A DNA stretch of 64,000 bases, taken from the NCBI GenBank assembly GCA_947627695.1, contig CANQXF010000012.1, positions 1 through 64,000 of the forward strand, written 5' to 3'. Within the stretch, counting starts at the first letter, position 1. Every line of letters begins with the position of its first letter. This DNA comes from an uncultured Ruminiclostridium sp. (GTDB lineage Bacteria > Bacillota > Clostridia > Oscillospirales > Ruminococcaceae). A program made the position numbers and the translations under genes. Shown here one piece after another: positions 1 to 64,000 of the stretch. A model generated the notes under the pieces. It was not told the DNA's origin. It searched no databases and saw only the letters and a program-made list of their open reading frames with translations.

Positions 1-624
1 GAAACGATAAAGACGGGCAGGGAGAGCGAAAATCCTCCCGAACAGCCGATTTACACCGATGAACTTTGCGAACGGCTGAACAAGGTCCTCACCACCAACA
101 CCGACCTGACAAAATGCGGGATACTTATGACGCTTTACACAGGCTTGCGCATTGGTGAGCTTTGCGCCTTGAAATGGTCAGACATAGACCTTTCCAACCG
201 CACGATTTCCGTTGCCAAAACTATTCAGCGCATATCCACCGAGGAGGGTAGTGTGCTGATGATAACCGATCTGGGCAAGAAAGCCCGTGAGATCCCACTG
301 CCGCAGTTTCTCTGCGATATTTTGAAAAAGCACAAAGCCCCCGCAAACCGCTATCTCCTTTCGGGAACAACTTCGCCCATCGAGCCCCGCACAATGCAGT
401 ACCGCCTGCGCTCGTTCCTGAAAAAGGAATATCTCCCCGACATCAGCTTCAGCGAACTGCGCAAGCTGTTCATCAAGCGGTGTATCTCTCACGGCGCAGA
501 CGTGACCGTTCTGGCGGACATTCTGGGAAATACGTCGGTGCAAAGCGCAGCGGCATATTGTGAGAAACCCACGATAACCAGCAAAATACAGGCAATAAAT
601 CTGATAGCGAAGGAAGTAGGGTAA
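1..624 (+). CDS. Tyrosine recombinase, C-terminal part, catalytically eroded
   Basis: The open frame enters from the left edge, so the N-terminus is missing. The catalytic domain of a phage-type integrase is clear: TGLRIGELCALKW carries the first Arg, and SPIEPRTMQYRLR is nearly identical to the intact recombinase at 18610-19692. The other active-site boxes have decayed. HxLRH reads SELRK, so the Arg is kept but both His are lost, and LGHSS reads LGNTS. A Tyr remains in AAYCE. Seen directly: an uninterrupted frame. Inferred: a recombinase that can no longer cleave, or a binding-only paralogue. It sits just upstream of the glycan cluster, where an active version could have flipped a promoter. 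Confidence 0.8.
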   Translation, partial: ETIKTGRESENPPEQPIYTDELCERLNKVLTTNTDLTKCGILMTLYTGLRIGELCALKWSDIDLSNRTISVAKTIQRISTEEGSVLMITDLGKKAREIPLPQFLCDILKKHKAPANRYLLSGTTSPIEPRTMQYRLRSFLKKEYLPDISFSELRKLFIKRCISHGADVTVLADILGNTSVQSAAAYCEKPTITSKIQAINLIAKEVG

Positions 625-671
625 AACTGAAAAAATCAAACGATTGTTGATTAAAAAAGGTTGTGATCGAT

Positions 672-1655
672 ATGGACGATAAGATAAATGTTGTGTATGC
701 CGTGAACGATTTATACGCCCATGCTGCTGCAGCTTCGATCTATTCGGTATGGTTTAATACCAAACACAAGGAATTATGCAGATTTTATGTTTTATATTTG
801 GATCTTTTAAAACAGAATTATCTGAAGTTTATGGAACTATCAGAACAGTATAATATAAAAATTCAGATGATAGAAGTAAACAGCGATAAAATAGAAGGAT
901 TATATGAAGTAGATTATTTCAAGCTGGAAATGTACCTGAGAATATTTATCGGTGATTTATTTCCCGCTGAGAAAAAAGCGCTTTATTTAGATTGTGATAC
1001 CATTGTAAAGAAGGATATTAAAGAGTTGTATGACACCGACTTAGGACAAAATGTATTAGGGGCAGTGTACGATATCCCCAATGTGTTTCGCTGCAAGGAG
1101 CTTGAGAAAATCGGCATAGACCCGCAGAAATATTTTAATTCGGGGGTTTTACTGATAAATTTAAATTTATTCAGAGGAGAAATGTCCCAAAAGATATTAT
1201 CCTTAATTAAAAATAACAGATCTTTCAGATGCCCTGACCAGGATGCGCTCAATCTTTGCTGCAAAGACTTGGTGAAAAGTCTGGATCTCAGGTGGAACCT
1301 TCAATGGGGTCATTATCTGGACAACCTAAAATATATAAAGGGCAACGATCTTATTGAATATCAGAAAGCGTTGAATAACTGCTATATCATTCACTACACG
1401 TCAAATAATAAGCCGTGGAACTCGTTTTACGGAGCGAAGCTGTCCCGCTATTTTTTTCAATATGCTTCCTGCACGCCGTTCTGGGAAGATGTGGTTTATT
1501 CCTTGTTTAATACATATTTATCAAATGCTAACGTAACAGAAATAATGGACGAAAAATTTAGCAGCGGACAGACGGGATTTCGTATAATTATGAAATTTGC
1601 TAAAAAATGGTTTGGCTATAAGGTATCTTCCTTTAAAACAAATCTGAAATTGTAG
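672..1655 (+). CDS. Family 8 glycosyltransferase
   Basis: A retaining, GT-A fold glycosyltransferase of family GT8, likely to move a hexose from UDP-sugar to a surface glycan or lipid-linked intermediate in the cytoplasm. The N-terminus has the Rossmann-like INVVYAVNDLYAHAAAASI block. The metal-binding DxD is LDCDTI near residues 107-109, and FNSGVLLINL is the family's sugar-binding strand. The length (327 aa) is normal for bacterial GT8. The ATG at 672 is chosen because AAAGG ends at 660, giving an 11-nt spacer; the in-frame GTG at 663 lies only 2 nt from it. First complete gene of the plus-strand glycan cluster. Confidence 0.85.
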   Translation: MDDKINVVYAVNDLYAHAAAASIYSVWFNTKHKELCRFYVLYLDLLKQNYLKFMELSEQYNIKIQMIEVNSDKIEGLYEVDYFKLEMYLRIFIGDLFPAEKKALYLDCDTIVKKDIKELYDTDLGQNVLGAVYDIPNVFRCKELEKIGIDPQKYFNSGVLLINLNLFRGEMSQKILSLIKNNRSFRCPDQDALNLCCKDLVKSLDLRWNLQWGHYLDNLKYIKGNDLIEYQKALNNCYIIHYTSNNKPWNSFYGAKLSRYFFQYASCTPFWEDVVYSLFNTYLSNANVTEIMDEKFSSGQTGFRIIMKFAKKWFGYKVSSFKTNLKL

Positions 1656-1666
1656 GTGGTAGTTAT

Positions 1667-2152
1667 ATGAATATCAATGAATCAATAAAAGAAAAGTATA
1701 AGCTGACAAAGACAGCTCAGAAGGAATGGAACTCTTTGCTCCATGTGACCAAACCGAAACCGAATGACAGGATATTGCTGTTTCCGAATTTAGACTGGGA
1801 GTGTAATTTGCAGGGAATGCGATATCTTGATACATATCTGCAAAGGGTAAACGCTGATAAAGCTATTATCATAACCATCGAAAACAATGTGAAACGGGAC
1901 ATTCAGCTTTATTCGGATAACGTACGGTCAATAATTGAAATTTCGGCAGATCAGGCAGAACGCCTGATCGCATTATATGAACTTCATATTTTTGATAACA
2001 GATTTGTTGTGGTTTCTCTTGATCGGCCGTTCAGCAGAAACGGTTCAAGTCTTGTGGGATATAAAGGGACGACCGTAGAGCAGTTAGTTGCTATTGGAAT
2101 TTACGGAATAATTCCTTTTCGCCAGCTTCCTCAGAATAAAAAAATCGTATAA
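1667..2152 (+). CDS. Unrecognised protein of glycan cluster
   Basis: A 161-aa soluble protein with no signal peptide or membrane segment. I do not recognise a family. It reads like alternating strand and helix: DRILLFPNLDWECN, then ADKAIIITIENN, then RFVVVSLDRPFSRNG, which resembles half of a Rossmann-type fold. It could be a small nucleotide- or sugar-binding protein, or a truncated glycosyltransferase. The start follows GGTGG 11 nt downstream of the GT8 stop, and the next gene starts 20 nt after its stop, so it is co-transcribed with glycan genes. Function unknown. Confidence 0.6.
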   Translation: MNINESIKEKYKLTKTAQKEWNSLLHVTKPKPNDRILLFPNLDWECNLQGMRYLDTYLQRVNADKAIIITIENNVKRDIQLYSDNVRSIIEISADQAERLIALYELHIFDNRFVVVSLDRPFSRNGSSLVGYKGTTVEQLVAIGIYGIIPFRQLPQNKKIV

Positions 2153-2172
2153 AACACAGGGAGAAAAATTAT

Positions 2173-3162
2173 ATGTCGTTTTTTGAGCAAATCAAATTAA
2201 TAGCACGAAGAAACGATGCAGTTTCATTATCGGCGGCGTTTAATTTCAGAATAAAGCGTGGCCTTAATATTTACAACAGAATAGCGGGGAAATACAAGGG
2301 ATGTAAGATCTTTTTATGTCCATATGCGGGAACAGGCGATGTTTATCTCGCAGGTATGTATATCAATGCTTTTGCGAGAAACAACGGCATAGATAATTTT
2401 GTAGTTGTAGTCATAGGCGGCTCTAATTTTAAGGTAGCTAATCTTTTCGGATTTAAAAATATTGAAAAGATATCACAGAACGAAGCGGATATGCTTGTAA
2501 GACTTAGTATTTTTCTAGGAAAAAATGACGATATATTGATAATGCATCACCATCCCCCTCAGACATATTGCGGTATCCTTGAAAATATGCGAAATTTTAA
2601 CGGCCTTAATTTCGTAGACCTGTATATTAAATCGGTATTTGACCTTGACCCTGAGAAGGACAAGCAGCTTCCTTCATTTGACTACAACAGCAATAAGCTC
2701 TACTCTGTTTTTGAGGAACAGCGATTGGTGCCGGGAAAAACCGTGGTGCTTTCTCCTTTTGTCAACACGCTCCCTTCACTGCCATGGTGGGTGTGGTGCA
2801 ATATTGCGGAAAAGCTGAAGGAACGAGGATATACAGTCTGCACGAACGTAGGGTCGCCTTCGGAATTTCCCGTCAACGGTACGATCCCTCTGTCATTCCC
2901 ATATGATATTTCTGTGCCGATTTTGGAAAAATGCGGGTATTTTATCGGTATCAGAAGCGGCTTCTGCGATATTATAAGCAGTGCCGCCTGCAAAAAGATC
3001 GTTATTTATCAGCCTTATCTCTTCTGGGGAGCCGGGACCAACTTTGATTATTTCAGTTTGAATAAAATCGGCTTTTGTAACGACGCAGTCGAATTGGAAT
3101 ATGAAGGCGTTGAGTTTTATGATTTGATAGACAAAATAATTGATAGTGTAGAGGATAAATAA
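2173..3162 (+). CDS. Putative GT-B-like glycosyltransferase
   Basis: A 329-aa cytosolic protein. The C-terminal half has the layout of a GT-B (GT9/heptosyltransferase-like) donor domain: TVVLSPFVNTLPSLPWWVW, then a helix NIAEKLKERGY, then TNVGS, then FPYDISVPILEKCGYFIGIRSGFCDIISSA. The last resembles the block in GT9-like enzymes where a transferase holds the nucleotide. The N-terminal half has a Gly-rich loop, YAGTGDVYLAG. No known subfamily is assigned, and substrate and acceptor cannot be read from sequence. It lies between an unknown small protein and an Fe-S/pyruvyl transferase fusion, with only 2 nt to the next start, so it belongs to the glycan operon. Confidence 0.55.
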   Translation: MSFFEQIKLIARRNDAVSLSAAFNFRIKRGLNIYNRIAGKYKGCKIFLCPYAGTGDVYLAGMYINAFARNNGIDNFVVVVIGGSNFKVANLFGFKNIEKISQNEADMLVRLSIFLGKNDDILIMHHHPPQTYCGILENMRNFNGLNFVDLYIKSVFDLDPEKDKQLPSFDYNSNKLYSVFEEQRLVPGKTVVLSPFVNTLPSLPWWVWCNIAEKLKERGYTVCTNVGSPSEFPVNGTIPLSFPYDISVPILEKCGYFIGIRSGFCDIISSAACKKIVIYQPYLFWGAGTNFDYFSLNKIGFCNDAVELEYEGVEFYDLIDKIIDSVEDK

Positions 3163-3164
3163 AT

Positions 3165-5342
3165 ATGATTTTAAAGGTGTTAAAAGAAAAAAATGAAAAT
3201 TGTATGGGCTGCGGAATATGCAGGGACGTATGCCAATCATCCGCCATTTCAATGGAATACGACAGCGAAGGCTTTTTAACCGCCAAAGTTGATCCCAAGA
3301 AGTGTACTGAATGTAAAAAATGTGTTTGTGTTTGTCCTCAGCTGAATTTTGAAAAACATAACGAAAAAACGCCTAAATGCTTTGCAGGAAGGACGTCAAA
3401 ATCGATCTCCGATAAATGCACGGCAGGAGGAGCATTCTATATTTTTGCTAAGCACGTTTTAAAAGAAAACGGTGTTGTATGCGGAGTAGAATTTAAAAAT
3501 AATAAAGCGGAATATGTTCTGATAGATAAGCCTGAAGACATTGACAGGATTTTGGGCGCCAAGTATATTGAGGCAGAGCTGAATTCGGTATTCAGCAGGA
3601 TAAAAAAGCTGCTGAACGAAAAAATTACTGTTCTGTTCTGCGGCACACCCTGCCATGTAAATGCATTATACGCTTATCTTGATGGCACGGAAACAGATCG
3701 GCTCATAACTGTTGATTTTGTATGTCACGGTGTTTCATCTCCCGCAGTTATTAAAAAGCTGAAAAAGGAAAAGATTGCAGGCAGCAAGATCGATGATCTG
3801 AAGTTCAGCAGCAAGAAATGGGGCTTTCGTCCTGATTTGATCGAAATTATTGACAAGGATAAAAAGTCTGTACCATATTACGACTTTTCTTATTTTCACA
3901 ATGCCTGCATTTCACTGCGCAAGTCGTGCTATCACTGCCAATATGCGCCTGTTACTCACAATTCGGATCTAACGCTGGGCATTTTTTACGGAATTGAAAA
4001 ATACATAAATGTTTTTAATTCTTCTGACGGCATAAGCTTGATACTTTTAAATTCTGAAAAAGGCAATAAGCTTTTTAACTCGGTAAAAGCGGAATTTGAC
4101 CTGATATCGCCAGTACCAATTCGCTTTGCAATTGAAAACAACCGATTTTTTGAAGATTATGTAATGAATGAAAATCGGACAAGATTTTTTGATTGTATGA
4201 GCAGGAATATTACGCTTTCAAAAATCAGAGAATACATTGAAAATTCAAAATTTGATGTGGGACTGGTGACAAATTGGAGTACCTGCAATTTTGGAGCGCA
4301 GCTTACGCATTATTCCTTATACTGCGTTATCAGGAAAATGGGCTTAGAGCCTTTAATGGTGGAAAAGCCCAATACATCTCCATTCCCTCCGCTGACATCT
4401 CCTATTCTTTTCAGAGAAAATCCCTATCCTTCCAATGCATTATCCCGTTTATACGGTTCAATTGAAGAACAGCAAGAACTGAATCGAATTTGTGACGCTT
4501 TTATTGTAGGCTCAGATCAGGTATGGAATCAGAAGTTGTTTGACCATGCATTTGATACATTCACTTTAGGATTTGTAAATCCCAACAAAAAGAAAATTTC
4601 GTATGCAACGTCCTTTGGCATTGATAATTATACAGGAACAGCGGAGCACCATACTCTGTTCAAAAAACGTCTTGGAACATTTCAATTTATCTCTGTAAGA
4701 GAAGCTGCGGGAAAGAATATTTTAAAAAAGGAATTCGGCCTTGAAGCAGCTATGGTGCTGGATCCTGTTTTCCTTGCGGAGACGAGCGTATTTGATGAGC
4801 TGACCGACAAATCAAACATTCTTCATTATTCGCCGTATGTGTTTGCTTATATGCGGTGGTCAAATCATATTACGGAAAAAATAATAATTGATTATGCAAA
4901 AAAGAAAAAGAACGAGCTGGTCTGCGTCAGCGAAGCTCTCGGCGATCCTCAGCAAAACCGTAAGTGGAGCGTTCCTGTGATCAATGTGTTTATTGAGGAC
5001 TGGCTTTGTTACATAAAAAATTCGGACTTCGTTTTTACGGATTCCTTTCACGCTATATGCTTTTCAATTATCTTTAAAAAGAATTTTCTTTGTATAATAG
5101 ACCCTGATATCGACGGCTCATGCAGAATGTATTCGCTGCTGAGAGAACTGGGACTCGAAGACAGGATCATTTCCGACCCGTCTGTTCTGATGAACAGCAG
5201 CTCTGAAATAAACATCGAAAAATTCTCAGATATTGATTACGGTCCTGTTTATGAAAAGCTGAAAGCATTGGAGGATTTTTCAAAAAACTGGCTGAAAAAT
5301 GCTTTAAAAGAAGAAATAGAGAAATTAAAATCGGAGGGATAA
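3165..5342 (+). CDS. Ferredoxin/FrhB-polysaccharide pyruvyl transferase fusion (copy 1)
   Basis: A 725-aa two-part protein. Residues 1-60 hold two 4Fe-4S motifs (Cys 13, 16, 19, 23 and 47, 50, 53, 57). They are followed to about residue 350 by an F420-hydrogenase beta-subunit-like (FrhB) domain with CGTPCHVNAL and CYHCQYAP. From about residue 363 there is a polysaccharide pyruvyl transferase (CsaB/WcaK-like) domain: NFGAQLTHYSLY, VGSDQVWN and TDSFHAICFSI. Known family role of the second half: adding ketal-linked pyruvate to wall glycans. Inferred: the Fe-S half supplies redox chemistry for the same or a linked modification. Its stop lies 1 nt before the next ATG. A diverged paralogue is at 7857. 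Confidence 0.85.
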   Translation: MILKVLKEKNENCMGCGICRDVCQSSAISMEYDSEGFLTAKVDPKKCTECKKCVCVCPQLNFEKHNEKTPKCFAGRTSKSISDKCTAGGAFYIFAKHVLKENGVVCGVEFKNNKAEYVLIDKPEDIDRILGAKYIEAELNSVFSRIKKLLNEKITVLFCGTPCHVNALYAYLDGTETDRLITVDFVCHGVSSPAVIKKLKKEKIAGSKIDDLKFSSKKWGFRPDLIEIIDKDKKSVPYYDFSYFHNACISLRKSCYHCQYAPVTHNSDLTLGIFYGIEKYINVFNSSDGISLILLNSEKGNKLFNSVKAEFDLISPVPIRFAIENNRFFEDYVMNENRTRFFDCMSRNITLSKIREYIENSKFDVGLVTNWSTCNFGAQLTHYSLYCVIRKMGLEPLMVEKPNTSPFPPLTSPILFRENPYPSNALSRLYGSIEEQQELNRICDAFIVGSDQVWNQKLFDHAFDTFTLGFVNPNKKKISYATSFGIDNYTGTAEHHTLFKKRLGTFQFISVREAAGKNILKKEFGLEAAMVLDPVFLAETSVFDELTDKSNILHYSPYVFAYMRWSNHITEKIIIDYAKKKKNELVCVSEALGDPQQNRKWSVPVINVFIEDWLCYIKNSDFVFTDSFHAICFSIIFKKNFLCIIDPDIDGSCRMYSLLRELGLEDRIISDPSVLMNSSSEINIEKFSDIDYGPVYEKLKALEDFSKNWLKNALKEEIEKLKSEG

Positions 5343-5343
5343 A

Positions 5344-6849
5344 ATGGAATTTGATTACATAATCGTTCAGGCGGGCGGAAAAGGCACACGAATGGAGCAT
5401 CTCACTGAAAATAAGCCGAAAGCCCTTGTTCCCGTAAATAATCGCCCTATGATTTTTCATTTGTTTGAAAAATATCCCCGCAAAAAATTCATAATCATAG
5501 GAGATTATAAGTTTGACGTGTTAAAGCGGTATCTTGCCGCCTTTGCAAACGTCGACTACACATTGGTAAACGCCAATGGACGCAAAGGTACCTGCGGCGG
5601 GTTAAAGGAAGCGGTGGATAATATTCCCGACGGAGCGTCCTTTATGCTGATATGGTCAGATCTTGTCCTGCCCGATACCTTCAAAACCGATGGGCTTTCA
5701 AACGGGAACTATGTCTGCCTTTCGGGGAGCTTTCCCTGCCGATGGAGGTATGAGGATAATCAGTTTGTTGAGAACTCTTCTGTCGAATACGGCGTAGCGG
5801 GAATGTTTATTTTTTCTGATAAATCACCTTTGCAGGGCGTACCCGAATCGGGAGAGTTTGTCAGGTGGCTGAAAGATACAGACATAGAGTTTCAGACTGT
5901 CACCCTCGATTCTGTAAAGGAATTTGGGCTTATCTCCGAGTATATGAAAATACCCACCGCAAAATGTCGTCCCTTTAACTCCATTGAGGAACAGGAGGAT
6001 TCCATTATCAAAAGGCCTATAACCAAGCAGGGCGAGGATCTTGCCAAAAGGGAGATCGCATGGTACCGCAAGGTAATGGACAAGCAGTTTCTGAATTTAC
6101 CCAAAATATACTCATACGAGCCTCTCACAATGGAAAAGATCCGAGGGAGCAATATTTATGAGTATGAAAATATCAGCTATGAAAACAGGGTGAATATCCT
6201 TACCGATATTGTAAACTGCCTGAAATCGGTCCATCTTATCGGCAGCGTTCCCGCTGATAAGCAAAGCTATAACGAGGCATATATCTATAAAACCCTCTCC
6301 CGACTTGAGAAAGTAAAACAGCTTGTCCCCTTTGCCAATGATGAAACTATCGTCATAAACGGTAAACGCTGTCCTAATTTTTTCTTTCACATAGATGAGA
6401 TAACCAAAGCTATGGAACGATACCTGCCTGACAGGTTCGTATTTCTCCATGGCGACTGCACTTTTTCAAATATTCTGCTGAGAAACGACAAGGAACCCGT
6501 CCTCATCGACCCACGAGGTTATTTCGGACTTACCGAATTTTACGGAGATGTGGCGTATGACTGGGCAAAGCTGTACTATTCCCTTGTGGGAAATTACGAC
6601 CAATTTAATTTAAAGCGGTTTGATCTGCATATTCACGAGGATTCTGTGGAGCTGTTCGTCCGTTCGTCAGGCTGGGAGGAGCTGGAAGATGTATTTTTCC
6701 GTCTTATAGGCGACGAGGTAACGCCCGAACAGATACGTCTGATACACGCCATCATCTGGCTTTCCCTCACCACATACGCCTGGGAGGATTATGATTCTAT
6801 ATGCGGAGCGTTCTACAACGGACTTTTGTATCTGTCCCAGATACTTTAA
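5344..6849 (+). CDS. Sugar-1-P nucleotidyltransferase fused to APH-type kinase
   Basis: A 501-aa fusion. The N-terminal ~230 residues are an NTP-transferase (GlmU/RfbA-like) domain with the signature QAGGKGTRMEHLTENKPKAL near residues 9-28 and IWSDLVLP as the metal-binding Asp region. The C-terminal half is an aminoglycoside/choline-kinase-like phosphotransferase, with HGDCTFSN near residue 368 as the catalytic loop and LIDPRG as the metal loop. One protein could therefore phosphorylate a sugar and then join it to a nucleotide. SD is GGAGGG just before ATG 5344. It is followed by a SIS isomerase and a HAD phosphatase, which together complete the logic of a heptose- or Kdo-like activation route; the actual sugar is unknown. 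Confidence 0.8.
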   Translation: MEFDYIIVQAGGKGTRMEHLTENKPKALVPVNNRPMIFHLFEKYPRKKFIIIGDYKFDVLKRYLAAFANVDYTLVNANGRKGTCGGLKEAVDNIPDGASFMLIWSDLVLPDTFKTDGLSNGNYVCLSGSFPCRWRYEDNQFVENSSVEYGVAGMFIFSDKSPLQGVPESGEFVRWLKDTDIEFQTVTLDSVKEFGLISEYMKIPTAKCRPFNSIEEQEDSIIKRPITKQGEDLAKREIAWYRKVMDKQFLNLPKIYSYEPLTMEKIRGSNIYEYENISYENRVNILTDIVNCLKSVHLIGSVPADKQSYNEAYIYKTLSRLEKVKQLVPFANDETIVINGKRCPNFFFHIDEITKAMERYLPDRFVFLHGDCTFSNILLRNDKEPVLIDPRGYFGLTEFYGDVAYDWAKLYYSLVGNYDQFNLKRFDLHIHEDSVELFVRSSGWEELEDVFFRLIGDEVTPEQIRLIHAIIWLSLTTYAWEDYDSICGAFYNGLLYLSQIL

Positions 6850-6893
6850 AATAAAAAATAAAATGATGATGTTATCATCTGAAAGGAAAAAAC

Positions 6894-7475
6894 ATGAATA
6901 CATATTTTGAAGAACTGTTAAAAATCCTGACTGACTCGTTGAAATCCATTGACCAGAATGCTTTTTCACAGCTTGTTGACGAGAGCATCGAAACCCTGAA
7001 TTCGGGACACAAGATTATTCTTTCGGGGCTTGGCAAAAACGTGCCTGTATGCGACAAGTTTGTAGGTACAATGAATTCGCTGGGACTTAACGCCTGCTTT
7101 ATGAACACCAATTCCGCCGTACACGGGGACATCGGAATGGTACAGGACGGCGACCTTGTCATTCTGCTCACAAAGAGTGGCGAAACGGTAGAATCAGTGT
7201 ATCTTAACTCGCTTCTTGACAAAAGAAACTGCACCCAGTGGCTGCTGACATTTGAAAATGAAAGCACGTTGACAAGGAAAATATCCAAATGCATTGTTAT
7301 CCACCTTGAGCATGAGGGGGATATGTGGAACATCGTTCCCAACAATTCCACCACCCTCAATCTCATCGTTTTGCAGATGCTGGCGATGCAGATAAGCAAG
7401 AAGATGGGCATCACTCTTGACCAGTTTAAAATGAATCACCCCGGCGGACATATCGGAGAGATATTAAATGGCTGA
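6894..7475 (+). CDS. SIS-domain sugar-phosphate isomerase (KpsF/GutQ-like, no CBS)
   Basis: A 193-aa single SIS domain. GHKIILSGLGKNVPV is the phosphate loop, HGDIGMVQDGD matches the arabinose-5-phosphate isomerase signature, LLTKSGETVES is the second sugar-phosphate loop, and HPGGHIG near the C-terminus is the family's closing motif. KpsF/GutQ proteins are usually ~320 aa with two CBS domains; these are absent here. The reaction is an aldose-ketose phosphate isomerisation, substrate unknown. SD GAAAGG lies 9 nt before ATG. The 3' end overlaps the next gene by 8 nt, so isomerase and phosphatase are translationally coupled. Confidence 0.8.
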   Translation: MNTYFEELLKILTDSLKSIDQNAFSQLVDESIETLNSGHKIILSGLGKNVPVCDKFVGTMNSLGLNACFMNTNSAVHGDIGMVQDGDLVILLTKSGETVESVYLNSLLDKRNCTQWLLTFENESTLTRKISKCIVIHLEHEGDMWNIVPNNSTTLNLIVLQMLAMQISKKMGITLDQFKMNHPGGHIGEILNG

Positions 7476-7845
7476 TGTGATCAAAGTTTCCTCTTTGGGA
7501 AAAACGTGGATAATGGATATTGACGGGACGATCGTCAAGCATAACGGATACAAGACAGACGGCAAAGATACGCTTCTTGAAGGTGCAAGGGAATTTTTCA
7601 AAAAGCTGTCCCCGGAGGATAAGGTAATTCTTATCACGTCAAGAAAAAGAGAATATAAGGAGATGACCGAGAGCTTTCTTGCCGAAAACGGTATCCGTTT
7701 CGATACGATAATTTACGATCTTCCTTACGGGGAGCGTATTCTGATAAATGACAGAAAGCCCTCAGGAATGATGACCTCTATCGCCGTCAATACCCGGAGA
7801 GATGAATTCACCGATACCGTTTTTGAAACGGACGATACGATATAA
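7468..7845 (+). CDS. Small capless HAD phosphatase
   Basis: A 125-aa haloacid dehalogenase-fold phosphatase with all core motifs: MDIDGTI (nucleophile and acid/base Asp, motif I), LITSRK (motif II), and LINDRKP (motif IV Asp). No cap domain fits in this length, as in C0-type enzymes such as KdsC and GmhB that act on large sugar phosphates. The start is inside the last codons of the SIS gene. With the upstream kinase-nucleotidyltransferase and isomerase it forms a full isomerise-phosphorylate-dephosphorylate-activate set. The link to the same sugar is inferred from coupling, not proven. Confidence 0.8.
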   Translation: MADVIKVSSLGKTWIMDIDGTIVKHNGYKTDGKDTLLEGAREFFKKLSPEDKVILITSRKREYKEMTESFLAENGIRFDTIIYDLPYGERILINDRKPSGMMTSIAVNTRRDEFTDTVFETDDTI

Positions 7846-7856
7846 GGAGGACCAAA

Positions 7857-10037
7857 ATGCTTTTAGATAAAATATCAGCCATAGGAAGGACCTGTACAGG
7901 CTGTTCATTGTGTAAGAATATCTGCCCCGTGGGAGCGATCGAAATGCTCCCTAACGAGGACGGATTTATAAGACCGAAAATCGACAGCGAAAAATGTATT
8001 CACTGCGAAAAATGCGAAAAGAAATGCCCCCAGCTTGATCACGCTGTTTCCAACGAGGCAGAGCCGCCCTGCTACGCTGTAAAAATGTCGCCTGACGTAT
8101 TAGAGGTAAGCTCATCGGGCGGAGCGTTCACCGCCCTTGCAAACTATGTTTTCGATAAAGGCGGATATGTGTGCGGAGCCGCTTACGACGAGGATTTCAG
8201 GGGAGTATCCCAGATAATGATTTCCGACAAAGCGGATATGTATAAGCTGAGGGGCTCAAAATACGTTTACAGCAAGCCCGGAAATATCTACAAGCAGGTG
8301 CATGAAAAGTTGAATGAAGGAGCGTACGTCCTCTTTTCGGGAGCCCCCTGTCAGGTGGCGGCGCTTAAAGCGTATCTTCCCAAGGATTTTAAAAAGCTGA
8401 TAACAGTTGACCTGCTTTGCGGCGGCTATCCTCCCGAAAAGCTTTTCCGTCAGTATGTGGACAGTGTTGCAAACGGCAGGGAAATAAAAAACATTTCTTT
8501 CCGCTCCAAAAAATACAGCTGGTACATAAACGGAATAAGGATTGAATTTACAAACGGAGAGGAACATATTATTCACTCAATGCGTGACCCTTACCTTAAA
8601 GCATATTTAAAATTTATGATAACATCAGAATCCTGCGACAACTGCCAATTTGCTCCCACTCCGAGAGTTGGCGACTTTACGATAGGCGATTTCTGGAGCT
8701 TTGACAAATATGACGAAACGGTAGATCTGGAAAAAGGCATAAGCTGCATACTTACAAACAACAAAAAATCAATGGAAATTTTTGAGGAGATAAAGGGCTC
8801 GTTTGAATTTGTAAAAAGAATGCCCCTGTCCTTCCTCAGACGGTTTAACAGAATGAATGAAAAACGCAAACCTGTCCTCGCCAGACAAAGATTTTTCCGT
8901 CTGATAAAGGATGGCTGGGACTTTAAAAAAGCGGTGGATTACGCCCTTAACTGGAAATTTGACGTAGCTGTAAGCGGCTGCTGGACTGTACCCAATTATG
9001 GCGGCGATCTGACGTATTATGCTTTGTACAACACTATCAAGGATATGGGATATTCTGTGATTATGGTAGAGAGACGGGCAGATATTCCGGGATATGACAT
9101 TCCCGTTCCGCGTCATTTTGCTGTAAATCCTTACCCGTTTTATGATGTTTGCAGAATACATAAAAATTTCAATGACCAAGCGGAGTTGAATGTTCGGGTA
9201 AAAACGTTTGTTTTAGGCTCGGATCAGGTTTGGAACTTTAAACTGATGAGTCCCAATGCGATAAAGAGTTGGTCTTTTGATTATGTCAAGGAATTCAGAC
9301 GGAAAATATCGTATGCAAGTTCCTTTGGTTCATCAGAGTTTACAGGAACGGAAAAGGAAAAGGAAGAATTCGGAGCATTATTAAGAAGGTTTAACGCGGT
9401 TTCCGTCAGAGAAAAAGCGGGAATAGACATTTGCGACCAATTGGGTGTAAAAGCCGTTCAGGTCATTGACCCCGTTTTTTTGTGCCAAAAGGAGCATTAT
9501 AAAAAGCTGATAGACTCCGCAAAGTGTTCTGTGGGCGGAGATTATATCTGCACATATTTTATTCACCCGAATTCAACGAAATACGGTATGGAAAAGATAT
9601 GCGAGGAGCTGAACTTAGGGCATATCAACACTATCAACGCAGACGAGGATATGCTTTCAAAAGATAGATTTAATAAAGCTAAGTGGCCGTACACGCTTGA
9701 AGATAACCTGACAGTTGAAAGCTGGCTAAAATATCTTACCAACAGCAACCTTATTATCACTGATTCATTTCACGCTACCTCGCTTGCAATAATTTACAAT
9801 ATACCTTTTGTTTTTATAAAAGGCTCCCTTAATGTATTAGTTGGAATGGACAGATTGGGAACACTTTTAGGAATAGCCGGACTGGAAAACAGAGTCGTAA
9901 CCACCGTTGAAGAAGCCTTTGAAAAAAAGACCTACAACCAGCCTATCGACTGGGAGCAGGTAAACGCCAGAATGAAGCCCGAGATAGAAAGAAGCAGACA
10001 GTGGCTTGAAAATGCTTTGAAAGCGGAGATTATATGA
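7857..10037 (+). CDS. Ferredoxin/FrhB-polysaccharide pyruvyl transferase fusion (copy 2)
   Basis: A 726-aa protein with the same architecture as 3165-5342: a ferredoxin-like head with Cys 13, 16, 19, 23 (CTGCSLCKNICPVG) and a second cluster CIHCEKCEKKCPQ, the FrhB-like block (SGAPCQVAALKAYLP, CDNCQFAPTPRVGD), then a pyruvyl transferase domain from about residue 364 (NYGGDLTYYALY, LGSDQVWN, TDSFHATSLAI). The two copies are clearly diverged, so they probably act on different residues rather than being a recent duplication. SD is AAGGAGG, 7 nt before ATG. A broken piece of a further copy's C-terminus is found near 11650. Confidence 0.85.
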   Translation: MLLDKISAIGRTCTGCSLCKNICPVGAIEMLPNEDGFIRPKIDSEKCIHCEKCEKKCPQLDHAVSNEAEPPCYAVKMSPDVLEVSSSGGAFTALANYVFDKGGYVCGAAYDEDFRGVSQIMISDKADMYKLRGSKYVYSKPGNIYKQVHEKLNEGAYVLFSGAPCQVAALKAYLPKDFKKLITVDLLCGGYPPEKLFRQYVDSVANGREIKNISFRSKKYSWYINGIRIEFTNGEEHIIHSMRDPYLKAYLKFMITSESCDNCQFAPTPRVGDFTIGDFWSFDKYDETVDLEKGISCILTNNKKSMEIFEEIKGSFEFVKRMPLSFLRRFNRMNEKRKPVLARQRFFRLIKDGWDFKKAVDYALNWKFDVAVSGCWTVPNYGGDLTYYALYNTIKDMGYSVIMVERRADIPGYDIPVPRHFAVNPYPFYDVCRIHKNFNDQAELNVRVKTFVLGSDQVWNFKLMSPNAIKSWSFDYVKEFRRKISYASSFGSSEFTGTEKEKEEFGALLRRFNAVSVREKAGIDICDQLGVKAVQVIDPVFLCQKEHYKKLIDSAKCSVGGDYICTYFIHPNSTKYGMEKICEELNLGHINTINADEDMLSKDRFNKAKWPYTLEDNLTVESWLKYLTNSNLIITDSFHATSLAIIYNIPFVFIKGSLNVLVGMDRLGTLLGIAGLENRVVTTVEEAFEKKTYNQPIDWEQVNARMKPEIERSRQWLENALKAEII

Positions 10038-10056
10038 AAAAGAGGTAACAGAAAGT

Positions 10057-11587
10057 ATGCTTACAATTAAAACCCCCTTTATAGATGAAAAGGACGGAAT
10101 ATCAACGCTGATAACTGATGTTGATGTAAACGGAGATGTTAGACGGATAACCGCAAGTGTGGAAAATGAGTATGCACCGTATCTTTGCTGTGAACGCTCA
10201 GACGCTGTGGTGATAGGCTTGTTATCCTATGCTCTTCGTCATAAGCATGATATCGTCTGCGAAGCTCCTGTGACTGATGAGTTGCTGTATAATATAAACG
10301 AAGTTCTGCTTCCCGCTTTGCTGACAAATGATAGCGAAAATTATAATGTACATATAACCTGCGACACCGCACCGTGTATTCAAAAATCGTTGCGGGGGGG
10401 TAGGAACTGGATTATCCTGCGGAGTAGACAGTTTTCATGCGGTCGCTAAGCACTACAACTCGCCGTATAAGAACAACGCCCTTACTCATCTTGCCGTATA
10501 TAATGCAGGCTCGTTCAACGCAGTATACAAAAACAGCGGGCTGGATTTTGTACAGAAAAAGGTGTTTGAAAGAGCAAAAACAGTGGCAGCAGAGCTTGGC
10601 TTGCCTTTGATTACTGTTAATACAAACATACATAAGATGTTTCCTCAGAATCATTATCTCACCCATACGTACACGGATATGTTTGCGGTCTATTCTTTGC
10701 AGAAACTTTGGAAAACCTATTATTATTCAAGCACTTACGATTACGGCGGATTTGAACTTGACGGAAATTTGAATATTGACCCTGCGCATTTTGAGATATT
10801 ACTGCTCAACTGCTTTTCTACCTCACAATTAAGGCTTTACTCGGACGGTGCGTCAAAGATAAGAGATGATAAAGTAGCGTTTATTGCCGATTTTGAGCCG
10901 GCCCGCAAATATCTTCACGTCTGCACCGCTAAAGAGGTAAACTGCGGGCACTGCGAAAAATGTATGAGAACGCTGTTGGAGATGGATGCGACAGGAACAT
11001 TGGAAAAATTTAGTGAATCTTTTGACATAGAAGGCTACAAAAAGAACAGGTCTATGTATTACCGTAATTTATGCAAGCAAAAGATATTGGGAAATGCTTA
11101 TTTGCAAAGAACGTTTGATGTGTTATACAAGACCAACAGGGAAGAGTTTGATAAGTACCTGTCCGAATTTACAACAGAAAATCTGATAAGAAGGCTTGAC
11201 GATCAGGGAAGATTAACTGACAGGTGGAGAAAATACACCGCTATTTTTGAAAAAGCTTTGGACAGGGCAAAACTGAAAGAAAATATACAACAACGATTTG
11301 CTGAAAAGAACGTGAAAACAGTAGCGTTTTACGGCGACGGGGAACTTAGAAGGTTTTTGTACGGGATAATAAAGGAGATAGACGGCGTTGAGGTAAAATA
11401 TATAGTAGAGGACGGCAAGCTGGACTGGCTACCTTTTCCAAGCTATGCGAGAACATCCAGCGAGCTTCCCGATATAAATCTAATGATAATAACCGACGTG
11501 CTGGCGTTTCCCGCTATACAAAGAATGATGAAAAGGGATCATTCTTTTGATGTGGTAAGTGGCGAAGAGCTGATAACGGGAGAGTAA
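10057..11587 (+). pseudogene. PP-loop (N-type ATP-pyrophosphatase) protein split at a G7 tract
   Basis: Two frames, 10057-10449 and an overlapping frame running on to 11587, together make one ~509-aa protein if one G is removed from the run 10394-10400. The restored junction reads SLRGVGTGLSCGVDSFHAV, a PP-loop ATP-binding signature (SCGVDS in place of SGGxDS) in the fold of asparagine-synthase and QueC-type enzymes. Further on are CGHCEKCMRTLL (probable Zn knuckle) and VAFYGDGELRR (Rossmann-like nucleotide loop). Family role here is unknown; adenylation of a carboxyl or sugar in glycan modification is plausible. Last gene of the cluster. A phase-variable gene, a true pseudogene, or a sequencing error are all possible; everything after the break is intact, which favours one of the first and last. 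Confidence 0.75.
10394..10400 (+). repeat. G7 homopolymer at the frameshift
   Basis: Seven consecutive G inside the PP-loop gene. Six G would restore one continuous frame. Poly-G tracts of this length are typical slippage sites in surface-glycan genes of other bacteria. Confidence 0.85.
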
Positions 11588-11641
11588 AAATAAGAAACAA
11601 CCTTATACTTTTTCTATCGTCGCTGAAAGCTTGAACGGAAA

Positions 11642-11690
11642 GGAATAGGCAGTAGCTTGAAAATGCACTGAAGGCGGAGAAAAGTTTCTC
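11642..11690 (+). pseudogene. Fragment of a third FrhB-pyruvyl transferase C-terminus
   Basis: The plus strand reads RQ-stop-LENALKAE, matching the end of copy 2 (SRQWLENALKAEII) with the Trp codon changed to TAG. Nucleotide agreement with 10004-10050 is close over about 34 bases. No other part of the gene is visible. It is best explained as the scar of a recombination or deletion that removed an additional fusion gene downstream of the cluster. The 11588-12068 interval holds this fragment, a short open piece ending LFLPPEPFDMASLTKGTD near 11770 that I cannot assign, and a terminator. Confidence 0.55.
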
Positions 11691-11931
11691 ATTGGCTCTG
11701 GAAAATATAAAGGCAAAGCATTGTTCCTCCCGCCTGAACCTTTTGACATGGCGAGCCTGACAAAAGGCACAGATTAAGTCTCATTTTTATTTGAACAGGC
11801 ATAACAGTTTTTATAAAGAAATATTAAAGTTTAATTTATCGTATTACAGAAATATTTATTGTTAGAAAATTTTAATAAAGTTTCTATAATTGCGATAAAA
11901 CTCTATTCAACATATTTAAACAACGATATGC

Positions 11932-11970
11932 AAATACCGATAGTCTTCAACATAAGACTGTCGGTATTTT
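11932..11970 (+). terminator. Intrinsic terminator after the glycan cluster
   Basis: A 16-bp stem (11932-11947 with 11954-11969, loop CAACAT) with an A-rich 5' side and a T-rich 3' side; almost fully paired with one G-T/A mismatch region. It could work for either strand. Confidence 0.75.
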
Positions 11971-12068
11971 CTGTTGTAAAAAACAGAATAAGTCAATTAT
12001 ATAATTCCCGTGCGCCGCCCTTCAATCGTTTTGACGAAAAACTGAAAAAATGATTGGAGGAAATAAAA

Positions 12069-12506
12069 ATGCAAAGGAATTATAAATTAACCGTGAGCGT
12101 TTACAACACAATTACAAAACAATATGAATTAATTGAGGTGTCAGAGAAAGTCAGAGCAGAATACCTCAGAGGTCAAGGAAAAATCTACCGCAATAACAAG
12201 CGCTTTTTTAAACATGAAATACAAATGAGCAGTCTTATTGGCGGCGAAGATGGGGCTTACGAGAATTTCAGAGAATTTGTAAATTCAGATAATACGCCTG
12301 AATCAGAGGCTATGAAAAATTCAGCGGTGTCTGATTTACATAAGGCAATCTCCAGGTTGACAGGGAAAGAGCAGGAACTCATTATTGCGTTGTTTTTTGA
12401 CGGCGTATCCGAGAAGGATTACGCTACTCTTACAGGGGTAAGCAGACAGGCGATAAATGAGAGAAAACAAAGAATTTTTAAAAAGTTGAAAAAATTTTTA
12501 AAATAA
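12069..12506 (+). CDS. Sigma-70-like regulator of mobile element
   Basis: A 145-aa protein whose C-terminus is a sigma region 4-type helix-turn-helix: DLHKAISRLTGKEQELI, then EKDYATLTGVSRQAINERKQR. The N-terminal half begins with a short beta-rich part followed by EVSEKVRAEYLRGQGK. Proteins of this type occur in Clostridia conjugative and mobilisable elements, where they act as small transcription regulators. ATG 12069 is preferred because GGAGG (12056-12060) ends 8 nt upstream; a TTG at 12054 sits before the SD. It is the first gene of the decayed mobile region. Confidence 0.7.
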   Translation: MQRNYKLTVSVYNTITKQYELIEVSEKVRAEYLRGQGKIYRNNKRFFKHEIQMSSLIGGEDGAYENFREFVNSDNTPESEAMKNSAVSDLHKAISRLTGKEQELIIALFFDGVSEKDYATLTGVSRQAINERKQRIFKKLKKFLK

Positions 12507-12624
12507 TCCTTGCTGATTTTCTAAAAAAGAGAGGTATACAAGTGAGAGAAATTGTTATATCTCTCTTACGCTCATTGAAAACATAATATACCAATAACGG
12601 ATACGTTCTCGTTATCGTCCCCAA

Positions 12625-12836
12625 AACGGACAAGCCTAAGGATAAAATCAGCGGTGGAAGTAGCAATCTGCGGCAGGCGACGACAGATAACGGGTACAAT
12701 GATACTTCCGTCCAGCCACAGTTCACACAATGGGGGCGGCAACCAGAGAACCTGGTCGGGGTGAAATTCCCATGAAGGCAAGCCAAAGCCTGTCCGTTAT
12801 TGCCCAAAGTCAGGGGATATCAAGGATAAATACTGA
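12625..12836 (+). ncRNA. Structured RNA candidate, branched, ~175 nt core
   Basis: The 417-nt space between the sigma-like gene and mazF folds into a closed, branched structure by eye. AACGGACA (12625-12632) pairs with TGTCCGTT (12791-12798) and encloses several helices. GGTGGAAGTA (12653-12662) pairs with TACTTCCGTC (12703-12712); inside it ATCTG (12666-12670) pairs with CAGAT (12684-12688). ATGGG (12730-12734) pairs with CCCAT (12769-12773), and inside that ACCAG (12742-12746) pairs with CTGGT (12752-12756). A further GTCAG/CTGAC hairpin follows at 12809-12836. The nested perfect stems are seen directly. The family is not recognised; a group II intron domain fragment, a mobile-element RNA or a regulatory leader for mazF are alternatives. 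Strand is assumed from neighbours. Confidence 0.45.
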
Positions 12837-12924
12837 CAATTAGCAAATGTCAAAACGATTGATGATGATATATGCGGCGGACTGCCCATGCAATCCGCCG
12901 CCTATACATAAAAAAGGAAGTATA

Positions 12925-13284
12925 ATGCAGGAAATAAAAAGGGGAGAAATATATTACGCCTGTTTTGACAACGCTGTGGGAAGTGAACAAAGCGGCTTGC
13001 GCCCTGTGGTGATTATACAAAACGACAAAGGAAATCGCTACAGCCCTACCACGATCGTGGCAGCAATCACAAGCAACACAGACAAGCCGCGGCTTCCTAC
13101 CCATGTGCCGATACAATGCTATGGTTTGCATACAGATTCGTTGATACTTGCAGAACAAGTCAGAACGATAGATAAAAACAGGCTGCAAGACTATGTGGGA
13201 ACGCTTGATCAATTTTATATAGAAAAGATGGATAAAGCATTATCTATCAGCTTTGGGCTGTCACACCAAAGGAGGATAACATGA
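12925..13284 (+). CDS. mazF: MazF/PemK-type endoribonuclease toxin
   Basis: A 119-aa PemK/MazF-family protein, a sequence-specific mRNA interferase. IKRGEIYYACFDNAVGSEQ and LRPVVIIQNDKGN are the conserved N-terminal strands with the catalytic Arg, SPTTIVAAITS carries the family's Ser/Thr, and LPTHVPIQ is typical. The ATG at 12925 follows AAGGAAG by 6 nt; a longer in-frame opening at 12847 has no ribosome site and codes no conserved sequence. No MazE-like gene precedes it. Upstream is the structured RNA candidate, downstream a 47-aa ORF coupled by ATGA. It may serve element maintenance, or may be a solitary chromosomal-type MazF. Confidence 0.85.
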   Translation: MQEIKRGEIYYACFDNAVGSEQSGLRPVVIIQNDKGNRYSPTTIVAAITSNTDKPRLPTHVPIQCYGLHTDSLILAEQVRTIDKNRLQDYVGTLDQFYIEKMDKALSISFGLSHQRRIT

Positions 13285-13424
13285 ATAACGAAGAAAAGGA
13301 AATAAAACTTGACGATAAAATAACAGTGATATTTACAGGCAGGGAGAACAAGAAGAAAATGGACGAGATCCTCTGGCATCTGATGAAACAGTTTGAGGAA
13401 AGAATTTCTCAAACTAAACAGTAA
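13281..13424 (+). CDS. 47-aa protein coupled to mazF
   Basis: A short ORF that opens inside the mazF stop (ATGA overlap at 13281-13284) and has AAGGAGG 6 nt upstream, so translation is expected. The protein is charged: KLDDKITVIFTGRENKKK, then a helix MDEILWHLMKQFEERIS. It has no membrane segment. Candidates are a small antitoxin in reversed order or a transposon accessory peptide; nothing decides between them. Too short for standard gene callers but the coupling and SD support it. Confidence 0.55.
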   Translation: MNNEEKEIKLDDKITVIFTGRENKKKMDEILWHLMKQFEERISQTKQ

Positions 13425-13527
13425 TTGTTATATTACGGGAATCATAAAAGCAAACTCGCCATACTTTTGTGATTTTATGACAAATGCTGAGTAAAAGCCG
13501 GATTTTAGATCTGTACCATTTATTACC

Positions 13528-13555
13528 TTGCATAATAAACTTTTTATGATACAAT
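13528..13555 (+). promoter_or_regulatory. Likely promoter before polymerase remnant
   Basis: TTGCAT, 16-nt spacer, TACAAT, followed by GAAAGGAGAG at 13572-13581. Confidence 0.5.
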
Positions 13556-13586
13556 ATATGATACATCACCTGAAAGGAGAGCGTAG

Positions 13587-14075
13587 CTTACAATAGGTTA
13601 TGATATTGAAAACCTCATAAATCCCGAAATAGCTGATAAATATTTTGGTGAAGTCACCACTGACCATTATGGGCGAAAAGTACCAAAACACGCTCACGGC
13701 ACAATAAATTTAAAGCAACCCACGTCATCAGGCAGGCTGATAACCAATGCTGCAATGGAACTGTTCGACCGCATAACGGACAAAAATCTTCTGATAAGAA
13801 GAATTACCATAGCAGCGTGCAGAGTTGTTGAGGAAACAACGGTAAAGCAGAAGAAACACGAAAATACTCAACTCGATTTCTTCACAGATTATAAAGCGTT
13901 GGAACAAGCAAGAGCAAGGGAAGAAAGAATGCTGAAAAGGGAAAACAAGGCCCAGAAAGCGATCATCGGCATTAAGAAAAAGTATGGAAAGAATTCGATC
14001 ATAAAAGGAATAAATTTAGAGGAAGGCTCTACCGCAATACAGAGAAACGGTCAGATAGGCGGACACAAGGCCTGA
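13587..14075 (+). pseudogene. Y-family DNA polymerase (UmuC/DinB-like), N-terminus deleted
   Basis: The frame opens right after a TAG at 13584 with LTIGYDIENL and continues as GEVTTDHYGRKVPKHAHGTINL, then LDFFTDYKALEQ and finally KGINLEEG and QIGGHKA. This is the standard C-terminal third (little finger and tail) of the UmuC-type polymerases carried by Clostridia mobile elements. The palm and fingers with all catalytic acidic residues are missing. A promoter and a strong ribosome site sit directly before the break, as if an internal deletion joined the original 5' leader to the 3' end. A short product could start at ATG 13755 but would have no polymerase activity. Confidence 0.8.
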
Positions 14076-14090
14076 GCAGGGAGGAAATAC

Positions 14091-14525
14091 ATGGCGGATA
14101 ATTACGACGATATAATCAACTTACCTCATCACCGGTCGGCAAAGCACCCTCACATGTCCCTTCATGACCGAGCAGCTCAGTTCAGCCCATTCGCCGCTAT
14201 AACGGGGCACGAAGAAGCAATTGAGGAAACCGCCCGACTGACAGACGAAAAGCCGATAATCAGCGAGGATAAAGCCGCCGAGTTAAGCGACAAGCTGCGG
14301 CTTATAAATGAGTTAAAAGCTGAAAGACCCACGGTGAAAATAACTTACTTCGTCCCCGACGAAAGAAAAAGTGGCGGATCATGCGTCACAAAAATAAGAA
14401 GTGTACGAAGAATTGACGAGGTGGCTAAAACTGTTATATTCACCGACAATTTCAGTATTTCCATTGATGATATAATGGAGATTGACAGTGAGATATTCAA
14501 AACAAGCGAATGGGAAAATGAATAG
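14091..14525 (+). CDS. YolD-like protein
   Basis: A 144-aa protein with the YolD-type opening DDIINLPHHRSAKHPHMSLHDRAAQFSPFAA and a beta-rich C-terminal half (KITYFVP, TKIRSVRRIDEVAKTVIF). YolD-like genes regularly follow Y-family polymerase genes on Firmicutes elements and are thought to accompany SOS-type functions; the exact role is not established. SD AGGGAGG, 6 nt before ATG. It is intact although the polymerase before it is truncated. Confidence 0.8.
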   Translation: MADNYDDIINLPHHRSAKHPHMSLHDRAAQFSPFAAITGHEEAIEETARLTDEKPIISEDKAAELSDKLRLINELKAERPTVKITYFVPDERKSGGSCVTKIRSVRRIDEVAKTVIFTDNFSISIDDIMEIDSEIFKTSEWENE

Positions 14526-14726
14526 CTTTCCCAAAACTGCCCAAACAGCCGGAACAATTCTTGTTGCATATCGTGATAGATACAGCAGACTGATTATGGT
14601 ATACTTGGGTTGTTGGAAAAGCATCTCGCCACGCTTACCCGACATCTTAAATCCGGTAATCGGTCAAAGGCTTATATAATCAACTCGCCATGATTTATAC
14701 AGCCACTGCACTGAAAGGAGAAGAAA

Positions 14727-16293
14727 ATGAAACGTGTAAATACGCTGTATCGAGTATCTACCAAAAAACAGGTCGATGTCACAAAGGACGATATACCGAT
14801 GCAGAAAATTGCCTGCCACGAATTTGCAGAACGGCAGGGCTGGACAATTACAAAAGAGTATTCGGAAAAAGGAATATCAGGATTTAAGGTATCAGCCGAA
14901 GATCGTGATGCCATACAGGATTTAAAACAAGCAGCACTGAACAAAGAGTTCGACGTGCTGCTTGTTTTTATGTTCGACAGAATCGGAAGAATAGACGATG
15001 AAACGCCCTTTGTGGTGGAATGGTTCGTACATCACGGAATAGAGGTATGGAGCGTAAAAGAGGGAGAGCAACGGTTTGACAGCCATGTGGACAAACTCAC
15101 AAACTATATTCGCTTCTGGCAGGCTTCGGGAGAAAGCGCAAAGACATCAGCAAGAATAAAGACCCGAATGCAGCAAATGGTTGAGGAAGGTAATTATATA
15201 GGGGGCTCCGCACCCTACGGATACCGCCTTGTAAAAAGGGGACGATTAAACAAAAAGGGAAACGAGGTGTACGACCTTGAAATTGACCCCGCCGAATCCG
15301 AAATCGTAAAGATGATCTTTGAAAGCACGGTAAAGTACGGACACGGTTCCTTTCAACTTGCAGATCGGCTGAATAAAATGGGACTCAGGACTCATAGCGG
15401 AGCAAAGTTCCAGTGCAACTCCATTATACGAATGCTGAAAAACAGAATATACTGCGGATATATCCAAACCAAAAATGCTTGTTCACCGTTTATTGAAAGG
15501 ATTCAAATTATTGATGAGGATATATTCGATATGGCACAGGAAATTTTACAACAGAGGGAAAAGAAGAATAACGGCAAGCGCACGGTGGCACTGAAAACAA
15601 AGGGGGAGTCGCTTCTGTCGGGTAACATATTCTGCGGACACTGCGGCGGCAGAATGGTATCTACTACCTATCATGAGGAATATGTAAAAGCGGACGGTAC
15701 AAAAAGCATATACCACACAAAGAAATATATCTGCTACCACCGTTCAAGAAAACTGAACGAATGCGACGGACAAGCGGCGTACAGATCAGATATTGTGGAA
15801 GAAAAGGTACTTAGTGCGATAAAGAGCCTGTTTGATAAGATAAAGACAACTCCCGAACAGGAAATATTGGAGCATAAATTCAAAAACCAAGCCGAGGACT
15901 GCAAAATAAAAAAAGCGGCAGTTTGAACAGCAACTGGAAAAGCAGACCAAGCAGCTTGAAACCTTGCAGGCGGAAATAGGAAACAGCCTGATAGGGAACA
16001 GCGTTTATTCCCCTGATGACCTTGCAGCTGCCATAAAGATTGCCAAGAAGACTGTGGAAGAAACCAAAGCCAAACTTGATGATGTGACAAATAAACTTGA
16101 AGAAGCGAAAAGCGGAGCAGACAACGTGCCGATCCTATATCAAAGGTTCCTCGGCTGGGCAAATAAGTTCGATACAGCTTCCAATGAGCAGAAAAAGATG
16201 ATAATCTGCAGTCTGTGCGATAGGATAGAGATCAGTCGTGATTATGAGGTTAGGATCGTGGTGGATATGGATTATGGGCAGTTTTGCGGGTGA
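14727..16293 (+). pseudogene. Large serine recombinase, frameshifted at A7
   Basis: A ~522-aa TnpX/integrase-type serine recombinase if one A is removed from the run 15908-15914. The N-terminal resolvase domain begins LYRVSTKKQ with catalytic Ser 11, then GRIDDETPFVVEW. The recombinase domain contains GGSAPYGYRLVKRG, and the zinc ribbon has CGHCGG with CYHRSR. In the present frame it stops at 15926 after KIKKAAV. The other frame continues as RQFEQQLEKQTKQLETLQ (coiled coil) to 16293 with DRIEISRDYEVRI. Such enzymes excise and insert mobile elements. Without the coiled coil the enzyme would be defective, unless the A7 tract slips or is a read error. SD GAAAGGAG before ATG. Confidence 0.85.
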
Positions 16294-16482
16294 CGATAGC
16301 AGCAAATCAACTTCTAAAAATGTATGGATTTGATGTAGCTATAAAGGACAAAATATCGACAAAAGCGATAGGAACTATAATGTATGCATAAAAGTTATGT
16401 ATTTTTGTTCGTGAAGGGAAAAAGTAATTTAACATTGTTGAATTTTAATTCAAAGTATATCGTTTAATATTTTCCTGCGTAA

Positions 16483-16553
16483 TCCCTGCCGTACGGTAGA
16501 GCGCTTGACTGTTAATCAAGATGTCACTGGTTCAAGTCCAGTAGGGGGAGCCA
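16483..16553 (+). pseudogene. Broken tRNA-Asn (GTT), D-arm damaged
   Basis: The anticodon arm (TTGACTGTTAATCAA), variable loop, T-arm (ACTGGTTCAAGTCCAGT), acceptor 3' strand AGGGGGA, discriminator G and CCA are all normal for tRNA-Asn. The 5' side reads TCCCTGCCGTACGGTAGAGC. The 5' half of the D-stem is missing and the acceptor 5' strand pairs at only about five positions, including one wobble. Probably an integration scar (only the 3' tRNA half retained), not a working tRNA. It is followed by a terminator. Confidence 0.7.
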
Positions 16554-16560
16554 AACGCCC

Positions 16561-16600
16561 AAATCCGAGCATTTATCCAAAAGAAAATGCTCGGATTTTT
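16561..16600 (+). terminator. Terminator after tRNA-Asn remnant 1
   Basis: AAATCCGAGCATTT pairs with AAATGCTCGGATTT, followed by T run. The same hairpin follows remnant 2. Confidence 0.85.
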
Positions 16601-16618
16601 ATTTTTCCAAAATAAATT

Positions 16619-16703
16619 AAGCGGATAGAAAAATCTATCCGCTTTTTTTATTTTCCACCAAAAATTTTATCTATCCTCCGACCAATAAGGTCGGATTATT
16701 TTT
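16619..16703 (+). terminator. Two further terminator-like hairpins
   Basis: AAGCGGATAGA (16619-16629) pairs with TCTATCCGCTT (16634-16644) with a T7 tail. TCCGACC (16677-16683) pairs with GGTCGGA (16689-16695) before TTATTTTTT. Three stacked terminators in 150 bp suggest repeated insertion at this site. Confidence 0.65.
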
Positions 16704-16942
16704 TAGAAAGGAAAAATTGCAATGATTCTCTTAGCTAAAGCTATCTTTCAGGATCAGTATGTTATGGCTTTCCGTTACATCGGATCTGTGAAAGCAAACT
16801 ACTGTATTGCTCCACAGCATATTCCCAGAGCATATTTCCGCCTGTTGGCGGCGGCAGTAACCAATATGCCGTAAAATATTGGAACGCAATATTATTAGGA
16901 GGGAGTGATAAAGCGTATGAAATTTTATGATGATATTCACAA

Positions 16943-17089
16943 GAATATGATAAGTTAAGAGAGAAATTGCATCTCAGCGACTCTAAGCTGTATAAGCTGG
17001 CGGGAAACAGCATAATCGTTCCAATCTTAAAGGTCATATTTACAAAAATAAAAGAGCTGGATAAAAAATATCATAGGAGAACCTTTTGA
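16943..17089 (+). pseudogene. C-terminal scrap of a C5-cytosine methyltransferase
   Basis: The open piece reads EYDKLREKLHLSDSKLYKLA, then GNSIIVPILKVIFTKIKEL. The LYKLAGNSIIVPIL string is motif X, the closing block of DNA (cytosine-5) methyltransferases, normally LYKQAGNSIVV. Nothing of motifs I-VIII is present. The bases before it (16739-16909) read in a different frame as an unassigned protein piece ending GGSNQYAVKYWN and AYEIL. The 16.7-17.1 kb stretch is therefore a mosaic of broken genes; a 50-aa ORF at 16722-16874 with an SD is also possible but has no recognisable features. Confidence 0.55.
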
Positions 17090-17282
17090 AATCAAAACAA
17101 CATCAAAATTCGATACAGCTACAATAACTTTTATGTTAGATCGAAATAAATTATCAACAAGCATTGATAATTTACTGTTTTTATGGTATGATGAAGATAA
17201 TGATAATTTTGTTGAAATGGATACCACATACGCCGATTACATATTATGTTTTAGCAAAATATTAAGAGGAGATATTACGTGA
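17053..17282 (+). pseudogene. 5'-truncated acidic protein, possibly immunity-like
   Basis: An open frame without a start codon, reading IIGEPFEIKTTSKFDTATI, then DNLLFLWYDEDNDNF, then TTYADYILCFSKILRGD. Its TGA overlaps the GTG of the next gene. Acidic, Trp- and Tyr-rich small proteins followed by a membrane protein occur among immunity genes of polymorphic toxin loci, but no family is recognised, so this is only a suggestion. The N-terminus was lost at the junction with the methyltransferase scrap. Confidence 0.4.
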
Positions 17283-17788
17283 AGAAAATCCCTTATATGG
17301 ATAAGCACCCTTTCCTTTCAAGTATCGGGTTAAGTATTTTTCTTAATATAGCCGTATATATTTTACTTTTACTGATCGACTTTATATTTACCCGAAAAGA
17401 AGTAGTTTTGTCTCTTGGCGCATTCAGCTCCTTAATCAATCTTGTTGTCGTCTTTATCTTTTTTATAGTATCAGATGCTATCTATGTGAATCATTCAACT
17501 TCAAAAGCTGCGGTTTTGATTTGGTTGTTTGTTACACCAATAATACTTATATGTTGTTTTATGGTTTACACGCCGGAAGATTGGTTCAACAACGGTTATA
17601 CTTATGATTTGGTCGGGAACGGACATGATCATCCAATTTATTATACGTTTGCACTTTTCTTTGAACGAGGTTCTTTATTATATTCTTCAGCGTATAACAG
17701 CGTTATTATTTTTCTTGGCAGGATCATACCGTTTACAATAGCAAAACTATGTATATTTGTAAATAAAAAATATCAAAGTAATAAATAA
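17279..17788 (+). CDS. Four-helix membrane protein of unknown function
   Basis: A 169-aa integral membrane protein with predicted helices at about residues 12-34, 42-62, 70-90 and a C-terminal one near 135-158. GTG start overlaps the upstream TGA, with AAGAGGAG 6 nt before it. A loop between helices 3 and 4 has TPEDWFNNGYTYDLVGNGHDHP, rich in His and Asp. No family recognised. It is the only intact gene between the two tRNA-Asn remnants, so it is cargo of whatever inserted there. AT-rich relative to the surrounding chromosomal genes. Confidence 0.55.
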   Translation: MKKIPYMDKHPFLSSIGLSIFLNIAVYILLLLIDFIFTRKEVVLSLGAFSSLINLVVVFIFFIVSDAIYVNHSTSKAAVLIWLFVTPIILICCFMVYTPEDWFNNGYTYDLVGNGHDHPIYYTFALFFERGSLLYSSAYNSVIIFLGRIIPFTIAKLCIFVNKKYQSNK

Positions 17789-17814
17789 AGCTGATGCAAG
17801 ACTTTCCTATATAA

Positions 17815-17873
17815 TCCCTGCCACCCCCTAGAGCGCTTGACTGTTAATCAAGATAGTCCAGTAGGGGGAGCCA
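17815..17873 (+). pseudogene. Broken tRNA-Asn (GTT), T-arm deleted
   Basis: Same gene fragment as 16483-16553, with the identical anticodon arm and 3' end TAGGGGGAGCCA. Here about 13 nt of the variable region and T-arm are missing (AAGATAGTCCAG), and the 5' part reads TCCCTGCCACCCCCTAGAGC. It cannot fold as a tRNA. The downstream ~100 bp also match copy 1, so the two are a direct repeat 1,332 bp apart. Confidence 0.75.
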
Positions 17874-17880
17874 AACGCCC

Positions 17881-17913
17881 AAATCCGAGCATTTATCAAA
17901 TGCTCGGATTTTT
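17881..17913 (+). terminator. Terminator after tRNA-Asn remnant 2
   Basis: Same stem as 16561-16600 with a shorter loop: CCGAGCATTT pairs with AAATGCTCGG, then T5. Confidence 0.85.
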
Positions 17914-18006
17914 ATTTTTCCAAAATAAACTAAGCGGATAGAAAAAGCGCCTCCTATGAAAAAATAAAAGAGTAATTATATGGCGGTAAAAAATGAATAA
18001 ATAAGT

Positions 18007-18039
18007 AAAAACGGAACAGTTTGATACTGTTCCGTTTTT
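18007..18039 (-). terminator. Terminator downstream of XRE gene (bidirectional)
   Basis: AAAAACGGAACAGT pairs with ACTGTTCCGTTTTT, loop TTGAT. Fully symmetric, with A run and T run, so it ends the minus-strand XRE transcript and blocks entry from the left. Confidence 0.85.
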
Positions 18040-18052
18040 CATATTCTGACGG

Positions 18053-18286
18053 TCATTTTACGTTATCGGGATAAGGCTCTCGACAGTCGGTAATGCCAAG
18101 CAGATAATCTGTGCTTGTATGGTAAAATTCAGAAAGAAAAATCAGCTTTTGTAAGGGAAGCTCGGTTGTGTGCAGCTCATAACGTGAGTAAGTTTGCTGA
18201 GAGCAGCCAATGTTTTTTGCCATTTCTTCCTGAGTTCTCTTGGACTCCTCGCGCAGCTCACGCAAGCGCAGCTTCAGTTCCTTCAC
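18053..18286 (-). CDS. XRE-family helix-turn-helix repressor
   Basis: A 77-aa Cro/CI-type DNA-binding protein, almost only an HTH domain: RLRELREESKRTQEEMAKNI, then GCSQQTYSRYE, then LPLQKLIFLSEFYHTSTDYLLG. The GTG at 18286 is chosen because GAGGTGAT lies 5-6 nt upstream; a longer opening to 18349 runs through an operator-like sequence and has no ribosome site. It is divergent from the recombinase at 18610. Two copies of TACTCAATAAYTGA lie in its upstream region and are the likely binding sites, so it should repress itself. In this orientation the outward promoter of the invertible segment also points at this gene. Confidence 0.85.
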   Translation of the reverse strand: MKELKLRLRELREESKRTQEEMAKNIGCSQQTYSRYELHTTELPLQKLIFLSEFYHTSTDYLLGITDCREPYPDNVK

Positions 18287-18312
18287 TCTGATCACCTCAA
18301 AATGGTATATTG

Positions 18313-18326
18313 TACTCAATAACTGA
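18313..18326. promoter_or_regulatory. XRE operator half-copy
   Basis: TACTCAATAACTGA, matching the first 14 bases of the dyad at 18386-18402 with one change. It lies 27 bp before the XRE start codon. Confidence 0.6.
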
Positions 18327-18385
18327 ACGCCAAGCCGTCCAACGGGCAATTTACGTTTTCATCTGCGAATATTTCTGTTGCGGCG

Positions 18386-18414
18386 TACTCAATAATTGAG
18401 TAAAATATAGTATA
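18386..18414 (-). promoter_or_regulatory. XRE operator dyad with extended -10 promoter
   Basis: TACTCAATAATTGAGTA (18386-18402) is a near-perfect palindrome. On the minus strand it sits directly downstream of TGCTATACT (18409-18417), an extended -10 element. A bound repressor would cover the transcription start, giving autorepression. Confidence 0.65.
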
Positions 18415-18433
18415 GCACAACCTAATTCAGTGT

Positions 18434-18464
18434 ATTTCGCAAAAGAGGAAATTTTGAGAAGAGC
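18434..18464 (+). repeat. Left 31-bp inverted repeat of the invertible element
   Basis: Begins ATTTCGCAAAAGAGG and ends TTTTGAGAAGAGC. It is the exact reverse complement of 19731-19761, all 31 positions. Comparison stops at 18433 and 18465, where the arms no longer match. Confidence 0.95.
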
Positions 18465-18502
18465 TATAAAAACTCCTCAAAACATAGATACCCTTTTATA
18501 CA

Positions 18503-18531
18503 ATCATAACACTCTGTTTTCGTCTTGTCAA
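18503..18531 (-). promoter_or_regulatory. Outward promoter inside the invertible segment
   Basis: Minus strand: TTGACA (18531-18526), 17-nt spacer, TATGAT (18508-18503). One base from the sigma-A consensus. It fires leftward over the left repeat toward the XRE gene in this assembly. Confidence 0.85.
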
Positions 18532-18609
18532 GAGAAATTTCTAAAAAAATGAGAATTGGAAGTAAACTTTCTTGTTGAAAGTTGTGCAAAATATACAAGG
18601 AGGATTATT

Positions 18610-19692
18610 ATGTCGAGATCAAATGCTTATCATCGTAAAGACGGTCGCTGGGAGGGAAGGATCCCGCAGGGAAAAAATGATGATGGTAAGCGAAAATTCC
18701 GGTATATATTCGCCCGTTCAAAAGAGGAAGTGCTGCAAAAGATGGAGGAGATATACCTGCGTGAACGTTCCGCCGCAAGCTGCTGCAAAACGCTGCATAC
18801 CGTTTTTTCGGAATGGTTTAATTTGACAAAACATCGTATCAAGGAGTCCACAGCCGCAAACTATGCCATGAAAGCGGACAAGCATATTCTCCCCGTTTTC
18901 GGAGCAAAGTCTATCAGCAGTATTACGCAGGACGACGTCTGCGCTTTCATTGCCGACAAGCAGAAATCAGGCTTTTCTGAACGATATATTGCCGATATTG
19001 TTGTTCTTATGAAGAGCATTTTCAAATATGCCGCTGTTTCTTACCATATTTTTAACCCGCTGGACAGTCTGCGGCTGCCAAAGAAAAAAGGCGTGGAGAT
19101 CATGCTTCTTGACAAAGAGGAGCAGGAACGGCTGCAAGCATATATTTCCAACCATTGGGATCACGGTACGCTCGGCACAGCTCTTTCCGTTTCAACAGGT
19201 ATCCGTATCGGGGAGCTTTGTGCCCTGCAGTGGAAGGATATTGACCTTGAAAAACGGATTTTGACCGTCAGAAAAACTATGCAGCGTATCCAGACACCCT
19301 CGTATACAGCAAAGACAAAACTCATCATAACCGACCCGAAAAGTGAATCTTCACGCAGAAAGATTCCGATTCCCGACTGTATGATGAGTTTTTTGATGAA
19401 ATTCAAAGGGAACTCCGACGATTATGTGCTAACCGGATCAAGTAAACCTATTGAGCCGAGAACGATGCAGTATCGTTTCAGAAAGATCCTGAAAAACGCA
19501 AATTTGCCGTCAGTTCATTTTCATGCTTTGCGGCATATTTTCGCCACGAATTGTATAAGGCTCGGCTTTGATGTCAAATCCTTGAGTGAACTTTTGGGGC
19601 ACAGCTCAGTTGAAATCACGCTGAATCGCTACGTTCATTCATCTTTTGAGCAGAAACAGGCGTATATGAAACAAATTGCCTTTCATTTTTAA
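18610..19692 (+). CDS. Tyrosine recombinase (site-specific invertase)
   Basis: A 360-aa phage-integrase family protein. The N-terminus has an arm-binding-like segment (SNAYHRKDGRWEGRIPQG), then a SAM-like core-binding domain (TLHTVFSEWFNL to about residue 170), then the catalytic domain with all active residues: TGIRIGE (Arg), HALRH (His and Arg), LGHSSVE (His) and NRYVH (nucleophilic Tyr). ATG 18610 follows AAGGAGGA by 6 nt. A 7-bp hairpin (18565-18583) lies in its leader. It lies wholly between the inverted repeats, so it is the obvious enzyme for flipping them. It is clearly related to the eroded copy at 1-624 (shared PIEPRTMQYR). Confidence 0.9.
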   Translation: MSRSNAYHRKDGRWEGRIPQGKNDDGKRKFRYIFARSKEEVLQKMEEIYLRERSAASCCKTLHTVFSEWFNLTKHRIKESTAANYAMKADKHILPVFGAKSISSITQDDVCAFIADKQKSGFSERYIADIVVLMKSIFKYAAVSYHIFNPLDSLRLPKKKGVEIMLLDKEEQERLQAYISNHWDHGTLGTALSVSTGIRIGELCALQWKDIDLEKRILTVRKTMQRIQTPSYTAKTKLIITDPKSESSRRKIPIPDCMMSFLMKFKGNSDDYVLTGSSKPIEPRTMQYRFRKILKNANLPSVHFHALRHIFATNCIRLGFDVKSLSELLGHSSVEITLNRYVHSSFEQKQAYMKQIAFHF

Positions 19693-19730
19693 AAAGTTGA
19701 TAGCATGAAAAATGAATAAATGCTGTACAG

Positions 19731-19761
19731 GCTCTTCTCAAAATTTCCTCTTTTGCGAAAT
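19731..19761 (-). repeat. Right 31-bp inverted repeat of the invertible element
   Basis: Begins GCTCTTCTCAAAA and ends TTTTGCGAAAT. Exact reverse complement of 18434-18464. It ends 134 bp before the adhesin start codon. Confidence 0.95.
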
Positions 19762-19764
19762 TGC

Positions 19765-19812
19765 ATATAGCGCATGATTTACGCAAAGTAAATTGCGTTG
19801 CGCATATATAAT
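19765..19812. promoter_or_regulatory. Nested dyad before the adhesin gene
   Basis: ACGCAA (19781-19786) and TTGCGT (19793-19798) form a perfect 6-6-6 dyad, flanked by GCGCA and TGCGC and by ATAT on both sides. There is no good promoter here (a TATAAT at 19807 lacks a -35 box). It may be an operator or a leader hairpin for the adhesin mRNA. Confidence 0.45.
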
Positions 19813-19895
19813 AACCTTATTGTACCCAATTCACGAGATAAAATGCAACTTTTTCTGCAAGTATGTGCGGAAAGCTGTGAGGGAGCGTGCATATT

Positions 19896-22800
19896 ATGAA
19901 AGAAACTACGAAGAGATTTATCGCAGGAGTATCAGCGGCGGCACTGTTTGTGTCTGCGGTCGGCTCTGATGTGTTTACAAATTGGTTCACCGTGTTTGCT
20001 GATTCTTCAACCGGTAAAAACGGCAGATCAACGGGATTTTCCAATCTTGAACAGGATACAGATGGTGAATACTATAATACCGGCTACGGTCTGCACACGA
20101 ACAAGACTGCCACGGCGCTGGACGACGGCAGAACGTTTGACGTGAATTTAGAGTCCTGGTACGTTGGTGAGAACCCCGTGGACGTTGCAACGATTCTTGA
20201 CGCTTCGGGTTCAATGGCATGGACGGTGAACACGCTTGAGCCGCTGGTGGTCAACTCTGATGAGAAAGATATAGCCTCTTATCTCGGTGTTGATGACAGT
20301 AATGAAGCAGATTTAAATAAAGACGGTAAAGCAGATATTAACGACCTGATAACGTATCAAGACGAAAACGGCGGCTATCTCCCACAGGACGTTGTTGACA
20401 AGATCTTAGACAATACCAAGACCGACAACACCAAACTGGGCTATGACAAATACATGTATTACGTCTACGAAGCACGCTCGTCCGTTTCTGAGTTTGTTCC
20501 CCTGGGGTATTGGGACGGCGGTGCTGATCCGAAAACCGATCCTTCTCTTATCGGTTACTATCCGTTCAGCGGCACATTGGAGAATAAAGCGCCGAATGCG
20601 GAGAAAGGCGCTACTGGTATGCTGATAAATCACCCGACAGGTGTAGAAGCTTATGATACAGAAAAATCGGCACGACAGGAGCCGGAGGCAGTATTTTCTA
20701 CTGAAACTTATGTAAAGAAAAAAGGTGAAGACCCTGTAACCGAAGAAAAAGGGCTTGACATAATGAAAACAGCACCTATCGGCGGTGTTTTATTAGATAG
20801 TCCAACAACTGATAAATTTACTATAAAAATGAAGTTCAGTATTGGACATCTTGTTGATTCATCGAATCAAAGTCAATATGGAGATACAACCTTTTTGTAT
20901 ATTACAGACGGAGAAAACTCTTATAAGTTTTATCGCCGTGAAGCTGGTTCAAAAAACCGCATGGGAATTTATGACAACACTGGAAAAAGTCGAATTTTAA
21001 ATGCCAACAATGTTTTCAACGATAGCGACGATCATGAATGGACGTTTGAATTTGATTTTTCAACTAACACGTTGAAGTTAACTACTAATGATGATGATGT
21101 TAAAATGGATGGCAGTAATATAAGCAAAGAATACACTATTAATCTGTCAACAAAATTAAACACCAGTAATCTAAAGGTAATTCTCGGTTATACAGATAAA
21201 CCTGAAGAAATAGAGAAATTTTCAGACGTATACGTCAAAAGCGTTGAAATTAGCGACAATAAAGGTAGTGTTGCTAAATATGAATTTTCAACTACAACCA
21301 AATCCTTGCAGAATAGCGTGAATAATAAAAACGCAACTTTTGTTCAGCAAGGTGATCACACAAAGAAAATTGAAGCAGTTTATCTTGATCCTGTAATCAT
21401 AGATAATAAATACTTAGATGTAAAAGCAACCTCTCAACTTGGCGCGGTAAGCCTTGACGTTGTGCCTAATCTTGACGACGGCTTTACAATTTCAATGAAA
21501 CTGCAAAGAACAGCAAGCCTTGACAAAAATGCAAACAATCAACAAAATATCTTCTATTTTGGTGATAAAGACAAAAGTAAGGATTATTACCAATATTTCC
21601 GTTCCGCCAATGCCGGTGGTTATTTAGGTATTTCTAAGAGTGAGCAAAAGGATTTGGACAAAACTCCTACTGGGACTGATATGGTTTACTATCAAGGCGG
21701 TATGGCTAATAATAATTGGTACACAAATACCCTTGTATTTGAAACAGACCCCGAAGATGATCGTAAATATATTGTCACACCTTACATAAACGGTAAAGCG
21801 GAATATCAATCAGGTAGTGAAAAAAATTTTAAGATAGATAAAATATCCGTAGATAAAGACAGTCTTGTTTTCCTGCTTGGCGCTTTAGAAAGCAACGGCA
21901 GCGGCTCAGACCAATACCTCGACGACCTCTACGTCTTCAACGATGCCTTAGATGCCAAAACCGTTGAGTTGTATTTCAGCGATGAAGCTGTTTCCTGCGA
22001 TGTTGACGGCGCAACCCATGCACAATCTTTTGTAAAGGACGCCGACGGCAATATCGTCAAAAATGAAGATGGCAGTCCGAAAGTAATAGAGATAGCCCAA
22101 ATAAGCAACGACGACAAACGCCTTGGCAAAAATACGAATGTTGCCCAGCGCAGAGGCTGGTACTACGTAAACTCTGCTTCCGCTTGGGCGGATATAACAG
22201 GTTGCCTTGCAAGCGGCAAGCAGTATATTGGTATTTTTACCGATGACGGACTTGAAAAAGATTTCTCCGATATGGCAAAAGACACAGCCACAGTACCTTC
22301 CGGATTTGCAGAAAGCACAGATGAAAAACAAAAGAATATAGCAAATGAAATTACAAACAGCAATACCAATGAAGAAAAATACACAGCGCCAGATAAGGAG
22401 CGCAGTATACGCTTCTATGTTGACAAACAGAATCATTTGCGCTGCTTTGTATGGAGTGGAGCTACTACTAAAAATAAAGGTGATGAAAGAACGTTCTGCT
22501 CGGTAGTATACGAAAAGAAAGCTGACCAGAAAACCAAATACGAGGAGCTTAACAGTGCGCTGAATACGTTCTACAAAAATCTTGCAGATTACTCCGACCT
22601 TTCAAACACCTCGGTCGTTCGTTTCAGCACGAATAATGCGGTGGATAAAGATGAAGAAGCAAATACAAATACAAATTTGCAAAAACTCCTCATGAGAGAC
22701 TGGACGAACTGGTCGGACTATTATCAGGAAGTGAAAGCTGAGGACTTGTCGGCTACGCCGAGTACCAATAATTATTTGCAGGATCTTCTGGATTCTGGTG

Positions 22801-25800
22801 ATAAAAAATCTACTGATATCACAGAATCCAAAAATAAAACGGAGCAATACCCCTACGTCATGACGGGCGGCACGTATACCTGGACGGGTCTTAAAGCGTT
22901 TTATGACAATATGATAAAGAATACGGAAAACCAAACGGTTAAAAACGTAGCCAATGACGCCCGTGACAAGTATCTTATCATATTCACAGACGGCCGTGAC
23001 AATACGCAGGATTATAATGTTTCAGATGTTGTGTCCACGGCGAATAACACTAATCTGGCAGGCTCTCCGGATTATGATACCGGCAGTACCTTTAGGGGAA
23101 CTAATTATGTAAATATTTACAATCCTTATAAAGACGACCCGGATCATTTAGTTGGTTTCAGCATTGTAAATTATGATGATTATAAGGGCGAAATAAACGA
23201 TAGTTTTTATTCTGAGTATCAAGTACAAGAATTTAAAACAGGGGTCCATAAAATAGAACACGACGGCGACCTTGCGCAGGCTTGGGCTGATAAGCTCAAA
23301 GAAGAGGGCTACACTATCTATTGCGTAATGTTGGCGACAGGTTCCATTTCTCCTACAGCTAATGCCGATGAATATAATAAAGCTAAAAATTTCCTGAAAT
23401 CTCTTTCCGGAGGTAAAGACGCTGATGAAGAAATAGCTGAAATGCAAGCGGATATGGATAGCTGGTCATCAGGTACTAAGCCTGATGAATACGCTGATGT
23501 TCAAAGAGAAATTGAGAAACTGAAAGATAATTACGTTATCATTGTTGACCCGACCACAACGACCGGCACCAGCAGTCTTGAATCTGCATTTGCGCAGATC
23601 CTCGAGGATATCCAACAGCCCCGTGAGGACTACACCGTTCAGGACTATATCGACCCGCGTTTTGACCTGATAGGAGGAAATTCTTATTATTTTAACGGCA
23701 ACAGCAAATCTGATAAGGTCATTTACCATCTCGGCGCAGGCGGTAAAATAACGTTTACCGATGAAAATAATAATCCGCTTACGGATATAGCTTTAACATA
23801 TAAGGGCGAAGCTTTTACAAGTGGTACAAAAGTCGGCAACATAATTGACGATGAAAAAGCCATAGGTATTCCCTACGTTCCGCAGGAAAGCTGCAATATA
23901 AACGGTAAAGGCTATATCTATTACGACGATGAAAAAGATATGTACTATCTGCGCTGGACGGATCAGATCATTCCGATGGAAAATGAATCGTTTGATACAG
24001 CAACAAGCAAACCTACAAAATATCTCGACGTCTGGAGCGCAACCATTCGCCTGAAAGCAAAAGACGATTTCATCGGCGGCAACAACATTCTCACCAACGG
24101 AAACGAAGCGGGCGAAAACCTCGTTTACAGCGATGCGACTATTGAGAATATGGATAAGAACCCCGAATTGTATTTCGCGGATTATAAGGCAGGAGATACG
24201 ATTACGTACCGCCAAAAGCTCGAAGCCCTCTCCGGCACGAACAGAAAGATCAATGCGGTTGATGCGGACGGCGTTTCGCAAGCGGTTTACGGTGATGGGA
24301 TAGACATTCCGTCCTCAGGATTTCCAAGGGTAACTGTAAACGTCAGATTGAAGCCCCTTGATGCAAAAAATCTGAATGACGTGATCTATATGGGCGAAGT
24401 CGTGTCACCGACTATGATGCTTGCCGACCTTGAAAACGACTATATGACAGGCTCATACTATCTGGAGTATCTGGAACGGTATGCATACCGTCTTTACGGC
24501 AAAGATACGGATAAAACGCCTCTCCTCGACTTACTGAATGAATGGCTGAAGATCAATAATAAAGAAGAAACGGCAAAAACTTTCACCATACCGTATATGT
24601 ATTTGCCCGACCCGATTTACGAAAATGATAAACTGAAAATTGACGAATATACAAAAAGAGTCATAGTAAGCAACAGCACCGGAGCGTCCTGGAAAGAGGA
24701 CGGTGACACCGACTTTACAGACCTCAACCTCCGCGACGTTACCGGCTTTATCACTTATACCTGGAAGCGTAATGATGGAGGCGAAAAACAGCAGGAAAAC
24801 AAAGAAGGCAAGCCCGACATCACCAAAGAATACATTGTCAAGAACACAAATCAGATCAAGTACAATCTGCAATTGAAGTTTACTCCGCTGCATGAGGGAG
24901 AGTTGAAAGGTTTTGATCTTGACGATGAAAAATTCATAACGTCAGTAACGGGCACTGAAGACATCTTCTTTGAAGTTGATGCAGATAATGAATTTGCTGA
25001 GAGCACTGACAAAAAATGGGAATTTACCAAACGTTCTGACTATCTGCAAGCCATGGTAAAGGAAGAAAAAACCTACACGCCGCACGTTGAGTACAATGAA
25101 AGTACCAAAAAGTGGCAATTATCGACTGAAACTACTGAGAAAACCAATGAAGACACATACGACTGGGATACTTCGTACAAGCCGGTTGTAGGCAACGCGC
25201 AGATAGAGGGTGATAAGCTGGATGAATATTACACAGACACGTTAAATAATGTCGGCTTCACTGACAAAGACGGCAATACTATCACCGATAAAACAGGCGT
25301 ATTCATAACAGGTAAAAGTGATACAGATGTATGCTCACTCGTAGCCAACACTACCTACATCAAAGACGTTGTCAATGGTGCGCTTGCGCTGGAACTTGTA
25401 GTGGACGGAAAGTATCTGAAAAAAGGTTCACAAATCAATCCCACAGGTGAAACTAAAACATTTACCTTTGAAGCCACACGTTACTATGACGACCCAATCG
25501 ACCCGTTACCCTATGGTGACAAAACTTCAATTAATGCAGACACAGTATTGGGCGGTAAAAAATATCAGCTGACATTTAAAGTTGATAGTAAAACCCTGCC
25601 GGATGATCCGAATGAGAATCAACTCTATCCAGTCTGGGCGACATTGACTAAGGTTGAGGTAGAGAGCGCTACGGGTGATTATGAAACTATAACTACAGCG
25701 GACGGCTACACTGTTGAAAATGCTCTCCCAATCGGTACATATGTGATTTCGGTAAATAATTCTGAAATGGAGGGTCCTACCTCTCAATACTATATCGGAA

Positions 25801-26774
25801 AAAATGATAGCGGTGCAGATGTAAACTTCATCTACCTGAAAACCGACAACGCACCTGCGAGCTATTCCTACGACAAATTCCCCGACAGCGTTTACAAAGT
25901 CAGCGAAACTGCTACTACAAGCACAGGCGACGGCGAATATCTAATCAAGAACGGCGAAAATGACAATTCTCCGAAGAATATCGCTGACAGCAACAGGACA
26001 AAGACTACTGAAAAGCAAACGTTGACATTTTATTTCGGTACTGTGGACAGCAAAGAAATCAACGGAGAGACACTGCAAAACACAAAAGGCTATAGCAGAT
26101 TTGACGAAGAGGATAAAGACTACGCCAAAGACCGTCTTGGAATTATACTGCTGTCCGTTGACCCGAACAGCCTTGCAATTTCAAAAGTTGTGACGAATAC
26201 TGACAAGACGGAGGATTTTGGACATTTGTGGGAATTTACCGTTACTTTTGCGCCGAATGCTGATGAGGAAAACTTGAAAGAATTTACAGATAAAAATGAA
26301 ACAGGTTTTGCTTTGACATGGTATGCACTTGACGAAGACGGCAGCTGGAATTTAGATACAATTGGAAGTCACGAAAAAACAACCAAATTCGGAGGACCGG
26401 ACAGTGACGGCAAATATACTGCAACAATCCAACTGAAACACGGCGAAAAAGTCATTATCAGCGGTCTGCAAGAGGGCAAATGGCAAGTAACCGAAACAGA
26501 CGAAAGAGAAACTATCTTCTATTCCGCCCACAACAACATGGACAAATTTGATGATTATGTATTTTCCAACAAAACAAACGAAGATATCGTATTAAATCCC
26601 GCGTCTCACGTTGATTTCGTCAACGAATTTCCATACGAGCTCCCCTCCACAGGAAGCATTGGAATAAACCGATATATCTTCTTCGGCACAATGTTTGCAA
26701 TTGCTTCTACCTTGTTCGTTGCAATGCTATGGTACGATCGGAGAAAGCGCAGGACGACGAATGAACAGCCGTAA
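19896..26774 (+). CDS. Giant LPSTG-anchored VWA/LamG surface adhesin
   Basis: A 2,292-aa exported wall protein. A signal peptide (FIAGVSAAALFVSAVGS) precedes FADSS. A von Willebrand A domain starts with the metal-site motif ILDASGSM near residue 100 and resumes only at SVVRFSTN (~908) and IIFTDGRDN (~1030). Between lie a calcium-loop-like DLNKDGKADIND (~139) and two concanavalin/LamG-like domains (~215-450 and ~510-690). The C-terminal half has pilin-type beta domains and ends with LPSTG (~2248), a membrane helix and RRKRR. ATG 19896 is preferred over GTG 19887 by spacing to GAGGG. It resembles a pilus-tip adhesin and overlaps its sortase gene by 14 nt. Expression probably depends on the invertible promoter. 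Confidence 0.85.
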   Translation: MKETTKRFIAGVSAAALFVSAVGSDVFTNWFTVFADSSTGKNGRSTGFSNLEQDTDGEYYNTGYGLHTNKTATALDDGRTFDVNLESWYVGENPVDVATILDASGSMAWTVNTLEPLVVNSDEKDIASYLGVDDSNEADLNKDGKADINDLITYQDENGGYLPQDVVDKILDNTKTDNTKLGYDKYMYYVYEARSSVSEFVPLGYWDGGADPKTDPSLIGYYPFSGTLENKAPNAEKGATGMLINHPTGVEAYDTEKSARQEPEAVFSTETYVKKKGEDPVTEEKGLDIMKTAPIGGVLLDSPTTDKFTIKMKFSIGHLVDSSNQSQYGDTTFLYITDGENSYKFYRREAGSKNRMGIYDNTGKSRILNANNVFNDSDDHEWTFEFDFSTNTLKLTTNDDDVKMDGSNISKEYTINLSTKLNTSNLKVILGYTDKPEEIEKFSDVYVKSVEISDNKGSVAKYEFSTTTKSLQNSVNNKNATFVQQGDHTKKIEAVYLDPVIIDNKYLDVKATSQLGAVSLDVVPNLDDGFTISMKLQRTASLDKNANNQQNIFYFGDKDKSKDYYQYFRSANAGGYLGISKSEQKDLDKTPTGTDMVYYQGGMANNNWYTNTLVFETDPEDDRKYIVTPYINGKAEYQSGSEKNFKIDKISVDKDSLVFLLGALESNGSGSDQYLDDLYVFNDALDAKTVELYFSDEAVSCDVDGATHAQSFVKDADGNIVKNEDGSPKVIEIAQISNDDKRLGKNTNVAQRRGWYYVNSASAWADITGCLASGKQYIGIFTDDGLEKDFSDMAKDTATVPSGFAESTDEKQKNIANEITNSNTNEEKYTAPDKERSIRFYVDKQNHLRCFVWSGATTKNKGDERTFCSVVYEKKADQKTKYEELNSALNTFYKNLADYSDLSNTSVVRFSTNNAVDKDEEANTNTNLQKLLMRDWTNWSDYYQEVKAEDLSATPSTNNYLQDLLDSGDKKSTDITESKNKTEQYPYVMTGGTYTWTGLKAFYDNMIKNTENQTVKNVANDARDKYLIIFTDGRDNTQDYNVSDVVSTANNTNLAGSPDYDTGSTFRGTNYVNIYNPYKDDPDHLVGFSIVNYDDYKGEINDSFYSEYQVQEFKTGVHKIEHDGDLAQAWADKLKEEGYTIYCVMLATGSISPTANADEYNKAKNFLKSLSGGKDADEEIAEMQADMDSWSSGTKPDEYADVQREIEKLKDNYVIIVDPTTTTGTSSLESAFAQILEDIQQPREDYTVQDYIDPRFDLIGGNSYYFNGNSKSDKVIYHLGAGGKITFTDENNNPLTDIALTYKGEAFTSGTKVGNIIDDEKAIGIPYVPQESCNINGKGYIYYDDEKDMYYLRWTDQIIPMENESFDTATSKPTKYLDVWSATIRLKAKDDFIGGNNILTNGNEAGENLVYSDATIENMDKNPELYFADYKAGDTITYRQKLEALSGTNRKINAVDADGVSQAVYGDGIDIPSSGFPRVTVNVRLKPLDAKNLNDVIYMGEVVSPTMMLADLENDYMTGSYYLEYLERYAYRLYGKDTDKTPLLDLLNEWLKINNKEETAKTFTIPYMYLPDPIYENDKLKIDEYTKRVIVSNSTGASWKEDGDTDFTDLNLRDVTGFITYTWKRNDGGEKQQENKEGKPDITKEYIVKNTNQIKYNLQLKFTPLHEGELKGFDLDDEKFITSVTGTEDIFFEVDADNEFAESTDKKWEFTKRSDYLQAMVKEEKTYTPHVEYNESTKKWQLSTETTEKTNEDTYDWDTSYKPVVGNAQIEGDKLDEYYTDTLNNVGFTDKDGNTITDKTGVFITGKSDTDVCSLVANTTYIKDVVNGALALELVVDGKYLKKGSQINPTGETKTFTFEATRYYDDPIDPLPYGDKTSINADTVLGGKKYQLTFKVDSKTLPDDPNENQLYPVWATLTKVEVESATGDYETITTADGYTVENALPIGTYVISVNNSEMEGPTSQYYIGKNDSGADVNFIYLKTDNAPASYSYDKFPDSVYKVSETATTSTGDGEYLIKNGENDNSPKNIADSNRTKTTEKQTLTFYFGTVDSKEINGETLQNTKGYSRFDEEDKDYAKDRLGIILLSVDPNSLAISKVVTNTDKTEDFGHLWEFTVTFAPNADEENLKEFTDKNETGFALTWYALDEDGSWNLDTIGSHEKTTKFGGPDSDGKYTATIQLKHGEKVIISGLQEGKWQVTETDERETIFYSAHNNMDKFDDYVFSNKTNEDIVLNPASHVDFVNEFPYELPSTGSIGINRYIFFGTMFAIASTLFVAMLWYDRRKRRTTNEQP

Positions 26775-27657
26775 AATATTGCCGCAACGGGAGAGATCTC
26801 ATTGCGGCAATAGAGAAGAAAATACGAAGCAGCAAATTATTCTGCTTTCGGCATTTTTATTCCTGATAACAGGCTTATTTCTCATTTTGATTTATTCGAT
26901 CACGTTCTGTCATAATGAAACCAAACAATATCAAGCGGTAAAAGAGTATATCGCTGCTGCGGAAAAAATACCGAATACGGCGGATCTGCTGGAAGAAGCA
27001 GAAAGCTTCAATTCAGAATTAAGCAGTATTGAACCAATGCCGACGTATCTTCCCAGGAATTTGCTTCCTGAGTACAGCTCTTGTCTGGATATTTTGAATG
27101 GCATGATAGGTTATATCAGCGTCCCTGATGAAGGCATTTTACTGCCGATATATCACGGAGCAGATGAAAAAACCATGCAGAACGGCGCAGGACACGTTGA
27201 GGGCAGTTCTTTCCCGATCAACGGCAGCTCCGTCCATTCAGTCATAATAGGACACAGAGCATTGCCCTCTGCAAGAATGTTTTGTGATCTTGGCAGAGTG
27301 GAAAAAGGTGATAAATTTACGGTTTACGTTCTCAACAGTTCCTTTACGTATCAGGTCTATGGTATTGAAACCGTGTTGCCGAGTGAAATACAATCCTTGT
27401 TGATTAAGGAAGGAAAAAACCGCTGTTCTCTTGTGACCTGCACGCCATATGGCAGCGAATCTCACAGGCTTTTGATCCATGGCGAGCTTATCGATACGAC
27501 CGGATCGGACAGAGATTCAGCATTGAAAGCGGCAGAAACGCGCCTTTGGATCTATCGGGCAGTTATCGCCGTTGAGATTATTCTTATAGTAACTGCGGCT
27601 ATCCTTGCATACAAGGCAATATTCAAACATAAGAACGATAAAGCTAAGGCTCTATAA
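26761..27657 (+). CDS. Class C-type sortase
   Basis: A 298-aa membrane transpeptidase. An N-terminal helix (LSAFLFLITGLFLILIYSI) and a C-terminal helix (AVIAVEIILIVTAAILAY) bracket the sortase fold. Catalytic residues are visible: His in VIIGHRALPSA, Cys in SLVTCTPYG, and Arg in SHRLLIHG. Two helices and the TCTPYG box are typical of pilus-polymerising class C enzymes. It cuts LPxTG proteins outside the membrane and here should act on the adjacent LPSTG adhesin. ATG 26761 lies inside the adhesin 3' end (14-nt overlap); a longer opening at 26695 lacks support. Confidence 0.88.
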   Translation: MNSRKILPQRERSHCGNREENTKQQIILLSAFLFLITGLFLILIYSITFCHNETKQYQAVKEYIAAAEKIPNTADLLEEAESFNSELSSIEPMPTYLPRNLLPEYSSCLDILNGMIGYISVPDEGILLPIYHGADEKTMQNGAGHVEGSSFPINGSSVHSVIIGHRALPSARMFCDLGRVEKGDKFTVYVLNSSFTYQVYGIETVLPSEIQSLLIKEGKNRCSLVTCTPYGSESHRLLIHGELIDTTGSDRDSALKAAETRLWIYRAVIAVEIILIVTAAILAYKAIFKHKNDKAKAL

Positions 27658-27836
27658 GCAAACCGCAAGCCCTCATAAACGCCATCTGCCAGCTGTTTTT
27701 TCAAGGACTTGATAATATAGAATTTTTCCGATACGATATTTCTCACAAAACCTCCGAAAAGTCAAAGAACAAGGTATTTCGGCATTCTGCAAACAGACCG
27801 ATAAACCACCCCGATTTATTTTTATACCCACCCCTC

Positions 27837-27863
27837 GGCGGTACTTCCTCAAAAGTACCGCCC
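27837..27863. terminator. Terminator between convergent sortase and lipase-like genes
   Basis: GGCGGTACTT pairs with AAGTACCGCC, then CTTTTATTTTT. The minus-strand gene's stop (27849) lies within the hairpin. Confidence 0.8.
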
Positions 27864-29249
27864 TTTTATTTTTCCCGCAATATTTTTAAAGAAAGGCGCT
27901 ATCCTCTCATACACAGGTACATATATATCGTCCACCTTTTCATTCAAAGCATTCAAAGCCTTAAGCAACACGGACGTATCTGTTTTCATCTTATGCGCCA
28001 GAAAAGGAGAAAGAAACGTAACAGCTGCCTGCGAAAAAATAGCCGCCGCCGCAGCATACGCCTCACCCTGCTCCTTTTTTGCTTTATCAATAAAGCGTGT
28101 AACATTGTCCGTATAAATTCCAACCACATCTGCCGCCGCCTCATTTCCGTCCTTTGTAAAAAGCAGCCCCAGAAGTGTAGGCGCTGATGCGATTATCACG
28201 CCCTTTATCGTGTCCTTTTTTGAAACAAGATCTCCGTTGACAGGCTCAGTCCCGCCGCCTAAAATATTTTGCAGTATACTCATTATGCTCAGCGTTATGT
28301 ACTGCCTTTCTGCGGGCTCAATCGCCATCACTGTGTCCGACAGGTTCTTCACGTACTGCGATATATCCCCCTGCTCAGTCTGCTGATTCAGCTTGCCGTC
28401 AGCCCCCGCAAGTGTTTCAACGTAGTGATAAGCAAAAATATCGCCGCCAATATCTGAGGATTTTACAAAACAAACCTGTTCCTCAGGAGCAAGCCGTTCG
28501 CCCAACACGTTTACAAAATCATTATCAGCGGAAAAACTGTATATTTTCCTCCTGCGCTCCTCAAAATCCCAGCCGAGATTTTTCCTGAACATCGCAATTG
28601 CCTCAGGCGAAAAGCCCTGACCGTCAAAGCTTATGCATAAGTCAGCCAGCTCGGAATTTACCGTGACGAACTGCGCCTTGTTCCCGCCCTTGGAGTGCCC
28701 CGAAACGATTATGCGGGTATTTTTGCCCCAGCCGTTCTCCCCGCATATCCGTCTGAACCAATTTAACGCCTCAACCTGCTGGTCTGTGGCATAGTCCTTT
28801 TCAACGGCGGACGAGTACAGCAGCCTGCCGATTTTGTCATATTTTTCGTACAGATTGTATTCGGGTATGCCTGACAAGCCCTCCCCGTTATCTATCCATT
28901 CTCCTGCTCCCGTTCCCGCAAAAATAACATAAACCGTCCCCGTTTCATCAGTGAAGGTGCAGGCCTTCATTCCGCCTTTTTTGTCGTTGTAGTCAATAGC
29001 TATATTCCCTATCACCGACCCCGCAAGCACGGCATCGTTTGCGCAGGCATTCCGTATAAGCCTTACACGCCTTTCAAACTGAACTTTTTCTTTTTCGCTT
29101 ATGTAGCCTGTATCCGTGCTCAGCCTGCCTGCAATATCCGAAAATCTATCCTTGTCCTTTGCGTTTTCAGAGCTGAGAAGATACATAAAAATATTGTAGA
29201 TTAGCGCCTTATCTGCGGCGTCCAAAACCGTTCTTTCAATATCCCTCAA
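27849..29249 (-). CDS. Mbeg1-like (DUF2974) alpha/beta hydrolase
   Basis: A 466-aa lipase-fold protein. The nucleophile elbow is VSGHSKGGNKAQF (GxSxG form GHSKG) preceded by the oxyanion region VIFAGTGAGEWIDN. A likely catalytic Asp lies in SADNDFVNVLG and a His in FAYHYVETL. There is no signal peptide, so the protein is probably cytosolic. Family members are annotated as DUF2974/Mbeg1-like and their substrates are unknown; esterase activity is an inference from fold. It starts with TTG (29249) following GGGTGAT. Monocistronic, convergent with the sortase. Confidence 0.75.
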   Translation of the reverse strand: MRDIERTVLDAADKALIYNIFMYLLSSENAKDKDRFSDIAGRLSTDTGYISEKEKVQFERRVRLIRNACANDAVLAGSVIGNIAIDYNDKKGGMKACTFTDETGTVYVIFAGTGAGEWIDNGEGLSGIPEYNLYEKYDKIGRLLYSSAVEKDYATDQQVEALNWFRRICGENGWGKNTRIIVSGHSKGGNKAQFVTVNSELADLCISFDGQGFSPEAIAMFRKNLGWDFEERRRKIYSFSADNDFVNVLGERLAPEEQVCFVKSSDIGGDIFAYHYVETLAGADGKLNQQTEQGDISQYVKNLSDTVMAIEPAERQYITLSIMSILQNILGGGTEPVNGDLVSKKDTIKGVIIASAPTLLGLLFTKDGNEAAADVVGIYTDNVTRFIDKAKKEQGEAYAAAAAIFSQAAVTFLSPFLAHKMKTDTSVLLKALNALNEKVDDIYVPVYERIAPFFKNIAGKIKGRYF

Positions 29250-29323
29250 TGAAGATCACCCGCCTTTCGGCATATTATACGCAGCGGGGGCATAATTAAA
29301 TTCCTTTTATTTTTTATCGCCTG

Positions 29324-29352
29324 TTGACAAATCAAATTTTTGGTGTTATACT
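29324..29352 (+). promoter_or_regulatory. Promoter of ABC operon
   Basis: TTGACA, 17-nt spacer, TATACT. Strong sigma-A type. Confidence 0.85.
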
Positions 29353-29362
29353 ATCTGTAATA

Positions 29363-29387
29363 ACTGTATTATTTCAAATAATACAGT
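29363..29387. promoter_or_regulatory. Perfect 11-bp dyad at the start of the ABC transcript
   Basis: ACTGTATTATT, TCA, AATAATACAGT. It covers about +5 to +30 of the transcript, so it is placed as a repressor operator; it would also form an mRNA hairpin 17 nt before the start codon. Confidence 0.7.
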
Positions 29388-29404
29388 CAAAAAGGAGACA
29401 TACC

Positions 29405-30553
29405 GTGTTCATAAAATATCTTTTAAAAAATATCAAAATCGCCCCCATTCAATACGTTTTAATAATCTTATGTGAAATGGCTCTGTTTATTATCGCCCTT
29501 TCGGCAAACGGAATAATGCTGGACGCAATTACAGAAGGAACGCAGCCCCAGTGGACGTCAAGATTTTTTAGTTATACGTTTGAACACAGCATAAACACCT
29601 CCGACCCTTCCGACAAGAAAAAGCTGGACAGACTTCTTGCAGAATTTCCTGTTGATTATGAGTATATGCGTTTTAGTATTGCGGGCAGATCTGATGATCT
29701 TCGTAAGCAGTATTATACTGATTTTCCGTCTGTCTGTGTATTTCGTGATTATCAATCTATGAAGGATTATCTTAATAATAACTTTCAAGTCCGCGACGTT
29801 CCGACAGAACAGGAGTACGAAAATCACGAAAAAGTCATTCTTACGTCTACAACGCCGGGTTACGTCGATGAAAACGACAAGATCGACCCGATACTGACAG
29901 AAGGCGAGGGCGGGACGTACGTTCCCATAGGTCCACAGGGAGAACTGTACAAGGTCGTAGGAAAATGGTCGGGAGTGGGACCGCTTATCCTGTACGGAAC
30001 CGAACCCGAGGACACTAAGCTGTTCGCTTTAGATATAAGAACAAAGAACTATATCACACAAAAACAGGCCGATGAAATACACGAGCTGATAATTGAGATT
30101 TTTAACGAAGAGCATATTACTCAATATACCGTTCCCAACGTCCAAGATCTTCTGGATATGCGCAAGAATCAGACAAACATTGTGGTCACCGTACTTACGC
30201 TCATTCTGTCAGCTTTTAATATTATCCTTATATTCAAACAAATGATAGAAAACAGAACGAAGAAATTTGCCGTATATAGTCTTTGCGGCTTCGGGCAGCT
30301 GACCTGTATTTCATATTGCCTTATCGAACTGCTTTTGATCTCGGCAATTTCTTCTATCGGCGGCTGTCTTATATTTAATTTTTTGGTAAAGCCGATACTG
30401 GCGGAGCATTACAAATCCTTCTCAGGAATGTTTACGATCGGATATTACGGTATTCTGCTGCTTTTGTACGTCGTGATTTTTGCCCTGTTATTCTCTGTAT
30501 TCATTGCGCCTGTATTCAGAAAAACAGTGGCAGAAAAATTGCGCAGTATATAA
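29405..30553 (+). CDS. FtsX-like ABC permease, subunit 1
   Basis: A 382-aa membrane protein with an N-terminal helix (IQYVLIILCEMALFIIALS), a ~220-aa extracytoplasmic domain and three C-terminal helices from about residue 260 (NIVVTVLTLILSAFNIILIF, then LIELLLISAISSIGG, then GILLLLYVVIFALLF). This is the MacB/FtsX topology. GTG 29405 follows AAGGAGA; the longer opening at 29324 begins inside the promoter. It pairs with the next permease and the ATPase at 31701 as an exporter or a mechanotransmitting complex, perhaps for peptides or lipids. Substrate not identifiable. Confidence 0.8.
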   Translation: MFIKYLLKNIKIAPIQYVLIILCEMALFIIALSANGIMLDAITEGTQPQWTSRFFSYTFEHSINTSDPSDKKKLDRLLAEFPVDYEYMRFSIAGRSDDLRKQYYTDFPSVCVFRDYQSMKDYLNNNFQVRDVPTEQEYENHEKVILTSTTPGYVDENDKIDPILTEGEGGTYVPIGPQGELYKVVGKWSGVGPLILYGTEPEDTKLFALDIRTKNYITQKQADEIHELIIEIFNEEHITQYTVPNVQDLLDMRKNQTNIVVTVLTLILSAFNIILIFKQMIENRTKKFAVYSLCGFGQLTCISYCLIELLLISAISSIGGCLIFNFLVKPILAEHYKSFSGMFTIGYYGILLLLYVVIFALLFSVFIAPVFRKTVAEKLRSI

Positions 30554-30567
30554 ACGGAGGCTTTTAT

Positions 30568-31704
30568 ATGGATTTATTGAAACTGGCAGTTTTATCTCTC
30601 AGCAAAAAAGCAGTGACCTTGATATTGGTAATAATGGAGCTTGCAGTATTGTTTATTGCGGAAAATTATATGGTATCGGCGCTTAAGGAGCGTTCAATGC
30701 TTTATGTGCCTTACAGGCAGCTTCTGAACGAAAACAGCGCCTTTGTGATAGACACCGCTTATACCGACAATCTGATGGAAAATTCATATCTTACTGAAAA
30801 ACAGTCGCGGGAACAGTTGTTGGACGGTATCAGCGGCGACTATACGATTTATGACGTATGGGTTTATAATGACGGCGCTTATAGGATTTATTCGCTAAGC
30901 GACGAGATTTATGACGAACTCGCTCTTCCGCTGAGCGCAGGCAGTTACAAAAGCGGGCGGAATTGCGCCGTAGCCGCATACGGTATGGGAATGGGAGAAT
31001 ATGCAGTTGACGTGCCAAGCGGCTCTCTTCTTCTCGATATATGCGGCAATCTGACCGAAAGCACCTTTGTTCCGCAAATGTCTTATTTCTCAAGCAGTGA
31101 TATGACGGTGAAAGATTTTTACAACGCCTCTGTCAGCGAGAAAAATTTTATCATCACAAACAGAAGTTCAATAAACGGATTTGAGGAGCAATTCCGCTGC
31201 GAGGTAGGATTTTTGATACAGTTTGATACCGACGTTAATGAAAATATAGCGCTGATGCGCTCCAAAGGAGAGGCGGCAGAAGGCGCTCTTATCGCAGAAA
31301 ATACAACGTCGGCATTGAACGAAGACTTGAAAAGCTTCATTCCTCTTTTAGGATGTATTCTGATGATCGTGCTTATCGGAATGGTATGCATTTCTATGAC
31401 AATTTTTAATGAAAATCAATATCGAAACGGAATACTGTGGATATGCGGCTACTCCCGCTTTAAAATGCTTGTGATACACGCGTTGAGCGTATTTGTGCTT
31501 ATAGTTTTGTCTTTGATTGCGGGAGTATTTCTGACTGTTTTGTACAGTCTGCTTAACGGCTCCGCCATTAGTATATCATCAGGAGGCGAGAACGCCGCAG
31601 TGTTGATATTGACCTGCATTTCCCTGGTAATAGCCACAATGATAATTCCTATCGTGAAAACCGCAAAAACCACACCTATTGAATATGTCGGGAGGTCAAA
31701 ATGA
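30568..31704 (+). CDS. FtsX-like ABC permease, subunit 2
   Basis: A 378-aa protein with the same plan as its upstream partner: one N-terminal helix (VTLILVIMELAVLFIAENYM), a large outer domain, then three helices (LLGCILMIVLIGMVCISMTIF, HALSVFVLIVLSLIAGVFL and AVLILTCISLVIATMIIP). It begins 15 nt after the first permease with GGAGG before ATG and overlaps the ATPase gene by 4 nt. The two permeases are different enough to form a heterodimer. Confidence 0.8.
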   Translation: MDLLKLAVLSLSKKAVTLILVIMELAVLFIAENYMVSALKERSMLYVPYRQLLNENSAFVIDTAYTDNLMENSYLTEKQSREQLLDGISGDYTIYDVWVYNDGAYRIYSLSDEIYDELALPLSAGSYKSGRNCAVAAYGMGMGEYAVDVPSGSLLLDICGNLTESTFVPQMSYFSSSDMTVKDFYNASVSEKNFIITNRSSINGFEEQFRCEVGFLIQFDTDVNENIALMRSKGEAAEGALIAENTTSALNEDLKSFIPLLGCILMIVLIGMVCISMTIFNENQYRNGILWICGYSRFKMLVIHALSVFVLIVLSLIAGVFLTVLYSLLNGSAISISSGGENAAVLILTCISLVIATMIIPIVKTAKTTPIEYVGRSK

Positions 31705-32357
31705 TAGAATTAAGAAATATAACAAAGGTTTATAACCCCAGAAAGCGCAATCAGTTCACTGCCCTCAGTGAAGTATCTGTCACGATAGAAGACGGTGAAT
31801 TTGTGGCGATTGTTGGGGAGTCAGGCTCAGGCAAGTCCACTCTCCTGCATATCATAGGATTGCTGGACAGCTTCACCTCAGGGGAGTACCTGCTAAACGG
31901 GCAAAGCACGGCGGGAGAAAAGGAAAGCGCTCTCGCTAAATTAAGGGCAAGCAAAATAGGTTTTGTAAAGCAGGATTTTGCGCTTATCGAAAATTACACC
32001 GTGCTTGACAACGTAATGCTGCCGCTGTATCCCATAAAAGCCCCGGATAAGCGCAAAAAAGCGCTTAAAGTCATAGAAAGACTGGGTATAAAGTCTTTGG
32101 CTGACAAAGACGTTTCCCAGCTTTCAGGCGGCGAAAAGCAGCGTGTCGCTATCTCAAGAGCCATAGTCGCTCAGCCCGAAATAATTCTTGCCGACGAGCC
32201 GACAGGCTCTCTTGACTCAAAAACAGGCGATGAAATCTTTGAAATTTTCCGTGAGCTTAACTCCTCAGGCATTACGGTAATTATGGTGACTCACGATAAC
32301 AGGCTTGCAAATCAGTGCGCAAGACAGATCGCCATTAAAGACGGAAGATTGATTTAA
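31701..32357 (+). CDS. ABC transporter ATPase (MacB/LolD type)
   Basis: A 218-aa ATP-binding subunit. Walker A is GESGSGKST, the Q-loop lies in GFVKQDF, the signature is LSGGEKQRVAISRA, Walker B with the D-loop is ILADEPTGSLDS, and the switch His is in MVTHD. Length and motifs are those of the LolD/MacB subgroup that works with FtsX-fold permeases. ATG overlaps the upstream stop (ATGA), so subunit synthesis is coupled. The operon ends at the terminator 32382-32422. Confidence 0.92.
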   Translation: MIELRNITKVYNPRKRNQFTALSEVSVTIEDGEFVAIVGESGSGKSTLLHIIGLLDSFTSGEYLLNGQSTAGEKESALAKLRASKIGFVKQDFALIENYTVLDNVMLPLYPIKAPDKRKKALKVIERLGIKSLADKDVSQLSGGEKQRVAISRAIVAQPEIILADEPTGSLDSKTGDEIFEIFRELNSSGITVIMVTHDNRLANQCARQIAIKDGRLI

Positions 32358-32381
32358 CAACACACATTGACCAAAACGTAA

Positions 32382-32422
32382 CTCCTGCGGCAGAATAAAT
32401 ATACTGCCGCAGGAGCTTTTTC
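32382..32422 (+). terminator. Terminator of ABC operon
   Basis: CTCCTGCGGCAG pairs with CTGCCGCAGGAG, followed by CTTTTTTC. Confidence 0.9.
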
Positions 32423-32463
32423 AAATTAGTTTATATAAGCCCTATAAAAGGTATAGATAAATA

Positions 32464-32492
32464 TTGACAAATAAAATACAACATGATAGAAT
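32464..32492 (+). promoter_or_regulatory. cas3 promoter
   Basis: TTGACA, 17-nt spacer, TAGAAT, about 65 bp before the cas3 start. Confidence 0.7.
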
Positions 32493-32564
32493 TAAAAAAT
32501 AATCGTCACTTGCTTAAGACCATATAAACAGCGCCGGATAAAACGAAGAAAGGAGTAAAATTTG

Positions 32565-34736
32565 ATGGAATATTACGCACACAAAATGGACGGCAAAAAG
32601 CAGAATCTAAAAGACCACCTTGAACAAACAGCAGCTCTTGCAAAGGAATTTTCAGTGGATTCTATGAAAGCGATCGCCTGGGCGGCGGGGAAATATCACG
32701 ATTTGGGAAAATACGGACTGACTTTCCAGAAGGAAATACTGGAGAACGACCGCAGCGTAAAATATGAACATTCCTCTCCCGGCGCAATAGAGCTGGGAAA
32801 AGCAGTTCTTACAGAAGAGCAAAAAGCCGTTCTTCCCATGCTGCAATACTGCATTATGGGTCACCACACAGGACTGCCCGACGGCGGAACAAACAGCGAT
32901 ATCGCCTGCAAAAGCACTCTTCACGGAAGATTGAAAAGGAAATATACAGGGAAAAATGATTACAGCGCTTATAAAAATGAGCTAAAAATTGAATTTCCCA
33001 AAATTGAAAAGCGACTGAAAAAGCTTTTTCAAAACCATGATCGAGAGTCGATCGAAAAATACGCGTTTTTTACCCGATATATTTTTTCCTGCCTTACGGA
33101 CGCTGATTATCTCGATACCGAAAAAGTATATTCTCCCGAGATCGACAGGGAATTAAAAAGCGATTTTGAAACGGCGTATACCATGCTTGACGAATGGCAG
33201 ACAAATTTTCCCACCGACACAGAGCTTCAGCGCGCAAGACCACGCCTGCTGGAGCAAGCGCTGCGCAATTCGGCAGACTCAAAGAGCATAAGCATACTCA
33301 ATATGCCCACAGGAAGCGGAAAAACCTATTGCAGCCTTAAGCTTGCCTTTGAAAAGATAAGATCATCAGGGAAAAAGCGCATTATCTACGTCATCCCCTA
33401 CACCAGCATAATCGAGCAAACTGCAAAATTTATCAACGATATTTTCGGCAATTTCGTTAACATTCTTCAGCATCATTCAAATTACAGCTATGAGCCTGAT
33501 GAAAACGCCTCAGATGAGGAAGTGTCAACAGCGGAAAAGCTGCGCAGATCCGCCGAGAACTGGAACGCTCCCATAATAGTTACCACAAGCGTACAGTTCT
33601 TTCAGTCCTTGTATCATTACAGAAGCTCTTCGTTAAGAAAGCTACACAATATGGCGGATTCCGTAATAATTTTCGACGAGGTACATCTGCTGCCTGTGGA
33701 GCTGCTTCAGCCTTGCCTGAGAGCCATCGGCTGCGTAACAAAATATCTTAACAGCGAAGCGATATTCCTTTCAGCGACAATGCCTGATTATTCCGAATTA
33801 TTCAGAAGATATATGCCTGGCTGTGAATTTTCGGAGCTTATCTCTGACAAGTCGGATTTTGCTTACTTTAAAAAATGTAAATACACCTATTTAAAAGACG
33901 CCGATTATGAAAGCGTTGTGGAAAAATCTCAAGGCTTCAGATCAAGCCTGATAGTGGTCAATAAAAAGAAGACCGCCGCAGAGATATACAAATTGCTGTC
34001 GGGAAACCGTTTCCACCTGTCTGCCTCTATGACTCCCAAACATCGATCAGACGTTATTGAGAAGATCCGCACCTGCCTTAAAAACGAAGAGCAAGTCACT
34101 GTTGTTTCCACCTCGCTTATCGAAGCGGGCGTCGACCTGGATTTCGAGGCGGTTTTCAGAGAGACGGCGGGACTTGACAGTATCCTCCAGTCAGGAGGTC
34201 GGTGCAATCGTGAGGGCAGGAACGAAAGCGGCAGCGTCTATATATTTGATACAGGCGATCAAATGAACGGTGAATTTGAAACCCGCGCCGAGATCGTGAG
34301 AGAACTGCTGGAGGAGGGATATGATATTTCTTCTGACGCAGCTGTCAGAGAGTATTATGAAAGGCTTTTCAAAAATTATTATGACAGTATAGAAGATAAT
34401 ACCATATATACAGCAGGTATGGAGTTTGACAGAATACCTTTCCGCAAATACGCCGAAGACTTCCGTTTCATAAGTGAGGAGACCGTCAGCGTCGTGATAA
34501 ATAACTGCGACGAAGCAAACAAAGCGCTGAAAAAAATACGTTCAGGCGGCTTGAAGTACAAGCGTGAATTGCAGCAATATTCCGTTTCGCTTCGTATTCG
34601 CGATGAATTTAAAACCGCAGCGGAAAAGGGTACGATAAGCGAGCTATCAGATGGAGTATACGTTCTTGGCAACAACGATTATTATAATCCGGAAACGGGG
34701 CTTGACTCATATGTGACAGATGACAAAATAATTTGA
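32565..34736 (+). CDS. cas3: CRISPR-associated nuclease-helicase Cas3 (type I-C)
   Basis: A 723-aa Cas3 that unwinds and cuts DNA marked by Cascade. The N-terminal HD nuclease has KYHDLGKYG near residue 45 and MGHHTGLPDGG. The superfamily 2 helicase has Walker A MPTGSGKTYCS (~250), FDEVHLLP (~370), SATMPDY and the C-terminal QSGGRCNREGR. Length is normal and all key residues are present. ATG 32565 lies 9 nt after AAAGGAG; a TTG 1 codon earlier is less likely. It is followed by its own terminator, so it is transcribed separately from the Cascade genes. Confidence 0.93.
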   Translation: MEYYAHKMDGKKQNLKDHLEQTAALAKEFSVDSMKAIAWAAGKYHDLGKYGLTFQKEILENDRSVKYEHSSPGAIELGKAVLTEEQKAVLPMLQYCIMGHHTGLPDGGTNSDIACKSTLHGRLKRKYTGKNDYSAYKNELKIEFPKIEKRLKKLFQNHDRESIEKYAFFTRYIFSCLTDADYLDTEKVYSPEIDRELKSDFETAYTMLDEWQTNFPTDTELQRARPRLLEQALRNSADSKSISILNMPTGSGKTYCSLKLAFEKIRSSGKKRIIYVIPYTSIIEQTAKFINDIFGNFVNILQHHSNYSYEPDENASDEEVSTAEKLRRSAENWNAPIIVTTSVQFFQSLYHYRSSSLRKLHNMADSVIIFDEVHLLPVELLQPCLRAIGCVTKYLNSEAIFLSATMPDYSELFRRYMPGCEFSELISDKSDFAYFKKCKYTYLKDADYESVVEKSQGFRSSLIVVNKKKTAAEIYKLLSGNRFHLSASMTPKHRSDVIEKIRTCLKNEEQVTVVSTSLIEAGVDLDFEAVFRETAGLDSILQSGGRCNREGRNESGSVYIFDTGDQMNGEFETRAEIVRELLEEGYDISSDAAVREYYERLFKNYYDSIEDNTIYTAGMEFDRIPFRKYAEDFRFISEETVSVVINNCDEANKALKKIRSGGLKYKRELQQYSVSLRIRDEFKTAAEKGTISELSDGVYVLGNNDYYNPETGLDSYVTDDKII

Positions 34737-34756
34737 CGATAGACCTTAATAAATTA

Positions 34757-34792
34757 GATGGACATTCCCGATACGGGAATGTCCATCTTTTT
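34757..34792 (+). terminator. Terminator between cas3 and cas5
   Basis: GATGGACATTCCCG pairs with CGGGAATGTCCATC, loop ATA, then T5. Confidence 0.92.
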
Positions 34793-34944
34793 GTCTTATA
34801 AAAAACAAAAATAATTTCAACTCACTGCTTTTCGCAAACTTTTGACAATTATATTATACCATATTTATTTTTATATGTCAAACAAAGAAGTTATCTTGTA
34901 AAAAATTAACAAATATTTATATAAAATTTTGAAAGGCGACTTAA

Positions 34945-34973
34945 TTGACAAATACATTATATGATGTTATAAT
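34945..34973 (+). promoter_or_regulatory. Perfect consensus promoter for cas5-cas8-cas7
   Basis: TTGACA, 17-nt spacer, TATAAT: full sigma-A consensus with optimal spacing, 25 bp before the cas5 start. Confidence 0.92.
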
Positions 34974-34998
34974 AAACACAAATAAAGGAGATGATTAT

Positions 34999-35718
34999 AT
35001 GAGCTATGGATTTAAGATCATTGCCGAAGGCGATTATGCCTTATTTACCATACCGTCGATGAAAACAGAGCGTGTCAGTTTTGACGTGCCCACCGTTTCG
35101 GCCCTTAAAGGCCTGATAGAATCTGTCTACTGGAAACCGCCAATTTGCTATGTCATAGACAAGATCGTTGTTTACAATCCCATAAAATTCACAAACATCA
35201 GAAGAAATGAGGTAAAGAGCAAGATACCGCTTTCCGCTGTAAAAGGGCAGATGAAAGGCACGGGTTCGCCGGTGATATATACCTCGGAGGAACGCAGTCA
35301 GCGTTCGGCAATGATACTTAAAGACGTGAAGTACGGCATTGAGTTTCATTTTGAGCTTACGGGACTTAAATCCGACAAGGAGGACGAATGCGAGGAAAAG
35401 CACTATAACATTATGCTCCGCAGATTGACGAACGGTCAGTTTTTCCGTCAGCCTTACTTTGGCTGCCGTGAATTTCCCGTAAAGCGGATAGAGCTTGTGG
35501 AGGAGTTTGACCTTTCGCAGGTGGACGATTCTCTCAAGGGCGATATCGACCTGGGATATATGCTGTACGGTCTGAAATTTGAGGACAACGGTATTCCCAT
35601 AAACGGCGACTGGGAGCATCCGATATTTTCCGACAAAGCTGATGCGATGTACTACCGTCCGCATATGATAGACGGTGTTATCGACGTTGCCCGTTACAGG
35701 GGAGGTATAGTATGCTGA
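34999..35718 (+). CDS. cas5c: Cas5c (crRNA-processing Cascade subunit)
   Basis: A 239-aa Cas5d/Cas5c protein. In type I-C this subunit replaces Cas6 and cuts the repeat RNA, then caps the 5' handle of the crRNA. The N-terminus SYGFKIIAEGDYALFTIPSMK with VSFDVPTVSALKGLIESVYWKP and the C-terminal REFPVKRIELVEEFD and MYYRPHMIDGVIDV are typical of the family. ATG 34999 follows AAAGGAG; the frame extends back into the promoter but that part is not coding. Overlaps cas8c by 7 nt. Confidence 0.92.
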   Translation: MSYGFKIIAEGDYALFTIPSMKTERVSFDVPTVSALKGLIESVYWKPPICYVIDKIVVYNPIKFTNIRRNEVKSKIPLSAVKGQMKGTGSPVIYTSEERSQRSAMILKDVKYGIEFHFELTGLKSDKEDECEEKHYNIMLRRLTNGQFFRQPYFGCREFPVKRIELVEEFDLSQVDDSLKGDIDLGYMLYGLKFEDNGIPINGDWEHPIFSDKADAMYYRPHMIDGVIDVARYRGGIVC

Positions 35719-37550
35719 TAAACGCCTTATGCGAATACGAAAATTTAAGGGAAAAGACCGACTCTACGCCCGAAGGCTGGGAAAAGCAGTCTGTGCATTA
35801 TCTGATAATTCTTTCCTCCGATGGCAGGATAGCGAACATTCTTGATATTCGCACGCCTTACAAAGCCCATGATAAAAAGGGCAGGGAAAAGACGGCTTAC
35901 AAGCCGAAAGACGTTCTGCTTCCAAAGCGCTCGCAAAAGTCGGGTATTGAATCCAATTATGTAGAACACCGTGCCCTTTACATATTCGGGCTGAATTATG
36001 ATAAGAAAAGCGGAAAGTTTACTCCCGAAGACAAAACCGACAAAGCAAATAAATCCCACAGCGCTTTTGTAAAGCACGAGCTTGAATTTATGAACGGGCT
36101 TGATTCTCCTGCTTGCAACGCTTACAGGAGCTTTATTGAAAGCTGGGTCCCTGAAAATGAGACCGAGAATACCCAACTTATGAAACTGGGCAAGAATATT
36201 GAAAATGCGTATTTCGCATTTTCACTCGGCGTCGGCAAGCCATATCTTCAGCAGGACGCTCAGCTTATGGAAAAATATAATGCGATCCTGTCCGCTGAAA
36301 CAAAGCGGCAAAGCGAAAGCGCCAACACTGCCGTATGCGGGATCTTAGGACAAAGGCTCCCTATTGCCAGACTTCACGATAAGGTGACTTTTCCGTTCGG
36401 ACAACCCTCAGGAAGTCAGCTTGTCAGTATGAACGATACCGCCTTTGAGTCCTACGGCAAGACCCAGTCCTATAACAGCAACGTTTCCGAGCTTGCTATG
36501 AAGAAGTATACTTCTGCGCTGAAGTATCTTCTCAGCGACCCGGCTCACCATTTTATTATCGGAAAAATGACCGTTATTTTCTTTGCTATGAAAGAGAATG
36601 ACACTTCAGAATGTAATATGATGCTGAACCTGACAGCGGGAAGATACAGCGCCGTTGACAGCGCAGCGGAAGGAGACATTAAAGGCGCAGGAGAGCACAT
36701 AATATCAGGCGTTGCCCCGGATACGGAGCAGTTAGAGAGCGTTGATAAAAGCGCCGCTTTTTATATTGCGGGATTTACTCCCAACGGTCCTCGCATATGC
36801 CAGAAATTTATTCTGAAAGACAGCTTCGGAAACATTGTGAAGAACCTGCGGAAGCATCAGGATGACCTTCGTATCAGAGAAGATTCCGACCGTCAGATAT
36901 ATTTCAGCGGAATAAAAAAAGAGCTTCTTCAGCCCCAAAAGGGCGGCAAAAGCGACAAGTCTTCAAACGATGACGTTCCGCCGCCCATTATGTCAAGCAT
37001 AATGCACGCTGCGTTTACAGGCTCAAAATACCCCGACGGTATGCTTGCGACCGTCATTGAAAGGATAAAAAGGGACAGCGACGACGATAAAAACAAATTC
37101 ATAAAACTCAACGACACAAGAGTAGGAATGATAAAAGCCTGCCTTGTTCGTAAACATCGGGAGGAGGTGATCACTATGTCATGGAATATGGAGAATAAAA
37201 ATCCTGCTTATCTCTGCGGAGGACTGTTTGCGATTTATGAAAAGATACAGCGTGATTCTGTCGAAGGCACACTTAACACCACCATCAAGGATTCATATTT
37301 TTCATCTGCATGCTCAAGACCTTATGTTGTATTCCCCAGGCTTGCAATTCTGTCAAACAATCATATGAGAAAGCTGGAGACAAATGCAACTATTTTTTAT
37401 TCAAAAATGATACAGGAAATTGTTGACGGACTGGACGGAGAATTTCCCAAAACTCTCAGTCTTGACGACCAGGGACGTTTTATCATCGGATATTACCAGA
37501 TGAACCAGAAGCTTTATACTTCAAACAAAAAAGACGAAAGGAAAGATTGA
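35712..37550 (+). CDS. cas8c: Cas8c (Csd1), large Cascade subunit
   Basis: A 612-aa Csd1/Cas8c protein, which recognises the PAM and recruits Cas3. The opening MLINALCEYENL, then YLIILSSDGRIANILDIR, the central KLGKNIENAYFAFSLGVGKP and the C-terminal NPAYLCGGLFAIYEKIQRDS are characteristic. The length is normal. In the last third GGTSS-type low-complexity is absent, and an internal Cas11c start could lie in the C-terminal part (as in other type I-C operons), but I cannot identify one with confidence. Followed 1 nt later by cas7c. Confidence 0.92.
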   Translation: MLINALCEYENLREKTDSTPEGWEKQSVHYLIILSSDGRIANILDIRTPYKAHDKKGREKTAYKPKDVLLPKRSQKSGIESNYVEHRALYIFGLNYDKKSGKFTPEDKTDKANKSHSAFVKHELEFMNGLDSPACNAYRSFIESWVPENETENTQLMKLGKNIENAYFAFSLGVGKPYLQQDAQLMEKYNAILSAETKRQSESANTAVCGILGQRLPIARLHDKVTFPFGQPSGSQLVSMNDTAFESYGKTQSYNSNVSELAMKKYTSALKYLLSDPAHHFIIGKMTVIFFAMKENDTSECNMMLNLTAGRYSAVDSAAEGDIKGAGEHIISGVAPDTEQLESVDKSAAFYIAGFTPNGPRICQKFILKDSFGNIVKNLRKHQDDLRIREDSDRQIYFSGIKKELLQPQKGGKSDKSSNDDVPPPIMSSIMHAAFTGSKYPDGMLATVIERIKRDSDDDKNKFIKLNDTRVGMIKACLVRKHREEVITMSWNMENKNPAYLCGGLFAIYEKIQRDSVEGTLNTTIKDSYFSSACSRPYVVFPRLAILSNNHMRKLETNATIFYSKMIQEIVDGLDGEFPKTLSLDDQGRFIIGYYQMNQKLYTSNKKDERKD

Positions 37551-37551
37551 T

Positions 37552-38415
37552 ATGGATAACGCTATCAAAAACAGATACGAATTTGTAATGCTCTTTGATG
37601 TGGAGAACGGAAATCCCAACGGGGACCCTGATGCGGGCAATATGCCCAGAATCGACCCTGAAACCACAATAGGTATTGTTACCGATGTCTGCCTTAAAAG
37701 GAAGATAAGAAATTTCGTAGAGCTTTGCAAGGAGGGCGAGCCAGGATATAATATCCTCGTCAAGGCAGACCGTTCCCTCAATTCAAAATTTACCGAAGCA
37801 TATGACGTCTGCGGCCTTGAAAAAGGTATGAAAGGCAAAAAGCCGGATGACGTTAAAGTTGCGCAGGAGTATATGTGCAGGAATTATTACGACATTCGCA
37901 CTTTCGGCGCTGTAATGAGTACGGGCAATGACCAGTGCGGTGTTGTTCGAGGTCCTGTTCAGATAACTTTTGCAAAGAGTCTTGACCCCGTGTATTTTCA
38001 GGATATTACAATTACGCGTCAGGCGGTGACCACTGAAGAAAATTTTAAGGAAAAGAAGTCTGAAATGGGAAAGAAGAACATAGTTTCCTACGGACTTTAC
38101 CGTGCGGAGGGATATATTTCCGCAAAGCTTGCTCAAAAGGTAACAGGGTTTTCCGAAGACGACCTTGAACTGCTCTGGACTGCGATAATCAATATGTTTG
38201 AATACGACAGGAGCGCCGCAAGGGGAAAAATGTGCATGAGAAAGTTATACGTTTTCAAACATGATTCCGAATTGGGAAACGCCCCCGCGCAAGCTCTCTT
38301 TGACAAGATAAAGGTGGAGAGAACCGGCAGCTCCGTGCCGAGAAGCTTCACCGATTACACCGTAACCGTGGATCATGATATGCCTGCGGGAGTGGAGCTT
38401 ATTGAGAAGATATGA
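37552..38415 (+). CDS. cas7c: Cas7c (Csd2), Cascade backbone
   Basis: A 287-aa Csd2/Cas7 that polymerises along the crRNA. Signature: YEFVMLFDVENGNPNGDPDAG at the N-terminus, RTFGAVMSTG in the middle, and FEYDRSAARGKMCMRKLYVF near the end. Complete, with SD GAAAGGA before ATG. In intact type I-C loci cas4, cas1 and cas2 follow; here the CRISPR array starts 11 bp after the stop codon. Confidence 0.93.
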   Translation: MDNAIKNRYEFVMLFDVENGNPNGDPDAGNMPRIDPETTIGIVTDVCLKRKIRNFVELCKEGEPGYNILVKADRSLNSKFTEAYDVCGLEKGMKGKKPDDVKVAQEYMCRNYYDIRTFGAVMSTGNDQCGVVRGPVQITFAKSLDPVYFQDITITRQAVTTEENFKEKKSEMGKKNIVSYGLYRAEGYISAKLAQKVTGFSEDDLELLWTAIINMFEYDRSAARGKMCMRKLYVFKHDSELGNAPAQALFDKIKVERTGSSVPRSFTDYTVTVDHDMPAGVELIEKI

Positions 38416-38426
38416 ACAATCTGGCA

Positions 38427-38586
38427 GTCAATACGGGGCGTGTGAGTTGAAATTTTGTTTGGCAGCATCGTTCTGACCGCCCCTGACGTCACGCCCCACA
38501 CGGGGCGTGTGAGTTGAAATTTCCATACAGCGCCTCCTGTTGTTGTGCTTTGCGTCACGCCCCACACAAAACGTGTGATTTGAAAT
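38427..38586 (+). CRISPR. Remnant type I-C CRISPR array: 3 repeats, 2 spacers
   Basis: The full repeat is 33 nt (38488-38520), beginning GTCACGCCCCACACGGGG and ending GAGTTGAAAT, with the type I-C palindromic core and GAAAT tail. Repeat 1 (38427-38453) has lost about 6 nt of the 5' arm. Repeat 3 (38554-38586) is degenerate, with AAAA for GGGG and ATTTG for AGTTG, as expected of a distal repeat. Spacers are 34 nt (38454-38487) and 33 nt (38521-38553). There is no leader. Spacer matches elsewhere in the window were not seen. Confidence 0.9.
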
Positions 38587-38654
38587 AACAAACTTATTAT
38601 CACAGACAAAAAGCAGTCAACGCCAATATTCTCTCAACACAAATAACCAAAGAA

Positions 38655-38688
38655 AAAACCACCGCCCCTCTCCACGAGAGGGGCGGTA
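38655..38688 (-). terminator. Terminator of the subtilase gene
   Basis: ACCGCCCCTC (38661-38670) pairs with GAGGGGCGGT (38678-38687); on the minus strand it is followed by a T6 run. Confidence 0.88.
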
Positions 38689-38711
38689 ATTCATATCCAT
38701 TTATCCGCCGT

Positions 38712-41700
38712 TTACTTTTTTGAACGTTTCTTCATCTTAGGAGAAAGAACAAACATACCCACAGCGGAAGCGGCCATAGCCGATGCCCAGAACACAGGAA
38801 GCCCATTTGCGGTATTGGGATTGTCGTCGGGCTCATCAGGAGAGGGAGGCGTAGGCTCGTCAACGGGAGGCTCCGGCTCACTGGGCGTAGGAGGCGTGGG
38901 CGGATTGGGAGTAGGCTCAACAGGCTTTTTCCAGTCGGGCATAATAGGCTCCTCAACAGGCTCACGAACGAACACGCCGTTGTAATAAGCGTCACCCATA
39001 GCATAAACCGACGTAAGACTTGCGTCGTTTACGTCAAAGAGGTACAGGTAAGGCTCAGGCGTATCGCCGTTGCCGTAAATTCCGCCGCCTGCAAAGTCAC
39101 GCACCGCGTATATCAGACCTGTCATCTCGTCCACGAAGAAGCTGCGGCTGCTTGAAGGCTCGCTCCAGTAGCCCTGTACAAGTGCAACTGAAGTAAGCTC
39201 GCCTGTTTCAACGTCGATAGCGGTGAACATACCGGTATCAAAAGCATTTACAGCGTAAAGCTGACCGTCTATGACCACCAGGTTGCTGAACGCAAGCTCT
39301 TCGGACTCAGTTATTACGGTAAGCTCGCCTGTTGTAACGTCCACCTCATAGAGGAAGGAGTATGCGCAGTAGAATCCGTATTCTGAAACCGCCATTGCGT
39401 TTGCGGCAAGATACATCTTTCCGTTTTCAGCGTTATACGCCATATCCACGGGAATAACAGGATAGCTTTCGCCGTCCCAGCTTTCATATGCACCGAATTC
39501 GACCTGACCCAGCTTTGTTCTCTCGAATGTGTACGGGTCAATAGAGTAGAATCCGCCGTCAACGCCGTAAGCGTAGATAACGTCTTCGCTCTGAACATAG
39601 TAGGAAGCCTTCAGCAGCTCTTCGCCCTCTGCGTCTTTGCGTACGGCGGTAGGAACGCCGCTTTCGTCAAAGCTTACCCACTGTGTGTTAGTCTCGTCAT
39701 AAGCAAATACCTTGCGTTTAACTGAGGGAACGATAATAGTTATCGTTGCGGTGTGACCCTTGCTGTCTGTTACCGTTACGGTAGCAACGCCCGGTGCAAC
39801 GCCTGTAACAACGCCGTTTTCGTCCACAGTGACGATAGAGGTATCGCTTGATGTCCAGACGAGAGTGTCGTCAACGCTGCTTACGCTGACAGGCAATACG
39901 GTAGCATTAAGCTCAGCCTTTTCACCTACGGGAACAACTTCGGTATCCTTATCGAATACAACGCCTTCGGGTTCAACGTTTTCGGGAATAACGGGAGCTT
40001 CGCCGGGAACTGTGTACAGCGAGGTAACGATAGCGCCGCCTGCAACCATACCAAGCTCGGTAGCAGCACCTGTTTCAAGGTCTACCAGATACAGACCGCC
40101 CGTCACGCTGTCAACGTCGGTATAAGTCCAGTAAGTGTTTCCTGTATTGGTATCAAAGTGCATACTCTGCAAGCCTGTGCAGTTAGTAAGACCTGTCGGA
40201 CCTACTTCCTCTGCGTCGGCAGTATCACTGCTCAGCTTGTAAAGCGTGCCCTCCTCGCTTACTGCGTACAGCTGACCCTTATCGTCGCAGGCAACTGCCA
40301 CCAGCGTAAGGTCAGTGTCGCCGACTACTGTAACGTCGCCTGTTTCAGTGTCTATTTCGAGGAGCTTTCCGCCCGATTCAACTGCAAAGAGAGTTCCTCT
40401 TGTGTAATCAAACGCCATATCGCGGATAGAGTATGTGATACGTCCAAGCGTTTCAGCGGCAAAGTCCGCCTCAGTATCAAACGTCATCAGGTAGGTGTAG
40501 TATTCCTCGTTTTCATCTGCGTCCTGAACGTATGCATAGATCTTTCCGTCATAATATGCGCCTGCGAAAACGGAAGTCTCCGTTTCAAAGAGATCCTGAT
40601 TTATAACGTCTGCGAACGTAGGATCAATATCGCTGAAGCTTATCCACAGTCCGTAAGGAGAACCTGAATAATCCTGAAGTATATTGCCGTAAAGATTTCC
40701 TGCGGGAGGAAGTACCTTTACTTCAGCAGTCAGTGTTATATCTCCCACCTTGACCGTCAGCGTGGTCTTTCCGGGCTTCAGACCGCTGATAACGCCGTCC
40801 TCGCTTACAGTAGCAAGAGAAGTGTCTGCTATTTCATAGGTTATTGTGCTGCTGGAGTTCCAAGGCTCAACATTAACGCTTACAGCGGCTTTTCCGCCTG
40901 CAAGAACTTGTATAAGCTCAGGCATTGAAGCGTCGGTCGCCTTTACGTCGGGAACGTCGGGTTCGTTTTCAACGATCTCCAGCAAGCCCATATTCATAGC
41001 TATGCCTTCAAGCTCCATCTGCAAGATACCGCCGATATATACACTGTCAAAGGTCTCGGCGTCTATCCAAACAAGCTGACCCCAGTCGTTAGCCCAGAAC
41101 AAAGCGTCGTTTGCATCTGAATAAACCAGAGAAGCGTATCCTGAAGGACCCATCTCCACAGGTATGGGAGCATAGTCTGTTGCGATGAATTCGCCGTCAT
41201 TCAGCTCCGCCTTTACTATCTGCAGCTCATAGAAATCATTGAGAGAAACGAAGTAGAAATTGCCCGAATAATCTATTGCCATTCCGTAAGAGGGCTGACC
41301 TATGACAGAGGTGTCGATCTGGGAAACCGTCTGTGTTTCGCCGTTATTTACGTTTATCTTCACCAGTTCATATGTGGTGATCCTCTCCCACATTGAGCCG
41401 ACAGTGGTCTCCTTTATACCGTACATAAATCCGTCTGCATAGTTGAATGCCATTGCGGTTATCATCGGTTCGGCATTGCCCACCTTTACGCCATTCATCG
41501 TATCAGCGTCCAGCTTGTAGTAGCTTCCGCTTGCGTCATATGCGTAAACCTTTCCGTCACGGTAAGCGGCGGCGGTTATCGCATAGCTCGGGCTGATACT
41601 GTCAAACATCACGCTTGCGGAAGCGTCAGAAGCGTCCACCTTGATGAACTGATAGTAACCTGATGCGTCAAAGAGCCTCAGATCGCCCTGGGGGTCGATA

Positions 41701-44700
41701 ACACGGAAGTAACATTCAGCGGTGAGATCGCCCAGCTTTGCCGTAACAACAGCGTAGCCTTCCGCCTTTGCGGTAACAAGACCTTTTTCAACGGTAACAA
41801 CGCTTGTATCGGAGCTGCTCCACTGAACGTCAGAAATATCCGCAAATACAGGATCGGGTATAACGTTCAGTATCGCTTCCTGACCTACCAGCATAATGAT
41901 ATTTTCTTCCGACAGGGTTATAAATTCAGCGTCAACGTCCTTTATAACGTCGGGACATTCGCTGCTGGGCTTGAACAGTGCGGTAAGCTCCGCATAGTCC
42001 ATCACGTCAGATACCTTTTCAGCTTTGCCGCTGTCGGTATTTACCTTGTAGAAGCCTGCCGTGGGATTTTCAGCGTAGGTCATCGGGTCAGTCTCAGAAC
42101 GATATGTCGCCCAGTAAAGCTGATTTTCCTTATGGTCAAAGCCCATAGACTGATAGAAGCCCTGAAGAGTTTCGACCATTGCCCAGTCGCCGATCTCCTC
42201 ATCATATTCGCTGTCCTCAACGAGAACGCCGGTAGCGACGCCTGTATCTCCTACTTTGGTAACAGCGCCCGTTTCAGCGTCCAGCTTGTACAGCGAAGCA
42301 TTTTCAGCGTCGGTGTCCACGGTGTAAAGATTTCCGCTTTCATCGGCGGCAAGAGCCAGCAGTTCTGTTTCTGCTCCTGTTATCTCAACAGCGTCTGTTA
42401 TCTCGCCGCTGTTGGGATCCATAGTCAGCAGAACCTGAGCTCCCGTATCAGTTGAAGCAAGCAGATAAAGCGTCTTGTTCTGATAATCCAGAGTCATATC
42501 CAAAGCTTTCAGATAATAATCTTCGTAAGTAAGCCAGCCAAGGTCAAGTCTTTCCCAGCTTCCGGGACGAATAGCAAACACATCGCCCATTTCGTCAACG
42601 CCGATTATAAATCCGTCAACGTATTCAGCGGCATTCACGATAGTCTGATCCGCATAGCGCCAGGTCATATCCTCGGCAGAATCCTTGAATGTCCACCAGC
42701 CGTTGTAAACGTCGGTGTTTACAAGATATCCGTATCCGGGATCACCCCAGCTTATCTGCCTGAAGGCGTACCAGGAGTTTTCATCAAGCTCTGCGGGGCG
42801 GTTGAGCGCAACTGTATAGTATTTCTCGTTGCAGCCGTAGTCGCATACCGCTACCTGGAATACGGAGTCAAAGCCGGTAGTGTCGATAACTACCTGTGCG
42901 GAACCGCCGGGTTCATTTTCGACTGTGTAGTATTCCAAAGCATTACCGTCTTTTGTTATGGGAATAACTGCGGCAATGTACTGATTATCGCTTACAGTGA
43001 GGGTCAGCGTGTTGCCTTCCTGCACCGCATCGATAATGCTTGGCTTTTCAGTATCAACGGTTATGGGGACCTCAAAGGAATCGTCAACCACCTCGTCCCC
43101 GTCGTCCAGCTTTGCTGAAACTGTCAGTGTTACCTTGTCGTTGTTCTTAAGACCTGAGAAATCATACATCTCGCCCAGTCCATAGTATTCAATACTGCTG
43201 AACTGGAACGGCACGCAAATGCCGTATGCTTCCGAATAGTATGATTTTACCGCATGAGGATAATCTACCTTATACAAAACCTTTCCGCTTGCGTCCGTCC
43301 ATGTGAAGGACAGCTCCTTAGCGTTGCGCATAAGGGAAGCATAGATATCCGAAAGCCCGTCGATATAGCCGTCTCCGTTAGGAGAAACGACATTGTGCTT
43401 GGAGTCGTATTCAGTATCAGTATAAGGGTTGATACCAAGGAGAGAAACGTCAGTGAATACAACATTGGGATATCTGTTGTATTCCATAGTTTCTTCATCT
43501 TCATACCACCAGCCCGTATCAAATACAGGCGCTTCGCTCCAGTCGCCGTAGAAGCCCGCCATAGGAAGACCCAGATCAACGCCGTCCTTATCGGAAGACG
43601 TCAGTCTTACAAAGCCGTCAACGTATATACCGTTTTCGTAGTTGTCTTCCATATAGGCTTTGTCATCTTCGCCCAGCGTAATGGTAACGTCAACGCTTAC
43701 GCTTCCGTTTGCAGGAACAGTAACGCTGTCCTTGCTGAACTTCACTTCGCTGTCTGTGAGCAGACGGCTTGTTTCGCCCATATACTTTTTACCGTCAACA
43801 GTTATGTACTGGTCGGTGAGCAGGGTAGAACTAAGCGTGTAGGTGTGTTCTTCCGCTGTAAGGTTGTTCAGCGTGAATGTAAAGCTGTAAACACCTGTTT
43901 CGCTGTCGCCAAGAGAAGCCTTGGGAGTAAGCTCATCGCCCTTCTTCACCGTCAGATAAACAGGGGAAGTAACGGCCTTGTAAACATTTGCAAGACCTGC
44001 GCCCTGCCAGCGTGGAGAATAGGGGATATTCTTTTCATCGTCCTCTATAATAGGCGTTGCAGTGCTCATAAGCAGCGCTTCAGCCACGTTGTGAAGATCG
44101 CTTTCGCTCATTGAGGGATAGTTTTCCCTCAGATACTGCAATACCAGGGCGGACATACCCGCAATATGAGGAGTAGCCATTGAAGTACCACTCATATCGC
44201 CATACATTCCGCCGTCAAGAGTTGAATAGATATTTCCGCCGGGAGCAGTTATATCAGGAGTAAGAGTCAGATCGGGAGAAAGACCCCATGAAGAGAATTC
44301 GCTCATCTTGCCTGCGTCGGCAATGGGAGCAGGGGTCTGATTGTCTGCAAGAACGGTTATCGTTCCGATACCGTTTTCGTCAGCGGCGTCCTTCATTGCC
44401 TCGCCGCTTGCCTTTGTGATGAATATGTTGGGGATAAGCTCTGCGTCCATCATATTCATCAGTGAGCCGTCCACGTTATCGTAAACGATAATGCCCATAG
44501 CTCCTGCATTTGCGGCATTAGTCTGCTTTGTAACAAAGTCTATGCCGCCGCGCTGAACAAGAGCTATCTTGCCGTATATATCGTCCGCCTCGGCAAAATC
44601 TTCTTCAGTGCCGGAGCCGGAGATAACTACATATTCAAGCTCTGCGCTTTCCTCGCCCCACAAGAGCGTGGAGAAGGGAATAGCCGATACGTCCGAGTAG

Positions 44701-46085
44701 AGTATCTTTTCTTCGCCCAGCATAAAGAACGCCGCCATCTGAGAGGTGTTGTTATTGCTGGCAACGGCAGTAGCGCCTGCGTAAGTGGCAGGAGAAGAGA
44801 TAATACTGTTGTCAGGGTCACTGGTAAGGTTCTTGTTTGTGCCGCTTGCATTGTTGAGAGCAGCGGAGGTAGCGTTTCCTGCCGCCACAGCAAGGATCAT
44901 ACCGTGTTCTGCGACCTTTGCGTAAATATCGTCCTCCCACTTGTTGCCTGCGGTGCTGAAGCCTGCGCTGGAGCCGAGGCTCATATTAACGGCGTCTGCG
45001 CCAAGACGGAAGCAGTCCTCAAGAGCAGCTGCGATATCGTCCTGATAAGCTCCGCCCTGATCGCCGAATACTTTCATTACAAGTATTTGAGCATTGGGAG
45101 CAACGCCTACTACGTTTGTGCCTTCCGTCTCGTTTGCGGCGGTAATGCCCGCAACGTGAGTACCGTGGTCGCCCTGACCGTCCTGGTGAGTAACGTCGGT
45201 GTCGCCGTCAACGTAGCAGTAAGCATAAGGTATCTTTTCGCTGATATACAGATCGTCAGCGGTAAGACGCTTGTTTCCCGCTTTGCCCGCATAGCCGTTG
45301 GTGGCGTTAAGCTCGCCGCAAACATTGCTTACTTCATCTTTTGTAAGATAGTTTTCGTTGTCGGGCAGATCGCCGGCGAACGAGGGGTGATCAGTGTCAA
45401 GACCTGTGTCAATTATCGCTATGCGCATACCGTCGCCCTTGTAGCCGATATCCCATGCTTCGTGGGAGCCTATCATTCCGCCTGATGCATAGGTAAGGGG
45501 CTGAGCCGTGCCGCTTACGTCCTCGGGAACGTCATAGCGGTTAGCAACGAATGCGTCAGCAACTCCGTCCAGCTGTCTTATATCCGCAAGAGCGCCGTAA
45601 GGCACGTCCACGGAAAGACCGTTGAACAGCACGCTGTATCGGTAGTTGACCTCAACAGGTGATTTTGAAATTGTTGCAATGCCGTTCTTTGACATTGACT
45701 TGTTCACGGCGCTTGTGATCTTTCCTATCATATTGCTTTGCGCAATATCTATCGCATTGTATGCGGAGATCACATTTTCGCCGTTTTCAGCGATTTCGTC
45801 AGCGGTAAAGCCTTTGTCCAGCAGTGACTTTTCCTCAAAAACGATTATCGCTCTTACAATTGTGTCAGGATCTACCTGAGCGTCGGGCAGCAGCAGCGAA
45901 TTGTCCGATCCGTGCGCCAGCACCGAGTCGGGGTCCTCATTTTCCGTTACGGTAACACCGCCGGAAGTATGTACCGAGTTCCCCTTATTTGTCGGGCTGT
46001 AAATATCCGCTGCGGTTACGGGCACTGAGGAAAGCGCCACGCACGCCGCCAGCAGAAGCGCCGACAAACGTTTAAGCTTTTTCAA
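38712..46085 (-). CDS. Giant wall-anchored subtilisin-like protease
   Basis: A 2,457-aa secreted S8 peptidase. Signal peptide KRLSALLLAACVALSSVPVTA. The catalytic triad is complete: Asp in IAIIDTGLDTDHPSF (~226), His in GDHGTHVAGITA (~308), Ser in SGTSMATPHIAG (~631). A protease-associated domain (KIALVQRGGIDF) is inserted before the Ser, and an Fn3-like part follows. The C-terminal 1,300 residues alternate beta-propeller-like repeats (YDASGSYYKLDADT and similar) with three BIG2 Ig-like domains (WSSSDTSVVTVEKG, EIADTSLATVSEDG, WTSSDTSIVTVDENG). The tail has a Pro-rich spacer, NPNTAN (~2423), a helix and KKRSKK. TTG start after AGGAGG. Likely a lactocepin/C5a-peptidase-like protein processor at the cell surface. 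Confidence 0.88.
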   Translation of the reverse strand: MKKLKRLSALLLAACVALSSVPVTAADIYSPTNKGNSVHTSGGVTVTENEDPDSVLAHGSDNSLLLPDAQVDPDTIVRAIIVFEEKSLLDKGFTADEIAENGENVISAYNAIDIAQSNMIGKITSAVNKSMSKNGIATISKSPVEVNYRYSVLFNGLSVDVPYGALADIRQLDGVADAFVANRYDVPEDVSGTAQPLTYASGGMIGSHEAWDIGYKGDGMRIAIIDTGLDTDHPSFAGDLPDNENYLTKDEVSNVCGELNATNGYAGKAGNKRLTADDLYISEKIPYAYCYVDGDTDVTHQDGQGDHGTHVAGITAANETEGTNVVGVAPNAQILVMKVFGDQGGAYQDDIAAALEDCFRLGADAVNMSLGSSAGFSTAGNKWEDDIYAKVAEHGMILAVAAGNATSAALNNASGTNKNLTSDPDNSIISSPATYAGATAVASNNNTSQMAAFFMLGEEKILYSDVSAIPFSTLLWGEESAELEYVVISGSGTEEDFAEADDIYGKIALVQRGGIDFVTKQTNAANAGAMGIIVYDNVDGSLMNMMDAELIPNIFITKASGEAMKDAADENGIGTITVLADNQTPAPIADAGKMSEFSSWGLSPDLTLTPDITAPGGNIYSTLDGGMYGDMSGTSMATPHIAGMSALVLQYLRENYPSMSESDLHNVAEALLMSTATPIIEDDEKNIPYSPRWQGAGLANVYKAVTSPVYLTVKKGDELTPKASLGDSETGVYSFTFTLNNLTAEEHTYTLSSTLLTDQYITVDGKKYMGETSRLLTDSEVKFSKDSVTVPANGSVSVDVTITLGEDDKAYMEDNYENGIYVDGFVRLTSSDKDGVDLGLPMAGFYGDWSEAPVFDTGWWYEDEETMEYNRYPNVVFTDVSLLGINPYTDTEYDSKHNVVSPNGDGYIDGLSDIYASLMRNAKELSFTWTDASGKVLYKVDYPHAVKSYYSEAYGICVPFQFSSIEYYGLGEMYDFSGLKNNDKVTLTVSAKLDDGDEVVDDSFEVPITVDTEKPSIIDAVQEGNTLTLTVSDNQYIAAVIPITKDGNALEYYTVENEPGGSAQVVIDTTGFDSVFQVAVCDYGCNEKYYTVALNRPAELDENSWYAFRQISWGDPGYGYLVNTDVYNGWWTFKDSAEDMTWRYADQTIVNAAEYVDGFIIGVDEMGDVFAIRPGSWERLDLGWLTYEDYYLKALDMTLDYQNKTLYLLASTDTGAQVLLTMDPNSGEITDAVEITGAETELLALAADESGNLYTVDTDAENASLYKLDAETGAVTKVGDTGVATGVLVEDSEYDEEIGDWAMVETLQGFYQSMGFDHKENQLYWATYRSETDPMTYAENPTAGFYKVNTDSGKAEKVSDVMDYAELTALFKPSSECPDVIKDVDAEFITLSEENIIMLVGQEAILNVIPDPVFADISDVQWSSSDTSVVTVEKGLVTAKAEGYAVVTAKLGDLTAECYFRVIDPQGDLRLFDASGYYQFIKVDASDASASVMFDSISPSYAITAAAYRDGKVYAYDASGSYYKLDADTMNGVKVGNAEPMITAMAFNYADGFMYGIKETTVGSMWERITTYELVKINVNNGETQTVSQIDTSVIGQPSYGMAIDYSGNFYFVSLNDFYELQIVKAELNDGEFIATDYAPIPVEMGPSGYASLVYSDANDALFWANDWGQLVWIDAETFDSVYIGGILQMELEGIAMNMGLLEIVENEPDVPDVKATDASMPELIQVLAGGKAAVSVNVEPWNSSSTITYEIADTSLATVSEDGVISGLKPGKTTLTVKVGDITLTAEVKVLPPAGNLYGNILQDYSGSPYGLWISFSDIDPTFADVINQDLFETETSVFAGAYYDGKIYAYVQDADENEEYYTYLMTFDTEADFAAETLGRITYSIRDMAFDYTRGTLFAVESGGKLLEIDTETGDVTVVGDTDLTLVAVACDDKGQLYAVSEEGTLYKLSSDTADAEEVGPTGLTNCTGLQSMHFDTNTGNTYWTYTDVDSVTGGLYLVDLETGAATELGMVAGGAIVTSLYTVPGEAPVIPENVEPEGVVFDKDTEVVPVGEKAELNATVLPVSVSSVDDTLVWTSSDTSIVTVDENGVVTGVAPGVATVTVTDSKGHTATITIIVPSVKRKVFAYDETNTQWVSFDESGVPTAVRKDAEGEELLKASYYVQSEDVIYAYGVDGGFYSIDPYTFERTKLGQVEFGAYESWDGESYPVIPVDMAYNAENGKMYLAANAMAVSEYGFYCAYSFLYEVDVTTGELTVITESEELAFSNLVVIDGQLYAVNAFDTGMFTAIDVETGELTSVALVQGYWSEPSSSRSFFVDEMTGLIYAVRDFAGGGIYGNGDTPEPYLYLFDVNDASLTSVYAMGDAYYNGVFVREPVEEPIMPDWKKPVEPTPNPPTPPTPSEPEPPVDEPTPPSPDEPDDNPNTANGLPVFWASAMAASAVGMFVLSPKMKKRSKK

Positions 46086-46169
46086 TACAGACTACCTCCT
46101 AAAAATTTTTTGACAGCAATTTTGGGCGGCTCATACCGCCAAGGCATAGTCTTACCTTTCTTTTGCGAC

Positions 46170-46187
46170 CTGCAAACATCTTTGCAG
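46170..46187 (-). promoter_or_regulatory. Leader hairpin of subtilase mRNA
   Basis: CTGCAAA, CATC, TTTGCAG, a 7-bp perfect stem close to the transcript 5' end; a second stem GGCGG/CCGCC lies about 40 nt further downstream at 46119-46136. Could stabilise the mRNA or form part of a regulatory leader. Confidence 0.5.
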
Positions 46188-46200
46188 ATAACTGTATAAT

Positions 46201-46229
46201 ATTTTACCACAATATACATAAAAGGTCAA
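46201..46229 (-). promoter_or_regulatory. Subtilase promoter
   Basis: Minus strand TTGACC (46229-46224), 17-nt spacer, TAAAAT (46206-46201). Gives a leader of about 110 nt. Confidence 0.75.
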
Positions 46230-46261
46230 TCACCCGCAAAAAATTTTACCCTCTCAAAGTC

Positions 46262-46290
46262 TTTACATTTATTCCCAAAAGAGTTATAAT
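46262..46290 (+). promoter_or_regulatory. fprA promoter
   Basis: TTTACA, 17-nt spacer, TATAAT, divergent from the subtilase promoter. Confidence 0.8.
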
Positions 46291-46323
46291 AAATCGGAAT
46301 AATTTATACCCAAGGAGGAAAAA

Positions 46324-47487
46324 ATGGATAAAAACATAACGCAGGATATAAAATACATCGGTGTGAACGACCACGATATCGACTTATTCGAGGGACAGTA
46401 CATCGTTCCCAACGGAATGGCGTACAATTCCTATGTTATTCTTGACGAAAAGACCGCCGTTATCGACACGGCAGACGTCCGCTTTGCCGACGAGTGGCTG
46501 AATAACGTTTCCGCCGCCCTTAACGGCAGAAAGCCCGATTACCTCATCGTTCAGCATATGGAGCCCGACCATGCGGGCTGTATCGACGGCTTTATGAAAG
46601 CATATCCCGAAGCAAAAATAGCCGCATCCGCTAAGGCGTTCGCTATGATAGAGCAGTTTTTCGGTGAAACGTATGCCGACCGCCGCATAGTTGCGGGAGA
46701 GGGCGACACTCTCCCTCTCGGCAAGCACACTCTCACCTTTATCACCGCCCCTATGGTGCATTGGCCCGAGGTCATAGTAACATACGATTCTTGTGATAAA
46801 GTCCTTTTCTCCGCCGACGCTTTCGGAAAATTCGGCGCTCTTGATACAGAGGAGGAATGGGACTGCGAAGCCCGACGCTATTATATAGGAATAGTGGGGA
46901 AATACGGCGCTCAAGTCCAGCGCCTGCTTCAAAAGGCAACACAGCTTGATATACAGAAGATATGCCCCACCCACGGACCGATACTCACAGAAAACCTTGA
47001 GCATTATATAAATCTCTACGACATTTGGTCCTCCTACCGCCCCGAAAGCGAGGGGGTAATGATAGCCTACACCTCCGTTTACGGCCATACGAAAGCGGCA
47101 GTAGAGTTCCTTGAAAGCAAGCTCACCGCCAACGGCTGTCCCAAGGTGGTAGTCACCGACCTTGCAAGAGAGGATATGGCGGAGGCGGTAGAGGACGCTT
47201 TCAGATACGGAAAGTTAGTGCTTGCCACCACCACCTACAACGCGGATATTTTCCCCTTTATGAGGGCATTTATCGAGCATCTCACCGAGCGCGGCTATCA
47301 GAACCGCACGATAGCGTTTATTGAAAACGGCTCATGGGCGCCTGTCGCCGCAAAAACAATGGCGGGAATGTTGGCAAACAGCAAGAACATCACCTACGCC
47401 AACACCACCGTAAAGCTGCTTTCCGCCCTGAACGACGAGAGCCGCAGACAGATAGAGGAGCTTGCCGACGAGCTGACCGCTGAGTAA
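46324..47487 (+). CDS. FprA-type diiron flavoprotein (O2/NO reductase)
   Basis: A 387-aa A-type flavoprotein. The N-terminal metallo-beta-lactamase fold carries the diiron ligands in QHMEPDHAG (HxExD), later His residues in APMVHWPE and FSADAFG, and PTHGP. From about residue 245 comes a flavodoxin domain with the FMN phosphate loop AYTSVYGHT. In anaerobes these proteins reduce oxygen to water or nitric oxide to nitrous oxide in the cytosol, fed by rubredoxin. No rubredoxin domain is fused here. SD AAGGAGG, strong promoter, single gene. Protects an anaerobe from oxygen or NO stress. Confidence 0.9.
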   Translation: MDKNITQDIKYIGVNDHDIDLFEGQYIVPNGMAYNSYVILDEKTAVIDTADVRFADEWLNNVSAALNGRKPDYLIVQHMEPDHAGCIDGFMKAYPEAKIAASAKAFAMIEQFFGETYADRRIVAGEGDTLPLGKHTLTFITAPMVHWPEVIVTYDSCDKVLFSADAFGKFGALDTEEEWDCEARRYYIGIVGKYGAQVQRLLQKATQLDIQKICPTHGPILTENLEHYINLYDIWSSYRPESEGVMIAYTSVYGHTKAAVEFLESKLTANGCPKVVVTDLAREDMAEAVEDAFRYGKLVLATTTYNADIFPFMRAFIEHLTERGYQNRTIAFIENGSWAPVAAKTMAGMLANSKNITYANTTVKLLSALNDESRRQIEELADELTAE

Positions 47488-47546
47488 GCCGCAATTTCAG
47501 CGATTTGCCCCGCCTTTTACAGGCAGGGCATTTTTCGAGGTACAAA

Positions 47547-48122
47547 ATGCTTGATAAAAAAATAAAGAGCGTCGATTACGGCTTTGTAAATCTTTCCGCT
47601 ATGCCGAAAGGGAATTACACCGAGGGAAATATTCCTTTTGAGGGAATAAACTGGGCTGTCACCAAAGAATTTTCCTCTTTGGCCAAAAACCACTGCGCCG
47701 CCGTCTGTGTTATGAATCTTGCCCTTTTCTTTGCAAATTTGGGACATAAGGAGCTGACCGAGCGCGGCAGGGAAAATGTTTTCAAAGCCATACACAAGTT
47801 AACGGGAAACGGACCTGTCCCTTTCACCGCAGGAAAGGCAAAAAAATATTTTTCCTCCTGCGGGATAAAGCTTCACTCAAACACATTCGGCTCAAATTTC
47901 ACAAAGCTCCAAAAATCTGTACAAGCTGGAAATCCCTGTATAATCCTTCTCAGCAGCAATTTGACAAACTGGCATTGGGTAATGTGCATAGGCTGGAGAG
48001 AATATGAACAAGGCGAAAAGTACCTTCGCATAGTTGACGGCTGGAACAGCACCTCGGACAGATTTTATCCCGTAAACAAAAGATCCCGCTGGCTCACCTC
48101 CACGCAGTACAGGATAGTATGA
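47547..48122 (+). CDS. Papain-like/C39-like cysteine peptidase fold protein
   Basis: A 191-aa protein with a likely papain-like triad: Cys in NHCAAVCVMNLALFF (helix-starting Cys), His in NWHWVMCIGW, and Asp/Asn in RIVDGWNSTSDRF. This order (C, H, D) matches C39-like and other peptidase folds. No signal peptide or membrane helix. There is no bacteriocin precursor or transporter nearby, so it is not a maturation peptidase by context. ATG 47547 is chosen; the upstream in-frame bases to 47505 lack an SD. Function unknown. Confidence 0.6.
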   Translation: MLDKKIKSVDYGFVNLSAMPKGNYTEGNIPFEGINWAVTKEFSSLAKNHCAAVCVMNLALFFANLGHKELTERGRENVFKAIHKLTGNGPVPFTAGKAKKYFSSCGIKLHSNTFGSNFTKLQKSVQAGNPCIILLSSNLTNWHWVMCIGWREYEQGEKYLRIVDGWNSTSDRFYPVNKRSRWLTSTQYRIV

Positions 48123-48131
48123 CAATACAAA

Positions 48132-48166
48132 AAACCGCCTTTCCCAACGAAAGACGGTTTATTTTT
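48132..48166. terminator. Terminator between convergent genes
   Basis: AAACCG with an inner CTTTC pairs with GAAAG and CGGTTT; T run on the plus strand, A run on the 5' side. Confidence 0.8.
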
Positions 48167-48179
48167 ATAATTTTTTCGA

Positions 48180-48677
48180 TTACGCCCCAAACAGCGCCCC
48201 GAACAGCATATCTCCACCGTTCAGCAAGCAAACGGCGTGAGTTCCCGCCGCCTTTTCTCCAAGACCCACACCCTCCTCGGTGGTAGCCTTGACGTTCACC
48301 TGCCGCAGGTCTATCTTGCAGTGCTTTGCGATATTTTCTTCCATCTGAGGGATATACTCCGCTATTTTCGGCCTCAGCATAACAACGGTGCAGTCTATGT
48401 TTGAAACGGTATACCCCGCTTTTCCTATCATATCAATAACCCTGTCCAACAGCTCCAGACTTGAAATATCCATGTACTGCTCATCATTGTCAGGGAAATG
48501 CCTGCCGATATCTCCCATTCCCGCCGCACCCAGCAGTGCGTCCATAACTGCGTGTACCAGCACGTCTGCGTCCGAATGACCCAGCAGTCCCTTTTCAGAA
48601 GGAATTTCCACCCCGCCTAAGATCAGCTTTCTGCCTTCCGCAAAAAGATGTACGTCGTACCCGTGACCTATTTTCAT
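48180..48677 (-). CDS. ispF: 2-C-methyl-D-erythritol 2,4-cyclodiphosphate synthase
   Basis: A 165-aa enzyme of the MEP isoprenoid pathway that converts CDP-methylerythritol 2-phosphate to the cyclic diphosphate in the cytosol. Zn ligands are in HGYDVH near the start; GGVEIPSEKGLLGHSDADVLVHAVMDALLGA is the family signature, and VNVKATTEEGVG is the cytidine-binding block. ATG 48677 gives the usual N-terminus MKIGHGYDVH with GGAAAGG before it. IspD is not adjacent. Confident. Confidence 0.95.
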   Translation of the reverse strand: MKIGHGYDVHLFAEGRKLILGGVEIPSEKGLLGHSDADVLVHAVMDALLGAAGMGDIGRHFPDNDEQYMDISSLELLDRVIDMIGKAGYTVSNIDCTVVMLRPKIAEYIPQMEENIAKHCKIDLRQVNVKATTEEGVGLGEKAAGTHAVCLLNGGDMLFGALFGA

Positions 48678-48741
48678 AGCCTTTCCTTTCAAAACAAGGG
48701 ACAGTTGACCTGCCCCTTTATTTTAATTGTTTTTATCCGAT

Positions 48742-49884
48742 TTATTTTTCCTTATCCATATCCTTATAGTTTCCCAAAAACCTGTAATACCCGCAGTCCC
48801 TCTCCAAATTGCACATCAGCTTTGTCACCGAGGGATTTTTCACACTGCCCTCAAAATCCAGGTAGAAGATGAACTCAAACCCCTCCGTCCCCGTTTTCTT
48901 TTTTATTCTCGGCGGCATAGGTCTGCTCTCTATCTTCGTCAGGTTCAGCCCGCTGTAAGAAAATCTGGTGAGCAGTCTGTACAGCGACCCGCTGTGATGC
49001 GGGAGAGACAGGCAAATACTTACGATATCCGCATTTTCGCTTATCTGCAAGGTCTTTGAGATAACAATGAACCTTGTGAAATTTTCATCGCTGTCCGCAA
49101 TGCCCTCCTTCACCGTTTCCAACCCATACAACTCAGCGCAGTGAGCAGAGCATATGCAGGCGGTATCGCTGCCGCCGTTCGCCACCTGCCTTGCGGCAAG
49201 GGAGGTATTGGGAGCAGTCAGCGTTTCGTATCCGTTTTCCCTGATAAACGCCGAGCATTGGTGCAGCGCCTGTTCGTGGGACATTACCCTTTTTATTTCC
49301 GTATTTTTGCTTTTTGCGGCAAGTATATGCCTTACAGGAATGGAAAGCCTGCCGCATACGAACATATCATACTGCTCCAGCAGGTCGTAGGTTCCGTCAA
49401 CTCCGCCTGCGGTGGAATTTTCGATAGGAACGACGCCGTAGTCCGCCTCATTCCTGTCCACAGCGCGGAAAACCTGTTCAAACGTATCGTAAAACCTTAT
49501 CTCTTTGGGATTTCTGAAAGCCTTTATGCAGGCCTCCTCCGAATAGCTCCCCGCAATTCCGGGACAAGCTACCACAGGCTCCTCCACCGCTTTTTCGGAT
49601 ATGACCTCTTTGTATTCTGTAAGCTGTTCCTGCTGAAGGCACTTGGAAATATCCATTATCTGGGAAAACAACAGCCTTGACGCCGCTTCAAGCCCTTTGG
49701 GAGCATTTTCCTCCGCCTTGTCCAGAACCTGCTGTTCTCTTCCTCCCTGAAACACGGGAAGACCGTTTTTCGCCTTGTATTCCGCTACCAGCCCGCAAAG
49801 CTCCATTCTTTTTGCAAATATATCCAGCAGCTCGCTGTCCAGCTTGTCTATATCCGTTCTCAGTTGTTCAAGGTCCATCTGCAT
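48742..49884 (-). CDS. pheA: P-protein: chorismate mutase-prephenate dehydratase
   Basis: A 380-aa bifunctional phenylalanine-pathway enzyme. Residues 1-85 are an AroQ chorismate mutase (LEQLRTDIDKLDSELLDIFAKRMEL, then KNGLPVFQGGREQQ). Next is the prephenate dehydratase domain (GIAGSYSEEACIKAF, VVPIENSTAGGVDGTYDLL, and the catalytic ENFTRF). A C-terminal ACT domain (VSICLSLPHHSGSLYRLLTRFSYSGLNLTKIESRP) binds Phe for feedback control. ATG 49884 or 49878 are both possible; GAAGGG lies 3 or 9 nt upstream. It ends 20 nt after the pseudokinase stop, so it may be cotranscribed with that gene. Confidence 0.95.
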   Translation of the reverse strand: MQMDLEQLRTDIDKLDSELLDIFAKRMELCGLVAEYKAKNGLPVFQGGREQQVLDKAEENAPKGLEAASRLLFSQIMDISKCLQQEQLTEYKEVISEKAVEEPVVACPGIAGSYSEEACIKAFRNPKEIRFYDTFEQVFRAVDRNEADYGVVPIENSTAGGVDGTYDLLEQYDMFVCGRLSIPVRHILAAKSKNTEIKRVMSHEQALHQCSAFIRENGYETLTAPNTSLAARQVANGGSDTACICSAHCAELYGLETVKEGIADSDENFTRFIVISKTLQISENADIVSICLSLPHHSGSLYRLLTRFSYSGLNLTKIESRPMPPRIKKKTGTEGFEFIFYLDFEGSVKNPSVTKLMCNLERDCGYYRFLGNYKDMDKEK

Positions 49885-49903
49885 TTTCCCTTCGTGAAGT
49901 AAA

Positions 49904-51721
49904 TTACGGCTGCTCTTCTGCTGTATCGCTTGTTTCTTCCTCAGCAGGCTGGGTCTCGGATTGAGAGCTTTCCTCAGGCGTGGTCTGGGTCGTAGTTTCT
50001 TCAGGCTTGACCGCAACGTAGACTACTATCTCCTCGCTTCCCGCAACGTCCACGCTTTCGCCCTCATTCTTGCTGCATCTTACGACACAGCCCTCCTCCA
50101 CTTCGGAGCTTTCCTCTTCCTCAGTTCTGTACTTTATGCCCAGCTCTGACAGCTTTGCGGCATATTCTTCTGCGGTCATTCCGCTGTATGACGGCAAAGG
50201 CACCTTTTCAGGACCCTTGCTTACCGTCACGTTTATCTCCGTCCCTGAGAAAACAGGCGTCTGCGGCTCTATATCCTGGTCGATTATCTGCCCTGCGGCA
50301 TATTCCGAGTTGAAAACATAAGTGGGATTGAAAATAAGATAAGCATACTGCGGGCTTGTGCTTACAGTAGTGAAAAATCCGCCCCTGAAATCAGGAAGTA
50401 TATATCCGTCCCCCACGTTTGAGGAATCCGTTCCGCTGCTTTCGGAGGCAGAGGGAGTGGTGCTCACTGTTACACTTGGTGTAGTAGTCACAGGCGCAGG
50501 CTTTTGCGTAGTGCTTTGCTCAGGCTCGCTCCCGTTTGATGCGGGAATAAGTATCGCCAGCAGGAAAATAATAATTATCACGCCGAATATGGACGCGCCC
50601 ACGATAAATTTTATCTTGTCCTTTTCCGCCTTGCTTTTTTTGGATTTTTTCTTTGCGGAGGAGGAATGACTTCCGCTGTGATTTGCGGCGGGCGCTTTTT
50701 TGGGAACAGGCGGAACGCTCTGCTTTTCCACAGGGAGCGTCATCTCGTTTGAAATATCCGAGGGCTTCGGCTGTTCAAACAGCCTGTCCACCAGCTCCGT
50801 AACGGTGGATATCCTGTCCTCCGCCTCAAGGCTCATACCCTTCATTATAACGTTTGAAACATTCTTTGGAATATTCCTGTTTATCAGCATAGGGTCGGTG
50901 AGTGTATCGTCCTCCAGCCTTTCCACCGCTGAGGGAGGAGTTATCCCCGTAAGACAGCGGTAAAGCACTGCGGAAATACCGAACACGTCCGTCCAGCTCC
51001 CGTTTCGCCTTGTGCTGGAATACTGCTCTGGGGGAGCATACCCGCTGAACACCTCATAGCCTATCTCGCTGTCCGCCGTTCTTGCGGCGCTTATGGAAAA
51101 GCCTATTAGCCTCAGCTCATTTTTCTCGCTTATAACAATAGTAGACGTACTTATACCTCTGTGGATTATACCCATTTCGTGCAGCTGGCTCAGCGCCGTC
51201 AAAGCAGGAGGGAACAGCTCTTTAACTCTTTCCCAGCTCATCGCTCCGCCGCAGCTGTCCAGATACGCTCTGAGAGTTATCCCGCCGATATAGTCCATAA
51301 CTGCGTAAGCGGTGCCGTTTTCCGTGAACACGTCGAGAACGGTCTGCACACAGCTTATCCCCGTAGAATTCATCAGCGTGCTGTGCAGTTCGATAAATTC
51401 CGCCAGATACGTTTTGTAAAGGGGCAGCTTGTCGTTCCTCACCATAACGGCGGTATCGCCCTTTTCTCTTACGCACAGCGTGTCGGGCATATACTCCCTT
51501 ATGGTGACCTTGCGGTCCGCCAGCAGGTCATAGCCGATATACAGCGCGGATTCTCCGCAGCAGCTCATCAGCTTTCCCACCACGTAATGTCCGGCCAGCT
51601 TGGTAGCGGGTTTGAGATAAGCGCCGGTGTACGTGTCAGCGTCAAAGTGACCGCAGTTTGGACAGTTTCCGTTTTCGTCCAGCTTGCTCATACACCCCAT
51701 GCAAAGGTCAAGTTCTGTCAT
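49904..51721 (-). CDS. PASTA-domain serine/threonine pseudokinase
   Basis: A 605-aa membrane protein. It starts with a zinc ribbon (CMGCMSKLDENGNCPNCG), then a protein-kinase fold to about residue 310. Catalytic positions are lost: the VAIK Lys reads VTIRE, HRDLKPxN reads HRGISTSTI, and DFG reads IGF. The substrate-lobe motif YAPPEQY and the overall fold remain. A Ser/Lys-rich linker, one helix (IVGASIFGVIIIIFLLAILIP), and two PASTA-like repeats (~440-580) follow, with a Thr/Glu-rich tail. PASTA kinases sense muropeptides; this one probably senses or scaffolds without phosphorylating. ATG 51721 has a weak AAGAG site. Confidence 0.8.
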   Translation of the reverse strand: MTELDLCMGCMSKLDENGNCPNCGHFDADTYTGAYLKPATKLAGHYVVGKLMSCCGESALYIGYDLLADRKVTIREYMPDTLCVREKGDTAVMVRNDKLPLYKTYLAEFIELHSTLMNSTGISCVQTVLDVFTENGTAYAVMDYIGGITLRAYLDSCGGAMSWERVKELFPPALTALSQLHEMGIIHRGISTSTIVISEKNELRLIGFSISAARTADSEIGYEVFSGYAPPEQYSSTRRNGSWTDVFGISAVLYRCLTGITPPSAVERLEDDTLTDPMLINRNIPKNVSNVIMKGMSLEAEDRISTVTELVDRLFEQPKPSDISNEMTLPVEKQSVPPVPKKAPAANHSGSHSSSAKKKSKKSKAEKDKIKFIVGASIFGVIIIIFLLAILIPASNGSEPEQSTTQKPAPVTTTPSVTVSTTPSASESSGTDSSNVGDGYILPDFRGGFFTTVSTSPQYAYLIFNPTYVFNSEYAAGQIIDQDIEPQTPVFSGTEINVTVSKGPEKVPLPSYSGMTAEEYAAKLSELGIKYRTEEEESSEVEEGCVVRCSKNEGESVDVAGSEEIVVYVAVKPEETTTQTTPEESSQSETQPAEEETSDTAEEQP

Positions 51722-51862
51722 AAAAAATCTCTTTTCGGTTTAAGTATAAACAGCCTTTAAACGGCTGAAAATTTCATGATAAATATATACAGCAGATGTA
51801 CATACATATTTATTTTACTATAAAAGATAAAATATGTCAAGTGCTGTCTGCTTTGCCGAATA

Positions 51863-51891
51863 TTGACATTTTCCGCCGCAGGTGATATATT
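51863..51891 (+). promoter_or_regulatory. Promoter of 51927 gene
   Basis: TTGACA, 17-nt spacer, TATATT. Confidence 0.8.
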
Positions 51892-51926
51892 TTTATCATA
51901 CTCTCTTTTTTCAGGAGGAACAAAAA

Positions 51927-52256
51927 TTGCTTTTCAAAAAGAAGAACAAAGGCTGTATGACTGTGGAGCAGCTGAGAAAGCTGGACAAGACCGCTTTGAA
52001 ATACGTCACCCGCCGTGACCCAGAAACCGCCGCCGAAATAAAGTTAGGCGACAACGGCGCAGTAAACGTGATAGGCGACGATTTCACCATAGTCTGCTTC
52101 GGAAAGACCGTCTTTTCAGCTCCCCTGTCCGAAGTGAGAGCAGGCGAGCTTATGGATATGTCGGGCTTTACCGCCTCATACACCGACAAAAACGGCGAGC
52201 ATATCAGCATAATAGCAAAATACACCGACGGCACCGTTGCACTTTCCCGCAGATAA
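51927..52256 (+). CDS. Small unrecognised cytosolic protein
   Basis: A 109-aa protein starting at TTG 51927, 8 nt after AGGAGG (51913-51918); the upstream frame to 51882 is the promoter region. N-terminal LFKKKNKGCMTVEQLRKLDKT is basic; the rest is beta-strand rich (GAVNVIGDDFTIVCFGKTVF, ISIIAKYTDGTVAL). No motif or family is recognised. Single gene with its own promoter. Confidence 0.6.
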   Translation: MLFKKKNKGCMTVEQLRKLDKTALKYVTRRDPETAAEIKLGDNGAVNVIGDDFTIVCFGKTVFSAPLSEVRAGELMDMSGFTASYTDKNGEHISIIAKYTDGTVALSRR

Positions 52257-52270
52257 TTTCGTGAAAAATG

Positions 52271-52300
52271 TTGACATTTGTCATATTATTATGCTAAAAT
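52271..52300 (+). promoter_or_regulatory. Promoter of SCP2 gene
   Basis: TTGACA, 18-nt spacer, TAAAAT. Confidence 0.75.
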
Positions 52301-52335
52301 TAGCGTGAAATAAAAAAGAAAAGGACGAAAAAACA

Positions 52336-52677
52336 ATGACCTTTGACGAAATGGTAGGAAAAATAAGATCTCTCTGCGACGGCGTAGAGCTTAAAGATTA
52401 CAAAAAGCACCTTGCGGTGGAAGTTGCAGTTAAAGGCGACGCCGAGGGCGTATTTTACATTGAAGTAAAGGACGGCAAGGTGGACGTTCAGCCTTACGCC
52501 TATAACGACCGCGACATACGCTTTACCGCCACCGCTGAGAATTTCATCAAGCTGGCAAGCGGCAAGCTGGACCCAGTTCTTGCCTTCACCACAGGAAAAT
52601 TAAAGGTAGAGGGCGGTATCGACAAAGCCTTTGAGTTCAAAAAGGTAGTGGAAGCAATAAAAGCGCAAAAAGGATAA
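52336..52677 (+). CDS. SCP2 sterol-carrier-like protein
   Basis: A 113-aa single SCP2 fold protein. VAVKGDAEGVFYIEVKDGKVDVQPY is the central sheet, followed by DIRFTATAENFIKLASGKLDPVLAFTTGKLKVEGGID, the signature of the family. These small proteins bind hydrophobic ligands; bacterial function is not established. There is no fused domain. SD AAAGGA 7-8 nt before ATG. Not part of the trp operon: its stop is just upstream of the trp leader promoter. Confidence 0.85.
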   Translation: MTFDEMVGKIRSLCDGVELKDYKKHLAVEVAVKGDAEGVFYIEVKDGKVDVQPYAYNDRDIRFTATAENFIKLASGKLDPVLAFTTGKLKVEGGIDKAFEFKKVVEAIKAQKG

Positions 52678-52687
52678 AAAATACCTA

Positions 52688-52716
52688 TTGACAAAAATAA
52701 GAAATTGTGCTATATT
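52688..52716 (+). promoter_or_regulatory. trp operon promoter
   Basis: TTGACA, 17-nt spacer, TATATT. Confidence 0.85.
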
Positions 52717-52738
52717 GTTTATAACAATTGAAAAGTTT

Positions 52739-53058
52739 AAATCCGACGAGCAAAAGTAAGTAACCGACGCAAGGTTGTCCCAGAGAGTCCCCGTTTGCTG
52801 CGAGGGGATACAAACGGTATCGGCGAATGGATTTGTGAGGAGCAGGGTGAACGCTTGAAAAAGCAAGTATCCCCCGCCGAGCTTCCTGCGTTAGTGTGAA
52901 AGAGTATTAAGGCGACCGCTGCGTACTTGCAGGATAAATGATGATTGCCGCCTTTGTACTTGTTAAAGGCGGTTTTTGATTTAGAAAAGCCGTGAAACGG
53001 GTGGCACCGCGGAATTTTCGCCCCGACAGAGCCTAAAGGCTTTGTCGGGGCTTATTGT
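52739..53058 (+). promoter_or_regulatory. T-box leader (tRNA-Trp sensing) with terminator
   Basis: A T-box riboswitch. Stem I is closed by AAATCC (52739-52744) with GGATTT (52829-52834), contains the AGAGAG distal motif, and has a TGG near 52828 that fits a Trp specifier. The T-box sequence AAACGGGTGGCACCGCGG is at 52995-53012. The terminator is GCCCCGACA (53020-53028) with TGTCGGGGC (53043-53051) and a T-rich tail. Uncharged tRNA-Trp would favour the antiterminator and turn on trpE onward. An added hairpin, CCGCCTTT (52948-52955) with AAAGGCGG (52965-52972) and T5, lies before the T-box. Confidence 0.92.
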
Positions 53059-53077
53059 TTTGAAAAAGGAGAACGCT

Positions 53078-54550
53078 ATGCAGATAAATCTTACGCTTGA
53101 AGAGGCGAGAAAATACTGCGGAGATTACCGCTGTATCCCCCTCAGCACCGAGATATATTCCGATATGAAGACCCCTGTTGAGGTTCTGACCATACTTCAG
53201 AACGTCAGCTCTCACTGTTATATGCTGGAAAGCATAGAGGACAGGCAGAAGTGGGGAAGATACACCTTTCTGGGTTACGACCCGAAGTCAGAGATAACCT
53301 GCCGCAGCGGGAAAATGAAAGTCACTGTTGACGGCGTGACGCAGACCTTTGAGGTGAACCACCCCGACGAGATTATCCGTCAGGTGATAAAGGACCACCT
53401 CAGCCCCTCCTTACCCTCTCTCCCCACCTTTACAGGCGGACTTGTGGGCTACTTTTCCTACGATTACATAAAATACAGCGAGCCCACCCTGAACCTTGAC
53501 GCAAAGGACGAGGAAAACTTTAACGATGTCGACCTTATGCTGTTTGACAAGGTGATAGCCTTTGACAACTTCCGCCAGAAAATTATCCTCATCTGCAACG
53601 TTTCGGCGGACGATATAGAAAACTCCTACCAAAGCGGCGTAAAAGCCCTTGAGGAATTAAAACAGCTCATTCTCCACGGCACGCCCAAGCCCCACGTTGC
53701 GGGAAAGCTGAGATCGGATTTCCGCCCTCTTTTCAGCAAGGAGCAGTATTGCTCAATGGTGGAAAAGGCAAAGAGATACATTTACGAGGGCGACATTTTT
53801 CAGGTAGTCCTCAGCAACCGCCTTGAAGCGGATTACGAGGGCAGCCTGCTGGACACCTACCGTGTTCTCCGCACCTCCAACCCCTCCCCCTATATGTTTT
53901 ACTTTTCAGGCGAGGACGTGGAGATAGCGGGCGCCTCCCCCGAAACTCTTGTAAAGCTGGAAAACGGCGTTCTCCACACCTTCCCCCTTGCGGGAACACG
54001 CCCGAGAGGAGCGACCTCCGAGCAGGACGAAGCCTTGGAAAAGGAGCTTCTTGCCGACGAAAAGGAAAGAGCCGAGCATAATATGCTTGTCGACTTAGGC
54101 AGGAACGATCTTGGCAAGATAAGCAAATTCGGCACCGTCGAAGTGGAAAAATATATGTCCATCGAGCGCTACTCCCACGTAATGCACATCGGCTCCACCG
54201 TCAGGGGAACGATACGGGAGGATAAAACCGCCGCCGACGCAGTTAACGCCGTTCTCCCCGCAGGAACGCTTTCGGGAGCGCCGAAGATAAGAGCCTGCGA
54301 GATAATAAACGAGCTTGAAAACAACAAACGGGGCATTTACGGCGGAGCGATAGGCTACCTTGATTTTACGGGGAACCTTGACACCTGTATTGCCATAAGG
54401 ATAGCCTTCAAGAAGAACGGAAAGGTTTTCGTCCGTTCGGGAGCAGGCATAGTTGCTGACAGCGTTCCCGAAAACGAGTACAACGAGTGCATAAACAAAG
54501 CCAAAGCCGTGCTGAAAGCCCTTGAAACAGCAGGCGAAGGCTTGGAGTAA
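53078..54550 (+). CDS. trpE: Anthranilate synthase component I
   Basis: A 490-aa chorismate-using enzyme that makes anthranilate with ammonia from TrpG. The N-terminal tryptophan-binding motif is MLESIEDRQKWGRYTFLG. The catalytic part has FQVVLSNRLEA, PETLVKLENG, FPLAGTRPRG, LVDLGRNDLGK, LPAGTLSGAPKIRA and GAIGYLDF. ATG 53078 follows AAAGGAGA directly behind the T-box terminator. First gene of the trp operon. The tail IRSGAGIVADS-type block is intact. Confidence 0.96.
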   Translation: MQINLTLEEARKYCGDYRCIPLSTEIYSDMKTPVEVLTILQNVSSHCYMLESIEDRQKWGRYTFLGYDPKSEITCRSGKMKVTVDGVTQTFEVNHPDEIIRQVIKDHLSPSLPSLPTFTGGLVGYFSYDYIKYSEPTLNLDAKDEENFNDVDLMLFDKVIAFDNFRQKIILICNVSADDIENSYQSGVKALEELKQLILHGTPKPHVAGKLRSDFRPLFSKEQYCSMVEKAKRYIYEGDIFQVVLSNRLEADYEGSLLDTYRVLRTSNPSPYMFYFSGEDVEIAGASPETLVKLENGVLHTFPLAGTRPRGATSEQDEALEKELLADEKERAEHNMLVDLGRNDLGKISKFGTVEVEKYMSIERYSHVMHIGSTVRGTIREDKTAADAVNAVLPAGTLSGAPKIRACEIINELENNKRGIYGGAIGYLDFTGNLDTCIAIRIAFKKNGKVFVRSGAGIVADSVPENEYNECINKAKAVLKALETAGEGLE

Positions 54551-54562
54551 GGCGGTGAAGAT

Positions 54563-55132
54563 ATGATCTTGCTGATAGATAATTACGACAGCTTTTCCTA
54601 CAATCTTTATCAGCTTGTAGGTTCGGTAGATCCCGACATAAAGGTGATAAGAAACGACGATATGACCGCCGGGGAAATAAAAACGCTTTCCCCCGAAAGA
54701 ATAATCCTTTCCCCAGGTCCCGGAAAGCCCTCCGACGCAGGCGTCTGCATTGACGTTGTGAAAAAATGCGGCGGCAGTATCCCTATCTTGGGCGTATGCT
54801 TAGGACATCAGGCGATATGTGAAGCCTTCGGCGCCACCGTTTCCTATGCAAAACAGCTTATGCACGGGAAAATGTCAAAAGTGGAGATAGATACCACGGC
54901 TCCGCTTTTCAAAGGACTTCCCAAAGTAATAGACGCCGCCCGTTATCACTCCCTTGCGGCGATAGAGGAAACGGTAAAGTCCCCGCTGAAAGTCACCGCC
55001 CGCACCGTGGACGGCGAGATAATGGCAGTACAGCACGAACAGTACCCCATTTACGGCGTACAGTTCCACCCCGAGTCAATACTTACCCCCATGGGTAAAA
55101 AAATACTGGAAAATTTTCTTGCAAATGATTGA
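54563..55132 (+). CDS. trpG: Anthranilate synthase glutamine amidotransferase
   Basis: A 189-aa class I glutamine amidotransferase that feeds ammonia to TrpE. Catalytic residues: Cys in LGVCLGHQAI, His and Glu in FHPESILTP. The opening ILLIDNYDSFSYNLYQ is diagnostic. The SD GGCGGTGAAG is weak but placed well. The stop overlaps the region of the trpD ribosome site. Not fused to TrpD, unlike in enterics. Confidence 0.95.
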   Translation: MILLIDNYDSFSYNLYQLVGSVDPDIKVIRNDDMTAGEIKTLSPERIILSPGPGKPSDAGVCIDVVKKCGGSIPILGVCLGHQAICEAFGATVSYAKQLMHGKMSKVEIDTTAPLFKGLPKVIDAARYHSLAAIEETVKSPLKVTARTVDGEIMAVQHEQYPIYGVQFHPESILTPMGKKILENFLAND

Positions 55133-55146
55133 AAGGAGAAACCACA

Positions 55147-56160
55147 ATGATAAAAGAGGCAATAGTAAAGCTGATAAACAAGGAGGACCTTCCCGCCTCA
55201 ACGGTGGAGCAGGTAATGGACGAGATAATGACGGGTCAGGCGAGCCAGATACTTATGGCGTCCTATCTCACCGCCCTTGAAGCAAAAGGCGCAACGGTAG
55301 AGGAAATAACCGCCTCCGCCAAAGGAATGAGAAAGGCGGGAACTCTTTTAAAGCACAAGGACGTCGTTTTTGAGATAGTTGGAACAGGCGGCGACCGCTC
55401 CAATTCCTTCAACATCTCCACCACCTCTTCCATAGTGATAGCTTCCGCAGGCGTAAAGGTAGCAAAGCACGGCAACCGCGCCGCCTCCAGCAAATCAGGC
55501 GCAGCCGACTGCTTTGAGGCTCTGGGCGTGAAGATAGCCCTTGAGGTGGAGCAGATGGAGCAGGTGCTTGAAGAATGTGGAATGTGTTTCCTTTTCGCTC
55601 AGAAATACCATTCGGCCATGAAATACGTAGGACCCGTGAGAAAAGAGCTGGGCATAAAGACCATTTTCAACATCTTAGGACCTCTCACCAACCCGGCCGC
55701 CGCCGAAAGGGAAGTGATGGGCGTTTATGATGAGAGTCTTGTAGAGCCCCTCGCTCACGTCCTCTCAAATCTGGGCGTAAAAAGAGGAATGACCGTTTAC
55801 GGCACAGACCGTCTTGACGAGGTTTCTATAAGCGCACCTACGAAAGTATGCGAATTTGAGGACAATAATTTCAAGACCTACACCATAAAGCCCGAGGACT
55901 TTGGTCTTGCAACTGCCGACAAATCCGAGATAACAGGCGGCAGCGGCGAGGACAATGCCAAGATAACCTTGGGAATACTTAAAGGTGAGATAAAAGGCGC
56001 AAAGCGTGATGTGGTACTGCTTAATTCCGCCTGCGGACTTTACGCCGCAGGAAAAGCGGACAGCATTGCCGAGGGCGTAAAGCAGGCGGCAGAGCTTATC
56101 GACAGCGGAAAAGCCCTGCAAAAGCTGAACGACTTTATCGCCGCCACAAATAAATTCTGA
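55147..56160 (+). CDS. trpD: Anthranilate phosphoribosyltransferase
   Basis: A 337-aa enzyme joining anthranilate to PRPP. Motifs: GTGGDRSNSFNISTTSS (PRPP loop), KHGNRAASSKSGAAD, and LGPLTNPAAA. The ATG at 55147 follows AAAGGAG; the track-like longer opening from TTG 55129 begins within the trpG stop region. Length is normal. Confidence 0.96.
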   Translation: MIKEAIVKLINKEDLPASTVEQVMDEIMTGQASQILMASYLTALEAKGATVEEITASAKGMRKAGTLLKHKDVVFEIVGTGGDRSNSFNISTTSSIVIASAGVKVAKHGNRAASSKSGAADCFEALGVKIALEVEQMEQVLEECGMCFLFAQKYHSAMKYVGPVRKELGIKTIFNILGPLTNPAAAEREVMGVYDESLVEPLAHVLSNLGVKRGMTVYGTDRLDEVSISAPTKVCEFEDNNFKTYTIKPEDFGLATADKSEITGGSGEDNAKITLGILKGEIKGAKRDVVLLNSACGLYAAGKADSIAEGVKQAAELIDSGKALQKLNDFIAATNKF

Positions 56161-56174
56161 TAACGGAGCAAACA

Positions 56175-56957
56175 ATGATACTTGACGATATAGCGGTATA
56201 CCGCCGTCAGCAGCTTGAACGGGAAAAATCCGCCTGTCCTCCCCAGGAGATGAAAAAAGCCGCCGAAAAGCTGTCAGCCCCCTGCAAGGACTTTGCGGGA
56301 GCGCTGAAAGCGCAGGGGCTTTCGGTGATAGCCGAGGTGAAAAAAGCCTCCCCATCAAAAGGCGTGATACAGCCGAATTTCGACCCCGTTTCCACAGCTG
56401 TGCAGTACGAGCAGGCGGGCGCAAGAGCAGTTTCCTGCCTTACCGAGGAGCATTACTTTCAGGGCAGCTCTCAGTACCTGCGAATGATACGGGAAAAAAT
56501 ATCTCTCCCCATTCTCCGCAAGGATTTTATCATCGACCCCTATCAGATATACGAGGCGAAGGTGATAGGCGCCGACGCAATACTCCTTATTTCCGCAATG
56601 CTTGACACGAAAACTATAAGAGAATATAATAAGATAGCGTCTTCGCTGGGACTTTCCGTCCTTGCGGAAAGCCACAACGAGGAGGAGCTTGACAGCGTTC
56701 TTGAAGCAGGCTGCGATATAATCGGCATAAACAACCGCAACCTTAAGACCTTTGAGGTGAGCCTTGAAACCACTGTTCGCCTTGCTGAAAAAGTCCCGAA
56801 AGGCTATACGATAGTTTCCGAAAGCGGGATAAACGACAGCGAGGATATAAAGCTGCTCCTTTCCTGCGGCGCAGACGCCGTGCTGATAGGCGAAACGCTT
56901 ATGCGAAGCGGCAATATCGCCGAAACCTTGAAAACGCTGGGTGATACCCGATGGTGA
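56175..56957 (+). CDS. trpC: Indole-3-glycerol phosphate synthase
   Basis: A 260-aa TIM barrel converting CdRP to indole-3-glycerol phosphate. VIAEVKKASPSKG holds the phosphate and catalytic Lys, then LRKDFIIDPYQIYEA, LAESHNEEEL, GINNRNLKTFEV, and SESGINDSEDI. The last 7 nt overlap trpF. Not fused to TrpF, as usual in Firmicutes. Confidence 0.96.
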   Translation: MILDDIAVYRRQQLEREKSACPPQEMKKAAEKLSAPCKDFAGALKAQGLSVIAEVKKASPSKGVIQPNFDPVSTAVQYEQAGARAVSCLTEEHYFQGSSQYLRMIREKISLPILRKDFIIDPYQIYEAKVIGADAILLISAMLDTKTIREYNKIASSLGLSVLAESHNEEELDSVLEAGCDIIGINNRNLKTFEVSLETTVRLAEKVPKGYTIVSESGINDSEDIKLLLSCGADAVLIGETLMRSGNIAETLKTLGDTRW

Positions 56958-57568
56958 AGATAAAAATATGCGGTATGCGCCGTCAGCAGGACATAGAATA
57001 CGTCAACAGATATTCCCCCGATTATGCGGGATTTATCCTGTCAGCGGGCTTTAAAAGGAGCATAGGATATCAGACCTTTCTGACCCTCTCCGCAAGCCTT
57101 GACAGTAGCATAAAAAAAGTGGGCGTATTCGTAAACGAGCCTTTGGAAAACATTCTGGAGCATTACGCCGAAAAGCTTGACGTGATACAGCTCCACAGCG
57201 ACGAGGACGCAGCTTTTGTGAACTCCCTGCGGAAAAATTTCAGCGGCGAGATATGGAAAGCGGTCCGCGCCTCATCGCCCGACGTTATCGAGAAAGCCGA
57301 CAGCTTGAATTGCGATAAGCTGCTCATCGACAGCTACGTCAAGGGTCTTGTAGGCGGCACGGGAAAGACCGCCGACCTTGACATTATCAAAAAAGCGGTT
57401 TTTCACAAGGAATTTTTCCTTGCAGGCGGACTTGACAGCAAAAACGTCGCCGCCGCAATAAAAGCGGTAAATCCTTACGGTGTTGATTTTTCAGGCTCGG
57501 TGGAGACCGACGGCTGCAAAGATGAAGAAAAGATAAAAGAGATTATCGAAATCATCAGGAGAAGCTGA
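56951..57568 (+). CDS. trpF: Phosphoribosylanthranilate isomerase
   Basis: A 205-aa TIM barrel. KICGMRRQQDI carries the catalytic Cys, then GVFVNEPLENI, VIQLHSDED, LLIDSYVKGLVGGTGKTADL (catalytic Asp) and LAGGLDSKNV, VDFSGSVETDG. It overlaps trpC by 7 nt and is followed 1 nt later by the methyltransferase gene. Confidence 0.95.
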   Translation: MVKIKICGMRRQQDIEYVNRYSPDYAGFILSAGFKRSIGYQTFLTLSASLDSSIKKVGVFVNEPLENILEHYAEKLDVIQLHSDEDAAFVNSLRKNFSGEIWKAVRASSPDVIEKADSLNCDKLLIDSYVKGLVGGTGKTADLDIIKKAVFHKEFFLAGGLDSKNVAAAIKAVNPYGVDFSGSVETDGCKDEEKIKEIIEIIRRS

Positions 57569-57569
57569 T

Positions 57570-58358
57570 ATGGAAGTCAGGGAATACCTTGCGGAATATT
57601 ACGCCTCCCATGACGAACACAGCCGCCTTGCTTCAAAAAGCGGAAACGTGGAATTTTTCACCACCATGACCTATATCGAAAAATATCTAAAACAGGGAAT
57701 GAGGATAATCGAAATAGGCGCAGGCACAGGAAGATACAGCCACGCCCTTGCCCGAAAGGGCTTTCAGGTGGACGCTGTGGAGCTTATGGAGCATAATATA
57801 GAGGTGTTTAAAGAAAACACCATTCAAAACGAGCCTGTCACCATAACCCATGGAAACGCCACCAACCTTTCCTCCTTTGAGAGCAACACATATGACGTCA
57901 CCCTGCTGCTGGGACCTATGTATCACCTGTTTACCGAGGAGGAAAAGCTGAAAGCCCTGTCCGAGGCTATACGTGTCACAAAAAAGGGCGGAACGGTCTT
58001 CGCAGCATACGTTATGGGCGACGCCGCAATACTGTCTCTCGACTTTATAAAAGGAGCGATATGGGAGCTTATGGAAAAGCATATGATAGACCCAGTGACC
58101 TTCGACACCTTTTCAAATCCGTGGGACATATTCGAGATGTACCGCAAAGAGGATATTGACAGGCTGATGTCCTGCTTTTACGTAAAGCGTCTGCATTTCA
58201 TAACAACAGACGGTCAGACCCAGCTTATAAAAGAAACTGTGGATAAAATGGACGACAAGACTTATGAAATGTACTTGAAATATCATCTTGCCACCTGCGA
58301 AAGGCAGGATATGACAGGCTGTTCCAACCACACGCTTGATATATTCACAAAGGAATAA
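57570..58358 (+). CDS. Class I SAM-dependent methyltransferase inside the trp operon
   Basis: A 262-aa Rossmann-fold methyltransferase. Motif I is [19 protein letters not shown] near residue 47, motif [13 protein letters not shown], and motif [15 protein letters not shown], followed by [16 protein letters not shown]. Substrate unknown; it resembles small-molecule or ubiquinone/rebeccamycin-type methyltransferases. It lies between trpF and trpB with 1 nt before it and about 30 nt after it, so it is under T-box control. A GAAGCTG ribosome site overlaps the trpF stop. Confidence 0.85.
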
Positions 58359-58389
58359 AAAATCAAATAAATTCAATCGGAGGACAAAA

Positions 58390-59577
58390 ATGGGAAAAGT
58401 AGGAAGATACGGAGAATACGGCGGACAGTATATCCCCGAAACTGTAATGAACGCCGTTCACGAGCTTGAAGAAGCGTATGACAGATACAAGGACGACCCC
58501 GAATTCAAAGCGGAGCTTGCCGAGCTTTACCGCACCTATGCGGGCAGACCCTCTCTGCTTTACTACGCCGACAAAATGACAAAGGATCTTGGCGGCTGCA
58601 AGATATATCTGAAACGCGAGGACCTGAACCACACAGGCGCGCACAAGATAAACAACGTTCTGGGTCAGCTCCTTCTTGCAAAGAAAATGGGGAAGAAAAG
58701 GATAATCGCCGAAACAGGCGCAGGACAGCACGGCGTTGCCACAGCTACCGTATGCGCTCTTATGGGACTTCAGTGCTGCGTATATATGGGAAGCACCGAC
58801 GTTGAAAGACAGTCCCTTAACGTGTACAGAATGAAGCTGTTAGGCTCCGAGGTAGTATCGGTGGACAGCGGCACCGCGACCCTTAAAGACGCAATAAACG
58901 AGGCTTTCCGCGACTGGACTACAAATATAGAGACCACCTTTTACTGCATAGGCTCCGCCGTAGGACCTCACCCCTATCCCGAAATGGTAAGGGACTTCCA
59001 GAAAGTCATCGGCGAGGAGATAAGATCCCAGCTTATGGAGCGTGAGGGCAAATTGCCCGATTGCGTTGTAGCCTGCGTAGGCGGCGGTTCCAACTCTATC
59101 GGTACCTTCTACGACTTTATAAACGACAGCTCCGTCCGCCTTATAGGAGCAGAAGCGGCAGGGCTTGGCATAGATACCGACAAGCACGCCGCAACTATTT
59201 CAAAAGGCACCACAGGCATATTCCATGGAATGAAATCCGTATTTTTGCAGGACGAATTTGGCCAGATAGCTCCCGTTTACTCTATCTCCGCAGGACTTGA
59301 CTATCCCGGCATAGGACCCGAGCACGCCCAGCTGTGGAAAACAGGCAGAGCTGAATACGTCGCCATAACCGACGAAGAAGCGGTACAGGCGTTTGAGTAC
59401 CTCTCCCGCACCGAGGGGATAATTCCCGCTATCGAGTCCTCCCACGCAGTTGCGGCGGCACTGAAGATCGCTCCCACTATGGGAAAGGACCAGATAATGG
59501 TGATAAACATTTCAGGACGCGGCGACAAGGACGTTTATTCCGTCGCCAGATACCGCGGAGTACATCTGGAGAACTGA
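58390..59577 (+). CDS. trpB: Tryptophan synthase beta subunit
   Basis: A 395-aa PLP enzyme that joins indole and serine. [15 protein letters not shown] opens the protein; [20 protein letters not shown] holds the PLP Lys; [31 protein letters not shown] (phosphate loop), [12 protein letters not shown] and SGRGDKDV follow. ATG 58390 follows GGAGGAC; longer openings run into the methyltransferase end. TrpB1-type by length and neighbours. Confidence 0.97.
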
Positions 59578-59593
59578 GAAAGGAAACAGTAAA

Positions 59594-60385
59594 ATGAACA
59601 GAATAGATAACTGCTTTGAACAGCTTAAAGCGCAGGGTAGAAAAGCCCTTATCGCCTTTATCACGGCGGGCGACCCCGACCTTGACACCACGGAAAAGAC
59701 CGTGCTTAAAATGTACGACTGCGGCGCCGATATAATCGAGCTTGGCGTGCCCTTTTCCGACCCCGTCGCCGAGGGCGTAACGATACAGAAAGCCTCTATC
59801 CGTTCCCTCAAAGGCGGAACTAACCTGAACAAGATATTCGACACCGTGGTAAAAATAAGAGAGCAGACCGACAAGCCCCTTATGCTGATGATGTACATAA
59901 ACACTATATTCGGCTACGGCACCGAGAGATTTTTCAGAAATTGCCAGATAGCGGGAATTGACGGCGTTATCGTCCCCGACGTACCCTACGAGGAGCGTGA
60001 GGAGACTCAGGAGTACGCCGAAAAATACGGCATAATCACCGTGAACCTTGTCGCTCCCACCTCTCATGACAGGATAAAGGAGATAGCTTCTCACAGCAAA
60101 GGCTTCCTCTACTGCGTTTCCTCAACGGGCGTAACAGGCGTTCGCAGCGATTACAGCACCGACTTTGACGAATTTTTCGGCTTGATAAAGGAAAACGCCT
60201 CCTGCCCCTACGCAGTCGGCTTCGGTATCTCAGGTCCCGAACAGGCGAAGAAAATGTCCTCCTACTGCGACGGCGTAATAATCGGCTCCGCTATCGTCGG
60301 AATAATGGAGGAACACGGCGCAGCTTCCGAAAAACCTGTCGGTGAGTTTATCACGTCAGTAAGAACCGCATTGGACAGCGATTGA
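59594..60385 (+). CDS. trpA: Tryptophan synthase alpha subunit
   Basis: A 263-aa TIM barrel that cleaves indole-3-glycerol phosphate. ALIAFITAGDPDLDTT, then IELGVPFSDPVAEGVTIQKA (the catalytic Glu is in IELG, the Asp in IDGVIVPDVPYEERE), then GFGISGPEQAK. In SDPVAEG the usual Ala-Asp-Gly reads Ala-Glu-Gly, a common variant. SD GAAAGGAAA. Last gene of the operon, no terminator before the decayed gene that follows. Confidence 0.96.
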   Translation: MNRIDNCFEQLKAQGRKALIAFITAGDPDLDTTEKTVLKMYDCGADIIELGVPFSDPVAEGVTIQKASIRSLKGGTNLNKIFDTVVKIREQTDKPLMLMMYINTIFGYGTERFFRNCQIAGIDGVIVPDVPYEEREETQEYAEKYGIITVNLVAPTSHDRIKEIASHSKGFLYCVSSTGVTGVRSDYSTDFDEFFGLIKENASCPYAVGFGISGPEQAKKMSSYCDGVIIGSAIVGIMEEHGAASEKPVGEFITSVRTALDSD

Positions 60386-60387
60386 CA

Positions 60388-60574
60388 ATGGTAAACATTC
60401 TTCTTGAAGGCTATGACATAGACGCCCCCCTGGCTTTATCCCCACCTGAAAAAATATATGAAGAAAGACCTTTCAGTAACGGTTATTGCCTTTTCCTTCC
60501 GTGACAGCCAGGTGCAGTCCCTGTCCCACAACGGCAAGATCCACCTTTTAGGCGACGTAAAAATATTCAACTGA
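60388..60574 (+). pseudogene. Peptidase S51 (dipeptidase E-like) remnant
   Basis: Opens at ATG 60388 with VNILLEGYDIDAP. A C6 run at 60425-60430 shifts the frame; with five C it continues as WLYPHLKKYMKKDLSVTVIAFSFRDSQVQSL, which matches the beginning of peptidase E-like proteins (GATase-like fold). The ending NGKIHLLGDVKIFN then stops at 60572. The catalytic Ser-His-Glu region is absent, so the gene is broken by both a frameshift and a large deletion. Confidence 0.6.
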
Positions 60575-60587
60575 AAATAATAACAAA

Positions 60588-60620
60588 AACAGGAGCGAAC
60601 ACCTCGCTCCTGTTTTATTT
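60588..60620. terminator. Terminator at the end of the trp region
   Basis: AACAGGAGCGA pairs with TCGCTCCTGTT, loop ACACC, then TTTTATTT. Symmetric; also ends the minus-strand gene at 60627. Confidence 0.88.
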
Positions 60621-60626
60621 AAAATC

Positions 60627-61382
60627 TTATTTCAACTTCCCATACTCCTCATCGCTCACGGGCTCCAGCCACTCATTTGACCCCTCTTCACCCGGCACCT
60701 CAACCGCCAGATGAGAGAACCAACTGTCAGGAGCAGCTCCATGCCAGTGCTTTACGCCTGCGGGAATATTTATAACATCCCCCGGCTTCATCTCCACAGC
60801 TTCCTTGCCCCATTCCTGATAATATCCTCTTCCTGCCACGCAGATAAGAATTTGTCCTCCTCCGCTTTTTGCGTGATGAATATGCCAATTGTTGCGGCAG
60901 GCGGGCTCGAACGTCACGTTGAATATCCCCACCTGCTCCTTGGAAACAGGCGCAAGATAGCTCTGCCCCGAAAAATATTGTGCAAAAGCGTCGTTGGGAG
61001 CACCGACAGGGAACACCATCTCAGCGGCGTGAGCAGACTTTCCGTCCTTTGCGGGAGCGTTTTCGTTCCACACCTCTTTAGCCAGTCTGAACGCCGCCCA
61101 GCCCTTTGGCCAGCCTGCGTAAAAAGCGGTGTGCGTTATTGCGGCAACGATCTCCTCCCTTGTCACCCCGTGATTTTTAGCGTTCTGCAAATGATGTATA
61201 AGCGAGCTGTCGGTTATCCCCGACGCCACCAAAGCCACCACGGTGATAATGCACCTTGTTTTCAGGTCGATATCCGTGTTGTTCCAGTTTTCCCCGAACA
61301 AAACGTCGTCGTTGTAGTGAGCAAAATCGGGCGCAAATTCGCCCAACTGCTCTCTTCCCGCAGTCTGTACTATCTTTTCCAT
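60627..61382 (-). CDS. Carboxymuconolactone decarboxylase-cupin fusion
   Basis: A 251-aa two-domain protein. The N-terminal ~115 residues are a CMD/AhpD-like all-helical domain (CIITVVALVASGITDSSLIHHLQNAKNHGVTREEI). The usual AhpD CxxC is not present, so peroxidase chemistry is unlikely. The C-terminal half is a cupin with metal ligands in NNWHIHHAKSGGGQ (His, His, Gln) and GVKHWHG. Such fusions act in catabolic or detoxifying decarboxylation, with unclear substrates. SD GGAGAA 6 nt before ATG 61382. Single gene behind the SirTM pair. Confidence 0.85.
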   Translation of the reverse strand: MEKIVQTAGREQLGEFAPDFAHYNDDVLFGENWNNTDIDLKTRCIITVVALVASGITDSSLIHHLQNAKNHGVTREEIVAAITHTAFYAGWPKGWAAFRLAKEVWNENAPAKDGKSAHAAEMVFPVGAPNDAFAQYFSGQSYLAPVSKEQVGIFNVTFEPACRNNWHIHHAKSGGGQILICVAGRGYYQEWGKEAVEMKPGDVINIPAGVKHWHGAAPDSWFSHLAVEVPGEEGSNEWLEPVSDEEYGKLK

Positions 61383-61435
61383 ACCTATTCTCCTTTTTTA
61401 TTAAATTATAAATCTTTTTAAAGATAAATGCAACG

Positions 61436-62311
61436 TCAGCTTTCCAGCAGTCTTTTCAGCACTTCGCCGATATCCGCATTTATACAAACCGAGCGCTCTT
61501 TTATTTCTTTGGGACATTCCGCCTGCCCCATATTGACGCAGGCGTAAACCGCATTGGGATTTTTCCAGGTCATTCGTATAAACGGATATTTTATTATAAC
61601 AGGCGTATTGTACCCCACGCCAAGCTCTAAAAACAGTATCTTCCGCCCCTCATTTGCTTTCAGAAAATCGGAGTATCTCTGCGACGCCAGCACCCAGCCT
61701 TCGTCCTCAATAAACTTGTCGTCGCTCCTTAAATTCATCACCATAGGCTTTCCGCAATTAGGACAGAGTGGAATAAGCTCCGACGGTATCCTCATATCCC
61801 GTTGCTCCTCCACCATTTTGATCACAGCTTCCTCATTGTCAAAAGTCTCGTTACAGCAGGGCACGCTGCACTGAAACAGCCCGTAATCCCCCTGAGTATA
61901 AAACAGCCTGTTTTTATCAAATCCCGCCTTCTGAAAGCAGTGATCCACGTTTGTCGTTATCACAAAATAGTCTTTTCCGTCCACCAGCTTTAAAACGTCG
62001 CTGTAAACAGGCTTAGGAGCGTCCATATATCTGTTTATGAAAATATACCTGCTCCAGTAAGCCCAGAATTCCTCCAAGGTCTTGTATGGGTAAAAGCCCC
62101 CGCTGTACATATCCTTAAAGCCGTACTTTTCCCCGAAATCGGAGAAGTATTTTTCAAATCTCTCCCCCGAATAGGTAAAGCCCGCCGACGTGGAAAGCCC
62201 TGCTCCCGCACCTATAACAACGGCGTCCGCACTGTCAAGCGCCGCTTTCAGCCTTTTTATCTCATCTGAGAAGTCTTTCGTACAGCTCTCTGTCGATGTC
62301 CTTGAAAACAT
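61436..62311 (-). CDS. SirTM: class M sirtuin (protein ADP-ribosyltransferase)
   Basis: A 291-aa Sir2-fold protein. The NAD loop is VVIGAGAGLSTSAGFTYSGERF; a Zn site has CSVPCCN with CPNCGKP. In the catalytic region TTNVDHCFQKAGFD precedes TQGDYG, where the deacetylase His is Gln. That substitution marks the SirTM group, which in other bacteria ADP-ribosylates a lipoylated GcvH-like protein. It overlaps the macrodomain gene by 50 nt. No lipoyl carrier or lipoate ligase gene lies nearby, so the target is encoded elsewhere or differs. Confidence 0.88.
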   Translation of the reverse strand: MFSRTSTESCTKDFSDEIKRLKAALDSADAVVIGAGAGLSTSAGFTYSGERFEKYFSDFGEKYGFKDMYSGGFYPYKTLEEFWAYWSRYIFINRYMDAPKPVYSDVLKLVDGKDYFVITTNVDHCFQKAGFDKNRLFYTQGDYGLFQCSVPCCNETFDNEEAVIKMVEEQRDMRIPSELIPLCPNCGKPMVMNLRSDDKFIEDEGWVLASQRYSDFLKANEGRKILFLELGVGYNTPVIIKYPFIRMTWKNPNAVYACVNMGQAECPKEIKERSVCINADIGEVLKRLLES

Positions 62312-63023
62312 TGAATATCACCTTCGTTTCACCCTTATATTTTTCAACCGTTTTTACAGCGATTTTTGCCGCCTGTTCATTGGGAAAATGAAATTCTCCC
62401 GTTGATATACAGCAAAAAGCTATTGAGCTTACGTTATTTTCCTGTGCAATTTCAAGGCAGGAGCGATAGCATGATGAAAGCAGCTCCTTGTCCTTTTCTG
62501 TCACGCTCCCCGAAATGACAGGTCCTACCGTGTGTATAACGTATTCGCAGGGCAGATTGTACGCCTTTGTTATCTTCGCCTTTCCCGTTTCCTCATAATG
62601 CCCCTGCCTTTTCATCATCTCACTGCATTCCAGCCTCAGCTGAACTCCCGCAAAGGTGTGTATACAGTTGTCTATGCATTTGTGACAGGGAACGTAACAC
62701 CCTGTCATTCCGCTGTTTGCGGCATTCACCACAGCCCCGCATTTCAGCGTCGTTATATCCCCCTGCCATATGTAAATTCCGTCCCTTACAGGGGACATAT
62801 CTTTTATATCTGTAATTCCCCTGATTTTCAGTTCCCCCTGCAAATACTCGTCCTGCACCCGCAGAAATTCCTCATTTACAGCCTTTGGAGGGCGCACGTT
62901 CATCAACGAACGGAGTAGCATTTTTCTCTCCTCTTCTCCGTCAGGTATTTTTACATCACCGTATCTTTCCTGCTCACTCAAAAGCTGTCCTATCAGAAAC
63001 AGCCGCCGTTCCTGCTGGGTCAT
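62262..63023 (-). CDS. Zn-macrodomain ADP-ribosyl hydrolase
   Basis: A 253-aa protein with a helical N-terminus followed by a macrodomain. IWQGDITTLKCGAVVNAANSG binds ADP-ribose, with the Zn-type insert CYVPCHKCIDNCIHTFAG, then YVIHTVGPVISG and FCCISTGEFHFP. Zn-macrodomains linked to SirTM remove the ADP-ribose mark. First gene of the pair, with promoter at 63099-63127 and GGAGTTG before ATG 63023. Writer and eraser are translationally linked. Confidence 0.9.
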   Translation of the reverse strand: MTQQERRLFLIGQLLSEQERYGDVKIPDGEEERKMLLRSLMNVRPPKAVNEEFLRVQDEYLQGELKIRGITDIKDMSPVRDGIYIWQGDITTLKCGAVVNAANSGMTGCYVPCHKCIDNCIHTFAGVQLRLECSEMMKRQGHYEETGKAKITKAYNLPCEYVIHTVGPVISGSVTEKDKELLSSCYRSCLEIAQENNVSSIAFCCISTGEFHFPNEQAAKIAVKTVEKYKGETKVIFNVFKDIDRELYERLLR

Positions 63024-63098
63024 TTCAACTCCCGCCCTCCCAAGATTTTATTTTCCCTTTGATGAATTTTTCGTGTTCGCTCAGCTAATTTTAATGGT

Positions 63099-63127
63099 AT
63101 TATATCACACCCGCTTACAGAAATCAA
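63099..63127 (-). promoter_or_regulatory. SirTM-macrodomain promoter
   Basis: Minus strand TTGATT (63127-63122), 17-nt spacer, TATAAT (63104-63099). Confidence 0.78.
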
Positions 63128-63181
63128 CCTTTATGTTTTTCCCTTATTTTAAAAATTTGTAAATAAATTTATATAAAACAC

Positions 63182-63210
63182 TTGACAAATTATTAAAATG
63201 TTGCTATAAT
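63182..63210 (+). promoter_or_regulatory. Promoter of RHH gene
   Basis: TTGACA, 17-nt spacer, TATAAT: full consensus, divergent from the SirTM promoter. Confidence 0.9.
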
Positions 63211-63253
63211 TATTACAGAAATTCAAAAAGTAAACACGAACAGGAGCAAGAAT

Positions 63254-63919
63254 ATGAGCAAAAGCGTATACAGTCTTGTCCTCACCGATCAGGTGGTGGA
63301 CGCGATAGACGCCCTCGCCTACACAATGGGCGTCAGCCGTTCCGCCCTTATCGACCGCATCTTAGCGGGACACGTCAGCTACACCACCCCCGAAATGCGC
63401 ATAAACAGCATATTCGACAGCGTAAGCCGACTTATGGGACAGCGGGGCGGGTTTATCGTGCAGAATATGCAGGCGGGGGACCAGATGATGTCCATTCGCT
63501 CTTCTCTGAAATACAAATACAAGCCCACCGTCCGTTACAGCTTACAGCTTTTCCGTGACGGGGAAAAGACCGAGGGGGAACTGAAGGTCAGCTTCCGCAC
63601 CCAGTCCGCCGAGCTTAAAGCTCTGATGGAGGATTTTCTCAGGATATGGGCGGCGCTGGAAAACAAATATATTGCAGAAAAGCTCCCCGCCGACATTCAT
63701 TACGTCATTGAGGACGGAAGATTTACCCGTTCCTTCACCCTCCCCGAAAGCTATAAAACCAAGACTGACGAAGAAACAGCCGCCGCCATAACCTCATACA
63801 TTCATATGTTTGACGATGTGCTGAAAGTATATTTTGCAAATCTTGACGGCGGGAACGCTGCGGGAGCAGTAGTCGAGCGTTATGGCGAATATCTGAAAAA
63901 AGGAATACCAATATTATAG
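63254..63919 (+). CDS. Ribbon-helix-helix N-terminal protein, otherwise unknown
   Basis: A 221-aa protein. Residues 1-40 read SKSVYSLVLTDQVVDAIDALAYTMGVSRSALIDRILAG, a ribbon-helix-helix (CopG/MetJ-like) DNA-binding unit, with strand SLVLT and the SRSALIDRIL second helix. The remaining 180 residues are alpha/beta and unfamiliar: MMSIRSSLKYKYKPTVRYSLQLF, then LKALMEDFLRIWAALENKYIA. It is likely to regulate its own gene and perhaps the chaperone gene 40 nt downstream. SD CAGGAG 8 nt before ATG. Confidence 0.7.
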   Translation: MSKSVYSLVLTDQVVDAIDALAYTMGVSRSALIDRILAGHVSYTTPEMRINSIFDSVSRLMGQRGGFIVQNMQAGDQMMSIRSSLKYKYKPTVRYSLQLFRDGEKTEGELKVSFRTQSAELKALMEDFLRIWAALENKYIAEKLPADIHYVIEDGRFTRSFTLPESYKTKTDEETAAAITSYIHMFDDVLKVYFANLDGGNAAGAVVERYGEYLKKGIPIL

Positions 63920-63959
63920 AGAGATTTCCTAACAACAAAAGCAGGAAAGGAGAACACCT

Positions 63960-64000
63960 ATGAACACTCAGAAATTGACCAAAAAATCCCTTGAAATTTT
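63960..64000 (+). CDS. Start of probable ClpB disaggregase
   Basis: Only the first 13 codons are inside the window: MNTQKLTKKSLEI. This matches the usual opening of ClpB (MN.x.FTxKSLEA). SD AAAGGAGA lies 7 nt upstream. The assignment rests on a very short piece, so it is tentative; a related Clp ATPase is possible. Confidence 0.5.
   Translation, partial: MNTQKLTKKSLEI

Follow-up and report, generated by a model that had tools for sequence, protein, structure and literature searches.

Positions 18434-19761 of the window (the whole 64,000-nucleotide stretch analysed here, which belongs to contig C12 of a 2.70-Mb draft genome in 67 contigs) are best explained as a self-contained cassette that likely inverts itself, and that is predicted to switch a giant predicted adhesin and its sortase on and off; we place the probability of this reading at roughly 0.8. 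In the assembled state the predicted promoter faces an XRE gene and the adhesin is for that reason predicted to be off; after inversion the same promoter would face the adhesin. The recombinase gene reads away from the promoter and has its own Shine-Dalgarno sequence within the segment, so that the enzyme may be expressed in both states. The XRE protein is likely a self-regulator acting at a palindrome between the repeat and its own gene, where it would damp read-through from the promoter.

The segment measures 1,328 bp and, as in invertons, is bounded by short inverted repeats: a left arm of 31 nt at 18434-18464 (plus strand) and a right arm at 19731-19761 (minus strand), with 100% complementarity and 1266 nt enclosed. 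From base composition, a perfect 31-bp inverted repeat with arms within 3 kb is expected ∼5e-11 times per 64 kb. Each arm contains a 27-bp core site, TTTCGCAAAA-gaggaaa-TTTTGAGAAG at 18435-18461 and its minus-strand counterpart at 19734-19760; with up to three mismatches allowed, this core is found at just two places in the draft genome, namely the two arms. The copy of the element in genome G028 is 95% identical to that of the window. A search of viral contigs with the window's exact repeat, two positions being left open, returned no match.

Enclosed by the repeats is a gene for a tyrosine recombinase of 360 aa (18610-19692, plus strand), the predicted inverting enzyme of the segment. Its reading frame starts at ATG 18610 behind an AAGGAGG sequence, ends with the stop at 19692 and has an additional in-frame TTG at 18556; the Shine-Dalgarno sequence is kept in an alignment of the orthologues at loci L080, L099, L100 and L101. 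The protein matches PF00589 (2.7e-28) and PF14659 (3.1e-12), and six residues that we take to be the catalytic set (R217, K262, H323, R326, H349 and Y359 in 378-aa numbering) are invariant in 32 of 32 aligned sequences, the window's included; the predicted nucleophile is Y341 in 360-aa numbering. It is similar to the integrases of conjugative transposons and phages. The best solved-structure match of the family is PDB 6en0 and its kin (4.9e-30), an ‘Int protein’ presumably from Tn1549, and in a structural model an N-terminal beta domain precedes the helical and catalytic parts.

The cassette is a member of a large family found in Clostridia. A search of 71 genomes of the genus gave 42 matches at E 1e-60 including the window's own, and 40 of the 41 others were taken; further loci comprised the best 80 of at least 576 relatives on genome contigs and all 32 relatives on viral contigs. 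Among these 153 loci 152 had a recombinase match, 143 remained once nine duplicates had been removed, and 119 had at least 300 bp on the left and at least 250 bp on the right. Of 105 loci at or above 35% identity, 84 have inverted repeats (score of at least 16) around the recombinase, as do one of two at 33-35% and none of 12 below 33%, while control searches gave 6/400 for flanks of different loci (some of them related) and 0/400 for shuffled sequence. The other 21 of the 105 yielded no repeat at the score-16 threshold, six of them scoring 13-15. Segment length ranges from 1,187 to 1,695 bp with a median of 1,390 (83 elements, the repeat not extended into the flanks). A quick tree with 116 rows was rooted on a distant one; its smallest clade that includes all repeat-bearing rows holds 106, of which 85 have repeats (SH-like support 99), and 17 changes are needed to explain the repeat label, the shuffled mean being 27.4: on this tree the cassettes are clustered in one recombinase clade, but patchily. 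Thirteen loci obtained later were inspected singly and left out of the family counts. The recombinase family as a whole is large: of 7,999 candidates scored, 1,710 proteins (90% clusters) reach E ≤1e-80. Among the 120 relatives listed, two source names were seen, the annotation being ‘site-specific integrase’ only.

The predicted outward promoter, a sigma-A-type TTGACA-17-TATGAT with a TG before the -10, lies at 18503-18531 on the minus strand and matches at 11 of 12 positions. Situated upstream of the recombinase, it points left (18531 to 18503) toward the XRE gene and away from the adhesin; as a motif, then, the segment has what invertons have, a predicted promoter near one end that points outward. 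Nine promoter-like matches of at least 9/12 fall between 17700 and 20200, against a shuffled mean of 5.3, which makes the motif alone weak evidence; conservation is stronger evidence. A second 11/12 match (19577-19550) is located within the recombinase gene. The -35 and -10 elements are conserved in the alignment of L080, L099, L100 and L101, and across the family an outward promoter of at least 10/12 is found within 150 bp of the segment's 5′ end in 74 of 84 elements (shuffled mean 5.2), at 11/12 in 57 (shuffled 1.2) and at 12/12 in 21 (shuffled 0). At the 3′ end the outward matches number two at 10/12 (shuffled mean 4.0) and none at 11/12 (0.4) or 12/12. The excess at one end and its absence from the other thus place the family promoter on the 5′ side of the recombinase gene and directed away from it. 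The preliminary description had reported perfect 31-bp inverted repeats around an intact tyrosine recombinase and an outward promoter, and the fully complementary arms and the promoter match bear this out.

The likeness of the protein to conjugative-transposon and phage integrases would also suit an ordinary integrase gene that had come by its repeats and promoter by chance. Against this stand the expectation for such a repeat and the family-wide counts of repeats and promoters, by which a chance repeat or generic integrase is rejected; we give this account practically no credence.

For the recombinase itself no convincing promoter was found: inward matches of at least 10/12 at the 5′ end occur in 12 of the 84 elements (shuffled mean 6.0), and at 11/12 in two (shuffled 0). 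For this reason expression of the recombinase could depend on orientation after all. The further claim, that transcription of the recombinase also changes direction on inversion, is true for the direction of the gene.

Taken as two 10-bp arms around a 7-bp spacer, 64 of 83 core sites are palindromic at 13/20 or better (shuffled fraction 0.11); the free best spacer length was split mainly among 5 (30 sites), 7 (23) and 3 (17), and 7 was chosen from the alignment rather than as a unique optimum. When the two copies within each of these 64 sites are compared, 162 of 1280 arm positions differ as against 1 of 448 spacer positions, a near-zero figure partly favoured by the repeat finder, which requires a contiguous matching block; 53 elements have an arm mismatch and one has a spacer mismatch. 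When the left copy alone defines the centre (67 elements), the seven spacer positions have 2, 0, 0, 0, 0, 1 and 1 mismatches, as against 2-10 at each position of the outer arm, 2-24 at each of the inner arm and 36-50 at each position just outside. Tyrosine recombinases demand an identical overlap for strand exchange. We infer that in each core site the 10-bp arms would serve as binding sites of the recombinase, with strand exchange taking place over the 7-bp spacer; agreement of the spacer between copies would be what such exchange demands.

Comparison of loci reveals the segment in both orientations. At the XRE-adhesin locus both neighbours are swapped relative to the segment when the window and L080 are set against L100/L240: the window's left flank is 80.4% identical over 317 bp to the right flank of L240, the match beginning 75 and 138 bp away from the respective repeats, and there is a 73.5% match over 499 bp between the window's right flank and the left flank of L240, beginning at distances of 8 and 7 bp. 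Between the window and L100 the XRE proteins are 89% identical and the adhesins 63% over 190 aa, at which point the L100 gene is cut by the contig end. A close relative, L099, has an adhesin-like gene on the promoter side. In L229 and L235, from two species of one genus and with segments 89.7% identical, a shared flank (91.8% identity along 2,996 bp) begins 1-4 bp outside the repeat but lies on opposite sides; the other flank of L235, 135 bp only, gave no match, and this comparison rests on one side. Within G028, L082 and L089 match over 965 bp (93.3%), again on opposite sides. The window's own genome has a paralogue on contig C9 (L081) with a paralogous adhesin on the promoter-side flank and a weak promoter (<10/12); in L068, the G028 counterpart of L081, the recombinase appears frameshifted. 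Within the window's genus, the XRE-type locus was found in two copies (G000 and G028), which share one orientation.

Overall, 65 of the flank pairs compared have the same orientation and 30 the opposite, with non-independent pairs and duplicate loci in both numbers. Among the 80 elements with 350 bp on both sides, 49 have a gene of at least 100 aa that reads away within 300 bp on their 3′ side alone, 12 have one on the promoter side alone, eight have one on each side and 11 have none; the window's XRE gene (98 aa as called from TTG) is under the 100-aa limit, and the window is therefore among the 49. As these counts show, both states occur, and the promoter in the assemblies usually faces away from the neighbouring gene. 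Both orientations are thus found, as in invertons, among species and among paralogues. An invertible promoter had been proposed from the start, with a lack of inverted reads and a single orientation across relatives named as the observations that would count against it; the L100/L240 locus is inverted, contrary to the second of these and in support of the proposal, although the nearest relative, G028, has the window's orientation. Differences in orientation between species could reflect rare events.

Such differences might instead have arisen from separate insertions, if the element were a once-active switch or a small tyrosine-recombinase transposon, now fixed, with the repeats as its termini. 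Related cassettes are indeed scattered among unlike neighbours, the G000 and G028 copies share one orientation, and one cassette is nearly identical in records of three genera: at L151, L153 and L154 (Butyricicoccus, Blautia and Agathobaculum) cassette and surroundings agree at 99.9-100% over 10-16.6 kb, which reflects recent transfer or contamination. Yet L229 and L235 have their matching flank on opposite sides of the segment, beginning almost at the repeat, and the XRE locus retains its two neighbours in exchanged positions: both are as in-place inversion predicts. Moreover, the core sites are complete and stand in inverted rather than direct order, and the flanking genes vary around a promoter that is conserved inside the 5′ end. 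We therefore regard a fixed element as improbable, and prefer a cassette that inverts in place.

The gene that inversion would bring under the promoter encodes a giant LPSTG cell-wall protein of 2292 aa, a predicted adhesin (19896-26774, plus strand), whose ATG is 135 bp from the repeat. Its LPSTG sorting motif is at 26640-26654 (plus strand), and a class C sortase (NF033745; 26761-27657, plus strand) follows with a 14-bp overlap between the genes. Pfam returned no match to the whole adhesin at E 0.001, and on pieces of it DUF7601, near the C terminus, was alone above its cut-off. A DxSxS motif of vWA type is present: as DASGS it is invariant across six aligned adhesin sequences and presumably fits the metal site of a vWA domain. 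Comparison with solved structures gave no relative at E 0.01. The N terminus is signal-like by eye and, together with the LPSTG motif and the class C sortase, is the reason for predicting a cell-wall or pilus adhesin. The adhesin (60% aa identity) and the sortase (65%) both have orthologues at L228, a locus of another genus with the window's orientation. At L101 there is a giant adhesin gene on each side of the cassette (1543-7782 and 9234-11971), where the switch would choose between two adhesins. Mirror-image similarity at L101 extends beyond the repeats (score 172) into both adhesin coding starts.

On the promoter side of the segment lies the gene for an XRE/HTH_3 regulator (77 aa, GTG start; 18053-18286, minus strand), which has an HTH_3 match and reads away from the segment; behind it the sequence contains an intrinsic-terminator-like hairpin (18007-18039, minus strand). 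This arrangement, with the LPSTG adhesin and the sortase on the other side, is as the preliminary description had it. For the XRE gene itself a weak promoter-like site, TTGGCG-18-TATACC, lies at 18304-18333 (minus strand), and its spacer contains a degenerate operator; the site was read from the sequence and the L100 alignment, having been missed by the promoter scan. Between gene and repeat is the palindrome TACTCAATAATTGAGTA (18386-18402), the likely (predicted) XRE operator, which has a single place in the genome at up to one mismatch. An operator match near the adhesin start (9/15, by eye) was judged no better than chance and dropped.

Close XRE homologues adjoin the cassette in the window, L080, L100, L103 and L232, starting ∼90-150 bp from the repeat, on the promoter side everywhere except in L100, where the gene is on the other side. 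A TACTCA-N5-TGAGTA palindrome separates repeat and XRE in the window, L080, L103 and L232, and is degenerate in L100/L240. This recurrent layout, with its operator-like palindrome, would be in keeping with a true two-way toggle: XRE as the functional opposite in one orientation, the adhesin in the other, the regulator perhaps acting also on the recombinase or the adhesin side. L101, with an adhesin on either side, is a clear two-way layout. However, L228 combines the orthologous adhesin and sortase with no XRE homologue at E 1e-3 within 19.9 kb, no second operator-like site is apparent in the genome at up to one mismatch (by which a role for XRE as a multi-target regulator is rejected), the XRE gene has its own promoter-like site, and the 49 elements of 80 with an outward-reading gene on the 3′ side only have none such near the promoter. 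A toggle of this kind is, in our judgement, unlikely, though less so than a fixed element. With its own promoter-like site and operator-like palindrome, XRE is probably not simply switched off by inversion. The single operator-like site and the lack of an XRE homologue in the 19.9 kb of L228 lead us to see XRE as likely a local, self-regulated and optional accessory, not the second arm of an obligatory toggle. The claim that the segment chooses between repressor and adhesin is therefore upheld in part: no homologue of the repressor was found in the 19.9 kb of L228, and in the window the repressor gene has a promoter-like site and palindrome of its own.

Further to the left, the switch is neighboured by a sequence that probably marks one end of an integrated element. 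Positions 16494-16720 (227 bp) are identical to G000:C24:31021-31247, a locus with an intact tRNA-Asn; ARAGORN found no tRNA in the window's copy, which holds the 3′ part only. An 83% copy of the same sequence is found at 17803-17946, and a large serine recombinase (14727-15926) adjoins the tRNA-Asn-derived copy.

Across the family the neighbours of the cassette vary, and include adhesins, LytTR regulators, polysaccharide genes and a second recombinase. The last of these, a shorter tyrosine recombinase of 304-345 aa as called, adjoins the cassette at L082, L086-L089, L095, L096 and L098, the L089 copy matching both PF00589 and PF14659; such pairs suggest a recombinase cascade. In the left flanks of L085, L090, L092 and L073 a small conserved gene (MKTCCFTGHRI or close) reads toward the cassette and ends 3-27 bp from the repeat. 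Five contigs of a viral collection (L179-L183) contain recombinase relatives at 53-66%, with repeats: some cassettes may ride on phages, or these contigs may be host DNA.

Together these analyses make it fairly probable, if less so than the reading of the window's own segment, that a large dedicated family of autonomous, self-flipping promoter cassettes is spread through gut Clostridia. Each would be a unit of 1.2-1.7 kb in which a domesticated integrase of conjugative-transposon type is combined with dedicated 10-7-10 core sites and a near-consensus promoter directed away from the integrase gene. Placed before adhesins, LytTR regulators, polysaccharide operons, sigma factors or a second recombinase, such units would render each gene independently phase-variable with no need of a genome-wide invertase. 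Provided that the cassette functions as its structure indicates, this one recognisable unit would point to phase-variable genes in many gut Clostridia. A defined 27-bp site, one enzyme and one promoter also lend the mechanism to direct tests in a laboratory host, and the natural loci, which occur in both orientations, are ready-made ON and OFF alleles.

The cassette shares features with several known systems. The integrase of Tn1549 is the best solved-structure match to its enzyme, and the cassette, like elements of the Tn916/Tn1549 type, has an integrase-type tyrosine recombinase with catalytic residues. The Tn1549 integrase moves its element between direct att sites; in contrast, the cassette's sites are not direct repeats bounding a transferable element but are inverted and close, 1.3 kb apart, an arrangement predicted to give inversion. 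In fim-type switches the recombinase gene stands beside the segment, whereas here it is inside.

Most recombinases are encoded next to the switch that they serve and a few within it, as is Hin (PMC5903667). The inside position had been called unusual in the preliminary description; this holds against most switches, but Hin in Salmonella and the fimbrial switch of Providencia stuartii are precedents (PMC5903667). Hin acts at two 26-bp hix sites around an invertible segment of ∼1 kb whose inversion turns a promoter (PMC3798978), and in these accounts of Salmonella flagellar phase variation the H segment, like the cassette, has the recombinase gene inside the promoter-turning segment (PMC5903667, PMC3798978). 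Hin, however, is a serine recombinase with a Fis-bound enhancer, whereas the cassette has a PF00589 tyrosine recombinase and sites best described as 10-7-10. In the Hin system, furthermore, the repressor is co-transcribed with flagellin, whereas the XRE gene is on the other side from the adhesin.

Providencia stuartii belongs to another phylum than the cassette's host. Its fimbrial invertible segment (844 bp, 14-bp imperfect repeats) also encloses the recombinase gene and adjoins a surface-structure locus, but is shorter than the cassette and a single case, presented in the section on it without family or promoter analysis (PMC5903667). The RecV switches of Clostridioides difficile (flg, cwpV) likewise combine a tyrosine recombinase, a host among the Clostridia and invertible control of surface genes (PMC5903667). 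RecV is one trans-acting enzyme for several switches, whereas the cassettes each carry their own. In gut Clostridia, group 139 comprises 33 invertons, of which 32 are from Clostridia, and tyrosine-type invertases of group 35 intersect them or lie within 5 kb; as in the cassette an inverton is linked to a tyrosine-type recombinase, and the portion of that report drawn on here does not state that the gene is inside the segment (PMC11892184). Among the open-access papers searched, no title or abstract opening described the cassette family. While a recombinase inside its own segment is in itself known, the scale, the uniform design and the use of a tyrosine enzyme of integrase type appear to be new.
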